From IMG/VR virus record IMGVR_UViG_3300028829_005056, positions 1-50,848 of that record: a stretch of 50,848 nt of DNA. One strand, 5' to 3'. The notes below the pieces were generated by a model. The model worked only from the letters and a program-made list of their open reading frames with translations, had not been told where the DNA came from and did not search any database. How positions within the stretch are numbered: the stretch's first letter is position 1; every line of letters begins with the position of its first letter. The stretch comes from a virus. Of this stretch, positions 1 through 50,848 are shown one piece after another. The position numbers and the translations under genes are program-made.

Positions 1-469
1 GTCCGAATCCACCACCGAATCCAAAGTCTACACCACCAAAGTTAGAGAACAAAGCCATGTTTGTTACAGAAGGTGTAATCCAAAGAACTTCATTGATTTC
101 TCTATCAGCTGGTATTTGATAAACTTGTTGTCCTTCAACTACATCAATATAATCTTTCTTAAGTTCCCATGGACCCCTTGCTTGAAGACCAACTTGTTTA
201 GAATATGCATATGTATATTGAGTCATGAAATCAAAATTTCTAACACTCATAGCAAATGCCATGTCTGTCTTGTCAATACTTTGACCTAATACAGATTGCC
301 ATTGATGTTCAATGAGCCATTCTTGGACATATTGAGCGTAATCCTCAATAGCCATTTCCAAGAAAGTACATAATTGGTCATCATCTACTTCTATTTGTCT
401 GTGTGGTGCACCTAGAGAATGTCTAAATTGTCTAAATAACTTTTCTTTGTCTTCATTATCGATTGCCAT
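1..469 (-). CDS. gp13-like neck (head completion) protein, N-terminal part
   Basis: The reading frame starts at the ATG complementary to 467-469 and is open to the left edge, so about 156 residues are visible and the C-terminus lies outside. The N-terminus reads FRHSLGAP, then IEVDDDQL, then AIEDYAQY. This has the same layout as T4 neck protein gp13 (LGAP, EVTEDQ, then a helix ending in YGEY), which joins the filled head to the tail. A second block, GQQVYQIPADREINEV, is a beta-type motif common in phage neck proteins, and the visible part ends in a Gly/Phe-rich stretch. It is divergent from the 504 gene, sharing a 34-nt AT-rich control region. The family call comes from recalled similarity, not a search; another virion protein is possible. 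Confidence 0.5.
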   Translation of the reverse strand, partial: MAIDNEDKEKLFRQFRHSLGAPHRQIEVDDDQLCTFLEMAIEDYAQYVQEWLIEHQWQSVLGQSIDKTDMAFAMSVRNFDFMTQYTYAYSKQVGLQARGPWELKKDYIDVVEGQQVYQIPADREINEVLWITPSVTNMALFSNFGGVDFGFGGGFG

Positions 470-503
470 AGTCTTTTCCTTTTTATATAAATATTTATAA
501 AAG
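470..503. promoter_or_regulatory. Divergent promoter region with RTATTTAT motif
   Basis: The 34 bases between the two divergent genes hold an AT-rich near-palindrome, TATAAATATTTATA. ATATTTAT (491-498) therefore reads on both strands, 5 nt before the rightward ATG and a little further from the leftward one. The same octamer precedes many other units here. If it is a promoter, the rightward transcript would be nearly leaderless. Confidence 0.5.
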
Positions 504-791
504 ATGGAAACAAAGAAATTTATTCAAGAAAAATTGAACGAAGAATTTAACCCGCATAAGAGATTGTCTATGGTTAAGGCTATAATGGATAAATCAGTCA
601 ATCACTTATTTGATGCTTATCGAGAGTTAGACATGGCAATTCAATATTGTGATGACCCAATTGTTAGAGCCAAATTAGAAGGTGTTAGACGACTTCTAGG
701 TGTAGATGGTGAAATAGCTGGTTGGTCTGAGCAACAAACACCAAGTGTTATTGGTGAATTACAGAAATTGGCAAGTGATATTAAGCCTTAA
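504..791 (+). CDS. Small helical protein of unknown function
   Basis: This is a 95-residue, probably all-helical, charged protein with no signal peptide or membrane segment. I recognise no family. The start codon lies just after the divergent ATATTTAT motif, and the coding character (Lys/Glu-rich helices, no low-complexity runs) supports a real gene. Its last 11 bases overlap the 3' end of the convergent glutaredoxin gene. It lies between neck protein genes, so it may be a virion accessory or early protein; nothing in the sequence decides this. Confidence 0.65.
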   Translation: METKKFIQEKLNEEFNPHKRLSMVKAIMDKSVNHLFDAYRELDMAIQYCDDPIVRAKLEGVRRLLGVDGEIAGWSEQQTPSVIGELQKLASDIKP

Positions 792-1038
792 GTAAAGTCT
801 TGATTATATCAAAGGCTTCTTCAATGCTAGTAAAAGAGACATCTGGTGCAATTAATTGATTACCAACCTTTGCGATTGGAACACTATCAACTTTGGTTAA
901 TTCGAACACCTTATCAACTTCTTCCTTATCTTTATCTGAGTGTATATTTACTTCCTCAAACTTAATACCTTCTTTTGTACATAAATCCTTTAATTCCTTA
1001 CAGTAAGGACATTCTTCCATTGTATATAATCTAATCAT
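781..1038 (-). CDS. nrdC: Glutaredoxin (NrdC-like)
   Basis: An 85-residue glutaredoxin of typical size for the family. The redox motif CPYC is at residues 10-13 after a short beta strand (MIRLYTMEE), and the cis-proline segment DSVPIAKVG follows in the second half. Such phage glutaredoxins act in the cytoplasm as dithiol reductants; T4 NrdC can serve ribonucleotide reductase. Its ATG overlaps the stop of the upstream SNF2 helicase gene by four bases, so the two form one leftward operon with likely translational coupling. The ribonucleotide reductase at 42130 is a possible partner, but that link is inferred only from shared presence. Confidence 0.9.
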   Translation of the reverse strand: MIRLYTMEECPYCKELKDLCTKEGIKFEEVNIHSDKDKEEVDKVFELTKVDSVPIAKVGNQLIAPDVSFTSIEEAFDIIKTLLKA

Positions 1039-2900
1039 AATTCTTCAATTAATTTATCCATTATTAACTCAACTGCTTCAATATCACCAACAACCTTATC
1101 TTTACGACCAATAATTTTATCAATTACTTCTTTTTTGTTAGCTAATAAATCCCACATTCTAATAGCAATAGTATCATTAAATAATTGATAGTAAACATTA
1201 ACGTGATTCATTTGTCCAATTCTATATGACCTATCTTCGGCTTGTTCATTGTTGCCTGGCACCCAATCAAATGAATTAAAGATTACAATAGTACCCTCAG
1301 TAAGTGTAATCCCAACACCAGCAGACCTAATATTACCAATGAATACTTTCTTCTTTGGATTACTTTGGAAAAGGTCTACCGAATTTTGTTTCTTAGCATC
1401 ACTCATTTCACCATAGTGTATCACACACTCATTACCGAAATGTTCTTGTAATGTTAATAACTCTTCTGTAAAGTTTGTGAAGATAATCACCTTCTGGTCT
1501 TGTTCAAGTGCATTCTCTACCATCTCAATGGTTTTAGGTATGGTAATCTTAGCAATGTATTGTCTAAGTAAAATCAATTCAGTTAATTCCCTATCAAGAT
1601 TATTAACACTCTTTCGCTTCTTTCTACGTTCATCAAGATATTCATCCCAAAGCCCCTCATACTCTTTCCATTGTTCTTTGGTCATCTCATGGTGAATTGG
1701 TGTAATAATCTTATCTGGCATATCATCTATCTCAGTTTTCATCCTTCTAAGAAGTAGATTTCTAGTCTTAGTAGCAAGTTCTTCAAGATTTGATGCACCG
1801 TTGGTAAGCCATATTTTCTTGTTTTTACCATTTTTAAGCTTCTTAGTGAACGTTCTAGCCTCACAGTACCTCTTTACATAGAACATCCAATCCTTTGCAA
1901 TAGGAGCCTTGATAAGAGCTAATAAATTATAAAAATCCTTCGGTCTATTTGCAACTGGTGTTCCAGTAAGAAGCCATACAATTGGAATATTATGTTTAAC
2001 ACATAAGTCTTTCATAATACTACCACGTAATGATGTATGGTCTTTAAGGTAGTGAGCCTCGTCAATTATACATAAATCAAAATCTCCTTGTACAAGGTGT
2101 TGATTGTCCCAACAGATATCTTCTTCTTTAATCTTTGTATCTGGAATTTCGTGGAAGTTTTTAAGTATATCATAATTGATAATAGTAAACTTAGCTGGTT
2201 CCCACTTCTTACCGTTGATTATGGAAGTTTCGAAGCATTGGAAGTATTGTATCTCACGTTCCCAATTTATCTTAACAGATGATGGACAAACGATTAATAT
2301 TCTTTCAGCACCCTTTTCTAGTGCGGCTATAATGGCTTGGTATGTCTTACCTAACCCCATATCATCAGCTAATATACAACCATCTCGACCTAAGAGGAAT
2401 TGAATACCCTCTTTTTGATGTTCATAAGGTGTTCTACCAACAGTACCATCTTTCAATACGAAGGTATCTAATTCTTTATACTTATCATAATCCACCTCAA
2501 TATCAACATGTTCAAAATATGGGTCATCCACTACTTGTGACTTAGGAATGAAATACATTCCAGATTTCTTCTGATTCTGTTTAAGTTTTCCGTAGATATG
2601 AAATGACTTTTCAGTCTCCCCTAACATATATTCAACTAATATTTTAGTTGGTACGAAGGATAATTGTTCTTTCTTTTTTAACTCAATACCTAAGTATTCA
2701 GTAATTTCAATAACACGATTAATCAGTATAGGACTCATTTGATAATGGTCCTTAATATACTTACTTTGTGTTGCTGTAAGACTGAAACCACTCTTCTTAG
2801 CTAGGTAATCTCTTTTTAATTTTTTTATATACGGGTTCTTACCTTCATAGGTTTCTAATTTCTTTAAAGCTGAACGCCCTTTAATATCATCTAATCTCAT
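1035..2900 (-). CDS. SNF2-family DNA helicase/translocase
   Basis: A 621-residue superfamily 2 ATPase of the SNF2/SMARCAL1-like type. Motifs in order: Q-like YEHQKEGIQFLL (about 159-170), Walker A DMGLGKT (180-186), DEAH box (280-283), TGTP motif III (312-315), and a C-terminal helicase lobe ending in motif VI, EDRSYRIGQ. The first 150 residues are a charged helical extension. Phage enzymes of this type remodel forks or recombination intermediates, a role that UvsW fills in T4; which job this one does cannot be read from sequence. It is the first gene of a leftward pair with the glutaredoxin, preceded by a host-like promoter, and is separated from the structural genes by divergent control regions. 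Confidence 0.92.
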   Translation of the reverse strand: MRLDDIKGRSALKKLETYEGKNPYIKKLKRDYLAKKSGFSLTATQSKYIKDHYQMSPILINRVIEITEYLGIELKKKEQLSFVPTKILVEYMLGETEKSFHIYGKLKQNQKKSGMYFIPKSQVVDDPYFEHVDIEVDYDKYKELDTFVLKDGTVGRTPYEHQKEGIQFLLGRDGCILADDMGLGKTYQAIIAALEKGAERILIVCPSSVKINWEREIQYFQCFETSIINGKKWEPAKFTIINYDILKNFHEIPDTKIKEEDICWDNQHLVQGDFDLCIIDEAHYLKDHTSLRGSIMKDLCVKHNIPIVWLLTGTPVANRPKDFYNLLALIKAPIAKDWMFYVKRYCEARTFTKKLKNGKNKKIWLTNGASNLEELATKTRNLLLRRMKTEIDDMPDKIITPIHHEMTKEQWKEYEGLWDEYLDERRKKRKSVNNLDRELTELILLRQYIAKITIPKTIEMVENALEQDQKVIIFTNFTEELLTLQEHFGNECVIHYGEMSDAKKQNSVDLFQSNPKKKVFIGNIRSAGVGITLTEGTIVIFNSFDWVPGNNEQAEDRSYRIGQMNHVNVYYQLFNDTIAIRMWDLLANKKEVIDKIIGRKDKVVGDIEAVELIMDKLIEEL

Positions 2901-2916
2901 AGTTGTTTTTAGGTCT

Positions 2917-2946
2917 TAAATATAAGGAATTATAAATAAAAATCAA
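2917..2946 (-). promoter_or_regulatory. Host-like promoter for the leftward SNF2-glutaredoxin operon
   Basis: On the minus strand TTG (complement of 2944-2946) is followed after 19 nt by TATATTTA (complement of 2917-2924). This matches the Bacteroidetes consensus TTG-N19-21-TAnnTTTG at all but the last position. It lies 16 nt from the ATG. Confidence 0.45.
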
Positions 2947-2974
2947 GTATTACGACTTATTTTACTCTTTATAA

Positions 2975-2982
2975 ATATTTAT
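2975..2982 (+). promoter_or_regulatory. RTATTTAT motif before the neck/tail-completion operon
   Basis: ATATTTAT lies 12 nt before the ATG at 2995, inside a larger palindrome (ATAAATATTTAT), and is followed by CTAAAAAG. The palindrome also faces the leftward SNF2 gene about 80 nt away. Confidence 0.5.
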
Positions 2983-2994
2983 CTAAAAAGAACT

Positions 2995-3519
2995 ATGGCT
3001 AAATCAAATAAACGAGTACCAATAAATAGAGTAAACAAGTTTTTCTCTGGGGAAGATTACAGACTAGATGTGGAAATGGGACGTGAAGCTCTTGAGGGTG
3101 ACAATAATTTTGTTATTGTTCTTTATAGAGTAGATAGAGAGAGTACGATGACTAGTGATGTTTATGGTGAAGCAAGTAAGGATGAAATTAGATATCATCC
3201 ACCAGTAGAGTTGATTGTAATGCCGACATTTGCTGAGGCTGAAAATGACACATATAATAAAAATGGGTCAATGAGATTTTTGGAGACTGGAAACTTAAAG
3301 TTTGATATTTACAGTGCACAACTAGAAGAATTAGATACCGATATCGATGTTGGTGATTATATAGGTTATTCGGTAACCCCAACTGAAATGATTTATTTCA
3401 ACGTAAATAATGACGGTAGAAAGAATTGGGATAATAAACACACATTGTTAGGTTATAAGGGAATGTACAGGACGGTAGAGTGTTCTACTGTTGATGAGAA
3501 TGAATTCCGTGGAATTTAA
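2995..3519 (+). CDS. Virion protein, possibly gp14-like neck protein
   Basis: A 174-residue beta-rich soluble protein. The visible pattern is a strand with LYRVDR, then DVYGEA, HPPVEL, a middle strand FDIYSAQLEEL, and DVGDYIGYSV near a Tyr/Phe strand. T4 neck protein gp14 has a similar order (a FGED segment, then an EGDLIYFP-like segment), and the gene stands between a gp13-like gene and two gp15-like genes, which is the 13-14-15 order of T4. The protein is shorter than T4 gp14 (256 residues). The call rests mainly on context. It opens an operon that runs without a long gap to 7853. Confidence 0.4.
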   Translation: MAKSNKRVPINRVNKFFSGEDYRLDVEMGREALEGDNNFVIVLYRVDRESTMTSDVYGEASKDEIRYHPPVELIVMPTFAEAENDTYNKNGSMRFLETGNLKFDIYSAQLEELDTDIDVGDYIGYSVTPTEMIYFNVNNDGRKNWDNKHTLLGYKGMYRTVECSTVDENEFRGI

Positions 3520-3531
3520 AAATAATAAAAT

Positions 3532-4545
3532 ATGGGACTACCAAAAGGATTTAGAAAAAATATTAAATTAACTAAACCAAAGGTTGGCTTCGAGAGAAGA
3601 CAAGAACTTTTGGATGATATTGATAATCAAGGTACATTCCTACCTAGAGGTATTGCCTATGAGGATATGGATGTGTCGATGATAGATATGGTTAATAGTG
3701 ATTTAGGTTTAGTTATTGAGGGTGAGAAAGTACCTGTTATTTTTTTAACTATTCAAAAGTGGGCTGAATTCAATGCTACTTGGACTCACTCAGATAAGTA
3801 CAAGAACGTAAAGATACCATTTATTACTGTTGTTAGACAACCGAATGTTCAAGTTGGTACTAATCAAGCTGGAAACTGGAATATACCAGGTAATAGAGGC
3901 TATACCTACATCAAGGTCCCAACATTTGAAGCTGGTCGAAAGGGTGTGGATGTTTATAAAATTCCTCAACCAACGTCAGTTGATGTGACATATGAAGTTA
4001 GATTATTCTGTAATAGAATGCAGCACATTAATAATTACCACAGTGTAGTTCAAGAATTATTTAACTCAAGACAACATTACATATTTCCTAATGAACACCC
4101 GATGCCAGTTCATTTAGAGACTTCTTCTGATGAAAGTGTTATCCAAGACTTTAATAAAAGAAAATATTATGTTCAATTAATTGAACTAAAATTACTAGGA
4201 TATATCTTAGATGAAGATAATTTTGAAGTAATCCCAACAGTTAATAGATTGACGGTTGGTGAGCAAGTTCCAGATGGTGATAAGAAAGGGAGAAGAAGTA
4301 GTGATGTAACCTACACATTATTTTATTCTAGTGGTGCTGTTGATTCATATACGGTTACCTCTGAATTTGCTACGAACTTTTATGATATAACAAATATGAT
4401 TAATATCAATACAGTTGACATTTATATCGATAATGTTTTGGTTGAATTACCAATAGATGTTGTTGGTGGTACTGAGATTAGATTTGATATTACTAGAACT
4501 GATAACAATGAGGATAGTTCATTTATTTTAAATGGATTGAAATAA
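3532..4545 (+). CDS. gp15-like tail completion/sheath terminator protein, copy 1
   Basis: A 337-residue protein. Its central part matches the layout of T4 gp15, which forms the ring ending the tail sheath and tube: a KVPVIFLTIQKW strand-helix, a KIPFITVVR strand, then a long loop, IPQPTSVDVTYEVRLFCNR, and a helix NNYHSVVQELF. T4 gp15 shows PSPIKMIYELSIFTR and a following helix at the same place. The first 40 residues (LPKGF, then GFERRQELLDDID) are shared almost exactly with the next gene. The C-terminal 90 residues differ and look like an added beta domain. Identification as gp15-like is an inference from motif order and from the neighbouring gp13/gp14-like genes. Confidence 0.5.
   Translation: MGLPKGFRKNIKLTKPKVGFERRQELLDDIDNQGTFLPRGIAYEDMDVSMIDMVNSDLGLVIEGEKVPVIFLTIQKWAEFNATWTHSDKYKNVKIPFITVVRQPNVQVGTNQAGNWNIPGNRGYTYIKVPTFEAGRKGVDVYKIPQPTSVDVTYEVRLFCNRMQHINNYHSVVQELFNSRQHYIFPNEHPMPVHLETSSDESVIQDFNKRKYYVQLIELKLLGYILDEDNFEVIPTVNRLTVGEQVPDGDKKGRRSSDVTYTLFYSSGAVDSYTVTSEFATNFYDITNMININTVDIYIDNVLVELPIDVVGGTEIRFDITRTDNNEDSSFILNGLK
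3578..3644 (+). repeat. 67-bp perfect direct repeat, copy 1
   Basis: These 67 bases recur exactly at 4599-4665, 1021 bp downstream, within the N-terminal coding parts of the two paralogous genes. The surrounding DNA has diverged much more. Confidence 0.9.
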
Positions 4546-4552
4546 TAATTAT

Positions 4553-5548
4553 ATGCCACTTCCAAAGGGATTTAAAAAAAATATTGTATTAAATGAATCA
4601 AAGGTTGGCTTCGAGAGAAGACAAGAACTTTTGGATGATATTGATAATCAAGGTACATTCCTACCAAAGGGGACTAATGATAATATATCATTTGTTATTG
4701 ATGGTGAGAAAGTACCTGTATTTTTTTTTAGTATTCAAAAGTGGGCAGAATTCAACGCCACTTGGAAACACACTGATGACCATAAGAATATCAAGTTACC
4801 ATTTATTACTGTTGTAAGAGTTAATAAGGTATCACCAGGTTCCAATCAAGCTGGAAACTGGAATGAAGTTGGTCAAAGAAGTTATACCTATGTAAAGGTT
4901 CCGACATTTGAGGGTGGGCGAAAGGGTGTGGATGTTTATAAGATACCACAACCAACATCGGTTGACATTGAGTATGAGGTTAGGTTGTTTTGTAATAGAA
5001 TGCAACACATTAATAAGTTTAATACCATTATTCAAGAATTATTTAACTCAAGACAACATTATATATTTCCTAATGAACACCCAATGCCAGTTCACTTAGA
5101 GGGGGTAACAGATGAAAGTGTTATTGAGGATTTTAATAAAAGAAGATACTACGTCCAGATGGTTAATTTGGAATTACTAGGGTATATATTAGATGAAGAT
5201 AAATATGAGATAATACCAACGGTTAATCGATTGGTTGTCAATGAGAGTATAATTGAACCTAAGGTTAAAACTAAGCTTGAGATTAAGGTTGATAACAATG
5301 TACGTACATTGAATTATTCATTCTTGATTAAACCAAGAACTAATAATAGATTTGACTTCAAGGCTGAATATGATACTAGATTTACAAATGTTATGGTAGA
5401 CGATAATTTAGATAATTTAACATTTAGGGTTAATGGAGACCCAGTTACAATCCCATTCGTGGTGATGGCTGGTGATGTTATTAATGTTAAATTTGTTAAA
5501 GATTTTAATACAACAGCTGAGTTTGAATTAAACGGAATTATATTATGA
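4553..5548 (+). CDS. gp15-like tail completion/sheath terminator protein, copy 2
   Basis: A 331-residue paralogue of the preceding gene, sharing the N-terminus, the KVPVFFFSIQKW and LPFITVVR strands, the QPTSVDIEYEVRLFCNR strand, and the NSRQHYIFPNEHPMPVHL block. It lacks a 14-residue insert near residue 45 of copy 1, and its C-terminal domain is unrelated or strongly diverged. Two copies side by side suggest either two different rings at the top of the tail or a hetero-oligomer. Its TGA stop overlaps the next ATG (ATGA), so the downstream fibre gene is probably translationally coupled. Confidence 0.5.
   Translation: MPLPKGFKKNIVLNESKVGFERRQELLDDIDNQGTFLPKGTNDNISFVIDGEKVPVFFFSIQKWAEFNATWKHTDDHKNIKLPFITVVRVNKVSPGSNQAGNWNEVGQRSYTYVKVPTFEGGRKGVDVYKIPQPTSVDIEYEVRLFCNRMQHINKFNTIIQELFNSRQHYIFPNEHPMPVHLEGVTDESVIEDFNKRRYYVQMVNLELLGYILDEDKYEIIPTVNRLVVNESIIEPKVKTKLEIKVDNNVRTLNYSFLIKPRTNNRFDFKAEYDTRFTNVMVDDNLDNLTFRVNGDPVTIPFVVMAGDVINVKFVKDFNTTAEFELNGIIL
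4599..4665 (+). repeat. 67-bp perfect direct repeat, copy 2
   Basis: Second copy of the 67-bp exact repeat at 3578-3644. It encodes the same residues around GFERRQELLDDID in the second gp15-like gene. Confidence 0.9.
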
Positions 5549-7440
5549 GTAATTGTGGACCAAATAAATCGATAAATAAGACGTTCATAATTGAACCCTT
5601 AGAGTTAAGTGGTGGTAGCCCTACGTTATCAGCATGTACAACCCTATTCACTAATTTGATAGAAAGTTGTAGTGGAAATACTTCAATTTTACTTACCGAA
5701 GATGTTGTTATTATTAGTGGTGATACAGAAGTATTAGGTAATATCACAGCATCAACAATAGATGCTACAACATATCTTAGTGGTGGTACAAATATTATAG
5801 ATATTATTAGCACTGGTAGTAATACGTTTATTACTGGATTTACTTATGATGATTCTAATAATTTAACAATTACTAGAAATGATGGTGTTCCACTTTCGGT
5901 AAACCTTAGTGTGATGAGTGCCTTAACCATCAATGGTAATTTAAGTGTTACTGGTGATGTATCACTTTCCTCATTTACAGCAACCACGTCTTATTTAGAA
6001 TCCATTGAAACTGTTGATTATATACAATTCAATACTGATTATACTGGTAACACAATCCTTGAAGGTAGGATATATTGGGATGAGGATAATGGTACTCTAA
6101 GTCTTGGTATGCATGGTGGAAATGTTCACCAACAAATTGGGCAAGAGTTATTCTATTATATTAAGAATCAAAGTGGTGCAACAATTGAAAACGGTAAAGT
6201 AGTTAAAGCCGCTGGTACCTTAGGTGCTTCTGGTAGGATATTAGGTGAATACATGATTGGTGATGGTAGTGTACCAGCTAAATTTACATTAGGTGTTGCC
6301 ACTGAGGATATCCCTAATGGTGAAGATGGTTATGTGACTGAATTTGGTTTGGTTAGAGGGATTGATACTACTGGTGGACCTTATGGTGAAACGTGGAATG
6401 ATGGTGATATACTTTGGGTCTCACCTACATTTAATGGTGGTTTAACTAACATACACCCAGTAGCACCTAACCTACATGTTGAAATGGCTATTGTGATTAA
6501 TTCAGCTGTTAATGGTAGTATATTCGTTAGACCACATAGATACCCTAATTTCCATGATTTACAAGAAGCTGGGTGGTCTGGTGGTACTGAGAATGATTTA
6601 GATGTAATTCAATGGAATGGTACAACTGGTCTTTTTGAATTAACAAACACACCTTTATTTAATTCACTTTCAGCTGTAACTATTAGTGCTGATACGTACT
6701 ATGGTGATGGTTCTAACCTTACTGGTATTATTGGTACTGATAACTTTTATGCAACAGCAGCTACACTTTACAATAATGTAGTATATTTCGATAGGACTGA
6801 TACACTTTCAGCATTCACAGTAGACTTGAGTTCTCTTGTTACTAGTGGTTCTACTGATATTTACACGACAGGTACTACACTTGTGGGTAATATAGCATAT
6901 TTTGATACCAATGATACTCTTAGTGCATACACACTTGACTTGAGTACTATAGCACCAAGTGGTGGTACTGGTGATGATTTCTACACAACAGGTGTTACTA
7001 TTGATGGTTCAACATTGTATTTTGATAGGAATGATACACTTTCAGCTTACACTGTTAATCTTTCTGGAATTACAGTTAGTGGTGAAAACATTGATACTAT
7101 AATGTTTACTGGCTCTAGAGATAAGGCAAATCAGAATAATATTTTCCTTAGACAAGATGATGGTACACCATACAATATAATACCGTATAGAGTATATAAT
7201 GATGGTACGATAACTGACGTTGTTGCTAGTGGTAGAGATTTAGATACTTGGCAAGCTCATATTTTAACTGGGACAAGTATTGCAACCGACTCAATTTATA
7301 ATCTATTGTTAAGTGGAGAAGATAATAAATACGATGATTCAGTTAACTTGGATGTGAGTTCTGGTGATACATTGTATTTATATGTGTCGGGTACGAGTAT
7401 TTCATATCCAACAATTAATGTTTATTTAAAGAAAAGATAA
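5545..7440 (+). CDS. Tail fibre/appendage-like structural protein
   Basis: A 631-residue Gly/Ser/Thr-rich, beta-stranded protein. Residues about 100-150 carry short strand repeats (LTINGNLSVTGDVSL). Residues about 190-330 hold a block including RILGEYMIGDG, LGVATEDIPNGE and FGLVRGIDTTG, a module I associate with phage fibre or head-decoration proteins. Residues about 395-512 contain three copies of a roughly 40-residue repeat centred on YFDRNDTLSAYTV. The C-terminus ends in a short strand domain. It is translationally coupled to the gp15-like gene by ATGA and to the next gene by TAATG. Role as fibre or whisker is inferred from composition and repeats. Confidence 0.65.
   Translation: MSNCGPNKSINKTFIIEPLELSGGSPTLSACTTLFTNLIESCSGNTSILLTEDVVIISGDTEVLGNITASTIDATTYLSGGTNIIDIISTGSNTFITGFTYDDSNNLTITRNDGVPLSVNLSVMSALTINGNLSVTGDVSLSSFTATTSYLESIETVDYIQFNTDYTGNTILEGRIYWDEDNGTLSLGMHGGNVHQQIGQELFYYIKNQSGATIENGKVVKAAGTLGASGRILGEYMIGDGSVPAKFTLGVATEDIPNGEDGYVTEFGLVRGIDTTGGPYGETWNDGDILWVSPTFNGGLTNIHPVAPNLHVEMAIVINSAVNGSIFVRPHRYPNFHDLQEAGWSGGTENDLDVIQWNGTTGLFELTNTPLFNSLSAVTISADTYYGDGSNLTGIIGTDNFYATAATLYNNVVYFDRTDTLSAFTVDLSSLVTSGSTDIYTTGTTLVGNIAYFDTNDTLSAYTLDLSTIAPSGGTGDDFYTTGVTIDGSTLYFDRNDTLSAYTVNLSGITVSGENIDTIMFTGSRDKANQNNIFLRQDDGTPYNIIPYRVYNDGTITDVVASGRDLDTWQAHILTGTSIATDSIYNLLLSGEDNKYDDSVNLDVSSGDTLYLYVSGTSISYPTINVYLKKR
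6720..7090 (+). repeat. Three imperfect ~114-120 bp tandem repeats in a fibre gene
   Basis: Each unit encodes FY or IY followed by TTG, a strand, then Y-F-D-x-x-D-T-L-S-A-[FY]-T and a Leu-Ser strand, separated by a variable Gly/Ser-rich linker. The units have diverged at DNA level, so the duplication is not recent. They probably form stacked beta elements. Confidence 0.75.
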
Positions 7441-7853
7441 TGACAGAATTTATATTCACAACAACTGGAACACTATCACCTGTTAAATTTGAGGAATTGG
7501 GTGCTTATTTTGACCACCCTACTAGTGGATATACACTTAGTGATTATTTTTCAATTGAAGAGATACGAGAAGCGACAACCATCCAAGATGCTCTTGATAA
7601 TGGTTATATAACTGCAATTGATGAGAATGGTAACGGAATAATTGACTTAACTTACTTAGGTAATAAGATACCTAAATTTGATGTAGATACATATACAACT
7701 AATAGTAGTTATATTGGTTATGGTTCAATTAATACTTGTAAAATTTTACAAGTGATAACTATTTCTGGTTTGACTTATAGTAGTTTATGGGCGAATGGTG
7801 ATGAAGAATTAAATAAAGTTTGGGCAAATCGAGCAAGTTATTCGTATTTTTAA
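7440..7853 (+). CDS. Unknown small virion-associated protein
   Basis: A 137-residue acidic protein beginning with FIFTTTGTL and rich in Asp, Tyr and Thr. I recognise no family. It contains a SIEEIREATTIQDALDNGYI helix, which resembles short connector helices of fibre-associated proteins, followed by beta strands. The start overlaps the stop of the preceding fibre gene by one base (TAATG), indicating coupling. It is the last gene before a 55-bp gap with a new RTATTTAT motif, so it likely ends the operon that begins at 2995. Confidence 0.6.
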   Translation: MTEFIFTTTGTLSPVKFEELGAYFDHPTSGYTLSDYFSIEEIREATTIQDALDNGYITAIDENGNGIIDLTYLGNKIPKFDVDTYTTNSSYIGYGSINTCKILQVITISGLTYSSLWANGDEELNKVWANRASYSYF

Positions 7854-7863
7854 TGAAATAGGT

Positions 7864-7871
7864 ATATTTAT
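7864..7871 (+). promoter_or_regulatory. RTATTTAT motif before the second fibre operon
   Basis: ATATTTAT, followed by TAATAAC and then CTAAAAG, sits in the 55-bp gap 37 nt before the ATG at 7909. Confidence 0.5.
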
Positions 7872-7908
7872 TAATAACAACTAAAAGATAAAAAAAAATT
7901 AAATTAAT

Positions 7909-9630
7909 ATGGCAATAGTAGCAAGTGGATGGACAGTTACAAGAAGTACTGGAAATATAAGATATATAGGTGATGACCATGATGGTGCTGAACCGTCTTA
8001 CGCAACTGTGATTGAATTTCACAGATGGTTACAAGATTTAGCAGATGATGCAACCTCAAGTGGAGATGATGAGTTAGATATCACAGATGAGGACCCATCT
8101 AGACGTTCTACCGATAACATTATCACAATGTTAGGAAATTATAACATTGATGCAAACGCAGCAGAACATCTTTATGATGGTTCTATTATTCAAGCATCTG
8201 GTGCTGATATCTGGGATGGTATTGTAAACTTCGGTAACGCTGATGTACAGATTCAATTAATCCAAAATGGTGGTGTTGTTACTGATGATTGGTGGAATTT
8301 TGCTGGAGGTGGTTTAAATGCAGATTCAGCACAGGGTATTTCTCACAGATTCATGGTTAAAACTAGAACTTCTGGTGTTGATATTGATGGTAGACGTTTA
8401 ATTGGTACTACTAGACAATTTAGTAAAACATATTCTGAGTTCTCAATTAACGGTACTTCTCGTGGTAACAACGTATTAGCCCTATCTAATTCTGATGACC
8501 TTAACAATACAACAACAGCAACTACAGTTTCTGCACTTACAATTTCAAATACAACAGAGGGTTATATTGGTCTTGATGTTAATAATAACGGTGCTGATGA
8601 ATACTACTATTCTCAATGGGATGTTAATAAACCAACAAATTCTATTAATGATTTTTATGAATATGCAAAATATATAACTCGTGATGGTTCATCCGATACA
8701 ATTTATGGTTTAAATGGGGAGTTATTTAGAGGAATAACACACCAAGTACAAATTGACACTCCAACAGGTACATTCAATGCTTTTGAACCTATATCATGGA
8801 CTGGTGGAACTGGTCAAATGTTAGCGATAGATAGTCCAACAGCTGGAACTAATTTGTGGATGCAAATATTAACAGGTGTTATACCAACAGATGGTGATGT
8901 CATTACTGGTGATACTTCTACAGCAACAGCAACAATGGATACAACAATTATTGAGCGTTCGATTTCAGTACCATTTGTTGGTCAGTCTACGGGTTCTGCG
9001 ATTATTGGTGCTTACGGTTTAGGTATCGAGACTGATGATTTAACCAACTCTGATACATTGTTTGATTTAACTAACACGTCTGTTACTCCACCGAACAATG
9101 TAAGCTTTAGTGTGGCTGGATTAATTGATGGAGAAGATAGAGTACTTGTTGCTCCTTGGGATGGTATTTCAACTGATGCTGAGTCTAACCCAGCAATTGA
9201 CCAAGACCAATTAACACTAAGTGGTTCTTTAACTACTGACAATATAACAACTGTTAAGGTTTCTACTCAAATACCTACTGACACACCGTCAAGTGGTACA
9301 ATTAGAGTTCTTGATGATAATGGATTTGATAGAAGATTGGAATATTCTAGTTATACTGGACCAGATTTCGCAATTACATCTACAGATGGACAAGAAGACT
9401 TTGCTGGTGTTAATGCAACCGATGGTAATGATGTTTACATCACTTATTTAGATTTATTAGCTTCTAATACTGGTGGTACGGAAACATTTACTGGAGTATA
9501 TAGTACTGATAGAGATTTAGTTGTAATTGTTAGAGATGGTGGAGTTACACCAATTAAGCAGTTCATTACATCGGCTACGTTCAGTTCCTCAGATAGTTCG
9601 GTAACTGCGATTAGAACAACCGATTTATAA
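7909..9630 (+). CDS. Large beta-rich virion protein, probable fibre or decoration
   Basis: A 573-residue Ser/Thr/Asp/Gly-rich protein with no signal peptide. It begins with a strand (IVASGWTVTRSTGNIRYIGDD), then a helix (IEFHRWLQDLADDA). Further on it has many short strands and a segment GGLNADSAQGISHRFMVKTR. Proteins with this start and composition are common in marine tailed phages as structural proteins of uncertain position. No enzymatic motif is seen. The next gene starts 11 bases after the stop, and the four genes to 13222 probably share transcription, with a secondary start at 11687. Confidence 0.6.
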   Translation: MAIVASGWTVTRSTGNIRYIGDDHDGAEPSYATVIEFHRWLQDLADDATSSGDDELDITDEDPSRRSTDNIITMLGNYNIDANAAEHLYDGSIIQASGADIWDGIVNFGNADVQIQLIQNGGVVTDDWWNFAGGGLNADSAQGISHRFMVKTRTSGVDIDGRRLIGTTRQFSKTYSEFSINGTSRGNNVLALSNSDDLNNTTTATTVSALTISNTTEGYIGLDVNNNGADEYYYSQWDVNKPTNSINDFYEYAKYITRDGSSDTIYGLNGELFRGITHQVQIDTPTGTFNAFEPISWTGGTGQMLAIDSPTAGTNLWMQILTGVIPTDGDVITGDTSTATATMDTTIIERSISVPFVGQSTGSAIIGAYGLGIETDDLTNSDTLFDLTNTSVTPPNNVSFSVAGLIDGEDRVLVAPWDGISTDAESNPAIDQDQLTLSGSLTTDNITTVKVSTQIPTDTPSSGTIRVLDDNGFDRRLEYSSYTGPDFAITSTDGQEDFAGVNATDGNDVYITYLDLLASNTGGTETFTGVYSTDRDLVVIVRDGGVTPIKQFITSATFSSSDSSVTAIRTTDL

Positions 9631-9641
9631 GAATATTACAT

Positions 9642-10073
9642 ATGGCTGGTATTGTATTTTATTTTGAAGATAATGATACAGATGTATGGTCTGGTAGAAG
9701 AATAGACCTTGATGTGTGGAACTACAACTGTAAAATTGGTGGAATAACCAAGGCAATTGTAGTTAATAAAACTAGTGAAGACTTAATAACATTTGATAGT
9801 AATATGGATGTTACCTTTATGGACAACATGCCAACATTAAGTGGAACAGTTGCACAACTTGTTACACCAACAGAGGTTTCTGGAACTACTTCATTGTGGG
9901 AATTCGACCATCAAGTTGATTGGTATGTATTTGGACCAGCTGGTGGTTGGGGTGGTAATCATTTTGGTGATATACTACTTACTATACCAGAAACTACTAG
10001 TGTTTATCACCATTCGGTTTTCGTAGGAGCAACAATAATGTTTCATAGAGATAGTATAATAAATGATTTATAA
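9642..10073 (+). CDS. Unknown structural protein
   Basis: A 143-residue protein with an N-terminal strand (GIVFYFEDNDTDVWSG), a RRIDLDVWNY segment and several aromatic strands. It is soluble and acidic. I cannot name a family, although similar small proteins lie beside fibre genes in other marine phages. The gene starts 11 bases after the preceding stop, and its own stop overlaps the next ATG in TAATG. Given this packing it probably acts with its neighbours in a fibre or decoration complex. Confidence 0.55.
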   Translation: MAGIVFYFEDNDTDVWSGRRIDLDVWNYNCKIGGITKAIVVNKTSEDLITFDSNMDVTFMDNMPTLSGTVAQLVTPTEVSGTTSLWEFDHQVDWYVFGPAGGWGGNHFGDILLTIPETTSVYHHSVFVGATIMFHRDSIINDL

Positions 10074-11650
10074 TGGCAGTAACGTTAATTGGCGAAATAG
10101 TAAACAGTTGTGATGCAGTAACTGGATTCAACCTAGGTAATATATCTGGGGATGATGATTTCGTTGAAGGAACTGGTGCTATAGGTCTTAAGATTTCAGC
10201 TACTTATTCAGAGTTATATACAACTACACTTGGGGCAACAGCACCTTATGATTTTTCTGTAGGTGGTGGAGAAGAAGGATATCATTATATTTTATGGTTT
10301 AATAGTAAATTAGCTATTCCAGCTACTGGTGGTTTTAGATGTATCATGGGGAATGGTACTGATAGAGCGGAGTGGAATGTAGACCCAACTGGTTTTTATA
10401 AAGGTGGGTTTAATACAAGAATAATTGACCCAACAAGAGATTTTGACACAATTACTACTGGTACATGGACATTAGCTGGTAATCCAGCACAATTAACCAA
10501 TGTTACGCAGATGGGTGGTGGTATAGAGTGTACACCGTCTATTATGGGTAACTTCAACTCTGGACAGCTTGACCAAATGACTATTGGGTTAGGGTTAAGG
10601 GTTGATGCTGGTACAATTGGTACACCTAATACATTTGAAACAGTTAGAGCGGCTGATGAAGATACAGCATATTATGGATGGTGGTCATCATCAAATGGTG
10701 CTATTATTTCTAAAGGTAAATTATTTATTGGTCCATCGACTGGTTCGGCAACATCGGTATTTACTGATTCAGCATTTAAAGTTATATTCGCCAATGAACT
10801 TGTAGGGACTGATTTTTATGAAATCAACACTAGAGGTGCTGGTACAGATGTTACGTGGGAACTTGCATCAATATCTTCTGCGGATTCAACACTTGTAAGA
10901 TGGGGACTTACTGTTGACTCAACAACCAATACTTTTTCAGATACCAATGGTGTATGGACGGGTGCTAATACCATTTCATTACAAAGTTCTGCTGGATTTA
11001 CTGGTACAACCTTCATTGATTGTGATAAAATATTACAAAGTGGTGCGACATTGGATGGAATTACCGTCTTAGCGGCTAATACAGCTGATGGTGTTGCGTT
11101 TATCGAATCTGATGACCCAAGTAATATTAGAAATTCAGAATTTACATTCTCAGATGGACATGCCATTGAAATTACCACAACTGGTACATCAACTTTTGAT
11201 GGTAATGAATTTATTGGTTATGGGGCTACTGGTTCTACTGATGCAGCTATTTATAATAATTCTGGTGGTCTTGTTACATTAAACTTATTAAACGTAACAG
11301 GGGTACCAACAGTTAGAAATGGTGCTGGGGCATCAACAGTTGCTGAAATTACAACGACTGTTAAGATTACTGCGTTGGATGCTGCTGATAGTGCGGTTAT
11401 AGAAGGGGCTAGAGTATTGGTACTTGCAGATACTGGTGGTGATTTAGCTGTAGATACTGTAATTTTAGATGATGTGACCAACGCAAGTGGTATTCTACAA
11501 GATACTGGGTTTAACTATACTAACCCACAACCAGTGAAGGGTAGAATTAGAAAAGGAACCAACACACCATTATATAAAGAGTCACCTATTACTGGTTCAA
11601 TACTAGCTACAGGGTTAGATTTAACTGTGTTTCTAGTGTCTGACGAATAA
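10073..11650 (+). CDS. Fibre-like protein with a beta-helix-type region
   Basis: A 525-residue protein. Residues about 1-290 are beta-sandwich-like, with ATGGFRCIMGNGTDRAEWNV. Residues about 300-420 show the short-strand rhythm of right-handed beta-helices (FIDCDKILQSGATLDGITVL, then IRNSEFTFSDGHAIEI, then STFDGNEFIGYG). The last 100 residues form a compact domain, probably Ig-like, with GARVLVLADTGGD and a final PLYKESPITGSI motif. Beta-helices in this position typically bind or degrade surface glycans. No catalytic residues can be assigned, so receptor binding versus structural scaffold stays open. Confidence 0.6.
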   Translation: MAVTLIGEIVNSCDAVTGFNLGNISGDDDFVEGTGAIGLKISATYSELYTTTLGATAPYDFSVGGGEEGYHYILWFNSKLAIPATGGFRCIMGNGTDRAEWNVDPTGFYKGGFNTRIIDPTRDFDTITTGTWTLAGNPAQLTNVTQMGGGIECTPSIMGNFNSGQLDQMTIGLGLRVDAGTIGTPNTFETVRAADEDTAYYGWWSSSNGAIISKGKLFIGPSTGSATSVFTDSAFKVIFANELVGTDFYEINTRGAGTDVTWELASISSADSTLVRWGLTVDSTTNTFSDTNGVWTGANTISLQSSAGFTGTTFIDCDKILQSGATLDGITVLAANTADGVAFIESDDPSNIRNSEFTFSDGHAIEITTTGTSTFDGNEFIGYGATGSTDAAIYNNSGGLVTLNLLNVTGVPTVRNGAGASTVAEITTTVKITALDAADSAVIEGARVLVLADTGGDLAVDTVILDDVTNASGILQDTGFNYTNPQPVKGRIRKGTNTPLYKESPITGSILATGLDLTVFLVSDE

Positions 11651-11686
11651 AAACTCAATAACCTATACTTATTACATCAATTCTGT

Positions 11687-11694
11687 ATATTTAT
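11687..11694 (+). promoter_or_regulatory. RTATTTAT motif before the 11715 gene
   Basis: ATATTTAT followed by TAGTATAAATAA, 20 nt before the ATG at 11715, in a 64-bp gap that contains no gene. Confidence 0.45.
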
Positions 11695-11714
11695 TAGTAT
11701 AAATAAATTTTAAT

Positions 11715-11951
11715 ATGGATGATGCAAGTAAAGAAATCGAAAATTTAGCAATTAAAGAAACTGCTGGTTATAAAAATTTAATAGCCATTAGAGATTATAG
11801 TGTTAAAACTAGAGACATGTTTAGGGAGATACAAAAGGAAAATAAAATTTACAAGGACCAAGTCTTAGAACAAGGGAAGGTACTTGAATTATTAAAGAAA
11901 CAAATTCAGCATCTACAAATTAAAACACAAGGTAATAAAGCAACTGGATAA
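11715..11951 (+). CDS. Small coiled-coil protein
   Basis: A 78-residue, highly charged protein that is almost entirely helical. The stretch from about residue 25 to 70 has heptad-like spacing of Leu, Ile and Val (IQKENKIYKDQVLEQGKVLE, then LLKKQIQHLQI). No family is recognised. Its stop overlaps the ATG of the next fibre gene by one base (TAATG), so it may be made in a fixed ratio with that fibre and could be a trimerisation or chaperone partner. That role is inference from gene order. Confidence 0.6.
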   Translation: MDDASKEIENLAIKETAGYKNLIAIRDYSVKTRDMFREIQKENKIYKDQVLEQGKVLELLKKQIQHLQIKTQGNKATG

Positions 11952-13222
11952 TGCTAACAATAGATTGGTTAACTAAGGTAATTTTTGTTCCGAAAAGTTA
12001 TACCCAATTTGTGAGTGCAAGCCCTTTTGAGATTAGACAGTTAGATATCGATGTTTTTAGACTAGATTTAAGAGCTATCGAAGCTGATAATTTCGGTATT
12101 GTAAATGAAAGGACTCATACTCATAACACAACAGTAACTGTTGGTGGTGTAACCTTAGCGAGAGTAATTAATATAGTCAACGGTTATACTGTAACCTTTG
12201 AAGACGCACCTTATGGTGTAAACTTAGCTGGTGCCAACTCGAATATAGCCGATGTTACCAATCTTAATCAAGTTCAAATACGTTCAGCTAACTCAGCTGG
12301 TTTAACATATTCTAAACAAATTAATGACCAATCATTTACCAATGGTCGTGTATATATCAATGTTGAGGGTGGATTGAGTGGTATACAATTCCCAAGAGGT
12401 AGTTTAACAGACCCAACTAATAATTGGTCGGATGCTCATACTATTGCGGATAATACAGTACTTAATGGGTATGAATTAAATGGTGCATTAGTTTACACTG
12501 ATTCAACACCAATGACCGATTCACATATTATTTCTAAAACACCATTGACCTCTAGTATAGAGTTTGATGGAAGAAGTATATCTGGCTCAACTTTTGCTGG
12601 ATTGACATTGTTTGGTGAGGTAGAAGGTTCAGCAACATTTAAAGATTGTGTTTTAGGTACCGCTACAAGTGGGTTAACTGGTTTTGAGGGGTTTGCCTCT
12701 AATTGTGGTTTTATTGGTTCGTTATCACTTAGTTCTGGTTCAAGTGAAAATATTATTTTTAATAATTGTATTTCTTTAGTGGCTGGTAGTGAAAAACCAA
12801 TATTGGATTGTAATAATACTAGTTCTGATATTCATATTAGAAATTATACTGGTGGTTTAGATGTGAGAAACTTCACAACATCTGGGGCTTCAATGTCAAT
12901 TGATGTAATAGCTGGTGAGATATTAATAGACTCTACTTGTACTGAGGGTACTATTGTTGTAAGGGGTGTGGCACGTTTAGAGGATAATAGTGGACCAAAT
13001 TGTAATGTGGTAGTAGAAGGTCTCCTAGATTCAGTTAATTTAAGTGGTGCAACAGGTTTAAGTGGTGCAACCATAACAGATATCACAAACCTTGTGTGGG
13101 ACACACTTAGTGCTGGTAATGTAGATGCTGGAACCTTTGGTAAAATAATGGCTGATTTATTAACCAAAGCAAATGAAGAACAACATATATTAAATGTTCA
13201 CACTGAAATGTTAAAAGATTAA
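11951..13222 (+). CDS. Tail fibre/host-specificity protein with beta-helix
   Basis: A 423-residue protein. The N-terminus (LTIDWLTKVIFVP, then SPFEIRQLDIDVFRLDLRAI, then TTVTVGGVTLARVINIVNGY) is a widespread phage virion-attachment domain that I recognise from many tailed phages. Residues about 190-370 have beta-helix rhythm (FKDCVLGTATSGL, IIFNNCISLVAGS). The C-terminus, DTLSAGNVDAGTFGKIMADL, is another recurring motif of these proteins, followed by a short helix. It is the last fibre gene before the patatin, which starts 3 bases after the stop. Substrate or receptor cannot be read from the sequence. Confidence 0.7.
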   Translation: MLTIDWLTKVIFVPKSYTQFVSASPFEIRQLDIDVFRLDLRAIEADNFGIVNERTHTHNTTVTVGGVTLARVINIVNGYTVTFEDAPYGVNLAGANSNIADVTNLNQVQIRSANSAGLTYSKQINDQSFTNGRVYINVEGGLSGIQFPRGSLTDPTNNWSDAHTIADNTVLNGYELNGALVYTDSTPMTDSHIISKTPLTSSIEFDGRSISGSTFAGLTLFGEVEGSATFKDCVLGTATSGLTGFEGFASNCGFIGSLSLSSGSSENIIFNNCISLVAGSEKPILDCNNTSSDIHIRNYTGGLDVRNFTTSGASMSIDVIAGEILIDSTCTEGTIVVRGVARLEDNSGPNCNVVVEGLLDSVNLSGATGLSGATITDITNLVWDTLSAGNVDAGTFGKIMADLLTKANEEQHILNVHTEMLKD

Positions 13223-13225
13223 GAT

Positions 13226-14227
13226 ATGAGTAAGAAAGCAATCGTAATAAGTGGTGGTGGTGCTAAGGGTGCCTTTGCTGGTGGTATTGTTGATTACTTA
13301 ACAACGAAGAATAAAAAAGACTACGATATGTATGTCTCATCATCAACAGGTACACTTGTACAATTAATTGCATCAACAGGTAATATCCCTAAATTAAAAG
13401 AGGGTTATACAACAGTTACAAATGAAAAAATTTGGAAGGTTAATCCATTTAAGCTTGTTAAAAACAAGAATGGTAAGGTTAAAACTGAACTTAGTTGGTT
13501 TAGAGTAATCAGAAATTTATTACCATCATATAAATTTAAAAAGAAAAAGGGATTTCCTTGGTTTACAATTAAAAAATTTGAAGGTGGAATTTCATTTGGT
13601 GATTCTAGTAATCTATTGTCACTAATAAAAGAATTCATGTCTCAGAAGGAATATCTATTTGTTAAAGAAGAATTAGAAAAGGAATTAATTGTTTGTACTG
13701 TAAACGCAACACTTAAACAAGTGGAATATAAGTCTTCTATGAATTGGGGTTATGATGATTTCTGTGAATGGACACAAGCATCTTGTAGTGCATATCCATT
13801 TATGAGTCCAGTACTTAAGAACGATTATCAATACATTGATGGTGGTATCCTTGAAACAGTTCCAATTCAAGAAGCTATAAATAGAGGTGCAACAGAGATT
13901 GATATTATAATATTAAAGGAAGAAAACCCAAAATTTGAAGTTGAGTATATGAGGAATTTATTACATGGTATCCTTACTGAGATAGATATGATGCATTATG
14001 AATTATCCAAAGACGATATTCAAATTGGTAAACTTAAGGCTAAACTAGATGATGTTACACTTAATTTTTATTACACTCCAAGGAAATTAACGAATAATAG
14101 TTTGATGTTTGATAAAGAAGTTATGACGGAATGGTGGGAAGAAGGGTATTTATATGCGAAGGGTAAGAACTTTAAATCTTACTATTTGAAGAAGGGAAGA
14201 AAGGCTAAGTTTATAAAGAAAGTTTAA
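13226..14227 (+). CDS. Patatin-like phospholipase
   Basis: A 333-residue patatin-family acyl hydrolase. The oxyanion motif GGGAKG is at residues 10-15, the nucleophile segment SSSTG at 38-42 (Ser40), and the catalytic Asp in DGG at about 205-207, giving the Ser-Asp dyad. The usual GxSxG has Ser instead of the first Gly. The C-terminal 100 residues are basic (KKGRKAKFIKK at the end). There is no signal peptide or membrane helix, so it acts in the cytoplasm or as a virion component. It follows a tail fibre gene by 3 bases and so is co-expressed with structural proteins. Possible roles: attack on host membrane lipids at lysis or entry, or processing of an acyl substrate. Confidence 0.88.
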   Translation: MSKKAIVISGGGAKGAFAGGIVDYLTTKNKKDYDMYVSSSTGTLVQLIASTGNIPKLKEGYTTVTNEKIWKVNPFKLVKNKNGKVKTELSWFRVIRNLLPSYKFKKKKGFPWFTIKKFEGGISFGDSSNLLSLIKEFMSQKEYLFVKEELEKELIVCTVNATLKQVEYKSSMNWGYDDFCEWTQASCSAYPFMSPVLKNDYQYIDGGILETVPIQEAINRGATEIDIIILKEENPKFEVEYMRNLLHGILTEIDMMHYELSKDDIQIGKLKAKLDDVTLNFYYTPRKLTNNSLMFDKEVMTEWWEEGYLYAKGKNFKSYYLKKGRKAKFIKKV

Positions 14228-14376
14228 TGCTCACCATATATGTCATTAGGTTTTTTACATTGTTCTTTAATAATCTTCTCTACAAATGCAAACATCTTAA
14301 GACCGTTCTCTTCACAATAGTCTTTTAATATTTTATGCGTATTAGGCGTTATTTTAAGGTTTTTAGTGCGTTTCAT
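14224..14376 (-). CDS. Small ribbon-helix-helix-like DNA-binding protein
   Basis: A 50-residue gene on the minus strand, with ATG complementary to 14374-14376 and TAA at 14224-14226. The sequence begins MKRTKNLKITPNTHKILKDY, continues with CEENGLKMFAFVEKII, and ends in GEH. A short basic strand followed by two helices is the ribbon-helix-helix (Arc/MetJ/CopG-like) pattern, and the length suits the fold. Its 3' end overlaps the convergent patatin gene by four bases. Two perfect inverted repeats lie immediately upstream, between it and the tail sheath gene, as expected for an autoregulated repressor. DNA binding is inferred; it is the only leftward gene between 2995 and the right end. Confidence 0.7.
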   Translation of the reverse strand: MKRTKNLKITPNTHKILKDYCEENGLKMFAFVEKIIKEQCKKPNDIYGEH

Positions 14377-14392
14377 TAGTCATTTATATATA

Positions 14393-14423
14393 AGTATGAC
14401 AAAAGGTAGAAAAAAGTCATACT
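14393..14423. promoter_or_regulatory. Inverted repeat AGTATGAC/GTCATACT, possible operator
   Basis: Perfect 8-bp arms at 14393-14400 and 14416-14423 with a 15-base spacer, 17 bp upstream of the small leftward gene's start. Position and symmetry suit a repressor binding site. It is not followed by a T-run, so it is not an obvious terminator. Confidence 0.5.
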
Positions 14424-14425
14424 AA

Positions 14426-14458
14426 TTATGGAGTATTCTACTCCATAAAAATTTTTTT
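14426..14458 (+). terminator. Ten-bp perfect hairpin with T-run: terminator or second operator
   Basis: Arms TTATGGAGTA (14426-14435) and TACTCCATAA (14439-14448) with loop TTC are followed by AAA and seven T. Rightward this could end transcripts from the patatin operon; as duplex DNA the core ATGGAGTA/TACTCCAT could be a repressor site. Both uses are compatible. Confidence 0.5.
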
Positions 14459-14471
14459 CAGTTTTTAAAAC

Positions 14472-14479
14472 ATATTTAT
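14472..14479 (+). promoter_or_regulatory. RTATTTAT motif before the tail sheath gene
   Basis: ATATTTAT, followed by TGTTAACGATAAG, 41 nt before the chosen sheath ATG at 14521 and just after the hairpin. Confidence 0.45.
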
Positions 14480-14520
14480 TGTTAACGATAAGAATAATAA
14501 ATTTAAAAACAAGAAATAAA

Positions 14521-17370
14521 ATGGCAAAAAATAGTGTATTCGTAAGCCCAGGGGTTTATACCTCAGAAAATGACCTATCATACGTAACCCGTCAAGTTGG
14601 TGTTACAACATTAGGTTTAGTTGGTGAAACAAACAAAGGTCCAGCCTTCCAACCAATTTTTGTAAGTAATTATGATGAGTTCAAGAGCTTCTTTGGTGGA
14701 TTAAACGCTTCTAAGGTTAAGGACACTGGTGCTCCAGCATATGAATTACCTTACATAGCTAAATCATATTTATCACAATCAAATCAATTGTTTGTAACAA
14801 GAGTTCTAGGATTATCTGGATACGATGCTGGTTTAGCTTGGGCTATTACGCTTGATGCTGCATTGGATACGTCAACAACTGGTGTAACTACAACAGCAAC
14901 ATCTTATAACCCATTGATTTCATATACAGCAACAACTGCTGGTACTGTAACAAATTTAGTTTCTGCTGACCCAACAGTTCAAGCACTTATTGATACTGGT
15001 GATTTAGATGCACAATTAGCATTTCTTGGAACAGCAACAACTGGGACTACCGCAGATATTGCTGCAACATATTACAAAGACCCAGCGGGTGGTTGTAATT
15101 TTAGTGGTTCATCATTTAACCTTTATGTTGACTTTGTTGACAATACTGGTACAACATACTTCGGTACTGCAACTGGTGAAACAGTTACATATTCTGGTGC
15201 TTGTTATGCTGGGGTTGAAAATCAAATTGTGGCACTTCTTAGGTCTAGAGGTACTTACGATGGAGATGAAAATCTTAATTTCCAATTATCAGCAACTACT
15301 GATTTAGGTTTCGACCCATCAGTAATTACAGCTGAGGAAGCACCATTAGGTGACTTCACTCTTACTGCTAATTCAGTAACACAAGGTGCTGTGTCTTACT
15401 CATTATCTTTAGATAATACTAAGAAAAATTACCTTAAGAGAGTACTTGGATGTACTGCACAAGATAATGAAACTGCAATATTTGTAGAAGAATTATTCTT
15501 AGATATGTTCCAAGACCTTAATACTGCTGGTAAGATTAGAGGTGTTAATCAAACACTTGTTAATTATGCACAAGAATTTAATGACTATAAGGCTGAATTT
15601 TCTCCAGCGGTTACTCCGTGGGTTGTATCAGAACTTAGAGGTACAAACCTTCTTAAATTATTCAGACTTTGGACTATTTCAGATGGTAATTCAGCAAATA
15701 AAGAATTTAAAATATCAATAACTAATATTAAGCCAGACGATAAAGAGTTTGATGTTGTAATTAGAGCTTACGCTGATACTGACGTTAAGCCAGTTATACT
15801 TGAGAAGTACTCTAGATGTTCTATGAGTCCAACATCAAATAACTACATCGCTAAGAAGCTTGGTACTGTTGATGGGAACTTCCCAGCTAAGTCTAACTAC
15901 GTGTTAATTGAGCTTGAAGAAGAATCTGATACGAGTGATGCATTCCCAGCTGGTTTCATCGGTGTTCCAGTAAGAGATTATACTCTTAACGGTAATACAG
16001 ATGTAGTTTCACCAGACTTAGAATATAACACATCATATGGTGTATTTGAAAATAAACGTAAGATTTACTTAGGTCTTTCTAATACTGTTGGAATCGACCA
16101 AGATTTCTTTGACTATAAGGGTGTTCCTAACTCTGTTGAGCTTAATCAATGGACTGGTCTTACAAACGGTTTCCACATGGATATCGATGCGACTGGTGCA
16201 ACAATTGATAACGTAGAGATAGTGATTAATAATACAGGTGGTACTTACTCACCAGTCTTCCAATTCGACACAGGTAATGCTGAGTTTAGAACAGATTCTG
16301 GTATTGAAGGTACTGACTATGAAAAATTATATGCTAGAAAGTTCACATTTGCACCTTATGGTGGATTTGATGGATGGGATGTATACAGAACTAGAAGAAC
16401 AAACAAGGATAATTATTTAATTAATGGTTCTAAGGGTAACGCTGGTCTTACTAACGGTACATTTACAAATAGAGCATTGACTAACGGTGATACAGGTATT
16501 AACTCTGATTACTACGCATACCTTGAGGGTATTTGGACATTCAATAACCCAGAAGCTACAAACATCAATGTGTTTGCGACTCCAGGTATTGATGACTTCG
16601 ATAATACTAATTTAGTTGAGGAAGCAATTGAAATGGTTGAGCAAGATAGAGCAGATTCAATCTACATTATCACAACTCCAGATACTGATGCTTCGGGTGA
16701 TATATTAATACCAGAAGATGTTGTTAATGATTTAGATGGACAATTTGATAGTAATTATTCTGCAACATACTGGCCATGGATACAAATAAATGATGCTGAA
16801 AATAACCAGTACATTTGGGTTCCACCAACAAGAGACGTTGTTAGAAACATCGCACTTACAGATAACATCGCATTCCCATGGTTTGCAGTTGCTGGTGTAC
16901 AAAGAGGTGATGTTGATGCTGTTCAAGCTAGAATTAAGTTAACTCAAGCAATGAGAGATGACCTTTATGATGGTAGAATCAATCCAGTTACAACTTGGAC
17001 AAGTGAAGGTATTAAGATTTGGGGTAATAAAACACTTCAAGTTAGAGAATCTGCATTGGATAGACTTAATGTTAGAAGACTTTTATTACAAGCTAGAAAA
17101 CTTATTTCTGCTGTATCTATCAGACTTCTTTTCGAACAAAACGATGCAATCGTTAGAAACCAATTCTTAAGCTTGGTAAACCCAATCTTAGACAATATTA
17201 GGTCTGAGAGAGGTCTTACAGACTTTAGAGTGGTATTAGATGACGACCCAGAAGCAATTGATAGAAACGAACTTTGTGGTAGAGTATTTATTAAACCAAC
17301 AAGAGCGTTAGAATTCATTTGTGTAGAGTTTAACATAATGAGTACAGGTGCATCATTTGATGACATTTAA
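14521..17370 (+). CDS. gp18: Tail sheath protein (gp18-like)
   Basis: This is the contractile tail sheath. The N-terminus (VFVSPGVYTSENDLSY, then GVTTLGLVGETNKGPAFQP) and the C-terminus (NVRRLLLQARKLISAVSIRL, then ALEFICVEFN near the end) are the conserved handshake regions of myovirus sheaths. At 949 residues it is much longer than T4 gp18 (659), with extra beta-rich insertions around residues 110-330 and 480-650 that should form outer domains. I start it at the ATG at 14521 because MAKNSVFVSPG matches the family start and the leader is A-rich; an upstream in-frame non-ATG codon at 14479 falls inside the promoter motif. It is followed by the tail tube gene. Confidence 0.96.
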   Translation: MAKNSVFVSPGVYTSENDLSYVTRQVGVTTLGLVGETNKGPAFQPIFVSNYDEFKSFFGGLNASKVKDTGAPAYELPYIAKSYLSQSNQLFVTRVLGLSGYDAGLAWAITLDAALDTSTTGVTTTATSYNPLISYTATTAGTVTNLVSADPTVQALIDTGDLDAQLAFLGTATTGTTADIAATYYKDPAGGCNFSGSSFNLYVDFVDNTGTTYFGTATGETVTYSGACYAGVENQIVALLRSRGTYDGDENLNFQLSATTDLGFDPSVITAEEAPLGDFTLTANSVTQGAVSYSLSLDNTKKNYLKRVLGCTAQDNETAIFVEELFLDMFQDLNTAGKIRGVNQTLVNYAQEFNDYKAEFSPAVTPWVVSELRGTNLLKLFRLWTISDGNSANKEFKISITNIKPDDKEFDVVIRAYADTDVKPVILEKYSRCSMSPTSNNYIAKKLGTVDGNFPAKSNYVLIELEEESDTSDAFPAGFIGVPVRDYTLNGNTDVVSPDLEYNTSYGVFENKRKIYLGLSNTVGIDQDFFDYKGVPNSVELNQWTGLTNGFHMDIDATGATIDNVEIVINNTGGTYSPVFQFDTGNAEFRTDSGIEGTDYEKLYARKFTFAPYGGFDGWDVYRTRRTNKDNYLINGSKGNAGLTNGTFTNRALTNGDTGINSDYYAYLEGIWTFNNPEATNINVFATPGIDDFDNTNLVEEAIEMVEQDRADSIYIITTPDTDASGDILIPEDVVNDLDGQFDSNYSATYWPWIQINDAENNQYIWVPPTRDVVRNIALTDNIAFPWFAVAGVQRGDVDAVQARIKLTQAMRDDLYDGRINPVTTWTSEGIKIWGNKTLQVRESALDRLNVRRLLLQARKLISAVSIRLLFEQNDAIVRNQFLSLVNPILDNIRSERGLTDFRVVLDDDPEAIDRNELCGRVFIKPTRALEFICVEFNIMSTGASFDDI

Positions 17371-17401
17371 TAAATAAAATTTACAAAAATACAAGTAGAG
17401 A

Positions 17402-17409
17402 GTATTTAT
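17402..17409 (+). promoter_or_regulatory. RTATTTAT motif before the tail tube gene
   Basis: GTATTTAT, then TATTAAATAAAAAG, 36 nt before the ATG at 17446. The tube protein is needed in high copy, so a separate promoter for it is plausible. Confidence 0.5.
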
Positions 17410-17445
17410 TATTAAATAAAAAGAATTTAAAAAACAAAAAATATT

Positions 17446-17934
17446 ATGGCTGATTTATTAATGAAAATGCCCGTTCCTTACGAACCAAAGAAAAAGAACA
17501 GGTGGCTCCTAAGATTCCCAGCGGATTTAGGTATTCAAGAATGGTGGTTAGCGTCTGCATCAAGACCGTCTATCGAACAAGAGGAAGTGGAAATCCCTTT
17601 CTTAAACACATCAACTTGGGTAATTGGTAGATTCAAGTGGAGTTCAATTGACGTTACGTTTAGAGACCCGATTGGACCTTCTGCTGCACAAGCTATCATG
17701 GAATGGGTAAGACTTCATTCTGAATCAATTACAGGTAGACAAGGTTATGCGGCTGGTTACAAGAAGGACGTAGAACTTGAAATGCTTGACCCAACAGGTG
17801 TTGTTATTGAGAAGTGGGTACTTCAAGGTACAATGCTTACAAATGTTGGATTCGGTGAGCTTTCAATGGATGATGATTCTATTGCTGATATCACTGCAAC
17901 AATGAGATTTGATAGAGCAATTTTATTATTCTAA
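17446..17934 (+). CDS. gp19: Tail tube protein (gp19-like)
   Basis: A 162-residue tail tube protein, almost the same length as T4 gp19 (163). Recognisable segments are NRWLLRFPADLGIQEWWLAS near the N-terminus, FRDPIGPSAAQAIMEWVRLH in the middle and DDSIADITATMRFDRA at the end, forming the two-sheet tube fold. Hexamers stack inside the sheath to form the DNA channel. It stands directly after the sheath gene, as in T4, with its own promoter motif before and a strong terminator after, suggesting a monocistronic high-level transcript. Confidence 0.95.
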   Translation: MADLLMKMPVPYEPKKKNRWLLRFPADLGIQEWWLASASRPSIEQEEVEIPFLNTSTWVIGRFKWSSIDVTFRDPIGPSAAQAIMEWVRLHSESITGRQGYAAGYKKDVELEMLDPTGVVIEKWVLQGTMLTNVGFGELSMDDDSIADITATMRFDRAILLF

Positions 17935-17957
17935 TAAACTTTAAATTTATATTTTAA

Positions 17958-17987
17958 AAAGACTACATGAAAGTGTGGTCTTTTTTT
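17958..17987 (+). terminator. Rho-independent terminator after the tail tube gene
   Basis: Arms AAAGACTACA (17958-17967) and TGTGGTCTTT (17974-17983) pair with one G-T wobble around the loop TGAAAG, and a T-run follows (seven T from 17981). Confidence 0.85.
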
Positions 17988-18012
17988 GTTTTTATAAAAA
18001 CTTTACTATAGA

Positions 18013-18020
18013 GTATTTAT
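18013..18020 (+). promoter_or_regulatory. RTATTTAT motif before the gp26-like gene
   Basis: GTATTTAT then TAGTACATTAATA, 32 nt before the ATG at 18053 and directly after the tail tube terminator. Confidence 0.5.
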
Positions 18021-18052
18021 TAGTACATTAATAATATTAAATGTTTTAAATT

Positions 18053-19345
18053 ATGGACAAACAAAAACCACAAGTTTTCCCAACTAAGGAACAGCTAGAT
18101 ATAGCGAATGCAGTTGGAACACAATTAGCTACTAATGCAGAACAAGGAGTGGATGACCCAATTGGTAATTCTAATCAAGTGTCTGATGGAGAAACAGCTG
18201 CGGCTGATGAAATGAGACGTAGAACCCAAGAACAAATAAAACTTAGGGCACATGCTGATAAAGCAACACAAATTAATAAAGATGCTGGAATTGAAGCTAG
18301 AGAAGCGTTGATGGAAGAAATGGGTGTTGTAAACCCAAATACTCCGACAGATGCTCCGACAAATCAACCTCAAATAGCACCAGTAGATATTCAAGAAGCA
18401 CAAGAAGGTGCTATGTCATATGAAGACATCGTTAAATTCCAACAATACTTGAAAAATATTGATGATAAGAGAGCGGCAAATCCAGAACCACCAAGTATAC
18501 CGCCAGTGGTTCCACCTACTCCACCATCAAATACTAATTATGGTACACCTACACCACCACCTACACCACCAGTAGATGATGTGTATATCCAACAATTAAG
18601 CGAACCAAACCTAAATGCTGCGTTTGACGTTATTCCTTTACCTTCTGAGGGTAAGTTATACCCAAATAAGAGAAAGACCATTAAAGTGGCTTATATGACC
18701 ACTGCGGATGAAAATATACTTACATCACCAAACTTATTAAACAGTGGTAGATTCTTAGAGGTTCTAATGAATAGAAAGATGTTAGATACTGATATTAGAT
18801 ATAGAGATTTAGTTGAGGGTGATAGAGATGCTATTATGCTTTGGCTTAGAGCAACTGGTTATGGAAATATGTACCCAATTACCGTTAGTGGTAAAAATGG
18901 GGAGCCTTTTGATACTGAGATTGACCTTAATGAAATGAAAACAATAAATCTTAATATTGAACCAGATAAAAATGGTTATTTTGATTTTACCTTACCAACA
19001 ACACAAACACCAATTAAGTTTAAATTACTAACAGTTGGTGATAATGAGGAAATTGAAAATAAGGTAGAGTATGAGGTGGAAACACTTAAATTACCAATAG
19101 ATAATACATCGTTATATGTACTTGAAAAACAAATAGTTTCTATAAATGGTGATACCAACCCAGAGACAATTACAAACTTCACAAAGAATATGAGGTTATT
19201 AGATAAAACTAAATTAACGGAATATATAAATTCGATAACTTGTGGAATTGACATGTCAATCACGGTTGGGACCCCTGGAGGTGGGTCCCTCGACACGTTT
19301 CTTCCTATTAACCTCAAGTTTTTTTGGCCTAACATCCAGTTATAA
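18053..19345 (+). CDS. gp26-like baseplate/tail assembly protein, zero-frame product
   Basis: A 430-residue protein. Residues 1-180 are low-complexity and probably disordered, with a Pro-rich linker (PSIPPVVPPTPPSN). Residues about 185-430 look like the T4 gp26/gp51 baseplate family: FDVIPLPSEGKLYPNKRK, MTTADENIL, RYRDLVEGDRDAIMLWLRAT, then the Cys-containing INSITCGID and a final LPINLKFFWPN. It lies between tail tube and tape measure genes, the place where tail assembly chaperones with programmed frameshifts usually sit. The frame stops at 19343-19345 soon after FFWPN, while the +1 frame continues with a plausible C-terminal domain (see the next entry). The family call is from motif recall. 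Confidence 0.65.
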   Translation: MDKQKPQVFPTKEQLDIANAVGTQLATNAEQGVDDPIGNSNQVSDGETAAADEMRRRTQEQIKLRAHADKATQINKDAGIEAREALMEEMGVVNPNTPTDAPTNQPQIAPVDIQEAQEGAMSYEDIVKFQQYLKNIDDKRAANPEPPSIPPVVPPTPPSNTNYGTPTPPPTPPVDDVYIQQLSEPNLNAAFDVIPLPSEGKLYPNKRKTIKVAYMTTADENILTSPNLLNSGRFLEVLMNRKMLDTDIRYRDLVEGDRDAIMLWLRATGYGNMYPITVSGKNGEPFDTEIDLNEMKTINLNIEPDKNGYFDFTLPTTQTPIKFKLLTVGDNEEIENKVEYEVETLKLPIDNTSLYVLEKQIVSINGDTNPETITNFTKNMRLLDKTKLTEYINSITCGIDMSITVGTPGGGSLDTFLPINLKFFWPNIQL

Positions 19346-19595
19346 GGTCCCATTGTTGGATGAGATTTATCTATGTATGAGACACTTAAAGCTCCCATAC
19401 AGTGATGTTTTAAACATACCAACATATGAAAGAAGGTATTTTTTGACTTCATTTATCAATGAAAATCAAAAGAGACAAGAACAAATGGAAGAACAAAATT
19501 CCACTACCAGTAATGGTAATGGAAAGAGAACTACTAAAGTTAGTGGTCAACAATTAAAAACTAAATTACAAAACGGAGATATTCCTAACCATTAA
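19242..19595 (+). CDS. +1-frame extension of the gp26-like gene (frameshift product)
   Basis: The open frame runs from 19239, after a cluster of in-frame stops ending at 19238, to TAA at 19593-19595. Only its part after about 19341 looks like protein: LLDEIYLCMRHLKLPYSDVL, then NIPTYERRYFLTSF, a Gln/Glu tail and a Lys/Thr-rich end. The Leu-rich helix plus PTYERRYF resembles the second half of phage tail assembly chaperones. The only starts are a GTG at 19242, inside the region where the zero frame is clearly coding, and an internal ATG that would drop the DEIYLC helix. A +1 (or -2) shift near the zero-frame stop would give a fusion of about 513 residues. A one-base indel in the genome or the sequence would look the same. 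Confidence 0.6.
   Translation: MELTCQSRLGPLEVGPSTRFFLLTSSFFGLTSSYKVPLLDEIYLCMRHLKLPYSDVLNIPTYERRYFLTSFINENQKRQEQMEEQNSTTSNGNGKRTTKVSGQQLKTKLQNGDIPNH
19268..19289 (+). promoter_or_regulatory. GC-rich hairpin with SD-like loop inside the overlap
   Basis: GGGACCC (19268-19274) pairs perfectly with GGGTCCC (19283-19289) around the loop CTGGAGGT, which with the next base holds GGAGGTG, a strong Shine-Dalgarno-like string. Such GC-rich structure is exceptional in this AT-rich window. It may stimulate recoding downstream; a T7 run follows at 19319-19325. Confidence 0.55.
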
Positions 19596-19612
19596 AAGGT
19601 TGGGAATTTTCC
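19581..19612 (+). terminator. Terminator overlapping the end of the frameshift extension
   Basis: Arms ATTCCTAACC (19581-19590) and GGTTGGGAAT (19598-19607) pair with one wobble around a 7-base loop that contains the TAA stop, followed by TTTTCC. The T-run is short. Confidence 0.6.
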
Positions 19613-19622
19613 TTTGTGGTAG

Positions 19623-19630
19623 GTATTTAT
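19623..19630 (+). promoter_or_regulatory. RTATTTAT motif before the 19647 gene
   Basis: GTATTTAT then ATATAAACC, 16 nt before the ATG at 19647, just after a terminator hairpin. Confidence 0.5.
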
Positions 19631-19646
19631 ATATAAACCAATTATA

Positions 19647-20591
19647 ATGAGAATAAAGTTAACGGAAGGACAGTACGAATTGTTAAGAATGATTAATGAA
19701 GTTGTTAGTGGATTTAGTGGTGCTGTTGAAAAGGGTGGTTATGTTGCTGTATCATATATGTTAGGGGAGAAAGAAGAGGTAAATATTCTTAAAATTACAA
19801 ATATTTATGGTAATGGTCAATTTATTGAAGGGTCAAATAAAAATGGTGTGTTTTTATTTGATTTATCTTCTGCATTTTCTAAAACAGATAATACGTTTAC
19901 GGGTCTTAAAGATGGTAAGTATATACCACCACAAAAGAATGAGGAAGGAAAGATAATCTCAGCACCACAAATATCTGGTGGTTCTAAGATGAAAAAATTA
20001 GTTGATACTGTCTTGTCAGATAAAGGTGAAGAATTTGCAAATACTGATAATGATGTTAGTAGTGACGTTGAAGGGAAGACTGATTCTGAAAAAGAAAAAG
20101 AACAAGAAATTCGTAAGAAAGAGATTATGAAAATGGCAATGGCTGACCCAACAATTAGAAAGATGATGTATTATCAACCTTCTTTATTAGGTGGGTTGAT
20201 TAAAATTGGTAAGGCTAAGGGTATTGCTGTTGTTAATAATATTATCAACAAATATGGTGATGGAGATAGTGAAAAGGCTAAGAAGACTAGTAAAGAATTC
20301 TTAAAGAATAAATATTATGAATTTGAAACAGTAAAACCAGTAAGCGTTACGCATGGTCTTAAAGATTTTAAATTGGACGCTGGTGTGTCTTATAGACCAC
20401 AATTTGATGGTGAAAAATTTAATGGTACTATCAAGGGTTTACCAATTTCTTATTCAATTAAACTCAAAAAAAAGCAAGACAATGGTACTTATAAAGCAGT
20501 ACTAGAGGTGAAGTTTAAAGAAACTGGTAGAAATACTCCAGATAGAATTGAAACCAAAAAAGAAGATATTATAGTTAAATTTAATAAATAA
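19647..20591 (+). CDS. Unknown protein upstream of the tape measure
   Basis: A 314-residue protein I cannot assign. It starts MRIKLTEGQYELLRMINEVV, a short amphipathic helix preceded by a K-L-T-E motif. Residues about 25-70 form beta strands. Residues 125-160 are a charged helix with Glu/Lys repeats, and residues about 240-314 form a beta domain (FNGTIKGLPISYSIKLKKK). The gene is two bases from the tape measure start, so the two are surely co-transcribed. A tail hub or assembly function is suggested by position only. Confidence 0.55.
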   Translation: MRIKLTEGQYELLRMINEVVSGFSGAVEKGGYVAVSYMLGEKEEVNILKITNIYGNGQFIEGSNKNGVFLFDLSSAFSKTDNTFTGLKDGKYIPPQKNEEGKIISAPQISGGSKMKKLVDTVLSDKGEEFANTDNDVSSDVEGKTDSEKEKEQEIRKKEIMKMAMADPTIRKMMYYQPSLLGGLIKIGKAKGIAVVNNIINKYGDGDSEKAKKTSKEFLKNKYYEFETVKPVSVTHGLKDFKLDAGVSYRPQFDGEKFNGTIKGLPISYSIKLKKKQDNGTYKAVLEVKFKETGRNTPDRIETKKEDIIVKFNK

Positions 20592-20593
20592 TT

Positions 20594-23125
20594 ATGGCGT
20601 TTAATAAAAAGGACCTTGATGAAATCCGTAAAAGTTTAGAAGCTAATGGGAAGTTACAGGAGAAAATTAGTTCTTCTGCGGAAGCATATGCTAAACATTT
20701 GAAGGAAATTGCAGAGATTCAATCAAATATTAAACACATAACTCAACAACAAGCAATTCTTAAAGAGGAAGAGATTACTAATACTAATCAATTAAGAAAA
20801 CTTTTAAAGGATAGGAAAAAAGGTACTGAGGAAGAAATTAAGAATAGAAAGAAAGAAATCACTTTATTACTTAAACGAAGGACATTATTAAGGGAAACTA
20901 TTGCTTATGCTGATGATGCTCTTAGGATAGCTAAGGAAACCAATGATGAATACATAGAGGCAGCGCAAAATGTTAACAAAATTAACATGGGTCTTAAAGC
21001 TGGTGGTGCTTTAATGTCTAAGATGGGTGGTCTTATAAGTAAGGGGTTTGGTAAATTAAGAAACTCTGGTATATTCGAAATGGATAAAGCCATTAGAATG
21101 GCTGGTGTTGAAATGGGAATTGTTTCATCAACTGGTAAAGGTTTAGGACAAACTCTTCAAAATGCATCTGAACAAACCTTAATGATGGGTCTTGGTGTTA
21201 AAGATTTAGCTAAAATGCAAGCTTCTTATTCAACTGAATTGGGTAGAAGTGTTCAATTATCTAAAGAAGGTCTTGTTGCTATGGGTGAAATTGCTAACGG
21301 AACAATGTTAGGAACAGATGGGGCTGCCGCTCTTGTTGCTGAAATGGATAGATTTAACGTGTCTGCGGTTGGTTCTAGAGATATTATAGAGGAAACTGTT
21401 AATATGTCATCTAGGATGGGTGTAAACTCAACCAAGGTCCTTAAAACACTTCAAAACAATCTTAAAATGGCTAATAAGTATCACTTCAAGGGTGGTATTC
21501 AAGGTATGGCTAGAATGGCTGCTTCGGCTGCTAAGTTAAATATCGACATGGGTTCTATGGCTGGTATGGCTGAGGAATTATTTAATATTGAGGGGGCTGT
21601 TGAAATGTCAGCGAAACTTAATACAATGGGTGGTGAATGGGCTAAATTAGGTGACCCAATGAAACTTATGTATCAAGCTAGAAATGATATGGAAGGTCTT
21701 CAAGATAGTGTTGCTAATGCAACCGCTGGAATGGCAGATTTCAATAAAGAAACGGGTGAATTTTCATTTAGTGGTCTTGAATTACATAGAATGAAGGAGC
21801 TTTCAAAAATTACTGGTATATCAGCTGATGACATGGCTGAAATGGCTAAGAGTAAGGCTAAATTTGCTAAGATTGATTCTCAATTAGGTTCTGGTGTTAC
21901 TGATGACATGAAAGAATTCATTGAAAGTACAGCAACATTCAATAAGAAATCTGGAGAATTTGAAATTAAATTAAGTGGTCAAGATAAAGCAATCCCTATT
22001 GATGAACTTAATGCTAGTCACGAAAAAATGATATTAGCAAATTCAAAACACCTTAAAGAAAGAGCCGAAGAAAGTCAAACTTTCGATGAAACTTTAGGTT
22101 CTATTATAGAAGAAGCTAAAATGTTACTTTTACCAGTATTAGAAGGATTAAATGACTCATTACCAGCCATAAGAAAAATGATTGGTAATTTAATGGATAG
22201 TGGAATTGCTGATACATTGAAATCGGCAGCTAAGAGTGTTGGTAAGGTTGTAGGGAAAGCTATTTCTTTCTTAGCATCATTCCCTAAGATGTTAGGTGGA
22301 AGTCTTGTTGCTGTATTAGGTGGTGCTTTACTTTGGAATGTTGGTAAATGGATAATGAATGGAATGATGTTAGCTAAAGGATTTAATATGTCTGCTGGTG
22401 TAGGTGGTGTTGGAGGTAAAGGTGGTTTAGGTGGTGCTGGTGGTATTGGTAGTAAAACAGCAAGAAATACTATGAGAGGAAAGGGTCTTTCTGGTAAGAT
22501 GGGTAAATTTGGTAAAGGTATGGCTGGTAAAGGTATGGGTATGGGTGCTGCTGGTATGGTTGGTGGTATGGTATTGGACTACGGTAGAGGTGAGATGGAC
22601 AATCCAGATAGTGATATGGGTAAAGCAATGGGAGTTGCTAGTGGTGCCTTATCTGGTGCTGGTACAGGTGCTATGATTGGTAGTGTTATACCTGTTGTTG
22701 GTACTGCTGTTGGTGCTATAATTGGTGGACTTGTTGGAGGTATATCTAGTGCTGTTGAGGAATATGGTGGAGATACCAAAGGTGCTGGTCTTGGTAAGAT
22801 GGGTGCTAGTAATGCTATTAATGATGGTATACTTGCTGATGGTAAGGTTACACCTATTGATAGTAAGGATAAAGTATTTGAGATTAGTAAACCAGGTGGG
22901 GCTTATGATAAGGCTGCGAATGCTGGACCAGGTACTGCTAACAGTGGTGGTTCATCAAAAATACACATATCATTTGATGATATTACAGTTAAATCTGATG
23001 GTGATGTTGGGAAAATTGATTTAGATGGTGATAGTGCATTTATAAGAGAATTAGCTACTAAAATCAAGGAATCCCTTAATATGTCTGCGAATGGTGGTGT
23101 TTTAAATCCTAATCCTTCAACATAA
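20594..23125 (+). CDS. Tail tape measure protein
   Basis: An 843-residue protein with the composition and position of a tape measure. Residues 1-120 are a long charged coiled coil (HITQQQAILKEEEITNTNQL, KEITLLLKRR). Residues about 140-560 are Ala/Met/Gly-rich helices with repeated MA and MG pairs. Residues about 590-650 are Gly/Lys-rich, and residues about 682-722 are a hydrophobic glycine-zipper stretch (GAMIGSVIPVVGTAVGAIIG). A Gly/Ser-rich tail closes it. It lies downstream of the tube and frameshift genes. The tape measure sets tail length and, in many phages, forms the channel for DNA in the host membrane, which the glycine-zipper part would suit. Confidence 0.8.
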   Translation: MAFNKKDLDEIRKSLEANGKLQEKISSSAEAYAKHLKEIAEIQSNIKHITQQQAILKEEEITNTNQLRKLLKDRKKGTEEEIKNRKKEITLLLKRRTLLRETIAYADDALRIAKETNDEYIEAAQNVNKINMGLKAGGALMSKMGGLISKGFGKLRNSGIFEMDKAIRMAGVEMGIVSSTGKGLGQTLQNASEQTLMMGLGVKDLAKMQASYSTELGRSVQLSKEGLVAMGEIANGTMLGTDGAAALVAEMDRFNVSAVGSRDIIEETVNMSSRMGVNSTKVLKTLQNNLKMANKYHFKGGIQGMARMAASAAKLNIDMGSMAGMAEELFNIEGAVEMSAKLNTMGGEWAKLGDPMKLMYQARNDMEGLQDSVANATAGMADFNKETGEFSFSGLELHRMKELSKITGISADDMAEMAKSKAKFAKIDSQLGSGVTDDMKEFIESTATFNKKSGEFEIKLSGQDKAIPIDELNASHEKMILANSKHLKERAEESQTFDETLGSIIEEAKMLLLPVLEGLNDSLPAIRKMIGNLMDSGIADTLKSAAKSVGKVVGKAISFLASFPKMLGGSLVAVLGGALLWNVGKWIMNGMMLAKGFNMSAGVGGVGGKGGLGGAGGIGSKTARNTMRGKGLSGKMGKFGKGMAGKGMGMGAAGMVGGMVLDYGRGEMDNPDSDMGKAMGVASGALSGAGTGAMIGSVIPVVGTAVGAIIGGLVGGISSAVEEYGGDTKGAGLGKMGASNAINDGILADGKVTPIDSKDKVFEISKPGGAYDKAANAGPGTANSGGSSKIHISFDDITVKSDGDVGKIDLDGDSAFIRELATKIKESLNMSANGGVLNPNPST

Positions 23126-23268
23126 AAACAATAAAAATTAAAAAATAATTTACAATATACTTGACTTTGTCAAATAAAAGTAGTTTTTTTGTATATAATA
23201 TATATATTAGTATTAATATTTATTAATTAATATTAAGTATAAAGTATAGTACTACGTAGTATAGTATA

Positions 23269-23295
23269 AAGAGGATAATTATAGTTTATCCTTTT
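23269..23295 (+). terminator. Hairpin with T-run, probable terminator
   Basis: Arms AAGAGGATAA (23269-23278) and TTATCCTTTT (23286-23295) with loop TTATAGT, all paired except one G-T position, ending in four T. It would end tape measure operon transcripts or a short RNA from the gap. Confidence 0.55.
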
Positions 23296-23342
23296 CAAAT
23301 TAAAATTCAAACCTTTATTTTAGATAATTTTCAGTTACTGTT

Positions 23343-23350
23343 GTATTTAT
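23343..23350 (+). promoter_or_regulatory. RTATTTAT motif before the baseplate/hub operon
   Basis: GTATTTAT then ATAGTAAAAG, 16 nt before the ATG at 23367. No other motif is seen until 34478, so it may drive the whole hub cassette. Confidence 0.5.
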
Positions 23351-23366
23351 ATAGTAAAAGAAGATT

Positions 23367-25787
23367 ATGCCAGAAAGTATTAATTCATTGTCTCCAGATT
23401 TTAGAGACTTCCTACTCAACAGAAACTTAGTAACTGATTCTATTAGTGATAATGGATTAACAAGTTTATTGGTTGGTATAGGTACACCTAAGACTGATAT
23501 TAGTTCAGTCCCAGATGTAGTTAATCCTTCTGAAAGTATAGTAAGTGATGGTGTTCTTCATAAAGATTTAAATGTACTTACCAACAAGTATCAAGGTACT
23601 GATTATGATTATAAACAAGTAAATATAGTTTATCAATCTAATCTTCCACCAACAAGTGCTATAATTTATAGTTCAAACTATACTGATGATAATGGTATTT
23701 TAGATGAAACTTTAGAATTACCACCAAATAGAGGATTTAGTCAAGGTGGTGATATTAGACAATACAATACTTCATTAAATTTATATAATGATACGGATAA
23801 ACAAATTGTTACTAATTTAGTATACCAACCGAACCCAAATGTACAATACACCAACTATATAGATGTTAATTCTGCAATTGTAAATCCAGCAATAGATATA
23901 TTAGGTTCTGTATTTGATGGTAATGGTGTTGGTTTAGGTGCTGGTAAAGGTATTAATGCTATTCAACCTAATTTTGATTTACGTTCAACAATTATTGGTA
24001 GAGTGTTAGGTGCATCTGGTGTTATTGGTGATACACCAATAGGTCAAGCTGGAGCTAAGTATTTAGCTCTTTCATTAGCAAATAATGCTGCCTTTGGACT
24101 TCAACAAGAAACCATAGGACACCTTAACCTTAATCCACTCAACCTTGCAATGAATGGTCTTGATTCGTTTGTAGTACCAAATTACAATATTACAGTACCT
24201 CAAGGTAAATTAGGTAAGGTATTAGACTTTGGAGCAAGAGTTCTTGGATTTGAAGTACCTGTTAGTATATTTGATAATTCTTCATCTATATTCAACAAGG
24301 AGAATCCAGTATCAAATATTTTAAGAGCTAATGCTCAAATATCAAACTCTGGTAAAGGACAAGTATTAACATTGTTTGCGAATATTAAACAAAATAAATA
24401 TAGACCAGGTTTCCAAGACGATAGGGTTAAAGGTGAAAATCAATCAGATGAAGAGAAAGTACGAAAGGGTTCTGCTTTAAATTCAAATATATATGCATTC
24501 GAAGCTGGTGATGGTGGTATTGAGGATTTAATCAATACTAATGATAGTGGGTTTGAAACTGAACACGGTAAGATAACTAGTGAATTAAAGGGAGGATTCA
24601 ACGACCAATTTGGTGACCTTGAAAATACACATAGACTTGATAATGTTAAGAATGGTTTTTCATGGTCTGATGATTTTAATAATTCAGAAGCTCAAGATGA
24701 TGAGAGAGGTGTCAATGGTTATGATGATGTTTTCAAAGATAACCCAGAAGGTATTCTAGCTAAAACCAAAAGTTTATTTGCAACCAATAAAATGATGACT
24801 CTTGTTTCTGGACATGGGGTTTTAGGTCAAACAAATAGTGAAATTCAAAATACAACTAGAGATTACGTATCTAAAGGTAGTGCTGTTTTAAGTAATGCTG
24901 CATTAAAATCTGAAACTGGTACTGCTATGCCACCAGATGCCACATTTTGTAGAACATGGACAACATTTGATAGATATAGTCAAGTCCAAGATTTACAGAA
25001 ACATTCTGGGGTTGATGGTACTACAGCATATAGAGAAGGACTTGATGAAAGTGTATTAGGTGATAACGGATTTGTTAAGATTGCACCAACTAGTAATGGA
25101 AAAGACTTCGCTGGTGGTAATATTAAGAATTATATGTTTTCACTTGAAAATCTTGCATGGGCTGATGACCACGCAAAATTATTACCTTGTGAAACAGGAC
25201 CTGGTGACCAATTTGGTAAAAAAGGTAGAATCATGTGGTTCCCACCTTATGATTTATCAGTAAGTGAAAATAATTCTGTTAATTGGGATTCAACTAATTT
25301 CATTGGTAGAGGTGAACCAATATATACTTATAGTAATACTGAAAGAACTGGTACACTCCAATTTAAGATTGTTGTTGACCACCCATCATATCTTAACGCA
25401 ATCAAAGGTGAGAGTGATGAATATATTGCATCTTTCTTTGCTGGTTGTACCGACATTGACCCTGTGTTAGCTGAAAAGTTAACAGTTATCGAAAAAAATG
25501 AAATATTAACTAGAAATCAATTAACAGACCAACAGAAGGATGCGATGGATATAAATCCAGACATACCATTTGTTGATTTTTATTTCCCTAACGATGTTGC
25601 TGAACTTAATGACACTTATGAGAATGCATCTGGTAGTACTGGTTTAGGTCAAATACAAGCTAGTGGTAATTATGTAGGTAGTGCTAGAAATTATAAAGAT
25701 GATACTGATTTTGGATTGAATGGAGACCAAGCACCAGGTGCTACCATTAGGTGGGTGGATATCAGCTGCTGGACAAGATGCTCTTAA
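23367..25787 (+). CDS. Baseplate protein with start of an OmpA-like domain (first frame)
   Basis: An 806-residue protein without signal peptide. Residues about 150-300 contain hydrophobic Leu/Gly-rich helices (AKYLALSLANNAAFGLQQET). Residues about 620-675 form a beta module (GRIMWFPPYDLSVSENNS, then TNFIGRGEPIYTYSNTERTG and FKIVVDHPSY) that I associate with phage baseplate proteins. At about 735-746 comes FYFPNDVAEL, like the first strand of an OmpA/MotB peptidoglycan-binding domain. The frame then runs into a terminal stretch, RWVDISCWTRCS, that looks out of frame, while the +1 frame supplies the rest of the OmpA domain. The true product is probably joined to the next entry. Confidence 0.6.
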   Translation: MPESINSLSPDFRDFLLNRNLVTDSISDNGLTSLLVGIGTPKTDISSVPDVVNPSESIVSDGVLHKDLNVLTNKYQGTDYDYKQVNIVYQSNLPPTSAIIYSSNYTDDNGILDETLELPPNRGFSQGGDIRQYNTSLNLYNDTDKQIVTNLVYQPNPNVQYTNYIDVNSAIVNPAIDILGSVFDGNGVGLGAGKGINAIQPNFDLRSTIIGRVLGASGVIGDTPIGQAGAKYLALSLANNAAFGLQQETIGHLNLNPLNLAMNGLDSFVVPNYNITVPQGKLGKVLDFGARVLGFEVPVSIFDNSSSIFNKENPVSNILRANAQISNSGKGQVLTLFANIKQNKYRPGFQDDRVKGENQSDEEKVRKGSALNSNIYAFEAGDGGIEDLINTNDSGFETEHGKITSELKGGFNDQFGDLENTHRLDNVKNGFSWSDDFNNSEAQDDERGVNGYDDVFKDNPEGILAKTKSLFATNKMMTLVSGHGVLGQTNSEIQNTTRDYVSKGSAVLSNAALKSETGTAMPPDATFCRTWTTFDRYSQVQDLQKHSGVDGTTAYREGLDESVLGDNGFVKIAPTSNGKDFAGGNIKNYMFSLENLAWADDHAKLLPCETGPGDQFGKKGRIMWFPPYDLSVSENNSVNWDSTNFIGRGEPIYTYSNTERTGTLQFKIVVDHPSYLNAIKGESDEYIASFFAGCTDIDPVLAEKLTVIEKNEILTRNQLTDQQKDAMDINPDIPFVDFYFPNDVAELNDTYENASGSTGLGQIQASGNYVGSARNYKDDTDFGLNGDQAPGATIRWVDISCWTRCS

Positions 25788-27279
25788 GAAAGTTCTTAAC
25801 GAACAATGTCAAGCATGTAAGGTTAGAATTTATGGATACGCTAGTGTTGCTGGTGGTAAAAACAACGAAGGTAATCAAAAGTTATCTGACGCTAGAGCGG
25901 AAGCCGTTAAGGTATGGTTTAAAACGAATATATTTGATAGTAGTAGTCCAATATATGATATAATATCAATGGATGAGCGTTTTGAAGAATCAAAAGGTAA
26001 AGGTGTTGATGAAGGTGGTAGTGAGAAGTGTACAATTACAGAAGGGGTTGATACCTCAGCATATTATGGATGTAAAATACATAGAAAGGTAAATGTTAAT
26101 ATCTTACACGATAAAATACTTGAAGCTAAATTAAATAAAAATGAGGGTGATGATAAAGAAGTCGAAGATACATTTAATGTTAGTAATAAAATAACTAATA
26201 GATTTTATAATGAATGTAATTACTTTGAAGTGTTAGCACAAGAGGATAAGTTTGTTTACGACACACTTAAAGAAAAATTAAAATATTTCCATCCAGCATT
26301 CCACGCAATTACACCAGAAGGTCTTAATTCAAGACTTACATTCTTATTGCAATGTACTAGACAAGGACCAACGAATATTAAAGGTGCACCAGACAATCTT
26401 GCGTTTGGTAGACCACCAGTATGTATTCTTAGATTAGGTGATTTTTATCATAGCAAGATTGTTATTGATAATGTTGGTATCACATATGAGCCACTTGTTT
26501 GGGACCTTAACCCAGAAGGAATAGGTGTTCAACCAATGATTGCAACAGTTGACTTGTCATTTAAGATGATTGGTGGTCAAAGTCTTAGAGCACCGATTAA
26601 TAAGTTACAAAACGCTGTATCATTCAATTTCTTTGGTAATACACAAGTTTATGATGTTAGGGCTGATAAACTTAAAGAAAATAAGGGTGAATTTGACTTG
26701 GTGTTAGGTGCTGAGAAATTGGAATCTATTTCTGACCCAGTTGAAGTATCAAAAAAACCAAATGGAACACATAGAAATGAAGCCGTTACTAATCAAGAAA
26801 ATTTAGCTGACAATGTGAATAGCAATACAGAAGAATCAACTGAATCAACTGAAACAACGGAAATAAAAATTCTAGGTAGTAATGGCTTTGATTTAAGTAG
26901 ACCATCCTTAACAGATAATAGACTTAAAATTAATGTTAAGGCTAAACAACAAGGTATTTATTCTGCATCTACAGATGGAACAATAACACAATTAATTACT
27001 GATGATGAATATAATTTATGGTTAGAAAAAACTCTTACAATAAAATTAGACTCAGCGGAAGGTGACCCTAATCCAATCCACATAGAAAATATTATAACAG
27101 CAACTAAGGGTAGTAGCGGCACGGATGCCGAATCATTATTTGGTCTTGGATATGCATTTGGTGATGAATGTGTTGGTGGTGGTTATTGTGTTGAGGGTAT
27201 TGAACCAGGTAAGCAATATAAGATTTCTATTTGGTATAAGGGAAATAAAAAAACCATAGATTGGATTACAGCACCTTAA
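25720..27279 (+). CDS. OmpA-like domain remainder plus baseplate domain (second frame)
   Basis: A 519-residue frame, +1 relative to the gene it overlaps by 68 bases. From about residue 14 it reads ISAAGQDALKKVLNEQ, then VRIYGYASVAGGKNNEGNQK, LSDARAEAVKVWF, and later CKIHRKVNVNIL. These are the helix, the second strand with GYAS, the N-x-x-LS-x-x-RA helix and the R-[KR]-V strand of OmpA-like peptidoglycan-binding domains. A second domain (AFGRPPVCILRLGDFYHSKI, then VDLSFKMIGG) is typical of baseplate proteins. The first 12 residues do not fit. Joined to the previous frame the product would have about 1300 residues. Independent start at the ATG at 25720 is possible but would leave the OmpA domain split between two proteins. 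Confidence 0.6.
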   Translation: METKHQVLPLGGWISAAGQDALKKVLNEQCQACKVRIYGYASVAGGKNNEGNQKLSDARAEAVKVWFKTNIFDSSSPIYDIISMDERFEESKGKGVDEGGSEKCTITEGVDTSAYYGCKIHRKVNVNILHDKILEAKLNKNEGDDKEVEDTFNVSNKITNRFYNECNYFEVLAQEDKFVYDTLKEKLKYFHPAFHAITPEGLNSRLTFLLQCTRQGPTNIKGAPDNLAFGRPPVCILRLGDFYHSKIVIDNVGITYEPLVWDLNPEGIGVQPMIATVDLSFKMIGGQSLRAPINKLQNAVSFNFFGNTQVYDVRADKLKENKGEFDLVLGAEKLESISDPVEVSKKPNGTHRNEAVTNQENLADNVNSNTEESTESTETTEIKILGSNGFDLSRPSLTDNRLKINVKAKQQGIYSASTDGTITQLITDDEYNLWLEKTLTIKLDSAEGDPNPIHIENIITATKGSSGTDAESLFGLGYAFGDECVGGGYCVEGIEPGKQYKISIWYKGNKKTIDWITAP

Positions 27280-27295
27280 ATAAATTTTAATTATA

Positions 27296-27613
27296 ATGGC
27301 ACAATATTACGATAGATACGAAAAATTCAGAGGTAATGGTATTATGGAACAAATACCAAATATTACTATAAAACCAGAAAGTACTGATAAACAAGCAGTT
27401 TATAAGGTTGGTAGGTCTAGGTTAGACAAACTAAGCCAAGAATATTATGGTAACCCTTATCATGGGTGGGTTATATTAATGGCTAATCCACAATGGGGTG
27501 GAATGGAGTTTGATATTCCAGATGGTGAAATAATTAGAATACCATTTCCCTTTACAAATGCTATTGAGAGATATATATTAGAGGTTAAGAGATACAAAGA
27601 GTTATATGGCTAA
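27296..27613 (+). CDS. gp53: gp53-like baseplate wedge protein with LysM-type fold
   Basis: A 105-residue protein containing VYKVGRSRLDKLSQEYYGNP followed by HGWVILMANPQWGG, a LysM-like motif. T4 gp53, a baseplate wedge component, has the same kind of LysM-like core and wedge-binding role. The C-terminal helix AIERYILEVKRYKELYG is conserved in this family. Its last 8 bases overlap the start of the giant hub gene (ATGGCTAA), indicating coupled translation. It is shorter than T4 gp53 (196 residues), as in many T4-like phages outside the enterobacterial group. Confidence 0.75.
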   Translation: MAQYYDRYEKFRGNGIMEQIPNITIKPESTDKQAVYKVGRSRLDKLSQEYYGNPYHGWVILMANPQWGGMEFDIPDGEIIRIPFPFTNAIERYILEVKRYKELYG

Positions 27614-30600
27614 TAAAATAAAAGGAATATGTACGGGTGGGAAATCACACCTTATCCAACCAAATGAGTTGTTTGGGCATGATGAGGATGATAATTTATT
27701 TGTACCACCAGAAGATTTAAATATTTATGTTGAATTAACAACAACCAAAAAAAATAGAACGGTAATTGATTTTACTGACTCTGGTGTTGTAGGTAATTCA
27801 TCGGAAAAAGGTAAATCTAAGGTTTCGTTTATTAGTGGCTCTGAAAATGGTAAAGGTAATGATGCTGATGGTAACCCTAAAACTTCACTTAGTACAAGTT
27901 ATACGGAATTAACAACAGTTTTCAATAAAACAGCGGATACAGAAAAATTTGGTATTGCTAGTATTGATATTGATTTTAACTCATCATATGCACCATTAAT
28001 TAAAATTAAATTTATTGATGTAAGAGGTGCATCACTATTTAACACAGGTAACCCACCTAAGTCAGAATATTCATCATTTTTTGACCTTCCATACCCAATA
28101 TTTACATTAAAGGTTAAGGGTTATTATGGTAAGGCAGTAAAATACTGTCTTCACCTAACTTCATGGAATGCTAGATTTAACGCTCAGACGGGTAATTTTG
28201 AAATCACAGCTGATTTTATTGGTTACACATACGCTATGCTTACTGATATGCTTTTAGGTTACCTTAGAGCAATCACAAAAACAGAGTCTGGATATGCTAA
28301 ATTCTTAAAAGCTAAATCTGAAATGCTTGACCCTAATTCATTGATAACAATCAACGAATTGTTAAATAAGATTGAAGATGTAAATACGGGTGTTACAAAA
28401 ATTGAAGAATCAAATGTTAATGTTCAAGAATTAGATGGAACTAAAAATCTAAAAAATGCTATTTCTAGAATTGAAGACTTAGTTAATGAGAGTATTGATA
28501 AAATTAACAAACCAACATCGGCTGATACCGCTGGATATGCCGTTTTTGTTTCACCTATAACAAATGGTTTATTCGGTGTTCATCACACCGTTGAAGACGC
28601 AAAACAAAATAGATTAGATATTAAAACATTTAAGCAATCAATGGAAACCCAAATCACCAATGTTAATTCATTGATTGAAACTGAGGGTGATAAATTAAAA
28701 TTAAGTGACTATGATAACGTTAAAACATTTGAATATTTCAGATATGCTGTAGTATATAGTGCGACAACAACTGATAAATCAACTAACTTTAGAAGTGCTT
28801 GGGAATTAAATGATGATGGTGATTTTGAAGAGTTTGAAGGTAATTTTTCTAATTGGAAGAAAAACCACACTAATCGCTGGATGAACCTTGATTTATTTGA
28901 CTTTTCAACAATTAAGAGTAATATAAAAGCACTTAATGACCAACTTGATAGAAAAGAAAAAGAATTAAAAGAAACAATAAGTACTACAATACAAGGAACA
29001 GTAACAGAATTATTAGGTTTTGAACCAACAATTAAAAATATATTTAGAATATTTACTGTTCATGCTGAAATATTCATGGAATGTTTAAAAGATACATCAA
29101 AAAAGGCTCAAGATGATATACAAGGATTAAGGAAAGCAGAATTTGATAAACTTCAAGACAAAGCCTTTGACATCAAGAAAGTTGACACACAAGACACTGG
29201 TACATTACCAGCTATAATATATCCATGGCCCCTATACAGAACACCTAGTGATAATAAAGCAAATAAAGGCGGTGCATTAGAAGAGGCTTGGTTAGGTAAA
29301 GATATACTTATTCCACAAAATGTCCCAGAATTAGTATTTGTTGAAGATTTACTTAAAGGATTATTATTAGTTAACAAAGAAGATGCTGAAAGGCAAGCTA
29401 GGGCTGACAACCCAGGTGTTATTGCTGATAGTTGGTACCCAGTAAGTCCATTTGACACACCATTATTTGGGATAACCCAAAACCCATATAAAACCAATGA
29501 AATAGGTAATACTAGTAATAAATTAGACCCATTATTATTAATGATGGAAAGAGCATTTATATTCTTAGGTTTTTCAAATAGACAATTATATTCATCTGAG
29601 GTTGAAGCAATGGCTACATTTGAAGCTAACACCGCTAATGGTGGGATAATGGATTCAGCAGTTAAATTAGCAATGGTTAGTGGTGATGATGACCCTACAA
29701 TTGCAAACGATATTATAAAATATTTTTTAGATGGTGGTAGCTCTGATGGTAGAAAGATTGCAATATCACAAAAACCAAATACTGGAAGACCATTTATGTA
29801 TTTAAATAATTCTGAGACCCATTATTATTATAAATATATCGAGGGTGGTGATAAAAAAGATGAAAAATTTATACCATTAAATGGTGATTTACATGGTTCT
29901 GAATTTTTTGATTCTAATGGAAAGTTTTTGTCGGCTAGTAAAATTAAGAAAAAAACAAAGGGTGATGACCCTAGTTTATTATTTCTTTCACCACCAGGTA
30001 CCAATATAAGTGGAGGTCCTAGACCGTACAGGTATGGACCTACATTCATGAAAATTATAGATAATAGCAAGTATAATAATACAGCCGCATTACAACCTAG
30101 ATATGAAACACAAGATACTACATTACAAACTTGGAAAGACCAAGTAAAAACAGCTAATGGAGAAACTGATTTTGTAGATTATGGTACACTTTATTCTATA
30201 GATAGAACTAAAGATTTTGGGAATAATCAAGCAGAAGATATTGCGGGTTTAAATATATTTGGTAATGATGCTGTATCTAGATATGCATTTACAACCATTG
30301 CTGCAATTAATTACTCTGATTCTGAATCATCCGCTGATGAACGTGAGATATATCCAGGTGGGGAAGCTAAAGGTGTATCAGAAGCGGCTTTCTATACCAA
30401 TGCTGATGGTTATGGTTCAACTTCATTAGCTTCGAATAATCAACCAGATAATTATAAAGATAGTTTTGGACAGGAAAACGGGATGTTAACTGGTTATGAA
30501 ATAAGCGATAGAGCTAAATACAAATTCAAACCAACAAACGGTGAAAATGCTGGTATTGAGAGTGAGTACTACCCAGTTAGAAACGCTAACAGAACAAGGG

Positions 30601-33600
30601 GGTTATTCAGTACGACAAACAGTACAATAGCACATGAAGATATAGGTCAAAATAGAGGGTTATTCATCTCAGATGTAAATGATATTTGTATACCACATAT
30701 TGATTTTGCAGTAGATTCATCAATCTATTCATTATTTGGTAGTCAATTATATTTTGAACAAAGACGTAGTTCTAGTCCAAAGAGTGCTAGAGCTTTTTTA
30801 TTCCTTCATACACTACCATGGAATGGTTTATTTATAGATGATGTAGCAAAGTATCATTCCAAGGGTACACAAGCTGCATTATTTAATAATAAAGATAGTA
30901 ATGTTTTAAGTAATATATTTGGTAGGAAAGCTGCATTTATACACGCACCTAAATTATGGTGTGCCTTTATGGGTGGTATTTTATGGAGAAATAGAAGCTC
31001 AACGGGTACAACAGAAAATAGTTCTAATGATATAATTTGGGAAGATGATGACTCAACAACATTTAAAGATTATTCTGGTAAAGTACCATCATATAAAGGT
31101 GGTTCTGGATATTACGACCCAATTGTTTTCGGTGTACGTACTAACCTAATCAATGAAAACTCCGAATTTAACCCATGTTATGTGCCAGAAGTGTTAGAGG
31201 GTGGTGCTATTCCATTTGGTAATCTACCTAGTAGACACCACTATTTAACACATGATAGTGCTGCTGTACCATTACATTTTAGTATTGATAATGAATATAA
31301 ATTGATTAGTGGCGTGGTAAAAAATCTACCTTTACAAATTAAAGAAGAATTTATAAAAACATTCTTTGAATTTGTAAATAGTTCTCAATGGGAAACGATT
31401 AGAAGGAATTATGAGGTGTTCCCAAATGAAAGGGATGGGAATGGTAATCTTAAACCTAATTCTTGGGATAATCCAAATTCTGGTGTTAATATAACATATA
31501 CTAATAAGGGTCGTACTGAACACCCATCTAATTGGTCTGGTAATTCACAAGAATGGGTTAAACTTTGGGAAAATGCAAACAATTTAGATAAGAATATAAT
31601 AAATTCAACCGAATCAATTGGTTCATCCATCAAACCAAAACAAGAAAAGATTAAAGGTGAAATAAAAGGAATTAAGAGTTCATGGGTAGAAAACAACTTC
31701 CCAAACTATAAACAATATGAATATATAAGCTCGATTAGACTAAAGGGTAGTACTGCATCAGCACCACCACCAGCAAAAATAAATTTATCCAATCAAGTTG
31801 GATACAATTGGGATATTGGTTATAAACCCAATACCGATACTAACAACATATTAGTTATGTTATTTAAAGAAACTGTTTGGATTGCAAATGGGTCGTATAA
31901 ACCTTGGGTTGACCATGAAGCAGATAGGTACAAAAATTTTGATAATACAATAGCAGTAAATAAACCTTTATTAGAACAATACGTCACTGCATTTGTTAAA
32001 GAGTTTAGGAGAATTAATAAGGTTGACACTATTAAAGATGAGGAAAACGACCAATTACAACAGATATTCAACACAATGGATAGTGACACAATACGTCTAA
32101 ATATTTATAGACATTGTAAGACTGTGTATGATAAATGGATTGCTGGTTCACAAGGTAATGTATTAGCAGCATGTGGTACTGATAAGGCAGATATTACTGA
32201 AAAAACCTCAAAAAAGGATAGGGTTAGTGGTAGTGAACATCGATTAATTGATAGTTTCCGTTTCGTAAATAGAGCCTTTAATGACCTAGGTGATAAATAT
32301 TTATTAAATCCTAAGATAATTAATGATATTGTCGTTGGGAATTTAAATCAAAGTTTTTATGATTTAATTTCAAGGGTATTAGCTGATAATAATTTTAATT
32401 TTATTGCATTACCAGCGTTTATTGATTTCAATAGTACTGATGAAATGGCTTCATTATTTAAGGCAGAGATATATAATCAAGAATTAGATGAAGCTGTTGC
32501 TGGACCAACATTCGTATGTGTTTATGTGGGACAAACATCAAATAAATTAGACCTAGGTGATGGTTCTGACTTCCCAAATGATGGTTTCGACTTTAAATGT
32601 ACAGATGGTCAATTAGAGGTCCAATCATTACCACTTGATTTTACAAAAGATAAAGCGGAACATGAACACAATGTAGTTGCGTTTGCAGTAAATTATGGTC
32701 ATCAGAATCAAAATATTTTTACTGATGTAAAACTAGACCAAAAAGAATTTTCCGAAACAGATGAATCATTACAAATAACTGACACAATAGGACAAAACGG
32801 TGCTCAAAGTAATAGAACACAAGCTGGACAAAATCTTTGGAATGTATATCAAGTTAGGTCATATTCAACAGAAATAACAGCCATGGGTAATGCTATGATA
32901 CAACCTATGATGTATTTTCAATTGAATAATATACCTATGTTCCATGGGGCTTATATGATAATTAAAGCAACTCATAAGATAACACCAAATCATATGACAA
33001 CTAATTTTAAAGGTGTTAGAACTAGATTTATTGATACACCATTAATTGATAGTAACACTATCTATATGTCTATGTTAGGTAATATCGGTAATGGTGATGG
33101 TAGTGGTGTATCTTCTCTTGATAGTGTTGCTGGTGGAACTGGCGGTGGAAGCACTTATACTCCAAAAGGTTCATACCCACCAATAATTGGTACCATAATC
33201 GACAACGGTGGTACCAATGGTGCTATTACACAAGGTACTGGTAATATATTTGCTAGGCAAATCCCTCAAATTGACGGTCTTAATAACAGGAAATTATCAC
33301 TCCCAGATGAAAACGCAATATTATTTAACGCTGTAGCACCACTTGAAAAAATGATGAACGCTTGGGTTGCATGGATGAAAGCAAATGGTTTTAAAGGTCA
33401 AAACGGTGACGGTAAATTCTATGCAACTATTGAAAGTAGCTTTAGAAGTATTGCTAAACAAGAACAATTAGAGTATCAATACAGAAACCAACCTGGTAGA
33501 GCAGCACCAGCTGGTTCATCACGACACGGGTGGGGAATAGCACTAGATTTAGGGTTCTATGATAAAGCTGGAAACAAAGTTCCTAGTAATAAGTCTTCAA

Positions 33601-34478
33601 AAGTTGGTTTTGGTATAGATACAAATCCAGCAATACAGTGGTTATATGATAACGCATATATTTATGGTTTTACTATACCACCAGAACTTAGAGACCAAAA
33701 AGGAACAGACGAGCACTGGCATTGGGAATACCATGGAACAGCTGCTAAGTGTCTTGTAACCGAACACCCAAGAGTTTGGGGTTATGAAGTTGACCCATCA
33801 AAGCAACAAGATAGTAGTGTTACAAATCCTAAAGATAGAGATGGTGTAAGGGCGAAATATGCAGATTGTACATATAGAAAAGTAAAAACCAAAGTTGAGG
33901 GTTCTGAAACTGCTGGTAATTATACAAAATCAACCGAGGGTGATTCAATAATTACTATTCCAGAAAATAAAGACTTATCACCTTATGATATTATAATTGT
34001 CTATGGTGGTCTTGATAGAGGACCAGACTGGATGCTTACTGAGATTGAAAAATCATCTGTAAAATTACTTAATGAAAATATATTCCTTATTGTGCCATAC
34101 ACAACTGATTGGACTAAGACTGAGGTTTTAATTAATAAGATAAAAAATAATAATAAGTTAAATAATTTTTCAATTGTTGGTTTCTCAGCTGGTGGTAAAA
34201 TTGCACAACAAAATATTGATAAAAAATCTTGGAACTTCATTGGACTAATCGACCCACTTACAAATAGTAATCTTATTAGTAATACTGATGTTAATTCAAA
34301 AACCTATATGTTATATAACCAAAATCATTGGTCTTGTTGTGCTAACATTCCGAAGGACCAACCAGCCTTGTCAGCTAAAATAAACAAAAAACAGAATGGA
34401 AATTCTGAATTTTTAAATATAAAACATGACGATATGGTTGGCACATTCTTTAAGAAATTCAAAAACCAAATAAGCTAA
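27606..34478 (+). CDS. Giant baseplate hub protein with M15 peptidase and hydrolase ends
   Basis: A 2290-residue single frame. Residues about 110-220 hold SIDIDFNSSYAPLIKIKFID and FTLKVKGYYGKAVKYCLHLT, a recurring baseplate module. Residues about 1740-1820 (SYSTEITAMGNAMIQPMMYF, then FHGAYMIIKATHKITPNHM) resemble gpD/gp27-type hub barrels. After a Gly/Ser-rich linker, residues about 1890-2060 form a peptidase M15 (VanY-like) domain with SSRHGWGIALDLG (about 1970) and DEHWHWEYHG (about 2034), the His/Asp/His zinc ligands. The last 175 residues look like an alpha/beta hydrolase: IIIVYGGLDRG, nucleophile elbow GFSAGG (about 2191-2196), a possible acid in LIDPL and a His in IKHDD. The M15 domain should cut peptidoglycan peptides during entry. 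The final domain's substrate is unknown. Confidence 0.85.
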   Translation: MANKIKGICTGGKSHLIQPNELFGHDEDDNLFVPPEDLNIYVELTTTKKNRTVIDFTDSGVVGNSSEKGKSKVSFISGSENGKGNDADGNPKTSLSTSYTELTTVFNKTADTEKFGIASIDIDFNSSYAPLIKIKFIDVRGASLFNTGNPPKSEYSSFFDLPYPIFTLKVKGYYGKAVKYCLHLTSWNARFNAQTGNFEITADFIGYTYAMLTDMLLGYLRAITKTESGYAKFLKAKSEMLDPNSLITINELLNKIEDVNTGVTKIEESNVNVQELDGTKNLKNAISRIEDLVNESIDKINKPTSADTAGYAVFVSPITNGLFGVHHTVEDAKQNRLDIKTFKQSMETQITNVNSLIETEGDKLKLSDYDNVKTFEYFRYAVVYSATTTDKSTNFRSAWELNDDGDFEEFEGNFSNWKKNHTNRWMNLDLFDFSTIKSNIKALNDQLDRKEKELKETISTTIQGTVTELLGFEPTIKNIFRIFTVHAEIFMECLKDTSKKAQDDIQGLRKAEFDKLQDKAFDIKKVDTQDTGTLPAIIYPWPLYRTPSDNKANKGGALEEAWLGKDILIPQNVPELVFVEDLLKGLLLVNKEDAERQARADNPGVIADSWYPVSPFDTPLFGITQNPYKTNEIGNTSNKLDPLLLMMERAFIFLGFSNRQLYSSEVEAMATFEANTANGGIMDSAVKLAMVSGDDDPTIANDIIKYFLDGGSSDGRKIAISQKPNTGRPFMYLNNSETHYYYKYIEGGDKKDEKFIPLNGDLHGSEFFDSNGKFLSASKIKKKTKGDDPSLLFLSPPGTNISGGPRPYRYGPTFMKIIDNSKYNNTAALQPRYETQDTTLQTWKDQVKTANGETDFVDYGTLYSIDRTKDFGNNQAEDIAGLNIFGNDAVSRYAFTTIAAINYSDSESSADEREIYPGGEAKGVSEAAFYTNADGYGSTSLASNNQPDNYKDSFGQENGMLTGYEISDRAKYKFKPTNGENAGIESEYYPVRNANRTRGLFSTTNSTIAHEDIGQNRGLFISDVNDICIPHIDFAVDSSIYSLFGSQLYFEQRRSSSPKSARAFLFLHTLPWNGLFIDDVAKYHSKGTQAALFNNKDSNVLSNIFGRKAAFIHAPKLWCAFMGGILWRNRSSTGTTENSSNDIIWEDDDSTTFKDYSGKVPSYKGGSGYYDPIVFGVRTNLINENSEFNPCYVPEVLEGGAIPFGNLPSRHHYLTHDSAAVPLHFSIDNEYKLISGVVKNLPLQIKEEFIKTFFEFVNSSQWETIRRNYEVFPNERDGNGNLKPNSWDNPNSGVNITYTNKGRTEHPSNWSGNSQEWVKLWENANNLDKNIINSTESIGSSIKPKQEKIKGEIKGIKSSWVENNFPNYKQYEYISSIRLKGSTASAPPPAKINLSNQVGYNWDIGYKPNTDTNNILVMLFKETVWIANGSYKPWVDHEADRYKNFDNTIAVNKPLLEQYVTAFVKEFRRINKVDTIKDEENDQLQQIFNTMDSDTIRLNIYRHCKTVYDKWIAGSQGNVLAACGTDKADITEKTSKKDRVSGSEHRLIDSFRFVNRAFNDLGDKYLLNPKIINDIVVGNLNQSFYDLISRVLADNNFNFIALPAFIDFNSTDEMASLFKAEIYNQELDEAVAGPTFVCVYVGQTSNKLDLGDGSDFPNDGFDFKCTDGQLEVQSLPLDFTKDKAEHEHNVVAFAVNYGHQNQNIFTDVKLDQKEFSETDESLQITDTIGQNGAQSNRTQAGQNLWNVYQVRSYSTEITAMGNAMIQPMMYFQLNNIPMFHGAYMIIKATHKITPNHMTTNFKGVRTRFIDTPLIDSNTIYMSMLGNIGNGDGSGVSSLDSVAGGTGGGSTYTPKGSYPPIIGTIIDNGGTNGAITQGTGNIFARQIPQIDGLNNRKLSLPDENAILFNAVAPLEKMMNAWVAWMKANGFKGQNGDGKFYATIESSFRSIAKQEQLEYQYRNQPGRAAPAGSSRHGWGIALDLGFYDKAGNKVPSNKSSKVGFGIDTNPAIQWLYDNAYIYGFTIPPELRDQKGTDEHWHWEYHGTAAKCLVTEHPRVWGYEVDPSKQQDSSVTNPKDRDGVRAKYADCTYRKVKTKVEGSETAGNYTKSTEGDSIITIPENKDLSPYDIIIVYGGLDRGPDWMLTEIEKSSVKLLNENIFLIVPYTTDWTKTEVLINKIKNNNKLNNFSIVGFSAGGKIAQQNIDKKSWNFIGLIDPLTNSNLISNTDVNSKTYMLYNQNHWSCCANIPKDQPALSAKINKKQNGNSEFLNIKHDDMVGTFFKKFKNQIS

Positions 34479-34480
34479 AC

Positions 34481-34511
34481 TTGTATGGTTAATTTATTTT
34501 TCGTATCTTTG
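34481..34511 (+). promoter_or_regulatory. Bacteroidetes-type promoter, nearly leaderless
   Basis: TTG (34481-34483), 20-nt spacer, TATCTTTG (34504-34511): a full match to the Bacteroidetes TTG/TAnnTTTG consensus. The ATG at 34517 is only 5 nt after the element, so the transcript should start at or next to the start codon. Confidence 0.8.
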
Positions 34512-34516
34512 CAATA

Positions 34517-35116
34517 ATGATTGCGAATATAGTCACGAGTAATAAACTAGAGGTAGATGATATTGATGATATAAATGTTGTCGAATCGTTGGATGATATT
34601 ATCCAAGACCTACCAACACTTGTTACATCATATAAATGGGTAACCGATAACTATGACGACTATGACATCTATGACAAGCAATTAGGTGATAGTCTTTATT
34701 GGACATTCGCTAAAACTGAGCGTAGAGACATCTTCAACAATGATGTAGAGGAATTTATCACTCTTGCTAATCGTGAGCTTATATCGAAGATAAAGTATGT
34801 CTTTGTGGACCCTATACAACTACAGAGAGACACCATAAAGAAAATAATCACCAAGATATATGAATTAAAGGATAAGATAACCTTTAAGAATGGGGATATG
34901 CTTTACATATATGGTGAAAATTTAATATTTGGTATAGACCTTAATCTACTTAAATACATAGGAATCAACCCTATAAAGGTTGAAAAGAAAATAAAAAGTA
35001 TTTCGAAGGTTTTTTTGGATGATAAAGAAATATTTATTGAGTATAAAAGCAATATGGAACGACTGGGTGACTCAGTGAAGTACATACCTTACTTGTACTC
35101 GATAAAACATGAATAA
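34517..35116 (+). CDS. Unknown protein, possibly leaderless early gene
   Basis: A 199-residue acidic protein (LEVDDIDDINVVESLDDII near the start) with mixed helix and strand, no membrane segment and no motif I recognise. The middle (FVDPIQLQRDTIKKIITKIY) is helical, and the C-terminus has alternating strands (GENLIFGIDLNLLKYIGINP). It has a host-type promoter of its own, unlike the structural genes, which suggests early or constitutive expression. Its 3' end overlaps the next gene by 8 bases (ATGAATAA), so the pair is likely coupled and may work together. Confidence 0.65.
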   Translation: MIANIVTSNKLEVDDIDDINVVESLDDIIQDLPTLVTSYKWVTDNYDDYDIYDKQLGDSLYWTFAKTERRDIFNNDVEEFITLANRELISKIKYVFVDPIQLQRDTIKKIITKIYELKDKITFKNGDMLYIYGENLIFGIDLNLLKYIGINPIKVEKKIKSISKVFLDDKEIFIEYKSNMERLGDSVKYIPYLYSIKHE

Positions 35117-35510
35117 AAAAATATTATTAGCGTCATTTATCTTTCCAGAAAGATTAGAATGGTTTTTAAGTTACTTGGAAAATAAATTTTCCATCCCTAG
35201 AGAGACCGTATTTGTCTACAAAAACCACGATGACGAATCTAAATTAGTTGTTACCTTTAAGTTTGTACTTAAAGATGGTAAACGAGTTAACTTCAAATCA
35301 CTATTTCCTAGCGCAATTCTTATACACAAGAAGGGTAATGCTATCTATACAATAAATGCATTAAATAAACTTATAGAAAGTTTACAAGGAGATAACATTG
35401 GGAACATTGATTACAAATCAATTATAATAGATTGGGAACAATATCAAAATAAGTTGATATTAACTAATAATGGTGAGTTGGTTATATTTGACATAGAGAA
35501 GGTTTTTTAG
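35109..35510 (+). CDS. Unknown protein paired with the 34517 gene
   Basis: A 133-residue basic protein with an alpha/beta pattern (ILLASFIFPERLEWFLSYLE, then SKLVVTFKFVLKDGKRVNF, and a final strand LVIFDIEKVF). No family is recognised and no signal peptide is convincing. It starts within the end of the preceding gene and ends in TAG, one of the few TAG stops here, confirming that TAG is not reassigned. No terminator is evident after it. Confidence 0.6.
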   Translation: MNKKILLASFIFPERLEWFLSYLENKFSIPRETVFVYKNHDDESKLVVTFKFVLKDGKRVNFKSLFPSAILIHKKGNAIYTINALNKLIESLQGDNIGNIDYKSIIIDWEQYQNKLILTNNGELVIFDIEKVF

Positions 35511-35520
35511 TGGTTTCTTG

Positions 35521-35528
35521 GTATTTAT
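35521..35528 (+). promoter_or_regulatory. RTATTTAT motif before the 35565 gene
   Basis: GTATTTAT then ATAATAAAG, 36 nt before the ATG at 35565. Confidence 0.5.
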
Positions 35529-35564
35529 ATAATAAAGAATAACACTATATTAAAATATATAATT

Positions 35565-35753
35565 ATGTCAGATAACAAAAACGGAAAAGATTTATCAAGC
35601 GGATTAGACGATTTTTTAAGTCAAAACCCACAAAACGAACAATCACAAGAAGAATGTACAACTGAGGAATGTCTTATCAAAACAGATAAAAGCATTGTTG
35701 AGAGAGTTAATAAGAAAATCATCACTGATGATGGTAGACAATTATTAATGTAA
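35565..35753 (+). CDS. Small acidic protein, unknown
   Basis: A 62-residue Asn/Gln/Glu-rich protein. The first 35 residues look disordered; the end is a short helix-strand (KSIVERVNKKIITDDGRQLL). It has two cysteines in TTEECLI/QEECT context. No family is assigned. It has a phage-type promoter motif and is followed 4 bases later by the acidic 35758 gene. Small acidic genes in pairs often belong to head assembly cores in T4-like phages (gp67/gp68), but there is no sequence proof here. Confidence 0.55.
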   Translation: MSDNKNGKDLSSGLDDFLSQNPQNEQSQEECTTEECLIKTDKSIVERVNKKIITDDGRQLLM

Positions 35754-35757
35754 TATA

Positions 35758-36510
35758 ATGAAGAACAAGAAAATAATATTAAGTGAAGAGTTGAAGCGAT
35801 TCAATGCAATCAATGAGTATTCATTCTATGTACCAGAAGGTGATGAACCAGAAGGTGATATCGAAAATTTACTATTAAGTGAAGAAGACCCAGAAGGTGA
35901 AGAAGAACCAGAAGTTGTATCTCCAGAACCAGCTGGTGAAGAAGGTGCAGAAGGTATCGATGACCTTGAAGGTGAAATTGATGCAGAGATGGGTGGTGAA
36001 GAGTTTGCTGATGAACCAGACATGGGTGGTGAAGACCCAGCAATGGATGCTGATATGGACTTATCTGTTGATGAACCAGAAGATGAGGTTGAATTAGACG
36101 TAACTGAATTAGTTAACAGTACTGATGCAGCTAAACAAGCGGCAGACAATGCAAACAACAAGATAGACCAACTATTAGGAAGTGTATCTAAACTAGAAAA
36201 CCAATTATCATCATTCCAAGGAATAGGAGATAAAATTGATAGCCTTGAAAATGAGCTAGAGAAAAGAGCTCCAACACCAGAAGAGAAAATTGAAATGAGG
36301 TCTTTTGATTCATATCCATATAATCTTAAACTTACAGATTTTTGGGCTGACCAAAAAGGACAATATGATGTTTTAGATACAGATGGTGAAGGAGAAGGAA
36401 CACCTAAAGAATATGTACTAACAAAGGATGATGTTGATTCTGATTATTCAGAGTTACAAGTCAAAAATACTCTTGACACTTCAAACCCTTACGAGGAAGA
36501 AGACATCTAA
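35758..36510 (+). CDS. Highly acidic repeat-containing protein, unknown
   Basis: A 250-residue protein. After a basic helix (MKNKKIILSEELKRFNAINE) come about 90 residues made almost only of Glu, Asp, Pro, Gly and Met, with repeats of the type MGGEE and EPEDE. Then follows a coiled coil (about 125-175, NNKIDQLLGSVSKLENQLSS) and a C-terminal globular part (about 180-250). The acidic region suggests a scaffold, an internal head protein or a DNA mimic. The N-terminal K-x-I-L-S-E helix resembles that of the 19647 protein (K-L-T-E). It ends just before a strong terminator. Confidence 0.6.
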   Translation: MKNKKIILSEELKRFNAINEYSFYVPEGDEPEGDIENLLLSEEDPEGEEEPEVVSPEPAGEEGAEGIDDLEGEIDAEMGGEEFADEPDMGGEDPAMDADMDLSVDEPEDEVELDVTELVNSTDAAKQAADNANNKIDQLLGSVSKLENQLSSFQGIGDKIDSLENELEKRAPTPEEKIEMRSFDSYPYNLKLTDFWADQKGQYDVLDTDGEGEGTPKEYVLTKDDVDSDYSELQVKNTLDTSNPYEEEDI

Positions 36511-36532
36511 TCAAAAGATAATTAAAATACTA

Positions 36533-36558
36533 AAAGCCCTATTAATAGGGCTTTTTTT
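36533..36558 (+). terminator. Strong rho-independent terminator
   Basis: AAAGCCCT (36533-36540) and AGGGCTTT (36547-36554) form a perfect 8-bp stem with loop ATTAAT, followed by further T, giving a T7 tail. Confidence 0.92.
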
Positions 36559-36587
36559 ATGTCTTAATATTTTAATTTTAAAAAACA

Positions 36588-36618
36588 TTGCATGGTGTTA
36601 AAAAGTGTAGTATATTTG
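36588..36618 (+). promoter_or_regulatory. Bacteroidetes-type promoter 1 of the SSB operon
   Basis: TTG (36588-36590), 20-nt spacer, TATATTTG (36611-36618). Full match to the host consensus, 110 nt before the SSB ATG and just downstream of the terminator. Confidence 0.78.
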
Positions 36619-36640
36619 TAGAAATATCTGGATAAATTAC

Positions 36641-36670
36641 TTGACTTTTTTATAAAAAATAGTATATTTG
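36641..36670 (+). promoter_or_regulatory. Bacteroidetes-type promoter 2 of the SSB operon
   Basis: TTGAC (36641-36645), with 19 nt between TTG and TATATTTG (36663-36670). Full match to the host consensus. It lies 53 bp downstream of promoter 1, and the leader would be about 50 nt and A-rich. Confidence 0.85.
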
Positions 36671-36727
36671 GGTAACGAAAAAGTAAATAAATAAATAACA
36701 AATAAATAATCAAAACAAACAACAATT

Positions 36728-37693
36728 ATGAGTAGTAGATTAGATGCGATGATGAACCAATACAAAACGAACAGCACATCATCAAAAAGTAAAGGGTCAA
36801 AGAAATTTGACAAAAACAATTATTTTGCAACATTCTTAGAGGATGGTGTATTATCAGCACAAAGACATGTGAGAATTGTAGAACCTAAGGGTGAAACAGA
36901 ATCTCCATTTGTGGAAATTATGGGACATAAATCACAAGTTGAAGGACAATGGAAAACATTCATTTGCCCTAAACATGAGAAAGGTGAAAAATGTCCATTC
37001 TGTGAAGCAAGAGAATTACTTCTTGCAACAGGTGATGAAGCTGATAGAAAAGAAGCTATCCAATTTTCTGCAAAGAAAATGTATGTAGTTAAATTAATCG
37101 ATAGAGATAACCCAGACCATGGTGTTAAATTCTGGAGAATTAATCACCACTACAAGCAACAAGGTGTGATGGATAAAATCAATGCTGGAAACACGACTTT
37201 ACCAGCTGGTGAAGACCCAATTTCTACAGCAAATGGTAGAGATATCATTATTACAATTACTGGTGACGGTAAGAAGTCTGCGGTAACGGGAGTTAACTAC
37301 GCAATGGCTCAGACACCACTAAGTGAAGATACTGAACAATCAAACGCTTGGTTAGCAAGTGCACATGAGAAGTCATGGGAAGATGTTTATTCAGTTAAAC
37401 CTTATGAATTCTTAGAAATCATTGTTAGAGGTGGAGTACCATACTGGCAAAAGGATGATTCTGAAAAAGGTGGAGGGTATGTTGATAAAGCGTCTCTTAC
37501 TGAAACTTCTAATACAGAAGAACCTAAGGAAGAATTAGATAGTGAATTATCTATGGGAGTTGCTAATGCTAATGCTGATGCTAACCCACCAAGAACCTTA
37601 ACACCAGAAAGTGCGATACCAGAAAATACTGGCGCAGCAGCAACTACTGATGCGGCAACTGATGATGCTGAGGATGACGATTTACCATTCTAA
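36728..37693 (+). CDS. gp32: Single-stranded DNA-binding protein (gp32-like)
   Basis: A 321-residue SSB. The core has a zinc-binding pattern C80-x2-H83-x5-C89-x2-C92 (FICPKHEKGEKCPFCEA), analogous to the zinc ribbon of T4 gp32. The OB-fold strands follow (KMYVVKLIDRDNPDHGVKFW). The N-terminus is Ser/Lys-rich, and the C-terminal 60 residues are acidic, ending in DDAEDDDLPF, the usual tail for binding replication partners. It is translated at high level in such phages, consistent with two consecutive host-type promoters and a terminator directly after it. It opens the replication block. Confidence 0.9.
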   Translation: MSSRLDAMMNQYKTNSTSSKSKGSKKFDKNNYFATFLEDGVLSAQRHVRIVEPKGETESPFVEIMGHKSQVEGQWKTFICPKHEKGEKCPFCEARELLLATGDEADRKEAIQFSAKKMYVVKLIDRDNPDHGVKFWRINHHYKQQGVMDKINAGNTTLPAGEDPISTANGRDIIITITGDGKKSAVTGVNYAMAQTPLSEDTEQSNAWLASAHEKSWEDVYSVKPYEFLEIIVRGGVPYWQKDDSEKGGGYVDKASLTETSNTEEPKEELDSELSMGVANANADANPPRTLTPESAIPENTGAAATTDAATDDAEDDDLPF

Positions 37694-37709
37694 ATCAAAT
37701 ATTTGAAAT

Positions 37710-37739
37710 AAGGGGTTGCAATTAAGTAACCCCTTTTTT
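37710..37739 (+). terminator. Terminator after the SSB gene
   Basis: AAGGGGTT (37710-37717) pairs with AACCCCTT (37728-37735) around a 10-base loop, with a T6 run. Read-through is needed for uvsX unless a weaker promoter lies in the 38 bases before it. Confidence 0.88.
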
Positions 37740-37773
37740 CTATACCTAAAAGAGAGAAAAATTTTATTAACAT

Positions 37774-38871
37774 ATGGCTAAAAAGGCACCAAAAAAACCA
37801 GTCTCAAAGCAGAATTTCAATTTGAGTAAATTTAAAAAAAATAACGGTTATGATATTACCGTAAAAGATAAAGAACTAACATGGATACCATTATCGGATT
37901 CATTTCATGAAGCACTAAAGATACCAGGACTTGCGAGAGGATACTTTACCTCATTCAGAGGATACTCCAACACAGGTAAATCAACAGCTATTTATGAAGC
38001 CGTTGCTGGAGCACAAAAAATTGGAGACCTTCCAGTAATTATAGAAACTGAGGGTAACTGGTCATGGGAACATGCTAGAAATATTGGAGTACAATTCGAA
38101 GAAGTTATCGATGAGGAAACAGGGGAAATTATTGATTATGATGGTGATTTCATCTTCATGAGTGGTGATGACCTTCTTAATGAATATCAATACATAAATT
38201 ATAAGGATGGTAAGACAGCATCTAAGCCACTTAGAAACGAACCAATAATTGAGGACGTTGCAAGGCTTATGACTGACTTATTAGACGCACAAGCTGATGG
38301 TGAGTTACCGAGAGATATATGTTTCCTTTGGGATTCTGTAGGTTCAATGAATGGTTTCCAATCAGTAATGTCTAAATCAAATAATAACCAATGGAATGCT
38401 GGTTCAATGGAAAGTGCATTTAAATCATTGGTAAACCATAGAATACCTTCATCTAGAAGAATCGGTAAGGAATACATCAACACATTTGCTGTTGTTCAAA
38501 AGATTTGGTTAGATAATGAGAATACAGTTATCAAGCACAAGGGTGGGGAAGCATTTTTCTATTCACCAAGAGTTATTGTTCACTTCGGGGGTATCAAGAC
38601 ACATTCAACAGTTAAATTACATGCTACCTCTGGTGGTGAGACATATCAATTCGGTGTAACAACTAAAGTTAGATGTGAGAAGAACCAAGTTAATGGTGTT
38701 GAAGAACGAGGGGTATTATCTAGTACACCACGCGGTTATTGGAATCCAGACAAGTTAGAAGAGTATAAGAAAGAACATAAGGGTTACATCCTTGGTCGTC
38801 TTAACTCTGAATATGATGACTTTACAATTGTACAAGAAGAGGTAACAGAAAAAGTAGATACAAAAGCTTAA
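37774..38871 (+). CDS. uvsX: UvsX-type recombinase (RecA/RAD51 family)
   Basis: A 365-residue recombinase, close to T4 UvsX (391). Walker A is GYSNTGKST at residues 63-71, the Walker B strand is ICFLWDSVGS (about 188-197), and the DNA-binding loop region lies near MSKSNNNQWNAGSM. The basic N-terminus (MAKKAPKKPVSKQ) is typical. It forms filaments on SSB-coated single-stranded DNA for recombination-dependent replication. It sits between SSB and the 5' nuclease genes. Confidence 0.93.
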   Translation: MAKKAPKKPVSKQNFNLSKFKKNNGYDITVKDKELTWIPLSDSFHEALKIPGLARGYFTSFRGYSNTGKSTAIYEAVAGAQKIGDLPVIIETEGNWSWEHARNIGVQFEEVIDEETGEIIDYDGDFIFMSGDDLLNEYQYINYKDGKTASKPLRNEPIIEDVARLMTDLLDAQADGELPRDICFLWDSVGSMNGFQSVMSKSNNNQWNAGSMESAFKSLVNHRIPSSRRIGKEYINTFAVVQKIWLDNENTVIKHKGGEAFFYSPRVIVHFGGIKTHSTVKLHATSGGETYQFGVTTKVRCEKNQVNGVEERGVLSSTPRGYWNPDKLEEYKKEHKGYILGRLNSEYDDFTIVQEEVTEKVDTKA

Positions 38872-38912
38872 GTTACCAAGTATTAACCATTTAATCACAC
38901 GATGTGAGAAAG

Positions 38913-39995
38913 ATGCCGCCAAGAACTGGCACAAGAGAGAAAAAATTAAATACACTACTAGTCGATGGGAATGCATTGTTTAAGACAGGTTTCTTCGGGG
39001 CTAGTAGTGAATTTAACAAAGATGGTATCCATATAGGTGGTACCTATCAATTCATTACGGTTTTACGTAAATTATTAACAGAAACAATCTATCACCAAGT
39101 TTATGTCTTTTGGGATGGACTATTTAGTGGTAAATTACGTTATAATATCTATGAGGATTACAAATCTGACCGTGGAAAGGATTTTATTAATGGAACACAC
39201 ACAGTTGACCAAAGTGAAGCTAATCAGAAACTTAGGATAACCAAATACCTTGACGAATTATTTATTCGACAAATAATGGACGAAATGGTTGAAAGTGATG
39301 ATTATATTGCGTATTATTGTAAAACAAAGAAAGAATATGAAACAGTAACCATATGTACCAATGATGGAGATATGGCTCAATTGATTAACAAGGGTATTCG
39401 GATTTATTTCTGTAACCCACAAATTAAAAATTATGTAACAACAGAAAACTTTAATCTCTACTTTAATTATAAGTTAGAAAATGCCGCATTGGTTAAATCA
39501 ATGATAGGTGACCCTAGCGATAGTATAAGAGGTATTAAACGTTTAGGAGAACCAACACTCCTAAAACACTTTCCAGAATTATCAAAAAGGAAAGTAACCC
39601 TAGAAGAAATTCTTATAAAAGCAGATAAACTACAAGAGGACCGAAAACAAGTAAAGAAAAAACCACTTGGTGTCTTAAGTAATATTATCGAAGGTGTAAC
39701 CACCACGAAACCAGATGAAGATGGTAAATCACATGACCTAGTAATGGGAATGGAATTATACAATCGAAATTGGAAGTTGGTTAACCTAAAAGAACCCATG
39801 ATGACTGAGGAAGGTCTGGAACAACTAGAATTATATCTAGATGCACCACTATCCCCAGAAGGAAGGAGCATAAAGAACGTCTATACATTGATGAAAGAAG
39901 ATGGTTTAGATTGGCTAATAGGTGAGCGAAGGTTTGCCGAATACTTAATTCCGTTCAAAAAACTAATGGAACGAGAATTAAAAAATAACAAGTAA
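38913..39995 (+). CDS. rnh: 5'-3' exonuclease/flap endonuclease (T4 RNase H-like)
   Basis: A 360-residue FEN/PIN-superfamily nuclease. Metal-binding acidic residues are visible in LLVDGNALFK, FWDGLFSGKLR, TICTNDGDMAQL and MIGDPSDSIRGIKRLGEPT, the last being the helix-hairpin-helix region. In T4 this enzyme removes RNA primers from Okazaki fragments. I choose the ATG at 38913 over the GTG nine bases upstream (38904), because the ATG gives MPPRTGTREKK directly before the catalytic core; either start is possible. It is longer than T4 RNase H (305). It is followed 14 bases later by an unknown gene and then the helicase. Confidence 0.9.
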   Translation: MPPRTGTREKKLNTLLVDGNALFKTGFFGASSEFNKDGIHIGGTYQFITVLRKLLTETIYHQVYVFWDGLFSGKLRYNIYEDYKSDRGKDFINGTHTVDQSEANQKLRITKYLDELFIRQIMDEMVESDDYIAYYCKTKKEYETVTICTNDGDMAQLINKGIRIYFCNPQIKNYVTTENFNLYFNYKLENAALVKSMIGDPSDSIRGIKRLGEPTLLKHFPELSKRKVTLEEILIKADKLQEDRKQVKKKPLGVLSNIIEGVTTTKPDEDGKSHDLVMGMELYNRNWKLVNLKEPMMTEEGLEQLELYLDAPLSPEGRSIKNVYTLMKEDGLDWLIGERRFAEYLIPFKKLMERELKNNK

Positions 39996-40009
39996 ATAAA
40001 AATAAAATT

Positions 40010-40615
40010 ATGAGAGATAGAAGAATAGAACAACATCCGTTTGAATTTGTCTTAAGAATAAATGGTCATATCATTTGTCAGAGGTATTTCAATATTAACA
40101 ACTTTAATCCAGATGTGTTAGGGTCGATTGATATGAAAGAGTTATTAGACTCTATTGCTGGAGTAAACAACTCTTGGGGTACTATGGGTATAATCCCTAC
40201 CTACTTAAAAGAACGCTCTGCGGAGTACTTACAGTTTTTTGAGGACAATCAACACCTTTCTCACAAGAACAGAGATAATAATGTTGATAACATATGGGCT
40301 AAGTATGATAGCTACACATTCGAAATTAGAATCGAAGGTAAGGTTGTAGGTATATCTGAATTTTCTGGAAATATATTCCCACCAAAAATTAGATATAAGG
40401 TAAACTTAAAACATGCGACAAATATTTGGGGTGATAAAGTTTTAGATTCAAATGGTTCACCAAAAAATTTGGACATAATTCCAAATATTGTAAAAGAAAT
40501 TAAAAAAACTTTTTCACGAAAATCGTACGTTAAAGACTATATGGGGTACCCTTTAGATATTATGGCTCAACAAGAGAAAGAATATGCTAATTATGAGTCA
40601 ACTTTAGCTAACTAA
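40010..40615 (+). CDS. Unknown replication-block protein
   Basis: A 201-residue soluble protein with two similar strand-turn segments: FEFVLRINGHIICQRYF near residue 11 and YTFEIRIEGKVVGISEF near residue 103. This suggests two related halves or a duplicated beta domain. The linker between them is helical (SAEYLQFFEDNQHLSHKNRD) and the C-terminus is helical and charged. No family is recognised. It sits between the 5' nuclease and helicase genes, where T4-like phages often carry small replication accessory proteins. Confidence 0.65.
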   Translation: MRDRRIEQHPFEFVLRINGHIICQRYFNINNFNPDVLGSIDMKELLDSIAGVNNSWGTMGIIPTYLKERSAEYLQFFEDNQHLSHKNRDNNVDNIWAKYDSYTFEIRIEGKVVGISEFSGNIFPPKIRYKVNLKHATNIWGDKVLDSNGSPKNLDIIPNIVKEIKKTFSRKSYVKDYMGYPLDIMAQQEKEYANYESTLAN

Positions 40616-40618
40616 AAT

Positions 40619-40626
40619 GTATTTAT
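40619..40626 (+). promoter_or_regulatory. RTATTTAT motif before the helicase gene
   Basis: GTATTTAT then TTTATAGAAAG, 22 nt before the ATG at 40649. This shows the motif is not limited to virion genes. Confidence 0.45.
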
Positions 40627-40648
40627 TTTATAGAAAGTTTTAATAATT

Positions 40649-42064
40649 ATGAGTGAAGATAAGAAGAAGGATTTTGGGTATTTAGGTTTAGATTTTCAAG
40701 TAAGATTAATTGCTAATATTTTAACAGATAGAAAATTTGCAAACAATCTTATGGATATTCTAGATGCTAACTATTTCCAAGATGAATTCATTCGAAAAAT
40801 AGCTATCACAATTAAAAGTGCATTCGAAAAACATGAGACCGTTCCAGATATGGGAAGTCTAGAGATGAGACTCATGGATACAGCAAAGGATGATATTCAA
40901 AGAGATTTCGTACTCAAACAATTAAGAAGAGTTAAAGAAGCGAATTTGAATGATACCCTTTGGGTTCAAGAACGTGCACTTAAATTTTGTAAACAACAAG
41001 AACTAAAGAGAGCAATCAAAGAAATATCTACTATTAGTGACAATGGTGATATGGATGATTATGATGCATGTGTGGAAATCCTACAAAAGGCACTAGATAC
41101 TGGTGATGCGAAGGATGATGGGATAGACGTATTCCATGACATGGACAGTGTTTTATCTGATGACTTTAGAAAACCTATTCCAACTGGAATTAAGGGTCTT
41201 GATGAATGCATGGATGGTGGCTTATCAAAAGGGGAGTTAGCTGTTATCTTAGCACCGTTTGGTGTCGGTAAGACAACAATGGTCACAAAGATTGCTAACA
41301 CCGCTAAAAACAAAGAATACAACGTCCTACAAATCTTTTTTGAAGACAACCCTAAGGTTATTCAAAGAAAACATCTAGCTTGCTGGAGTGGGCACAATCT
41401 AAACGACCTTAAATATCATAAGGACGAGTTGAAAGAGATTGCACTTGCTAAATCAGAAGAAAGAGGACAAATTAAATTGAAAAAATTCCCAAGTGCTGGT
41501 ACTACAATACCACACATCAAGCAATACATAAGAAAACAAATCGCACAAGGATTTAGACCAGATATTGTTCTAGTTGATTATATTGACTGTATTCAGTCAA
41601 GTAAGTCATTTAAAGAAAGCTGGGATGCAGAAGGAAACGTGATGCGAGAGTTTGAAACTATGTTAGCTGAATTAGACATCGCTGGATGGACAGCAGTACA
41701 AGGTAACCGAAGTTCTATTGGTGCTGAGACTGTTGATTCGACGATGATTGGTGGTTCTATTAAGAAGGGTCAAATTGGTCACTTTATTGTTTCTATTGCT
41801 AAAACATTAGAGCAAAAGGATAGTGGTCATGCGAATATGGCAATTCTTAAGTCTAGATTTGGTAAGGACGGGATTGTCTTTACTGATGCAATCTTTGACA
41901 ACGGAACCATGAAAATTGAAATCGTTGAAGATAACGGTGGACAGAGTTTCCTTGAGAAAAAAGATGACATGTCAAACAAGGGACAACAACGTGTTAACAG
42001 CATACTAGATGCAGCAAAAGAGCGACAGAAAGCACTTGAGGCAGATGAAGAAGATGTATTATAA
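40649..42064 (+). CDS. gp41: Replicative DNA helicase (gp41/DnaB-like)
   Basis: A 471-residue hexameric helicase, nearly the length of T4 gp41 (475). The N-terminal helical domain (1-150) is followed by the RecA-like core: Walker A APFGVGKTT (202-210), a conserved acidic strand FFEDN, Walker B DIVLVDYIDC (about 308-317), and the sensor segment TAVQGNRSS (about 350). The C-terminus is acidic (LEADEEDVL). It unwinds the fork 5'-3' and normally works with a primase and a loader, neither of which is in the window. The stop codon lies inside the terminator stem-loop. Confidence 0.93.
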   Translation: MSEDKKKDFGYLGLDFQVRLIANILTDRKFANNLMDILDANYFQDEFIRKIAITIKSAFEKHETVPDMGSLEMRLMDTAKDDIQRDFVLKQLRRVKEANLNDTLWVQERALKFCKQQELKRAIKEISTISDNGDMDDYDACVEILQKALDTGDAKDDGIDVFHDMDSVLSDDFRKPIPTGIKGLDECMDGGLSKGELAVILAPFGVGKTTMVTKIANTAKNKEYNVLQIFFEDNPKVIQRKHLACWSGHNLNDLKYHKDELKEIALAKSEERGQIKLKKFPSAGTTIPHIKQYIRKQIAQGFRPDIVLVDYIDCIQSSKSFKESWDAEGNVMREFETMLAELDIAGWTAVQGNRSSIGAETVDSTMIGGSIKKGQIGHFIVSIAKTLEQKDSGHANMAILKSRFGKDGIVFTDAIFDNGTMKIEIVEDNGGQSFLEKKDDMSNKGQQRVNSILDAAKERQKALEADEEDVL

Positions 42065-42079
42065 CATCTTCTTTTTTTG
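42048..42079 (+). terminator. Terminator overlapping the end of the helicase gene
   Basis: AAGAAGATG (42048-42056) pairs with CATCTTCTT (42065-42073) around TATTATAA, which carries the stop codon, then a T-run to 42078. Confidence 0.82.
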
Positions 42080-42129
42080 TCACTAGTAACTATTAACACA
42101 CAAATAACAACTAAAAAAAAATTAAATTT

Positions 42130-44139
42130 ATGGATTTATCAACAGAGATACTGTCGGACATTACAGTATACATGAAGTACGCTAAGTACATCCCTCAACT
42201 ACAAAGAAGAGAAACTTGGCAAGAATTAGTGACAAGAAACAAAGAAATGCACCAAAAACATTACCCTCACATTACAGACGAAATTGAGGAAGCTTACAAA
42301 TTAGTCTACGATAAGAAAGTACTACCATCAATGAGGTCGTTACAATTTGGTGGTAAACCAATTGAGATTTCACCAAATAGAGTTTATAACTGTGCATATT
42401 TACCTATCGACCATTACAAGTCGTTTAGTGAGATTATGTTCTTATTATTAGGTGGAACGGGTGTTGGTTACTCAGTACAAAGACATCACGTAGAGAAGTT
42501 ACCAGAAATCAGAAAACCTAATTTAAAAAGAAATAGACGTTTCCTTATTCCAGATTGTATTGAAGGATGGGCTGATGCAATCAAGGTTCTTATGAGAGCA
42601 TACTTTGAAGGAATGTCAACACCTATATTTGATTTTTCAGATATTAGAGCAAAGGGTGCACTTTTGGTTACATCGGGTGGTAAGGCACCAGGTCCACAAC
42701 CACTTAAAGATTGTATTCATAATATTACAAAAATTCTTGACTCTAAAGAAAACGGTGATAAATTAACAACACTTGAGGTTCATGATATCGTATGTTACAT
42801 TGCTGATGCAGTATTAGCTGGTGGTATTCGTAGAGCGGCACTTATTTCATTATTCTCAATGAATGATGATTCTATGCTTACTTGTAAATTTGGAAATTGG
42901 TGGGAGCTTAATCCTCAAAGAGGTAGAGCAAATAACTCATCAGTGATTCTTAGACACAAGATTACCGAAGAAACATTTTTTGACTTATGGAAGAAGGTTG
43001 AGGAATCTAATAGTGGTGAGCCAGGTGTTTATTTCTCTAACGATAGAGATTGGGGAACAAACCCTTGTTGTGAAATCGCACTTAGACCATATCAATTCTG
43101 TAATCTTACAGAAATAAACGCATCCAACATTACATCACAAGCTGATTTAAATAAACGTGTACGTGCGGCTACCTTTATTGGAACACTTCAAGCTGGTTAC
43201 ACTGATTTTCATTACTTAAGAGATGTTTGGAAGGAAACAACAGAAAAAGACGCTCTAGTAGGTGTAGGAATGACTGGTATCGGTTCTGGTGCAGTACTTG
43301 AATATGACCTTCATGAAGCTTCACAAGAAGTTCTTACGGAGAACGCTAGAGTAGCAGCATTAATCAACATAAAGAAAGCGGCTAGAACAACAACGGTTAA
43401 ACCATCTGGAACTAGTTCACTTGTTTTAGGTACATCATCTGGAATACATGCGTGGCACAATGATTACTATATTAGAAGAATTAGAGTTGGTAAGAACGAG
43501 GCTATTTATAGTTATTTAGCAATAAATCACCCAGAATTGGTTGAGGATGAGTATTTCAGACCTAACGAGCAAGCAGTAATATCAATACCACAGAAGGCAC
43601 CAGAAGGTTCAATCTTTAGACATGAATCTCCAATGCACTTATTAGATAGAGTTAAGAATTTTAACACTAACTGGGTCCGTGGTGGTCATAGAACTGGTGA
43701 GAATACACATAATGTATCTGTAACTGTTTCTATTAAGAAAGAATTGGATATGATTTCAATCAAGGATGAAGAAGGTAACCCACTTAAGAGTACTGATGGT
43801 AAAGTTATCAAAGAATCTAAGAAAGATGAAGATGGTAACCCAATTTACAGAATCAACGAATGGGGTGGTATTGGTGAATGGATGTGGGATAATAGACATA
43901 CATTTAATGGTATTTCAGTTCTTCCATATGATGGTGGTAGCTATATTCAAGCACCATTTGAAGATTGTACTAAAGAAAAGTACGACGAGATGAATAAATC
44001 ACTTCACAACATTGACCTTACTAAGGTTATTGAAATTGAAGATAACACTGACTTAAGTGGTGAATTAGCTTGTGCTGGTGGTGCATGTGAAATTGACGTA
44101 GATTTATCAAGTATTAAAGATATTGATGAAACTGTGTAA
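42130..44139 (+). CDS. nrdJ: Adenosylcobalamin-dependent ribonucleotide reductase (class II)
   Basis: A 669-residue class II ribonucleoside-triphosphate reductase. Visible features: RVYNCAYLPIDHY near residue 87 with the first redox cysteine, the loop LLLGGTGVGYSVQRHHVEKL, NNSSVILRH, the radical/active-site motif NPCCEIALRP (about 311-320), TVKPSGTSSLVLG, and the C-terminal swinging-arm cysteines CAGGAC (about 646-651). It uses vitamin B12 coenzyme to form deoxynucleotides and needs no R2 subunit, matching the lack of an nrdB-type gene here. The glutaredoxin at 781 may serve as reductant. A long A-rich leader precedes it and a tetraloop terminator follows. Confidence 0.93.
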   Translation: MDLSTEILSDITVYMKYAKYIPQLQRRETWQELVTRNKEMHQKHYPHITDEIEEAYKLVYDKKVLPSMRSLQFGGKPIEISPNRVYNCAYLPIDHYKSFSEIMFLLLGGTGVGYSVQRHHVEKLPEIRKPNLKRNRRFLIPDCIEGWADAIKVLMRAYFEGMSTPIFDFSDIRAKGALLVTSGGKAPGPQPLKDCIHNITKILDSKENGDKLTTLEVHDIVCYIADAVLAGGIRRAALISLFSMNDDSMLTCKFGNWWELNPQRGRANNSSVILRHKITEETFFDLWKKVEESNSGEPGVYFSNDRDWGTNPCCEIALRPYQFCNLTEINASNITSQADLNKRVRAATFIGTLQAGYTDFHYLRDVWKETTEKDALVGVGMTGIGSGAVLEYDLHEASQEVLTENARVAALINIKKAARTTTVKPSGTSSLVLGTSSGIHAWHNDYYIRRIRVGKNEAIYSYLAINHPELVEDEYFRPNEQAVISIPQKAPEGSIFRHESPMHLLDRVKNFNTNWVRGGHRTGENTHNVSVTVSIKKELDMISIKDEEGNPLKSTDGKVIKESKKDEDGNPIYRINEWGGIGEWMWDNRHTFNGISVLPYDGGSYIQAPFEDCTKEKYDEMNKSLHNIDLTKVIEIEDNTDLSGELACAGGACEIDVDLSSIKDIDETV

Positions 44140-44159
44140 ACCATTGATAACACTACAAT

Positions 44160-44190
44160 AAAAGGGCTCGTCGAAAGATGAGCCTTTTTT
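44160..44190 (+). terminator. Strong terminator with GAAA tetraloop
   Basis: A 13-bp stem (44160-44172 with 44177-44189, two G-T wobbles) closes the loop GAAA and runs into T6. It ends the ribonucleotide reductase transcript. Confidence 0.92.
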
Positions 44191-44214
44191 ATTTGTACTA
44201 TTTAGTTATTAAAA

Positions 44215-44234
44215 ATATTTATTATACTATTTAT
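44215..44234 (+). promoter_or_regulatory. Tandem RTATTTAT-like motifs before gp25
   Basis: ATATTTAT (44215-44222) and a second TATTTAT preceded by C (44227-44234), then GTAATAAAG, ending 19 nt before the ATG at 44254. Confidence 0.5.
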
Positions 44235-44253
44235 GTAATAAAGAAAGTATAAT

Positions 44254-44640
44254 ATGGCAAATGGAAAATACATCAACATCAATTTCCCGTTCAAGGAGAG
44301 CGATAAAGGATTCTTTTTAGATTTAAACGACAACGATAAAGCAGCCATCAAAGCTGACCTTATGCATTTGATTTTAACTAGAAAGGGTGAGAGATTATAC
44401 CTACCAGATTTTGGTACCAATTTATTACAATATATATTTGAAGCAAACGACAGTGTTACTCAATCAGAGATAAAGACTGAAATTAGTGATACCGTAAAAA
44501 AATACTTACCTAACTTAGTAATTAATGAAGTAATAGTAGAACAAAGTGAAGCTAGTGAATATGCCGCTACTGTTAGAATTGATTATACCGTTACAGATGA
44601 TGCGTTCCAAGCAACTGATTTTGTATTAATAAACATTTAA
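44254..44640 (+). CDS. gp25: Baseplate wedge protein gp25-like
   Basis: A 128-residue protein, close to T4 gp25 (132). The family signature RKGERLYLPDFGTNLLQYIF (about residue 49) corresponds to the gp25 lysozyme-like/IraD-fold core, and the long C-terminal strand-rich half follows (VRIDYTVTDDAFQATDFVLI). gp25 initiates sheath assembly on the wedge and binds gp6. The gene is 5 bases upstream of gp6, as expected from the core gp25-gp6 module of contractile injection systems. Confidence 0.93.
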   Translation: MANGKYININFPFKESDKGFFLDLNDNDKAAIKADLMHLILTRKGERLYLPDFGTNLLQYIFEANDSVTQSEIKTEISDTVKKYLPNLVINEVIVEQSEASEYAATVRIDYTVTDDAFQATDFVLINI

Positions 44641-44645
44641 AAACT

Positions 44646-46484
44646 ATGGCAATTAAAAAAATAAATTATACATCTAGAAATTTTTCCGACGTTAGAGGGG
44701 AATTAATTGAATTTGTTAGACAATACTATCCAGAAATCTTCAATGATTTTAATGATGCTTCTGTAGGTATGATGCTTATAGAATTAAATGCGGCAGTCGC
44801 TGATATGCTTTCATTTAATACGGATAAAGCATTTCAAGAAACACAAATAGATTTTGCACAAGAACGAAAATCACTACTTTCACAAGCTAGAACATTTGGG
44901 TTAAAGGTACCAGGTAAGCGACCATCAGTATCCATCGTCGATTATTCAGTAACAGTTCCAGTATTAGGTGATACTTGGGACGTATCATACGCACCAGTGA
45001 TTAGAGAAGGTAGTCAAGTATCTGGAGCGGGTAAGGTATTTGAAAATTCAGTTGATATTGATTTTTCAAATCCATTCAATTTAGGTGGAATACCAAATAG
45101 ATTGATTATCCCAAACATAGATGAAAACGGTAATATATTAAATTATACTATTGTTAAAAGAGAGATGGTAACCAACGGTATAACAAAGGTGTTCAAGAGA
45201 ACAATCTCAGCAAATGATTCTAAGCCATTCTTAGAGGTTATTCTTCCAGATAATGATGTAATGTCAGTTTCATCTGTAATTACCTTAGAAGGTGTTAATT
45301 ACACCAAAATACCAACCTTAGACCAATTTTTAGATATCGATAACCAATGGTTTGAGATGGATGCATTAGCTGAGGATAAAATATATGTTGGTGATACAAG
45401 TAAAATATCTGATAATTCTGGTGTAATACCAGGTAAGTTCATTTCAGTTGATAAGCGTTTCATAAGAGAATACACCGACCTAGGGTTTACAAAACTAATC
45501 TTCGGTGGTGGGTCTCAAGACATATCAGCACTTTGTGATTTTGATGTAAATAAATCATTAATTAATAGAATTGGTGACTTCATCAATAATACATCATTAG
45601 GTCTTACATTACCATCTAATTATACGATGTATGTTAGATATAGAGTAGGTGGTGGTTCAACATCTAATCTTGGTCCTAACACAATAAACACTGTAGGTGT
45701 TACAAATATGGTGGTTAATGGTGCAAGTCCAGCAATCAACAACTCAGTTACTACATCATTAAAGGTTAATAACCCAATACCAGCTTTAGGTGGTAAGGAC
45801 CAACCTTCAATTGAAGAGTTAAGGAATTTAATTAAATATAATTTCTCAGCACAAAATAGATGTGTAACACTTAAGGATTATCAATCAAGAATTGCATTAA
45901 TGCCAGGTGAATTTGGAGTTCCATTTAGAACAGGTGTCTTCGAGGAACAAAATAAAATAAAGGTATATACATTAGGGTTAGATAGTAGTGGTAAATTAAG
46001 TAACACATCAACATCAGCACTTAGAGATAATATTGGGACATATCTTGCAGATTATAGAATGATTAATGATTATGTTGAAGTGGATAATGGTAGAGTTATA
46101 AATCTTAGTTTTGAAATTGACCTTTTTATTGAAAAACAATTCCCACAATCTCAAATAATGGCTGAGGTTATCAATCAAGTTAAAGATTATATGGATATTA
46201 ATAAATTTGATATGGGTGATGATATTTATCTTTCTGACCTTATGGAAATTATTAACAATGTTAATGGTGTAACCAATGTAATTGACATGAGAGTCTTTAA
46301 TAAGGTTGGTGATGGTAAATATTCATTAAATGAGATAGCACAACCATATGTTAATTCTTTAACTGATGATACGACAAGACAAATTGACTTATTAGGTCAG
46401 TTTACTTTATTTGGTGAAACAACCTCTATGTTTGAGGTTAAATATCCAGATAAGGATATAATGGTTAGAGTTAAGACTATATAA
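44646..46484 (+). CDS. gp6: Baseplate wedge protein gp6-like
   Basis: A 612-residue wedge protein of the gp6/J-like family (T4 gp6 has 660). The N-terminus (YTSRNFSDVRGELIEFVRQY, then DASVGMMLIELNAAVADML) and a block QARTFGLKVPGKRPS are family hallmarks. The C-terminal part includes CVTLKDYQSRIALMPGEFG, DYVEVDNGRVINLSFEIDLF and a NNVNGVTNVIDMRV strand. gp6 dimers form the inner ring of the baseplate that relays the contraction signal. Ends about 64 bp before the next gene. Confidence 0.94.
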   Translation: MAIKKINYTSRNFSDVRGELIEFVRQYYPEIFNDFNDASVGMMLIELNAAVADMLSFNTDKAFQETQIDFAQERKSLLSQARTFGLKVPGKRPSVSIVDYSVTVPVLGDTWDVSYAPVIREGSQVSGAGKVFENSVDIDFSNPFNLGGIPNRLIIPNIDENGNILNYTIVKREMVTNGITKVFKRTISANDSKPFLEVILPDNDVMSVSSVITLEGVNYTKIPTLDQFLDIDNQWFEMDALAEDKIYVGDTSKISDNSGVIPGKFISVDKRFIREYTDLGFTKLIFGGGSQDISALCDFDVNKSLINRIGDFINNTSLGLTLPSNYTMYVRYRVGGGSTSNLGPNTINTVGVTNMVVNGASPAINNSVTTSLKVNNPIPALGGKDQPSIEELRNLIKYNFSAQNRCVTLKDYQSRIALMPGEFGVPFRTGVFEEQNKIKVYTLGLDSSGKLSNTSTSALRDNIGTYLADYRMINDYVEVDNGRVINLSFEIDLFIEKQFPQSQIMAEVINQVKDYMDINKFDMGDDIYLSDLMEIINNVNGVTNVIDMRVFNKVGDGKYSLNEIAQPYVNSLTDDTTRQIDLLGQFTLFGETTSMFEVKYPDKDIMVRVKTI

Positions 46485-46502
46485 ACATTTCCTTTAATGG
46501 AA

Positions 46503-46510
46503 ATATTTAG
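46503..46510 (+). promoter_or_regulatory. Variant RTATTTAT motif (ATATTTAG)
   Basis: ATATTTAG then TATATTAATT, 37 nt before the ATG at 46548. It differs from the other copies in the last base, so this is the weakest member. Confidence 0.35.
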
Positions 46511-46547
46511 TATATTAATTGTTATAAGATAAATTAAAATTATTTAA

Positions 46548-46913
46548 ATGAGTTGTCAAAGTTGTAAAGAAAAAAGTAAAAATTTAAATTCACTAGTTAA
46601 GGGTGATGGGAGTGAAGACCCAATAACTAAAAATGTTGCATTCATTATATTCAATGTTCTAATTAGAATAATATTATTTGCAATATCATTATCAACCACA
46701 CCAGTTATTTTATTATTTATAGTGTGGATGTTATTTAAGACTATTATGCTTAATAAGGGTGATTTAAATATTATGCCATCACTAGTAATGGTTGGTAAAC
46801 AAATGGGTATTGGTAAAAGGAAATCAAAGAAATCAAAGGATTCTGAGGATATTGACACATCTAAACCAGAAAACTATGAATTTGATGAAAGAGTAGATAA
46901 AGTGAAACTATAA
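46548..46913 (+). CDS. Small two-helix membrane protein in the baseplate cluster
   Basis: A 121-residue protein. It begins MSCQSCKEK, a C-x2-C pair. Two hydrophobic helices follow at about residues 29-62 (VAFIIFNVLIRIILFAISLS, then PVILLFIVWMLFKTIML), and then a Lys/Ser/Asp-rich cytosolic-type tail (KSKKSKDSEDIDTSKPENYE). A membrane protein is unexpected between wedge genes. The stop is immediately adjacent to the ATG of the huge tail gene (TAAATG), so both are made together. Holin-like or infection-membrane roles are possible; neither is shown. Confidence 0.7.
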   Translation: MSCQSCKEKSKNLNSLVKGDGSEDPITKNVAFIIFNVLIRIILFAISLSTTPVILLFIVWMLFKTIMLNKGDLNIMPSLVMVGKQMGIGKRKSKKSKDSEDIDTSKPENYEFDERVDKVKL

Positions 46914-49900
46914 ATGTCAAAGTCAATTAGGATAAGAACAACACCAAATGGTAGTGATTCAAATATAAAAGTTAAAATCGAACAAGATTTTGATTTCATT
47001 GAAATATTATCATTGAAAATTTCTCAAGCAGAGGCGTATAGTCGTTTCTGTTCGGATTATGGTGTGGTCGTTGGTAGAGTTATTATCAATGACGGTTTCG
47101 GTGTTCCTAATGCTAAGGTTTCGGTATTTGTTCCAATAGAAGAGGAAGATGAATTAGATAGTGAAATTGCTGGTCTATACCCATACAAAGTTTTAGGGGA
47201 TAAAAATAGTGATGGGATTAGATATAACCTTTTACAGAAGGACCCAAAACCTAATGAGAATTGCTTCACACCAGCTGGTTCATTTCCATCTAAAAGAGAA
47301 GTGATTGACAATGATACGGTACTTGAAGTTTATGACAAGTATTATAAATACACCACCACAACCAACGAAGCTGGTGATTTCATGTTATTTGGTGTTCCAG
47401 TTGGTTCACATACACTTAATATGGATTGTGATTTATCAGACATTGGTATTGCATCACAAAGACCTTATGATTATATTTCACAAGGTGAGTCAATAAAGAG
47501 GTTTGAGTCTACAACAAAATTTAAGTCCGATAAGGATTTAGATAAGATGATTCAAATCAAAAGTTATAGGAAAGGTATCAATGTACAACCATTTTGGGGT
47601 GATAAAGACCAATGTGATATTGGTATTACAAGAAGTGACTTTGATATCAAGAAAAAAATAATACCATCAGCAATATTTGTTGGGAGTTTATTCTCAGATT
47701 CTGAAAAGAATTCAATAAACAAAAACTGTAGACCTAGAAAAGATTTAGGTAGACTTTGTGAAACAAACGCATCAGAAGGTACCGTAGAGATGATTAGGAA
47801 GACGTTAGACGGTACTATTGAACGTTTTGATGTTGAGGGTGGTCGAGTAATAGATGATTCGGGAGGATGGGCGTATCAAGTTCCTATGAACTTAGATTAT
47901 ATGGTAACCAATGAATTTGGTGAACTTGTACCATCGGATGACCCTAACAAGGGAATACCAACAAAGGCTAGAGTTAGATTTAGAATTGGTATGGATGTAA
48001 CTGGTGACGAGGGTAGACTTAGAACTAGTGCTAAATATTTAGTTCCACATAACCCACCAAATTCTTCTAATATAGATTACAACTTCAATGAGAATACTAG
48101 TGATGAACACTTTAGAGATTTTCATTGGAATAAAATATATACAGTATCTAATTTTATACCTAGAGTTCAATCAACTTGTCCAGGCGGTAAGTGTGCTGAC
48201 AATAGGAATATTACAGGTATAAAGGATGTTGATGATTGTAGTGGTGACAAGACACCATTCCCATATAATAGGGTTGATACAGATTTCAATCCACTGTTTT
48301 TAATATTATGTATTATATTAAATATAATCATTTTCATAGTATGGATGATTAATGCAATTGTTATAAATCTTATAAATGTTGTCCTAATTATTATCAATGC
48401 TGTATTATTGGTTATATGTGAAATTGTCTTTTTTATATCTAAAATTGTCTGTGCTTTAAAACACTTAACGGATGCGGATAAACGTGCTGAATGTAGAGAG
48501 AAGGGTTGTATGGGTGATTGTGATGATGAAGAATGTAAGGATTGTGAATGTAAGAATATTCTTAGTTATGTACCATGTATTGTAATGGAATGTGATGATA
48601 AGAATTGGGCACCAGGCTGCAAGTGTGATTACATTGAACCATCATCTATAGTAGTTGGTTCGAATGATTATGGTAATACAGATACAGGTGCTATTGGTTG
48701 TTGGGCTTCAATGACCAACGCTGAAAATCCTAAGAATCCAATCACTCACTGGAGTGGTGTTAATTATAATTCAGATAATTGTAGTCACCCAGGTCATGAT
48801 AGACTTGATGCTGGGCTATCAGATTGTTACGCAATACAATTAGCAGAAGCATTAAATATGTTTGAATTGGACTTTTATAATGATTGGATTAATGGTACAT
48901 TATATGCGTATTTATTAAAATACAAGAAGAAAAAGAATGGTAAGCAAAAATTCTGTGATTCTGATTGTGACACATCAGATTCGGATAATAATTGCGATAA
49001 GAGTTGGTTTGTTGACACTTGTACTAGTGAAGGTAGTGATAGGATTGATACCAAGAAAATAATTAAAAAGCAAATTAATGAAGGTCTTATAAAACAAGTA
49101 ACAACGACTAGACCAGACGGAAAGGAAGATGAGGTATTGTATTATGCACCTTATACTAAACACCACGATTTTAAAATGTTTGCAACAGAACTTGTACATT
49201 TAGGTTCTATATTTGATTGTGATTGGCAAGGAATTCCTAAGATACAATCCTACTTATTACCAACATCATATATTAGACCACCTTACACTGCTGAATATTT
49301 AAATGATGGGACAACAAAGGTCACATGTGGAATGACATCAACTGGTACTCAAGGTAGTGGTGGATTATTTTTTGATATTGATTGTATTGGACTTAAGGTT
49401 GGTGGTAGATGTAAAAACTTTAAGAGAATTTGTGAAATTGGTGTTGAATTACCATCAGATAATTGTTGGGTATTAAATGAATCCATTACAAATCCATATG
49501 GGTCTAAATTTAGAGATATATTCTATGCACTTAATAAGGATGATGGTGCAAATAAATTGAATTCATGGCCTGTTGGTGGAATACCAGTAGGTGGTTATGG
49601 TACTGCATTTGAAACAGCTAGTGGTGAAGGTTTTGCTTCTGATAGTTTAAATGCAGAATATGTTCAATTTAGAGGTAACTATATCTCTACTGACACTGAT
49701 ACAGCAAATGTAGACCAACCTGTGGAATCTTATTCACAATCTAAGAATTCATTTTATTTCTATTTTGGTACCGAGCCTGGTAAAAGTGGACTAGAAACTA
49801 TGAACAATAGATTCTTCGCTGAATGTGCTGTTGTACAAAAGAATGACTTCGTAATTCAAGGTATAGTAACTGACTCTACATCATTTACTGGTTGTACTGG

Positions 49901-50848
49901 TGAAATAAATCTTACAATTGTTGGTGGTTCTGGTGATTATACATATGTATGGACAGGACCTAACGGTTACACATCAACAGAATCAACAGCAAATAACGAA
50001 GATGGTGATATACAAGGACTTTGTGGTGGTATTTATACTGTTGTTGTTACTGATACTGATGGTGGTTCATCTACAACATCATTCACAGTTAACGCACCAA
50101 CAGCATTCGCTTGTGATGTAACAGCAGTACCAGCAATTCAAGCTGGTGTTAATGGTAGTATTATTCTTAATATAGCTGGTGGTGTACCAAATTATAGTTA
50201 CAGTATTAATAACAACCCATCTATACTTATGACTGGTTCATATGAGAATATACCACTTCCAGAAGGGACATACAACGTAGAGGTTACTGACACTAACAAT
50301 AATTCATGTACGGATACTGTAACAATTTCAGCAAGTACAGCAGCTTTAAATATTGCTGGTGCAACTACAGGTACTAACACCACATGTGGAAATGATAACG
50401 GTACACTTACCGTGACGATTGATTTCCAAACATTAGGTGGTGCTGCACCATATTCATATTTGATTACTGGACCTAATGGTTTCTCATCATCATCACTTAA
50501 CTTAACTAATTTAGAGGGTGGAACGTATACAATTCAAGTTACTGATTCAAGCCCAACACCACAGGTAGTTACTGATACATGGGTTATAGCACCATCTATA
50601 GGACCGACTATGAGTATTATTCCAGATTGGTTCTGTTGGTTAGCACCAAACACCACACCTACGATAACACCTAGTTTTAATGTAACAGCAAATGGTGGTT
50701 ACACAATTGAATGGGTGGGTTATGATGCGCTTGGTGCTGAGGTATTAGGATACTCTGGGTCAACTACATTCCCAGCGGGTGTTACTAATCCTATTATTAC
50801 ATCTTCAATGATAGGACCTTACGGAACTAACTTTAAATTGATTGATTC
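46914..50848 (+). CDS. Very large baseplate/tail protein with SprB-like repeats, partial
   Basis: The frame opens at the ATG at 46914 and is uninterrupted to the right edge, so at least 1311 residues; the C-terminus is outside. Residues about 40-165 resemble a carboxypeptidase-regulatory-like beta domain (GRVIINDGFGVPNAKVSVFV, then NEAGDFMLFGVPVGSHTL). Residues about 460-515 are strongly hydrophobic (LILCIILNIIIFIVWM and following). Residues about 525-570 are Cys-rich (CREKGCMGDCDDEECKDCEC). From about residue 990 there are SprB-like repeats (GGSGDYTYVWTGPNGYTS, GGIYTVVVTDTDGG, then CDVTA and GGVPNYSYSI, EGTYNVEVTDTNNN). Position after gp6 suggests a wedge or peripheral protein like T4 gp7; the repeats suggest surface adhesion. 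Confidence 0.85.
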   Translation, partial: MSKSIRIRTTPNGSDSNIKVKIEQDFDFIEILSLKISQAEAYSRFCSDYGVVVGRVIINDGFGVPNAKVSVFVPIEEEDELDSEIAGLYPYKVLGDKNSDGIRYNLLQKDPKPNENCFTPAGSFPSKREVIDNDTVLEVYDKYYKYTTTTNEAGDFMLFGVPVGSHTLNMDCDLSDIGIASQRPYDYISQGESIKRFESTTKFKSDKDLDKMIQIKSYRKGINVQPFWGDKDQCDIGITRSDFDIKKKIIPSAIFVGSLFSDSEKNSINKNCRPRKDLGRLCETNASEGTVEMIRKTLDGTIERFDVEGGRVIDDSGGWAYQVPMNLDYMVTNEFGELVPSDDPNKGIPTKARVRFRIGMDVTGDEGRLRTSAKYLVPHNPPNSSNIDYNFNENTSDEHFRDFHWNKIYTVSNFIPRVQSTCPGGKCADNRNITGIKDVDDCSGDKTPFPYNRVDTDFNPLFLILCIILNIIIFIVWMINAIVINLINVVLIIINAVLLVICEIVFFISKIVCALKHLTDADKRAECREKGCMGDCDDEECKDCECKNILSYVPCIVMECDDKNWAPGCKCDYIEPSSIVVGSNDYGNTDTGAIGCWASMTNAENPKNPITHWSGVNYNSDNCSHPGHDRLDAGLSDCYAIQLAEALNMFELDFYNDWINGTLYAYLLKYKKKKNGKQKFCDSDCDTSDSDNNCDKSWFVDTCTSEGSDRIDTKKIIKKQINEGLIKQVTTTRPDGKEDEVLYYAPYTKHHDFKMFATELVHLGSIFDCDWQGIPKIQSYLLPTSYIRPPYTAEYLNDGTTKVTCGMTSTGTQGSGGLFFDIDCIGLKVGGRCKNFKRICEIGVELPSDNCWVLNESITNPYGSKFRDIFYALNKDDGANKLNSWPVGGIPVGGYGTAFETASGEGFASDSLNAEYVQFRGNYISTDTDTANVDQPVESYSQSKNSFYFYFGTEPGKSGLETMNNRFFAECAVVQKNDFVIQGIVTDSTSFTGCTGEINLTIVGGSGDYTYVWTGPNGYTSTESTANNEDGDIQGLCGGIYTVVVTDTDGGSSTTSFTVNAPTAFACDVTAVPAIQAGVNGSIILNIAGGVPNYSYSINNNPSILMTGSYENIPLPEGTYNVEVTDTNNNSCTDTVTISASTAALNIAGATTGTNTTCGNDNGTLTVTIDFQTLGGAAPYSYLITGPNGFSSSSLNLTNLEGGTYTIQVTDSSPTPQVVTDTWVIAPSIGPTMSIIPDWFCWLAPNTTPTITPSFNVTANGGYTIEWVGYDALGAEVLGYSGSTTFPAGVTNPIITSSMIGPYGTNFKLID

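Follow-up and report, generated by a model that had tools for sequence, protein, structure and literature searches.

Tail gene order in the window

The window, the whole stretch of DNA analysed here, is a virus record of 50,848 bases. Its T4-type tail genes stand in the order sheath, gp19-like tube, gp26-like open reading frame (ORF), 314-aa ORF and tape measure. The sheath gene lies at 14479-17370. On the + strand there follow the gp19-like tail tube gene (17446-17934; phrog_4542 tail tube, E=1e-27), a zero-frame ORF of 430 aa with its stop TAA at 19343-19345 (18053-19345; phrog_150 'baseplate hub', E=4.2e-8), the 314-aa ORF, for which we found no significant family (19647-20591), and the tape measure gene (20594-23125; phrog_794 tape measure, E=8.3e-9). 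The zero-frame ORF would encode a short tail assembly chaperone (TAC-N, the counterpart of T4 gp26), and a predicted C-terminal domain in the +1 frame of the same strand (19326-19595, stop at 19593-19595) would extend it to a long form (TAC-NC, the counterpart of T4 gp51). The chaperone gene sits between the tube and tape measure genes, with one extra ORF intervening. An initial annotation had proposed a programmed frameshift between these two genes and, with it, the chaperone role known from lambda and Mu; the comparative evidence given below supports this proposal, except that the extra ORF at 19647-20591 precedes the tape measure gene. A search at the DNA level found no phage relatives of the window.

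Two features of the neighbourhood may be recorded here. A gene for a patatin-like phospholipase (13226-14224; PF01734, E=1e-18) lies immediately 5' of the phage's tail sheath gene. In the baseplate region, an ORF at 23367-25787 shares 68 bases (25720-25787) with the next ORF (25720-27279), which is read in a different frame.

A frame break conserved across related viruses

The zero-frame ORF has the C-terminus ...LKFFWPNIQL*. The +1 frame, interrupted by 32 stops across the 430 codons of that ORF, has the final one at 19236-19238 and is open thereafter to 19595. Both frames had been read in this way at the outset, the gp26-like frame running through FFWPN to a stop at 19345 and the +1 frame being rich in stops up to 19238. 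When the zero-frame part and the +1 part served as separate queries in our first IMG/VR searches, the +1 relation was seen wherever both parts turned up. A second search relied on a profile whose sole search pattern lay in the N-part; 80 loci were kept of the 593 relatives matched. Both domains were present in 78 of these 80 loci, with the +1 relation in 78/78, and the remaining two (L161 and L206) showed the N-part alone, the contig ending there. With all loci scored against separate N and C profiles, the C-terminal domain proved to be shifted by +1 against the gp26-like N-part in 183/183 related viral loci that had both parts. These loci are the closest matches, unevenly sampled, with N-part identity down to about 30%, and they include overlapping fetches of the same contigs, so that the distinct junctions number 108. 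An identical contig from a different record (L003) has the same frame break.

The +1 relation also holds in seven cultured or reference phages, namely Microcystis phage Mel-JY01, Flavobacterium phage immuto, Streptococcus phage GXN1, Listeria phage LIS04, Bacillus phage SP-15, Rhodothermus phage RM378 and a 484-kb uncultured phage. When the window is compared with L002, the closest of its divergent relatives (88% identical), post-slip differences fall 4/6/31 on +1 codon positions 1/2/3, and the +1 extension is therefore a constrained coding frame. This bias, the 183/183 loci and a helical structural model confirm the protein-like character that the initial annotation had ascribed to the +1 end.

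A sequencing or assembly indel, or a decayed gene, would look identical in a single genome, and a one-base indel had indeed been kept as an alternative at first; but the same break in 183/183 loci and in the seven cultured or reference phages excludes such a sequencing error, and, with downstream divergence biased to third positions, leaves this whole class of explanation with practically no probability. The frame break is real, not an error, and very widely conserved.

A divergent member of the gp26/gp51 family

The zero-frame protein matches phrog_150 only to position 217 of the family; continued in the +1 frame, the protein matches positions 20-279 of 282. T4 gp26 and gp51 show the same two extents, gp26 matching phrog_150 at 14-235 and gp51 at 13-280 of 282. 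The two T4 proteins, products of separate genes, thus represent a short and a long version within one family; both are listed as hub assembly chaperones (PMC3004832). A profile of shifted proteins aligned with T4 gp51 through the C-terminus over both domains (hhalign E=1.4e-5); taken alone, the N and C halves aligned with gp51 weakly. In Pfam, the window protein had no match to PF12322 (T4_baseplate), a family that is matched by its relatives SP-15 (100 bits) and XacN1 (77.5 bits). By its sequence, then, the window protein is a divergent member of the gp26/gp51 family according to phrog_150, not according to Pfam. The initial annotation had set a 'gp26-like' gene beside a chaperone pair; the chaperone role stands, but the gp26-like protein is itself the chaperone, in a single T4 gp26/gp51 family.

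The conserved chaperone core measures 245-247 aa in more than 180 loci. It is preceded in the window by a proline-rich N-terminal extension of about 180 aa (18053-18601); in relatives its length is close to either 10 or 180 aa. We folded the N and C parts of the fused protein separately. AlphaFold models the N-part with a pLDDT of 90, and the model's matches are T4-like proteins of the baseplate hub and of hub assembly, themselves predicted structures. Among solved structures, the HK97 tail assembly chaperone had the highest match probability (0.33), with an E-value that was not significant, and sequence and fold searches of the PDB gave no significant match. The C-part in the +1 frame is predicted to be helical, with a core pLDDT of about 97. 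It also weakly resembles, over 19332-19592, Pfam DUF6760; at E 0.04-0.08 this match misses its cutoff, and DUF6760 was rejected as the identity of the C-domain and kept only as a lead.

These relationships suggest that TAC-N is most likely the product of standard decoding of the gene and TAC-NC that of a +1 frameshift.

The proposed slip site

The T7 run at 19319-19325 forms part of the candidate slip site TTT_TTT_TGG_CCT (19319-19330, + strand). All 108 distinct junctions have TTT or CTT followed by T or C (YTT, then Y), the next codon being mostly TGG or CGN. The form present in the window accounts for 78 of them; the others are of the types TTT_TTT_CGN, TTT_CTT_TGG and TTT_CTT_TAC, or have TTT_TGG preceded by AAT or TTA. 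Every distinct junction allows the P-site tRNA to re-pair one base forward (UUU to UUU or UUC, CUU to UUU), and in every locus the slip region is bracketed by the last stop of the +1 frame and the stop of the zero frame.

In the window the slip codon pair would be UUU_UGG (19322-19327), 18 nt before the zero-frame stop. A slip in the P site would move the tRNA from UUU at 19322-19324 to UUU at 19323-19325 and make GGC (19326-19328) the next codon. The initial annotation had placed the shift at the stop codon, reading FFWPNIQL-K. However, between the slip site and the zero-frame stop, difference rates between loci are 0.135/0.137/0.438 at +1 codon positions 1/2/3. Because these pre-stop bases are constrained as +1 codons, the shift must come no later than GGC at 19326 and so ahead of the stop. 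We therefore rejected the stop codon as the place of the shift: the +1 constraint starts at the slip site, and the zero-frame stop differs among relatives in both position and type. A slip at UUU_UGG apparently gives the junction FFGLTSSYK instead. The predicted long-form product reads FFGLTSSYKVPLLDEIYL, and the predicted product across the junction is ...LKFFGLTSSYKVPLLDEIYLCMRHLKLPYSDVLNIPTYERRYF...

A +1 shift might instead occur at the proline codon CCU (CCU to CUA or CUG), as in Listeria phage PSA, giving FFWLTSSYK. CCT or CCC comes after TGG or CGN at nearly all junctions, and proline codons are known +1 sites (PMC5009743). Re-pairing from CCU to CUN is poor, however, and the codon one step beyond the slip is other than CCN in L167 (TAT), LIS04 (ACC) and SP-15 (GCC). 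The YUU-Y rule, by contrast, holds in all distinct junctions, and we regard a shift at CCU as rather unlikely.

Of the two directions allowed by the initial annotation, '+1 (or -2)', the +1 relation stands and the -2 shift is disfavoured. A -2 shift on the U run would yield the same frame with an extra phenylalanine (FFFGL), and Mu uses a -2 frameshift for its chaperone. Yet L167 (AAT_TTT_TGG) and L171 (TTA_TTT_TGG) lack the run that such a shift needs, and like the CUU_UGG junctions they offer no -2 re-pairing, which makes this explanation very unlikely.

There is a comparably slight chance that the C-part is a separate small protein, made by internal initiation or translational coupling and without any frameshift. 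Many near-family loci do have an in-frame GTG at -38 or TTG at -29, and Mel-JY01 is annotated with a separate 78-aa CDS. No start is conserved, however: among 99 near loci, 9 lack one altogether and 88 have no ATG before the C-domain. Moreover, the overlap is constrained in the +1 frame from the slip site on, T4 gp51 is the fused form, and in jumbo phages the frame relation at these FF codons is -1 instead.

Transcriptional slippage on the T7 run could also put part of the mRNA in frame by producing messages of mixed length, and T7 is indeed present in the window and its near family. We find this scarcely plausible, as the +1 relation is kept without T7 in immuto (TTT_CTT_TGG), L160, L162, L166, L167 (T5) and L171 (T4), and the synonymous constraint described next starts 50 nt upstream. 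A ribosomal +1 slip at UUU remains the reading that we prefer.

Candidate RNA signals upstream of the slip site

Across 53 sequences of the near family, nothing is unusual about codon choice until 51 nt before the T run, where it turns abruptly abnormal, over -51 to -3. In this stretch of synonymous-codon constraint (19268-19318, + strand) the per-codon deviation is mostly 1-6.8, against 0.34 +/- 0.24 upstream, with a few codons at background; rare codons, TCC, ACC, CTC and CCC among them, occur within it.

The constrained stretch begins with a candidate upstream stimulator, hairpin 1 (GGGACCC/GGGTCCC; arms 19268-19274 and 19283-19289, + strand), which spans -51 to -30 and carries GGAGG (19277-19281) in its loop. 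The GGAGGTG motif occupies 19277-19283 and the 3' arm ends 53 nt before the TAA; hairpin, motif and T7 run lie where the initial annotation had drawn them. The -50/-31 pair is GC, AU, CG or UA; it is paired in 45/57 sequences with both sides changed in 22, counts that still contain the effect of relatedness, which the covariation control leaves in. Where the 3' arm has GGTTCC, moving the register by one position allows it to pair with GGAACC or GGGACC in the 5' arm. Hairpin 1 is more stable than in synonymous-codon shuffles (mean z -2.1; z ran from -0.34 to +0.16 in control stretches); folded alone, the window sequence is unremarkable against dinucleotide shuffles (z -0.47). An alignment of homologues, proposed at the outset as a check, thus found the frame break conserved in 183/183 loci and the hairpin covarying.

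Weaker evidence points to an alternative hairpin 2 or pseudoknot stem, in which 19277-19285 would pair with 19297-19305 (+ strand) around a GGRGG:CUUCC core. The RNAalifold consensus favours hairpin 2 over hairpin 1, pairing GGRGGWG(R)(K) with (M)UUUCUUCC; one pair goes from GC to UA in 6 sequences, and the same pair is broken in the window. When fully formed, hairpins 1 and 2 share bases and are mutually exclusive. Alternatively to hairpin 2, GGRGG:CUUCC alone could form a pseudoknot stem atop hairpin 1.

From these patterns we lean towards a stimulating effect of the upstream hairpin on the +1 shift. A precedent is the work of Huang et al. 2018 (PMC6321510), who show that a hairpin placed upstream enhances +1 shifting by 70S ribosomes at CUUUGA, at about 60% of the strength of an internal Shine-Dalgarno (SD) sequence and only without RF2. 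Against such a role, hairpin 1 is 30 nt before the slip codons, and the hairpins of the published constructs abut theirs. We considered SD stimulation for the window class and rejected it, since GGAGG lies some 40 nt away from the slip, with no SD motif close to it; in the UGG class, an SD-like motif within 18 nt upstream of the slip was found in 1/142 loci.

Loci of the UUU_CGN class (L101-L109, L170-L205) have an architecture unlike that of the window: a hairpin with CCCC...GGGG arms abuts the slip site, and an SD-like motif of the GGGG/GGAG type stands close upstream, within 18 nt in 36/42 loci of this class, an arrangement reminiscent of RF2 mRNA.

A model for the two chaperone forms

Our main reading, to which we give a probability of about 0.93, is that the gene encodes the tail assembly chaperone of a T4-type contractile tail, frame 0 giving TAC-N and a +1 slip at UUU giving TAC-NC, with the hairpin probably stimulating the slip. 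We infer the frameshifting, its rate, the stimulation by the hairpin and the functions of the proteins from comparison of sequences. Most ribosomes would read frame 0 to the stop at 19343 and release TAC-N. In a fraction of cases the ribosome, holding tRNA-Phe on UUU at 19322-19324 while UGG occupies its A site, would move one base forward and read GGC next; in relatives the re-pairing would be UUU to UUC or CUU to UUU. Shifted ribosomes would complete TAC-NC with its helical C-terminal domain. If the parallel with lambda G and GT holds, the tape measure protein would be coated by TAC-N and tail tube subunits would be brought in by TAC-NC. The RNA hairpin 30-51 nt upstream would refold behind the ribosome and probably stimulate the forward shift. 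That the A-site codon UGG in the window is a sense codon counts against the model.

A more specific version, which we offer tentatively and would not bet on, is that the cassette is driven from behind the ribosome: the GGAGG-loop hairpin, possibly switching to the second hairpin or pseudoknot (GGRGG:CUUCC), would push the ribosome by +1. The 3' edge of hairpin 2 or the pseudoknot would clear the ribosome just as UUU_UGG enters the P and A sites. If true, this would give the engineered upstream hairpins of PMC6321510 a counterpart in nature, and T4, with gp26 and gp51 as separate genes, would represent one of three routes (+1 shift, -1 shift, two genes) to the same pair of chaperone forms.

Relation to known frameshifting systems

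Frameshifted chaperones are a known kind. Atkins et al. 2016 (PMC5009743) describe G-T frameshifting as a feature that long-tailed phages widely conserve, 'except T4'. The locus resembles lambda G/GT (Xu 2004; reviewed in PMC5009743) in its position between tube and tape measure, in its short and frameshift-extended forms and in the loss of the second part from annotation. It differs in its direction, +1 rather than the mostly -1 shift of that system, in its gp26/gp51 protein family, which looks unrelated, and in RNA signals that lie upstream, where G/GT has none or downstream ones. With T4 gp26/gp51 (PF12322, phrog_150) it shares the family, the short/long correspondence and the same C-terminal domain, but T4 has two separate genes and the window one gene with a +1 shift. 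T4 gp26/gp51 were identified as the T4-like tail assembly chaperones by Vladimirov et al. 2022, according to PMC10885494, which, citing the same work, states that some T4-like phages, rather than shifting frame, carry one short gene and one long, fused gene.

Versions with a +1 shift were already suspected in haloviruses. The archaeal myovirus HSTV-2 has been named as very likely +1 (PMC5009743), and for HF1-group halovirus chaperones a +1 shift at TTT-CGC, at the same map position, has been proposed (PMC7230728). Direction, myovirus map position and the UUU_CGN site are shared with our loci; unlike these, the HF1-group cases are archaeal viruses for which gp26/gp51 membership is not shown and no RNA structure is described. 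The influenza A PA-X +1 site, UCC_UUU_CGU (PMC3498833), resembles the UUU_CGN class in having tRNA-Phe move from UUU to UUC in the P site before CGN, but belongs to a eukaryotic ribosome and an unrelated gene, and the window site is UUU_UGG. Like RF2 (prfB) CUU_UGA, our sites allow re-pairing of CUU to UUU or UUU to UUU at YUU_U, and the UUU_CGN class has an SD-like GGGG/GGAG nearby; unlike RF2, the window has UGG in the A site and no stop codon there, and its class is without an SD motif near the slip.

A +1 shift that is conserved throughout these gp26/gp51-family loci, together with a likewise conserved RNA structure on its 5' side, appears new in direction, family and RNA signals, Vladimirov et al. 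2022 being represented in this comparison by the paper that cites it. It would provide more than 100 natural variants of a +1 site with upstream RNA structure, at a time when known +1 signals are few and poorly defined.

An apparent -1 solution in jumbo phages

The C-domain lies in the -1 frame in XacN1 (L117), the 595-kb LR756511 (L116), RAS14 (L211), PA5oct (L212), Atu_ph07 (L213), 121Q (L214), GAP32 (L215) and RaK2 (L216), cases that we read one by one, outside any systematic count. These members have a heptamer of the T_TTT_TTC or T_TTT_TTT type at the same FF codons, and by their sequences jumbo phages of the chaperone family appear to use -1 frameshifting at a canonical heptamer. A -1 shift at a poly-T site has been proposed for the chaperone of Vandenendeviridae (PMC12846349). 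Pseudomonas phage Adele and its Vandenendeviridae relatives (PMC12846349) resemble the window in TAC-N/TAC-NC, the poly-T slip site and the argument from conservation; the shift there is -1, and Adele is closer to the jumbo-phage members.

With the -1 jumbo phages, the +1 loci and the two-gene T4, three solutions therefore coexist in one protein family. Conserved +1 shifting in T4-like myoviruses and -1 shifting in related jumbo phages would go far to close the T4 gap. Such shifting would also explain small ORFs that are missing or misannotated before tape measure genes; in the jumbo phages, the C-part is either unannotated or annotated as a separate hypothetical protein.

Follow-up and report, generated by a model that had tools for sequence, protein, structure and literature searches.

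The last gene of a 50,848-base virus record (the window, by which the whole stretch of DNA analysed is meant) was described in a first-pass annotation as a phage tail protein carrying repeats of the type found in the adhesin SprB, a module that the phage was thought to have borrowed from its host. The questions raised by this locus are whether the repeats are of SprB type, whether the protein belongs to the tail, and what such an array would do for the phage. The frame encodes 1311 amino acids and is open at the window end, and the rest of the gene was obtained from contig L004, which is 99.98% identical in DNA to window positions 38913-50848; the full gene (L004:8001-12506) encodes 1501 amino acids, with 190 codons beyond the window end. 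The gene, its parts and its upstream neighbours are as follows.

44254-44640, plus strand: gp25-like baseplate wedge protein (PHROG baseplate wedge, E 4e-23; synteny)
44646-46484, plus strand: gp6-like baseplate wedge protein (PHROG baseplate wedge, E 4e-17; synteny)
46548-46913, plus strand: small protein of 121 aa that includes a hydrophobic stretch; its gene immediately precedes the repeat-bearing gene and is upstream in the nearest relatives too
46914-50846, plus strand: tail/baseplate-region protein, 1311 aa in the window and 1501 aa in L004
46914-48263, plus strand: conserved N-terminal region, aa 1-450, 57-83% identical in nearer relatives
48279-48467, plus strand: strongly hydrophobic, membrane-like stretch, aa 456-518, by hydropathy scan; present in most relatives
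48711-49793, plus strand: middle region, aa 600-960, of moderate conservation
49866-50117, plus strand: Ig-like domain 1, SprB-type, aa 985-1068 (PF13573 21.1 bits; bacterial SprB-repeat profile 28.6 bits)
50121-50354, plus strand: Ig-like domain 2, SprB-type, aa 1070-1147 (PF13573 27.3 bits; bacterial profile 30.1 bits)
50364-50585, plus strand: Ig-like domain 3, SprB-type, aa 1151-1224 (PF13573 18.7 bits; bacterial profile 28.3 bits)
50586-50846, plus strand: start of Ig-like domain 4, diverged and without SprB match, from the model of L004 aa 961-1501

Inspection of the repeat region showed that two of its motifs recur in frame with regular spacing, G-G-x-x-x-Y-x-Y at aa 1004, 1089 and 1175 (49923, 50178 and 50436) and a closing G-x-Y-x-[VI]-x-V-T-D at aa 1039, 1118 and 1203, with a double G in the first and third; the closing motif, observed three times, never appeared when the C-terminal part was shuffled 2000 times. 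The C-x-G-x-[IL]-x-[LI] motif, earlier taken to be repeated, is present but occurs in frame once only, as C-x-G-x-I-x-L at aa 994 (49893). The Pfam profile proposed for checking the assignment, PF13573 (SprB), matched the window protein at E 4.9e-8 in three stretches (49866-49964, 50145-50216 and 50364-50477), its 32.9 bits, which exceed the gathering score of 28, being a sum over the stretches, of which the best gives 27.3. Of the span first assigned to the repeats, 49880-50848, the last ~260 bases, where Ig-like domain 4 begins, are without a PF13573 match. In the full-length gene on L004 the same profile gave 35.3 bits over four stretches; further Ig-like domains follow past the window end, the final one again SprB-like.

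A second profile, built from 16 repeats of three proteins in a sample of Bacteroidota genomes, scored 82.9 bits with the full protein over four domains (the three of the window and the last) and matched none of 50 shuffles. Profile-profile comparison of the phage and bacterial repeats aligned 72 columns with 99.4% probability, and the two share the signatures C/N-G-x-I, G-G-x-P-Y-x-Y and G-x-Y-x-V-x-V-T-D. Among 26 related viral records PF13573 was above its cut-off in 11, and in 19 at E<=0.01; relatives reached 104 bits with the bacterial profile, several giving 42-50 bits in a single domain. The repeats of the window itself lie at the diverged end of their family.

That the gene belongs to the tail, as had been proposed, is supported by its neighbourhood. 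It is the second gene after the gp6-like wedge gene, and the order gp25, gp6, repeat gene and genes of 570, 292, 306 and 930 amino acids is kept wherever a nearer relative extends through this stretch; PHROGs also identified sheath, tube, hub and tape-measure genes. By its conserved position beside gp25 and gp6, the repeat gene is a T4-like baseplate-region gene. The protein itself is less informative at its N-terminus: residues 1-450 matched no family, and no match to T4 gp7 or gp10 was obtained with hhalign (family profile against single sequences), so that it is from gene order that the protein's place in the baseplate is taken. N-terminal homology to gp109 of Flavobacterium phage immuto and to a protein near gp6 in Microcystis phage Mel-JY01 was considered and rejected, none being found. 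A pLDDT-60 model of the N-terminal region has a weak fold likeness to Cna-B/carboxypeptidase-regulatory beta sandwiches, and aa 460-516, within the membrane-like stretch, are predicted as one long helix. T4 gp7 is also annotated with a predicted membrane domain; the stretch in the baseplate-region protein is of ~60 residues, and homology between the two was not found.

Relatives of the protein are encoded at 37 viral loci, and none was detected in a cultured phage by tblastn at E 1e-5 (one chance match appeared at E 5). All 16 nearer-branch proteins with a complete 3' end carry the Ig array, and the distant relatives on L025 and L039 are without it; the L025 protein (L025:7995-18494, on a 348-kb viral contig) is a 3499-aa version, likewise without SprB repeats. 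Pairwise identities of Ig1, Ig2 and Ig3 track that of the N-terminus (Mantel r 0.92, 0.85 and 0.87), so that the array was inherited with the gene. As judged from these comparisons, it is long resident in the phage lineage and not a recently captured host gene. In close pairs the Ig domains nevertheless diverge faster than the N-terminus, as in L005 and L011, where they are 38-64% identical against 88%; this fits what is expected of an exposed binding part, and relaxed constraint would look alike. On the minus strand of L056 (1017-5759) a second tail-region protein, of 1580 amino acids, contains six SprB stretches and scores 103 bits with PF13573, showing that a single virus can carry SprB repeats in more than one gene.

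Structure prediction for L004 aa 961-1501 gave tandem beta sandwiches with a mean pLDDT of 83.6. The four best Foldseek matches of this model in the PDB were fragments of GhpA, the grappling-hook protein of the Bacteroidota member Aureispira, ahead of generic Ig and FN3 chains and at 16-20% identity. VIA-align ranked generic FN3/Ig chains first, and the likeness to GhpA therefore rests on Foldseek; by sequence profile GhpA was not listed at E<=1. GhpA is, moreover, located on the cell surface and 5009 or more residues long, and the whole arrays superpose poorly, so that the modelled resemblance is a lead and not proof of kinship. Among viral structures in BFVD the best match of the array was A0A6J5LD72, a protein of an uncultured member of the Caudovirales which, like A0A6J5LDA4, is named 'SprB repeat'; phage proteins of that name are thus already in databases.

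A Bacteroidota host had been assumed for the phage, and is probably correct. A GGAG, GAGG or AGGA site was found in the usual place in 0 of 37 genes, and among mechanically called genes the Shine-Dalgarno fraction is 0.03, close to the 0.04 of Flavobacterium phage immuto and unlike the 0.62 of T4. Such near-absence supports a Bacteroidota host and fits that phylum, although other groups with weak Shine-Dalgarno use are also compatible. The Bacteroidota promoter motif TANNTTTG was dropped as host evidence, with 3 intergenic occurrences against 1.9 expected, not above shuffles. Bacterial-assembly records holding relatives are labelled Mycoplasmatota, Clostridiales, Wolfebacteria and Paludibacteraceae, labels too discordant for binning to decide the host. 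Immuto phages and Microcystis phage Mel-JY01 are among the closest annotated relatives for gp6; Mel-JY01 (L046) is also closest for ribonucleotide reductase, at 64% identity. Mel-JY01, a cultured phage with a reported cyanobacterial host, shares similarity with the window in its sheath as well as in gp6. No tRNA genes were found in the window.

The explanation that we favour, with a probability of roughly 0.58, is that the gene encodes a baseplate-associated protein whose outward Ig rod binds host-surface polymers in a Bacteroidota phage. The product would be a large component associated with the baseplate of a T4-like contractile tail, anchored in the tail by its conserved N-terminal ~960 residues, and its C-terminus would project outward as a rod of some six Ig-like domains, three or more being SprB-type. 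Through weak, multivalent and reversible binding of polysaccharides, either on the host surface or around the host, the rod may bring the tail close, after which dedicated fibres would attach irreversibly. We infer the place in the virion, the outward orientation, the binding of glycans, the ligand and the timing during adsorption; the repeats most probably serve in reversible binding of surface polymers. Ig-like domains of the BACON and PKD types serve as adhesins in Bacteroidota gut phages (PMC13370021). A more specific proposal, that a lineage of uncultured T4-like Bacteroidota phages uses fixed baseplate repeats to bind the same polymers as the adhesins of its hosts, is unlikely on present evidence; if true, phage attachment would mimic host adhesion.

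Other readings of the array have to be weighed against reversible polymer binding, beginning with the SprB label itself. An Ig/PKD module of generic phage type, resembling Hoc or the decoration protein of phage T5, could account for the domains, their SprB label being no more than an overlap between profiles. T5, which infects E. coli, does pass the PF13573 cut-off, barely, with 28.2 bits in gene T5.151, whose product has the same sequence as a phage decoration protein of known structure, and with the bacterial profile the T5 domain (29.2 bits) equals the window domains (28-30 bits); among PHROGs the protein matched 'Hoc-like head decoration' and nothing else (PHROG 2973, E 2e-9), over the Ig domains only, in a gene that lies among baseplate genes. 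Closeness to SprB over a generic Ig fold is therefore not decided by the window's domains, but it is favoured by the relatives that reach as much as 50 bits in one domain, by the L056 protein, and by T4 Hoc, which has no score with the bacterial profile. In the search that included T5, PF13573 was missing from all eight remaining phage records (T4, G, lambda, phiST, BS-TP3, RM378, FCL-2 and crAss001), as it was from Flavobacterium phage immuto, and mere profile overlap is judged quite unlikely. The array might instead be a structural spacer or stabiliser that extends, stiffens or assists assembly without binding a receptor. Its inheritance together with the core agrees with such a role, as do structural match lists consisting mostly of generic Ig/FN3 chains, with no adhesin singled out by VIA-align; however, the far faster divergence of the Ig domains and the second SprB-bearing tail-region protein of L056 fit surface exposure better than a fixed contact, and we regard a purely structural role as rather unlikely.

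The earlier idea of a captured host adhesin module, aimed at the gliding machinery or at the polymers bound by SprB, fares worst and is very unlikely. SprB-type repeats are indeed common in the phylum of the Paludibacteraceae record, PF13573 being above cut-off in 44 of 198 sampled Bacteroidota genomes, and 0 of 199 genomes matched from the phylum of the record titled Clostridiales; in addition, mutations in gld and spr genes gave phage-resistant Flavobacterium columnare (PMC9233685), and the gliding machinery has been proposed as a phage receptor (PMC7345892). The F. columnare mutations concern other phages, however, and no tie was found between this phage and a gliding host. Recent capture has left no sign, the repeats being present in all complete nearer relatives and evolving in step with the phage part, which gives no support to a borrowed adhesin. 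Nor do the repeats point to gliding, since they are not specific to gliding proteins: a fucoidanase that is secreted carries them (PMC7698502), as do secreted type IX substrates encoded next to polymorphic-toxin genes (PMC7073777). SprB repeats are a surface module and not a gliding signature, and together with the T5 match these cases indicate that the repeats mark an adhesive Ig module, not gliding machinery. Their use to strengthen the host assignment holds modestly, given that an E. coli phage also passes the cut-off.

The favoured tail-borne polymer binder can be set beside several known systems. With SprB of Flavobacterium johnsoniae and other SprB-repeat proteins of Bacteroidota it has in common the same tandem Ig-like repeat of ~75-85 residues, but it lies in the tail region, has three to four recognisable repeats and an unrelated N-terminus. 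No signal peptide is apparent on inspection of the N-terminus, MSKSIRIRTTPNGSDSNIKV, and the full-length protein had no NCBIfam match, a type IX C-terminal sorting domain included; lacking both, the phage protein is not SprB itself. The BACON and PKD adhesins of Bacteroidota gut phages are also Ig-like modules near structural genes, but are not of SprB type and belong to a mucosal setting (PMC13370021). The T5 decoration protein, its domain SprB-like by score, and T4 Hoc likewise place Ig-like domains on the virion, but as head decoration and with one or a few such domains. The SprB-type repeat thereby joins BACON and PKD among the Ig-like modules of Bacteroidota phages, and is linked with a conserved gene of the baseplate region, in a lineage for which searches with that gene revealed no cultured member. 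A viral annotation of SprB repeats is accordingly no proof of a gliding host, nor of a gene captured from the host.

Two other genes of the window may be recorded here. The tail sheath protein (14479-17370) is unusually long at 963 amino acids, and the 496 positions of its best-matching PHROG are spread across residues 10-960, a spread that points to a large insertion. Between the tail and replication genes, at 27606-34478, lies a gene whose 2290-aa product has, close to the C-terminus, a D-Ala-D-Ala carboxypeptidase domain of VanY type.
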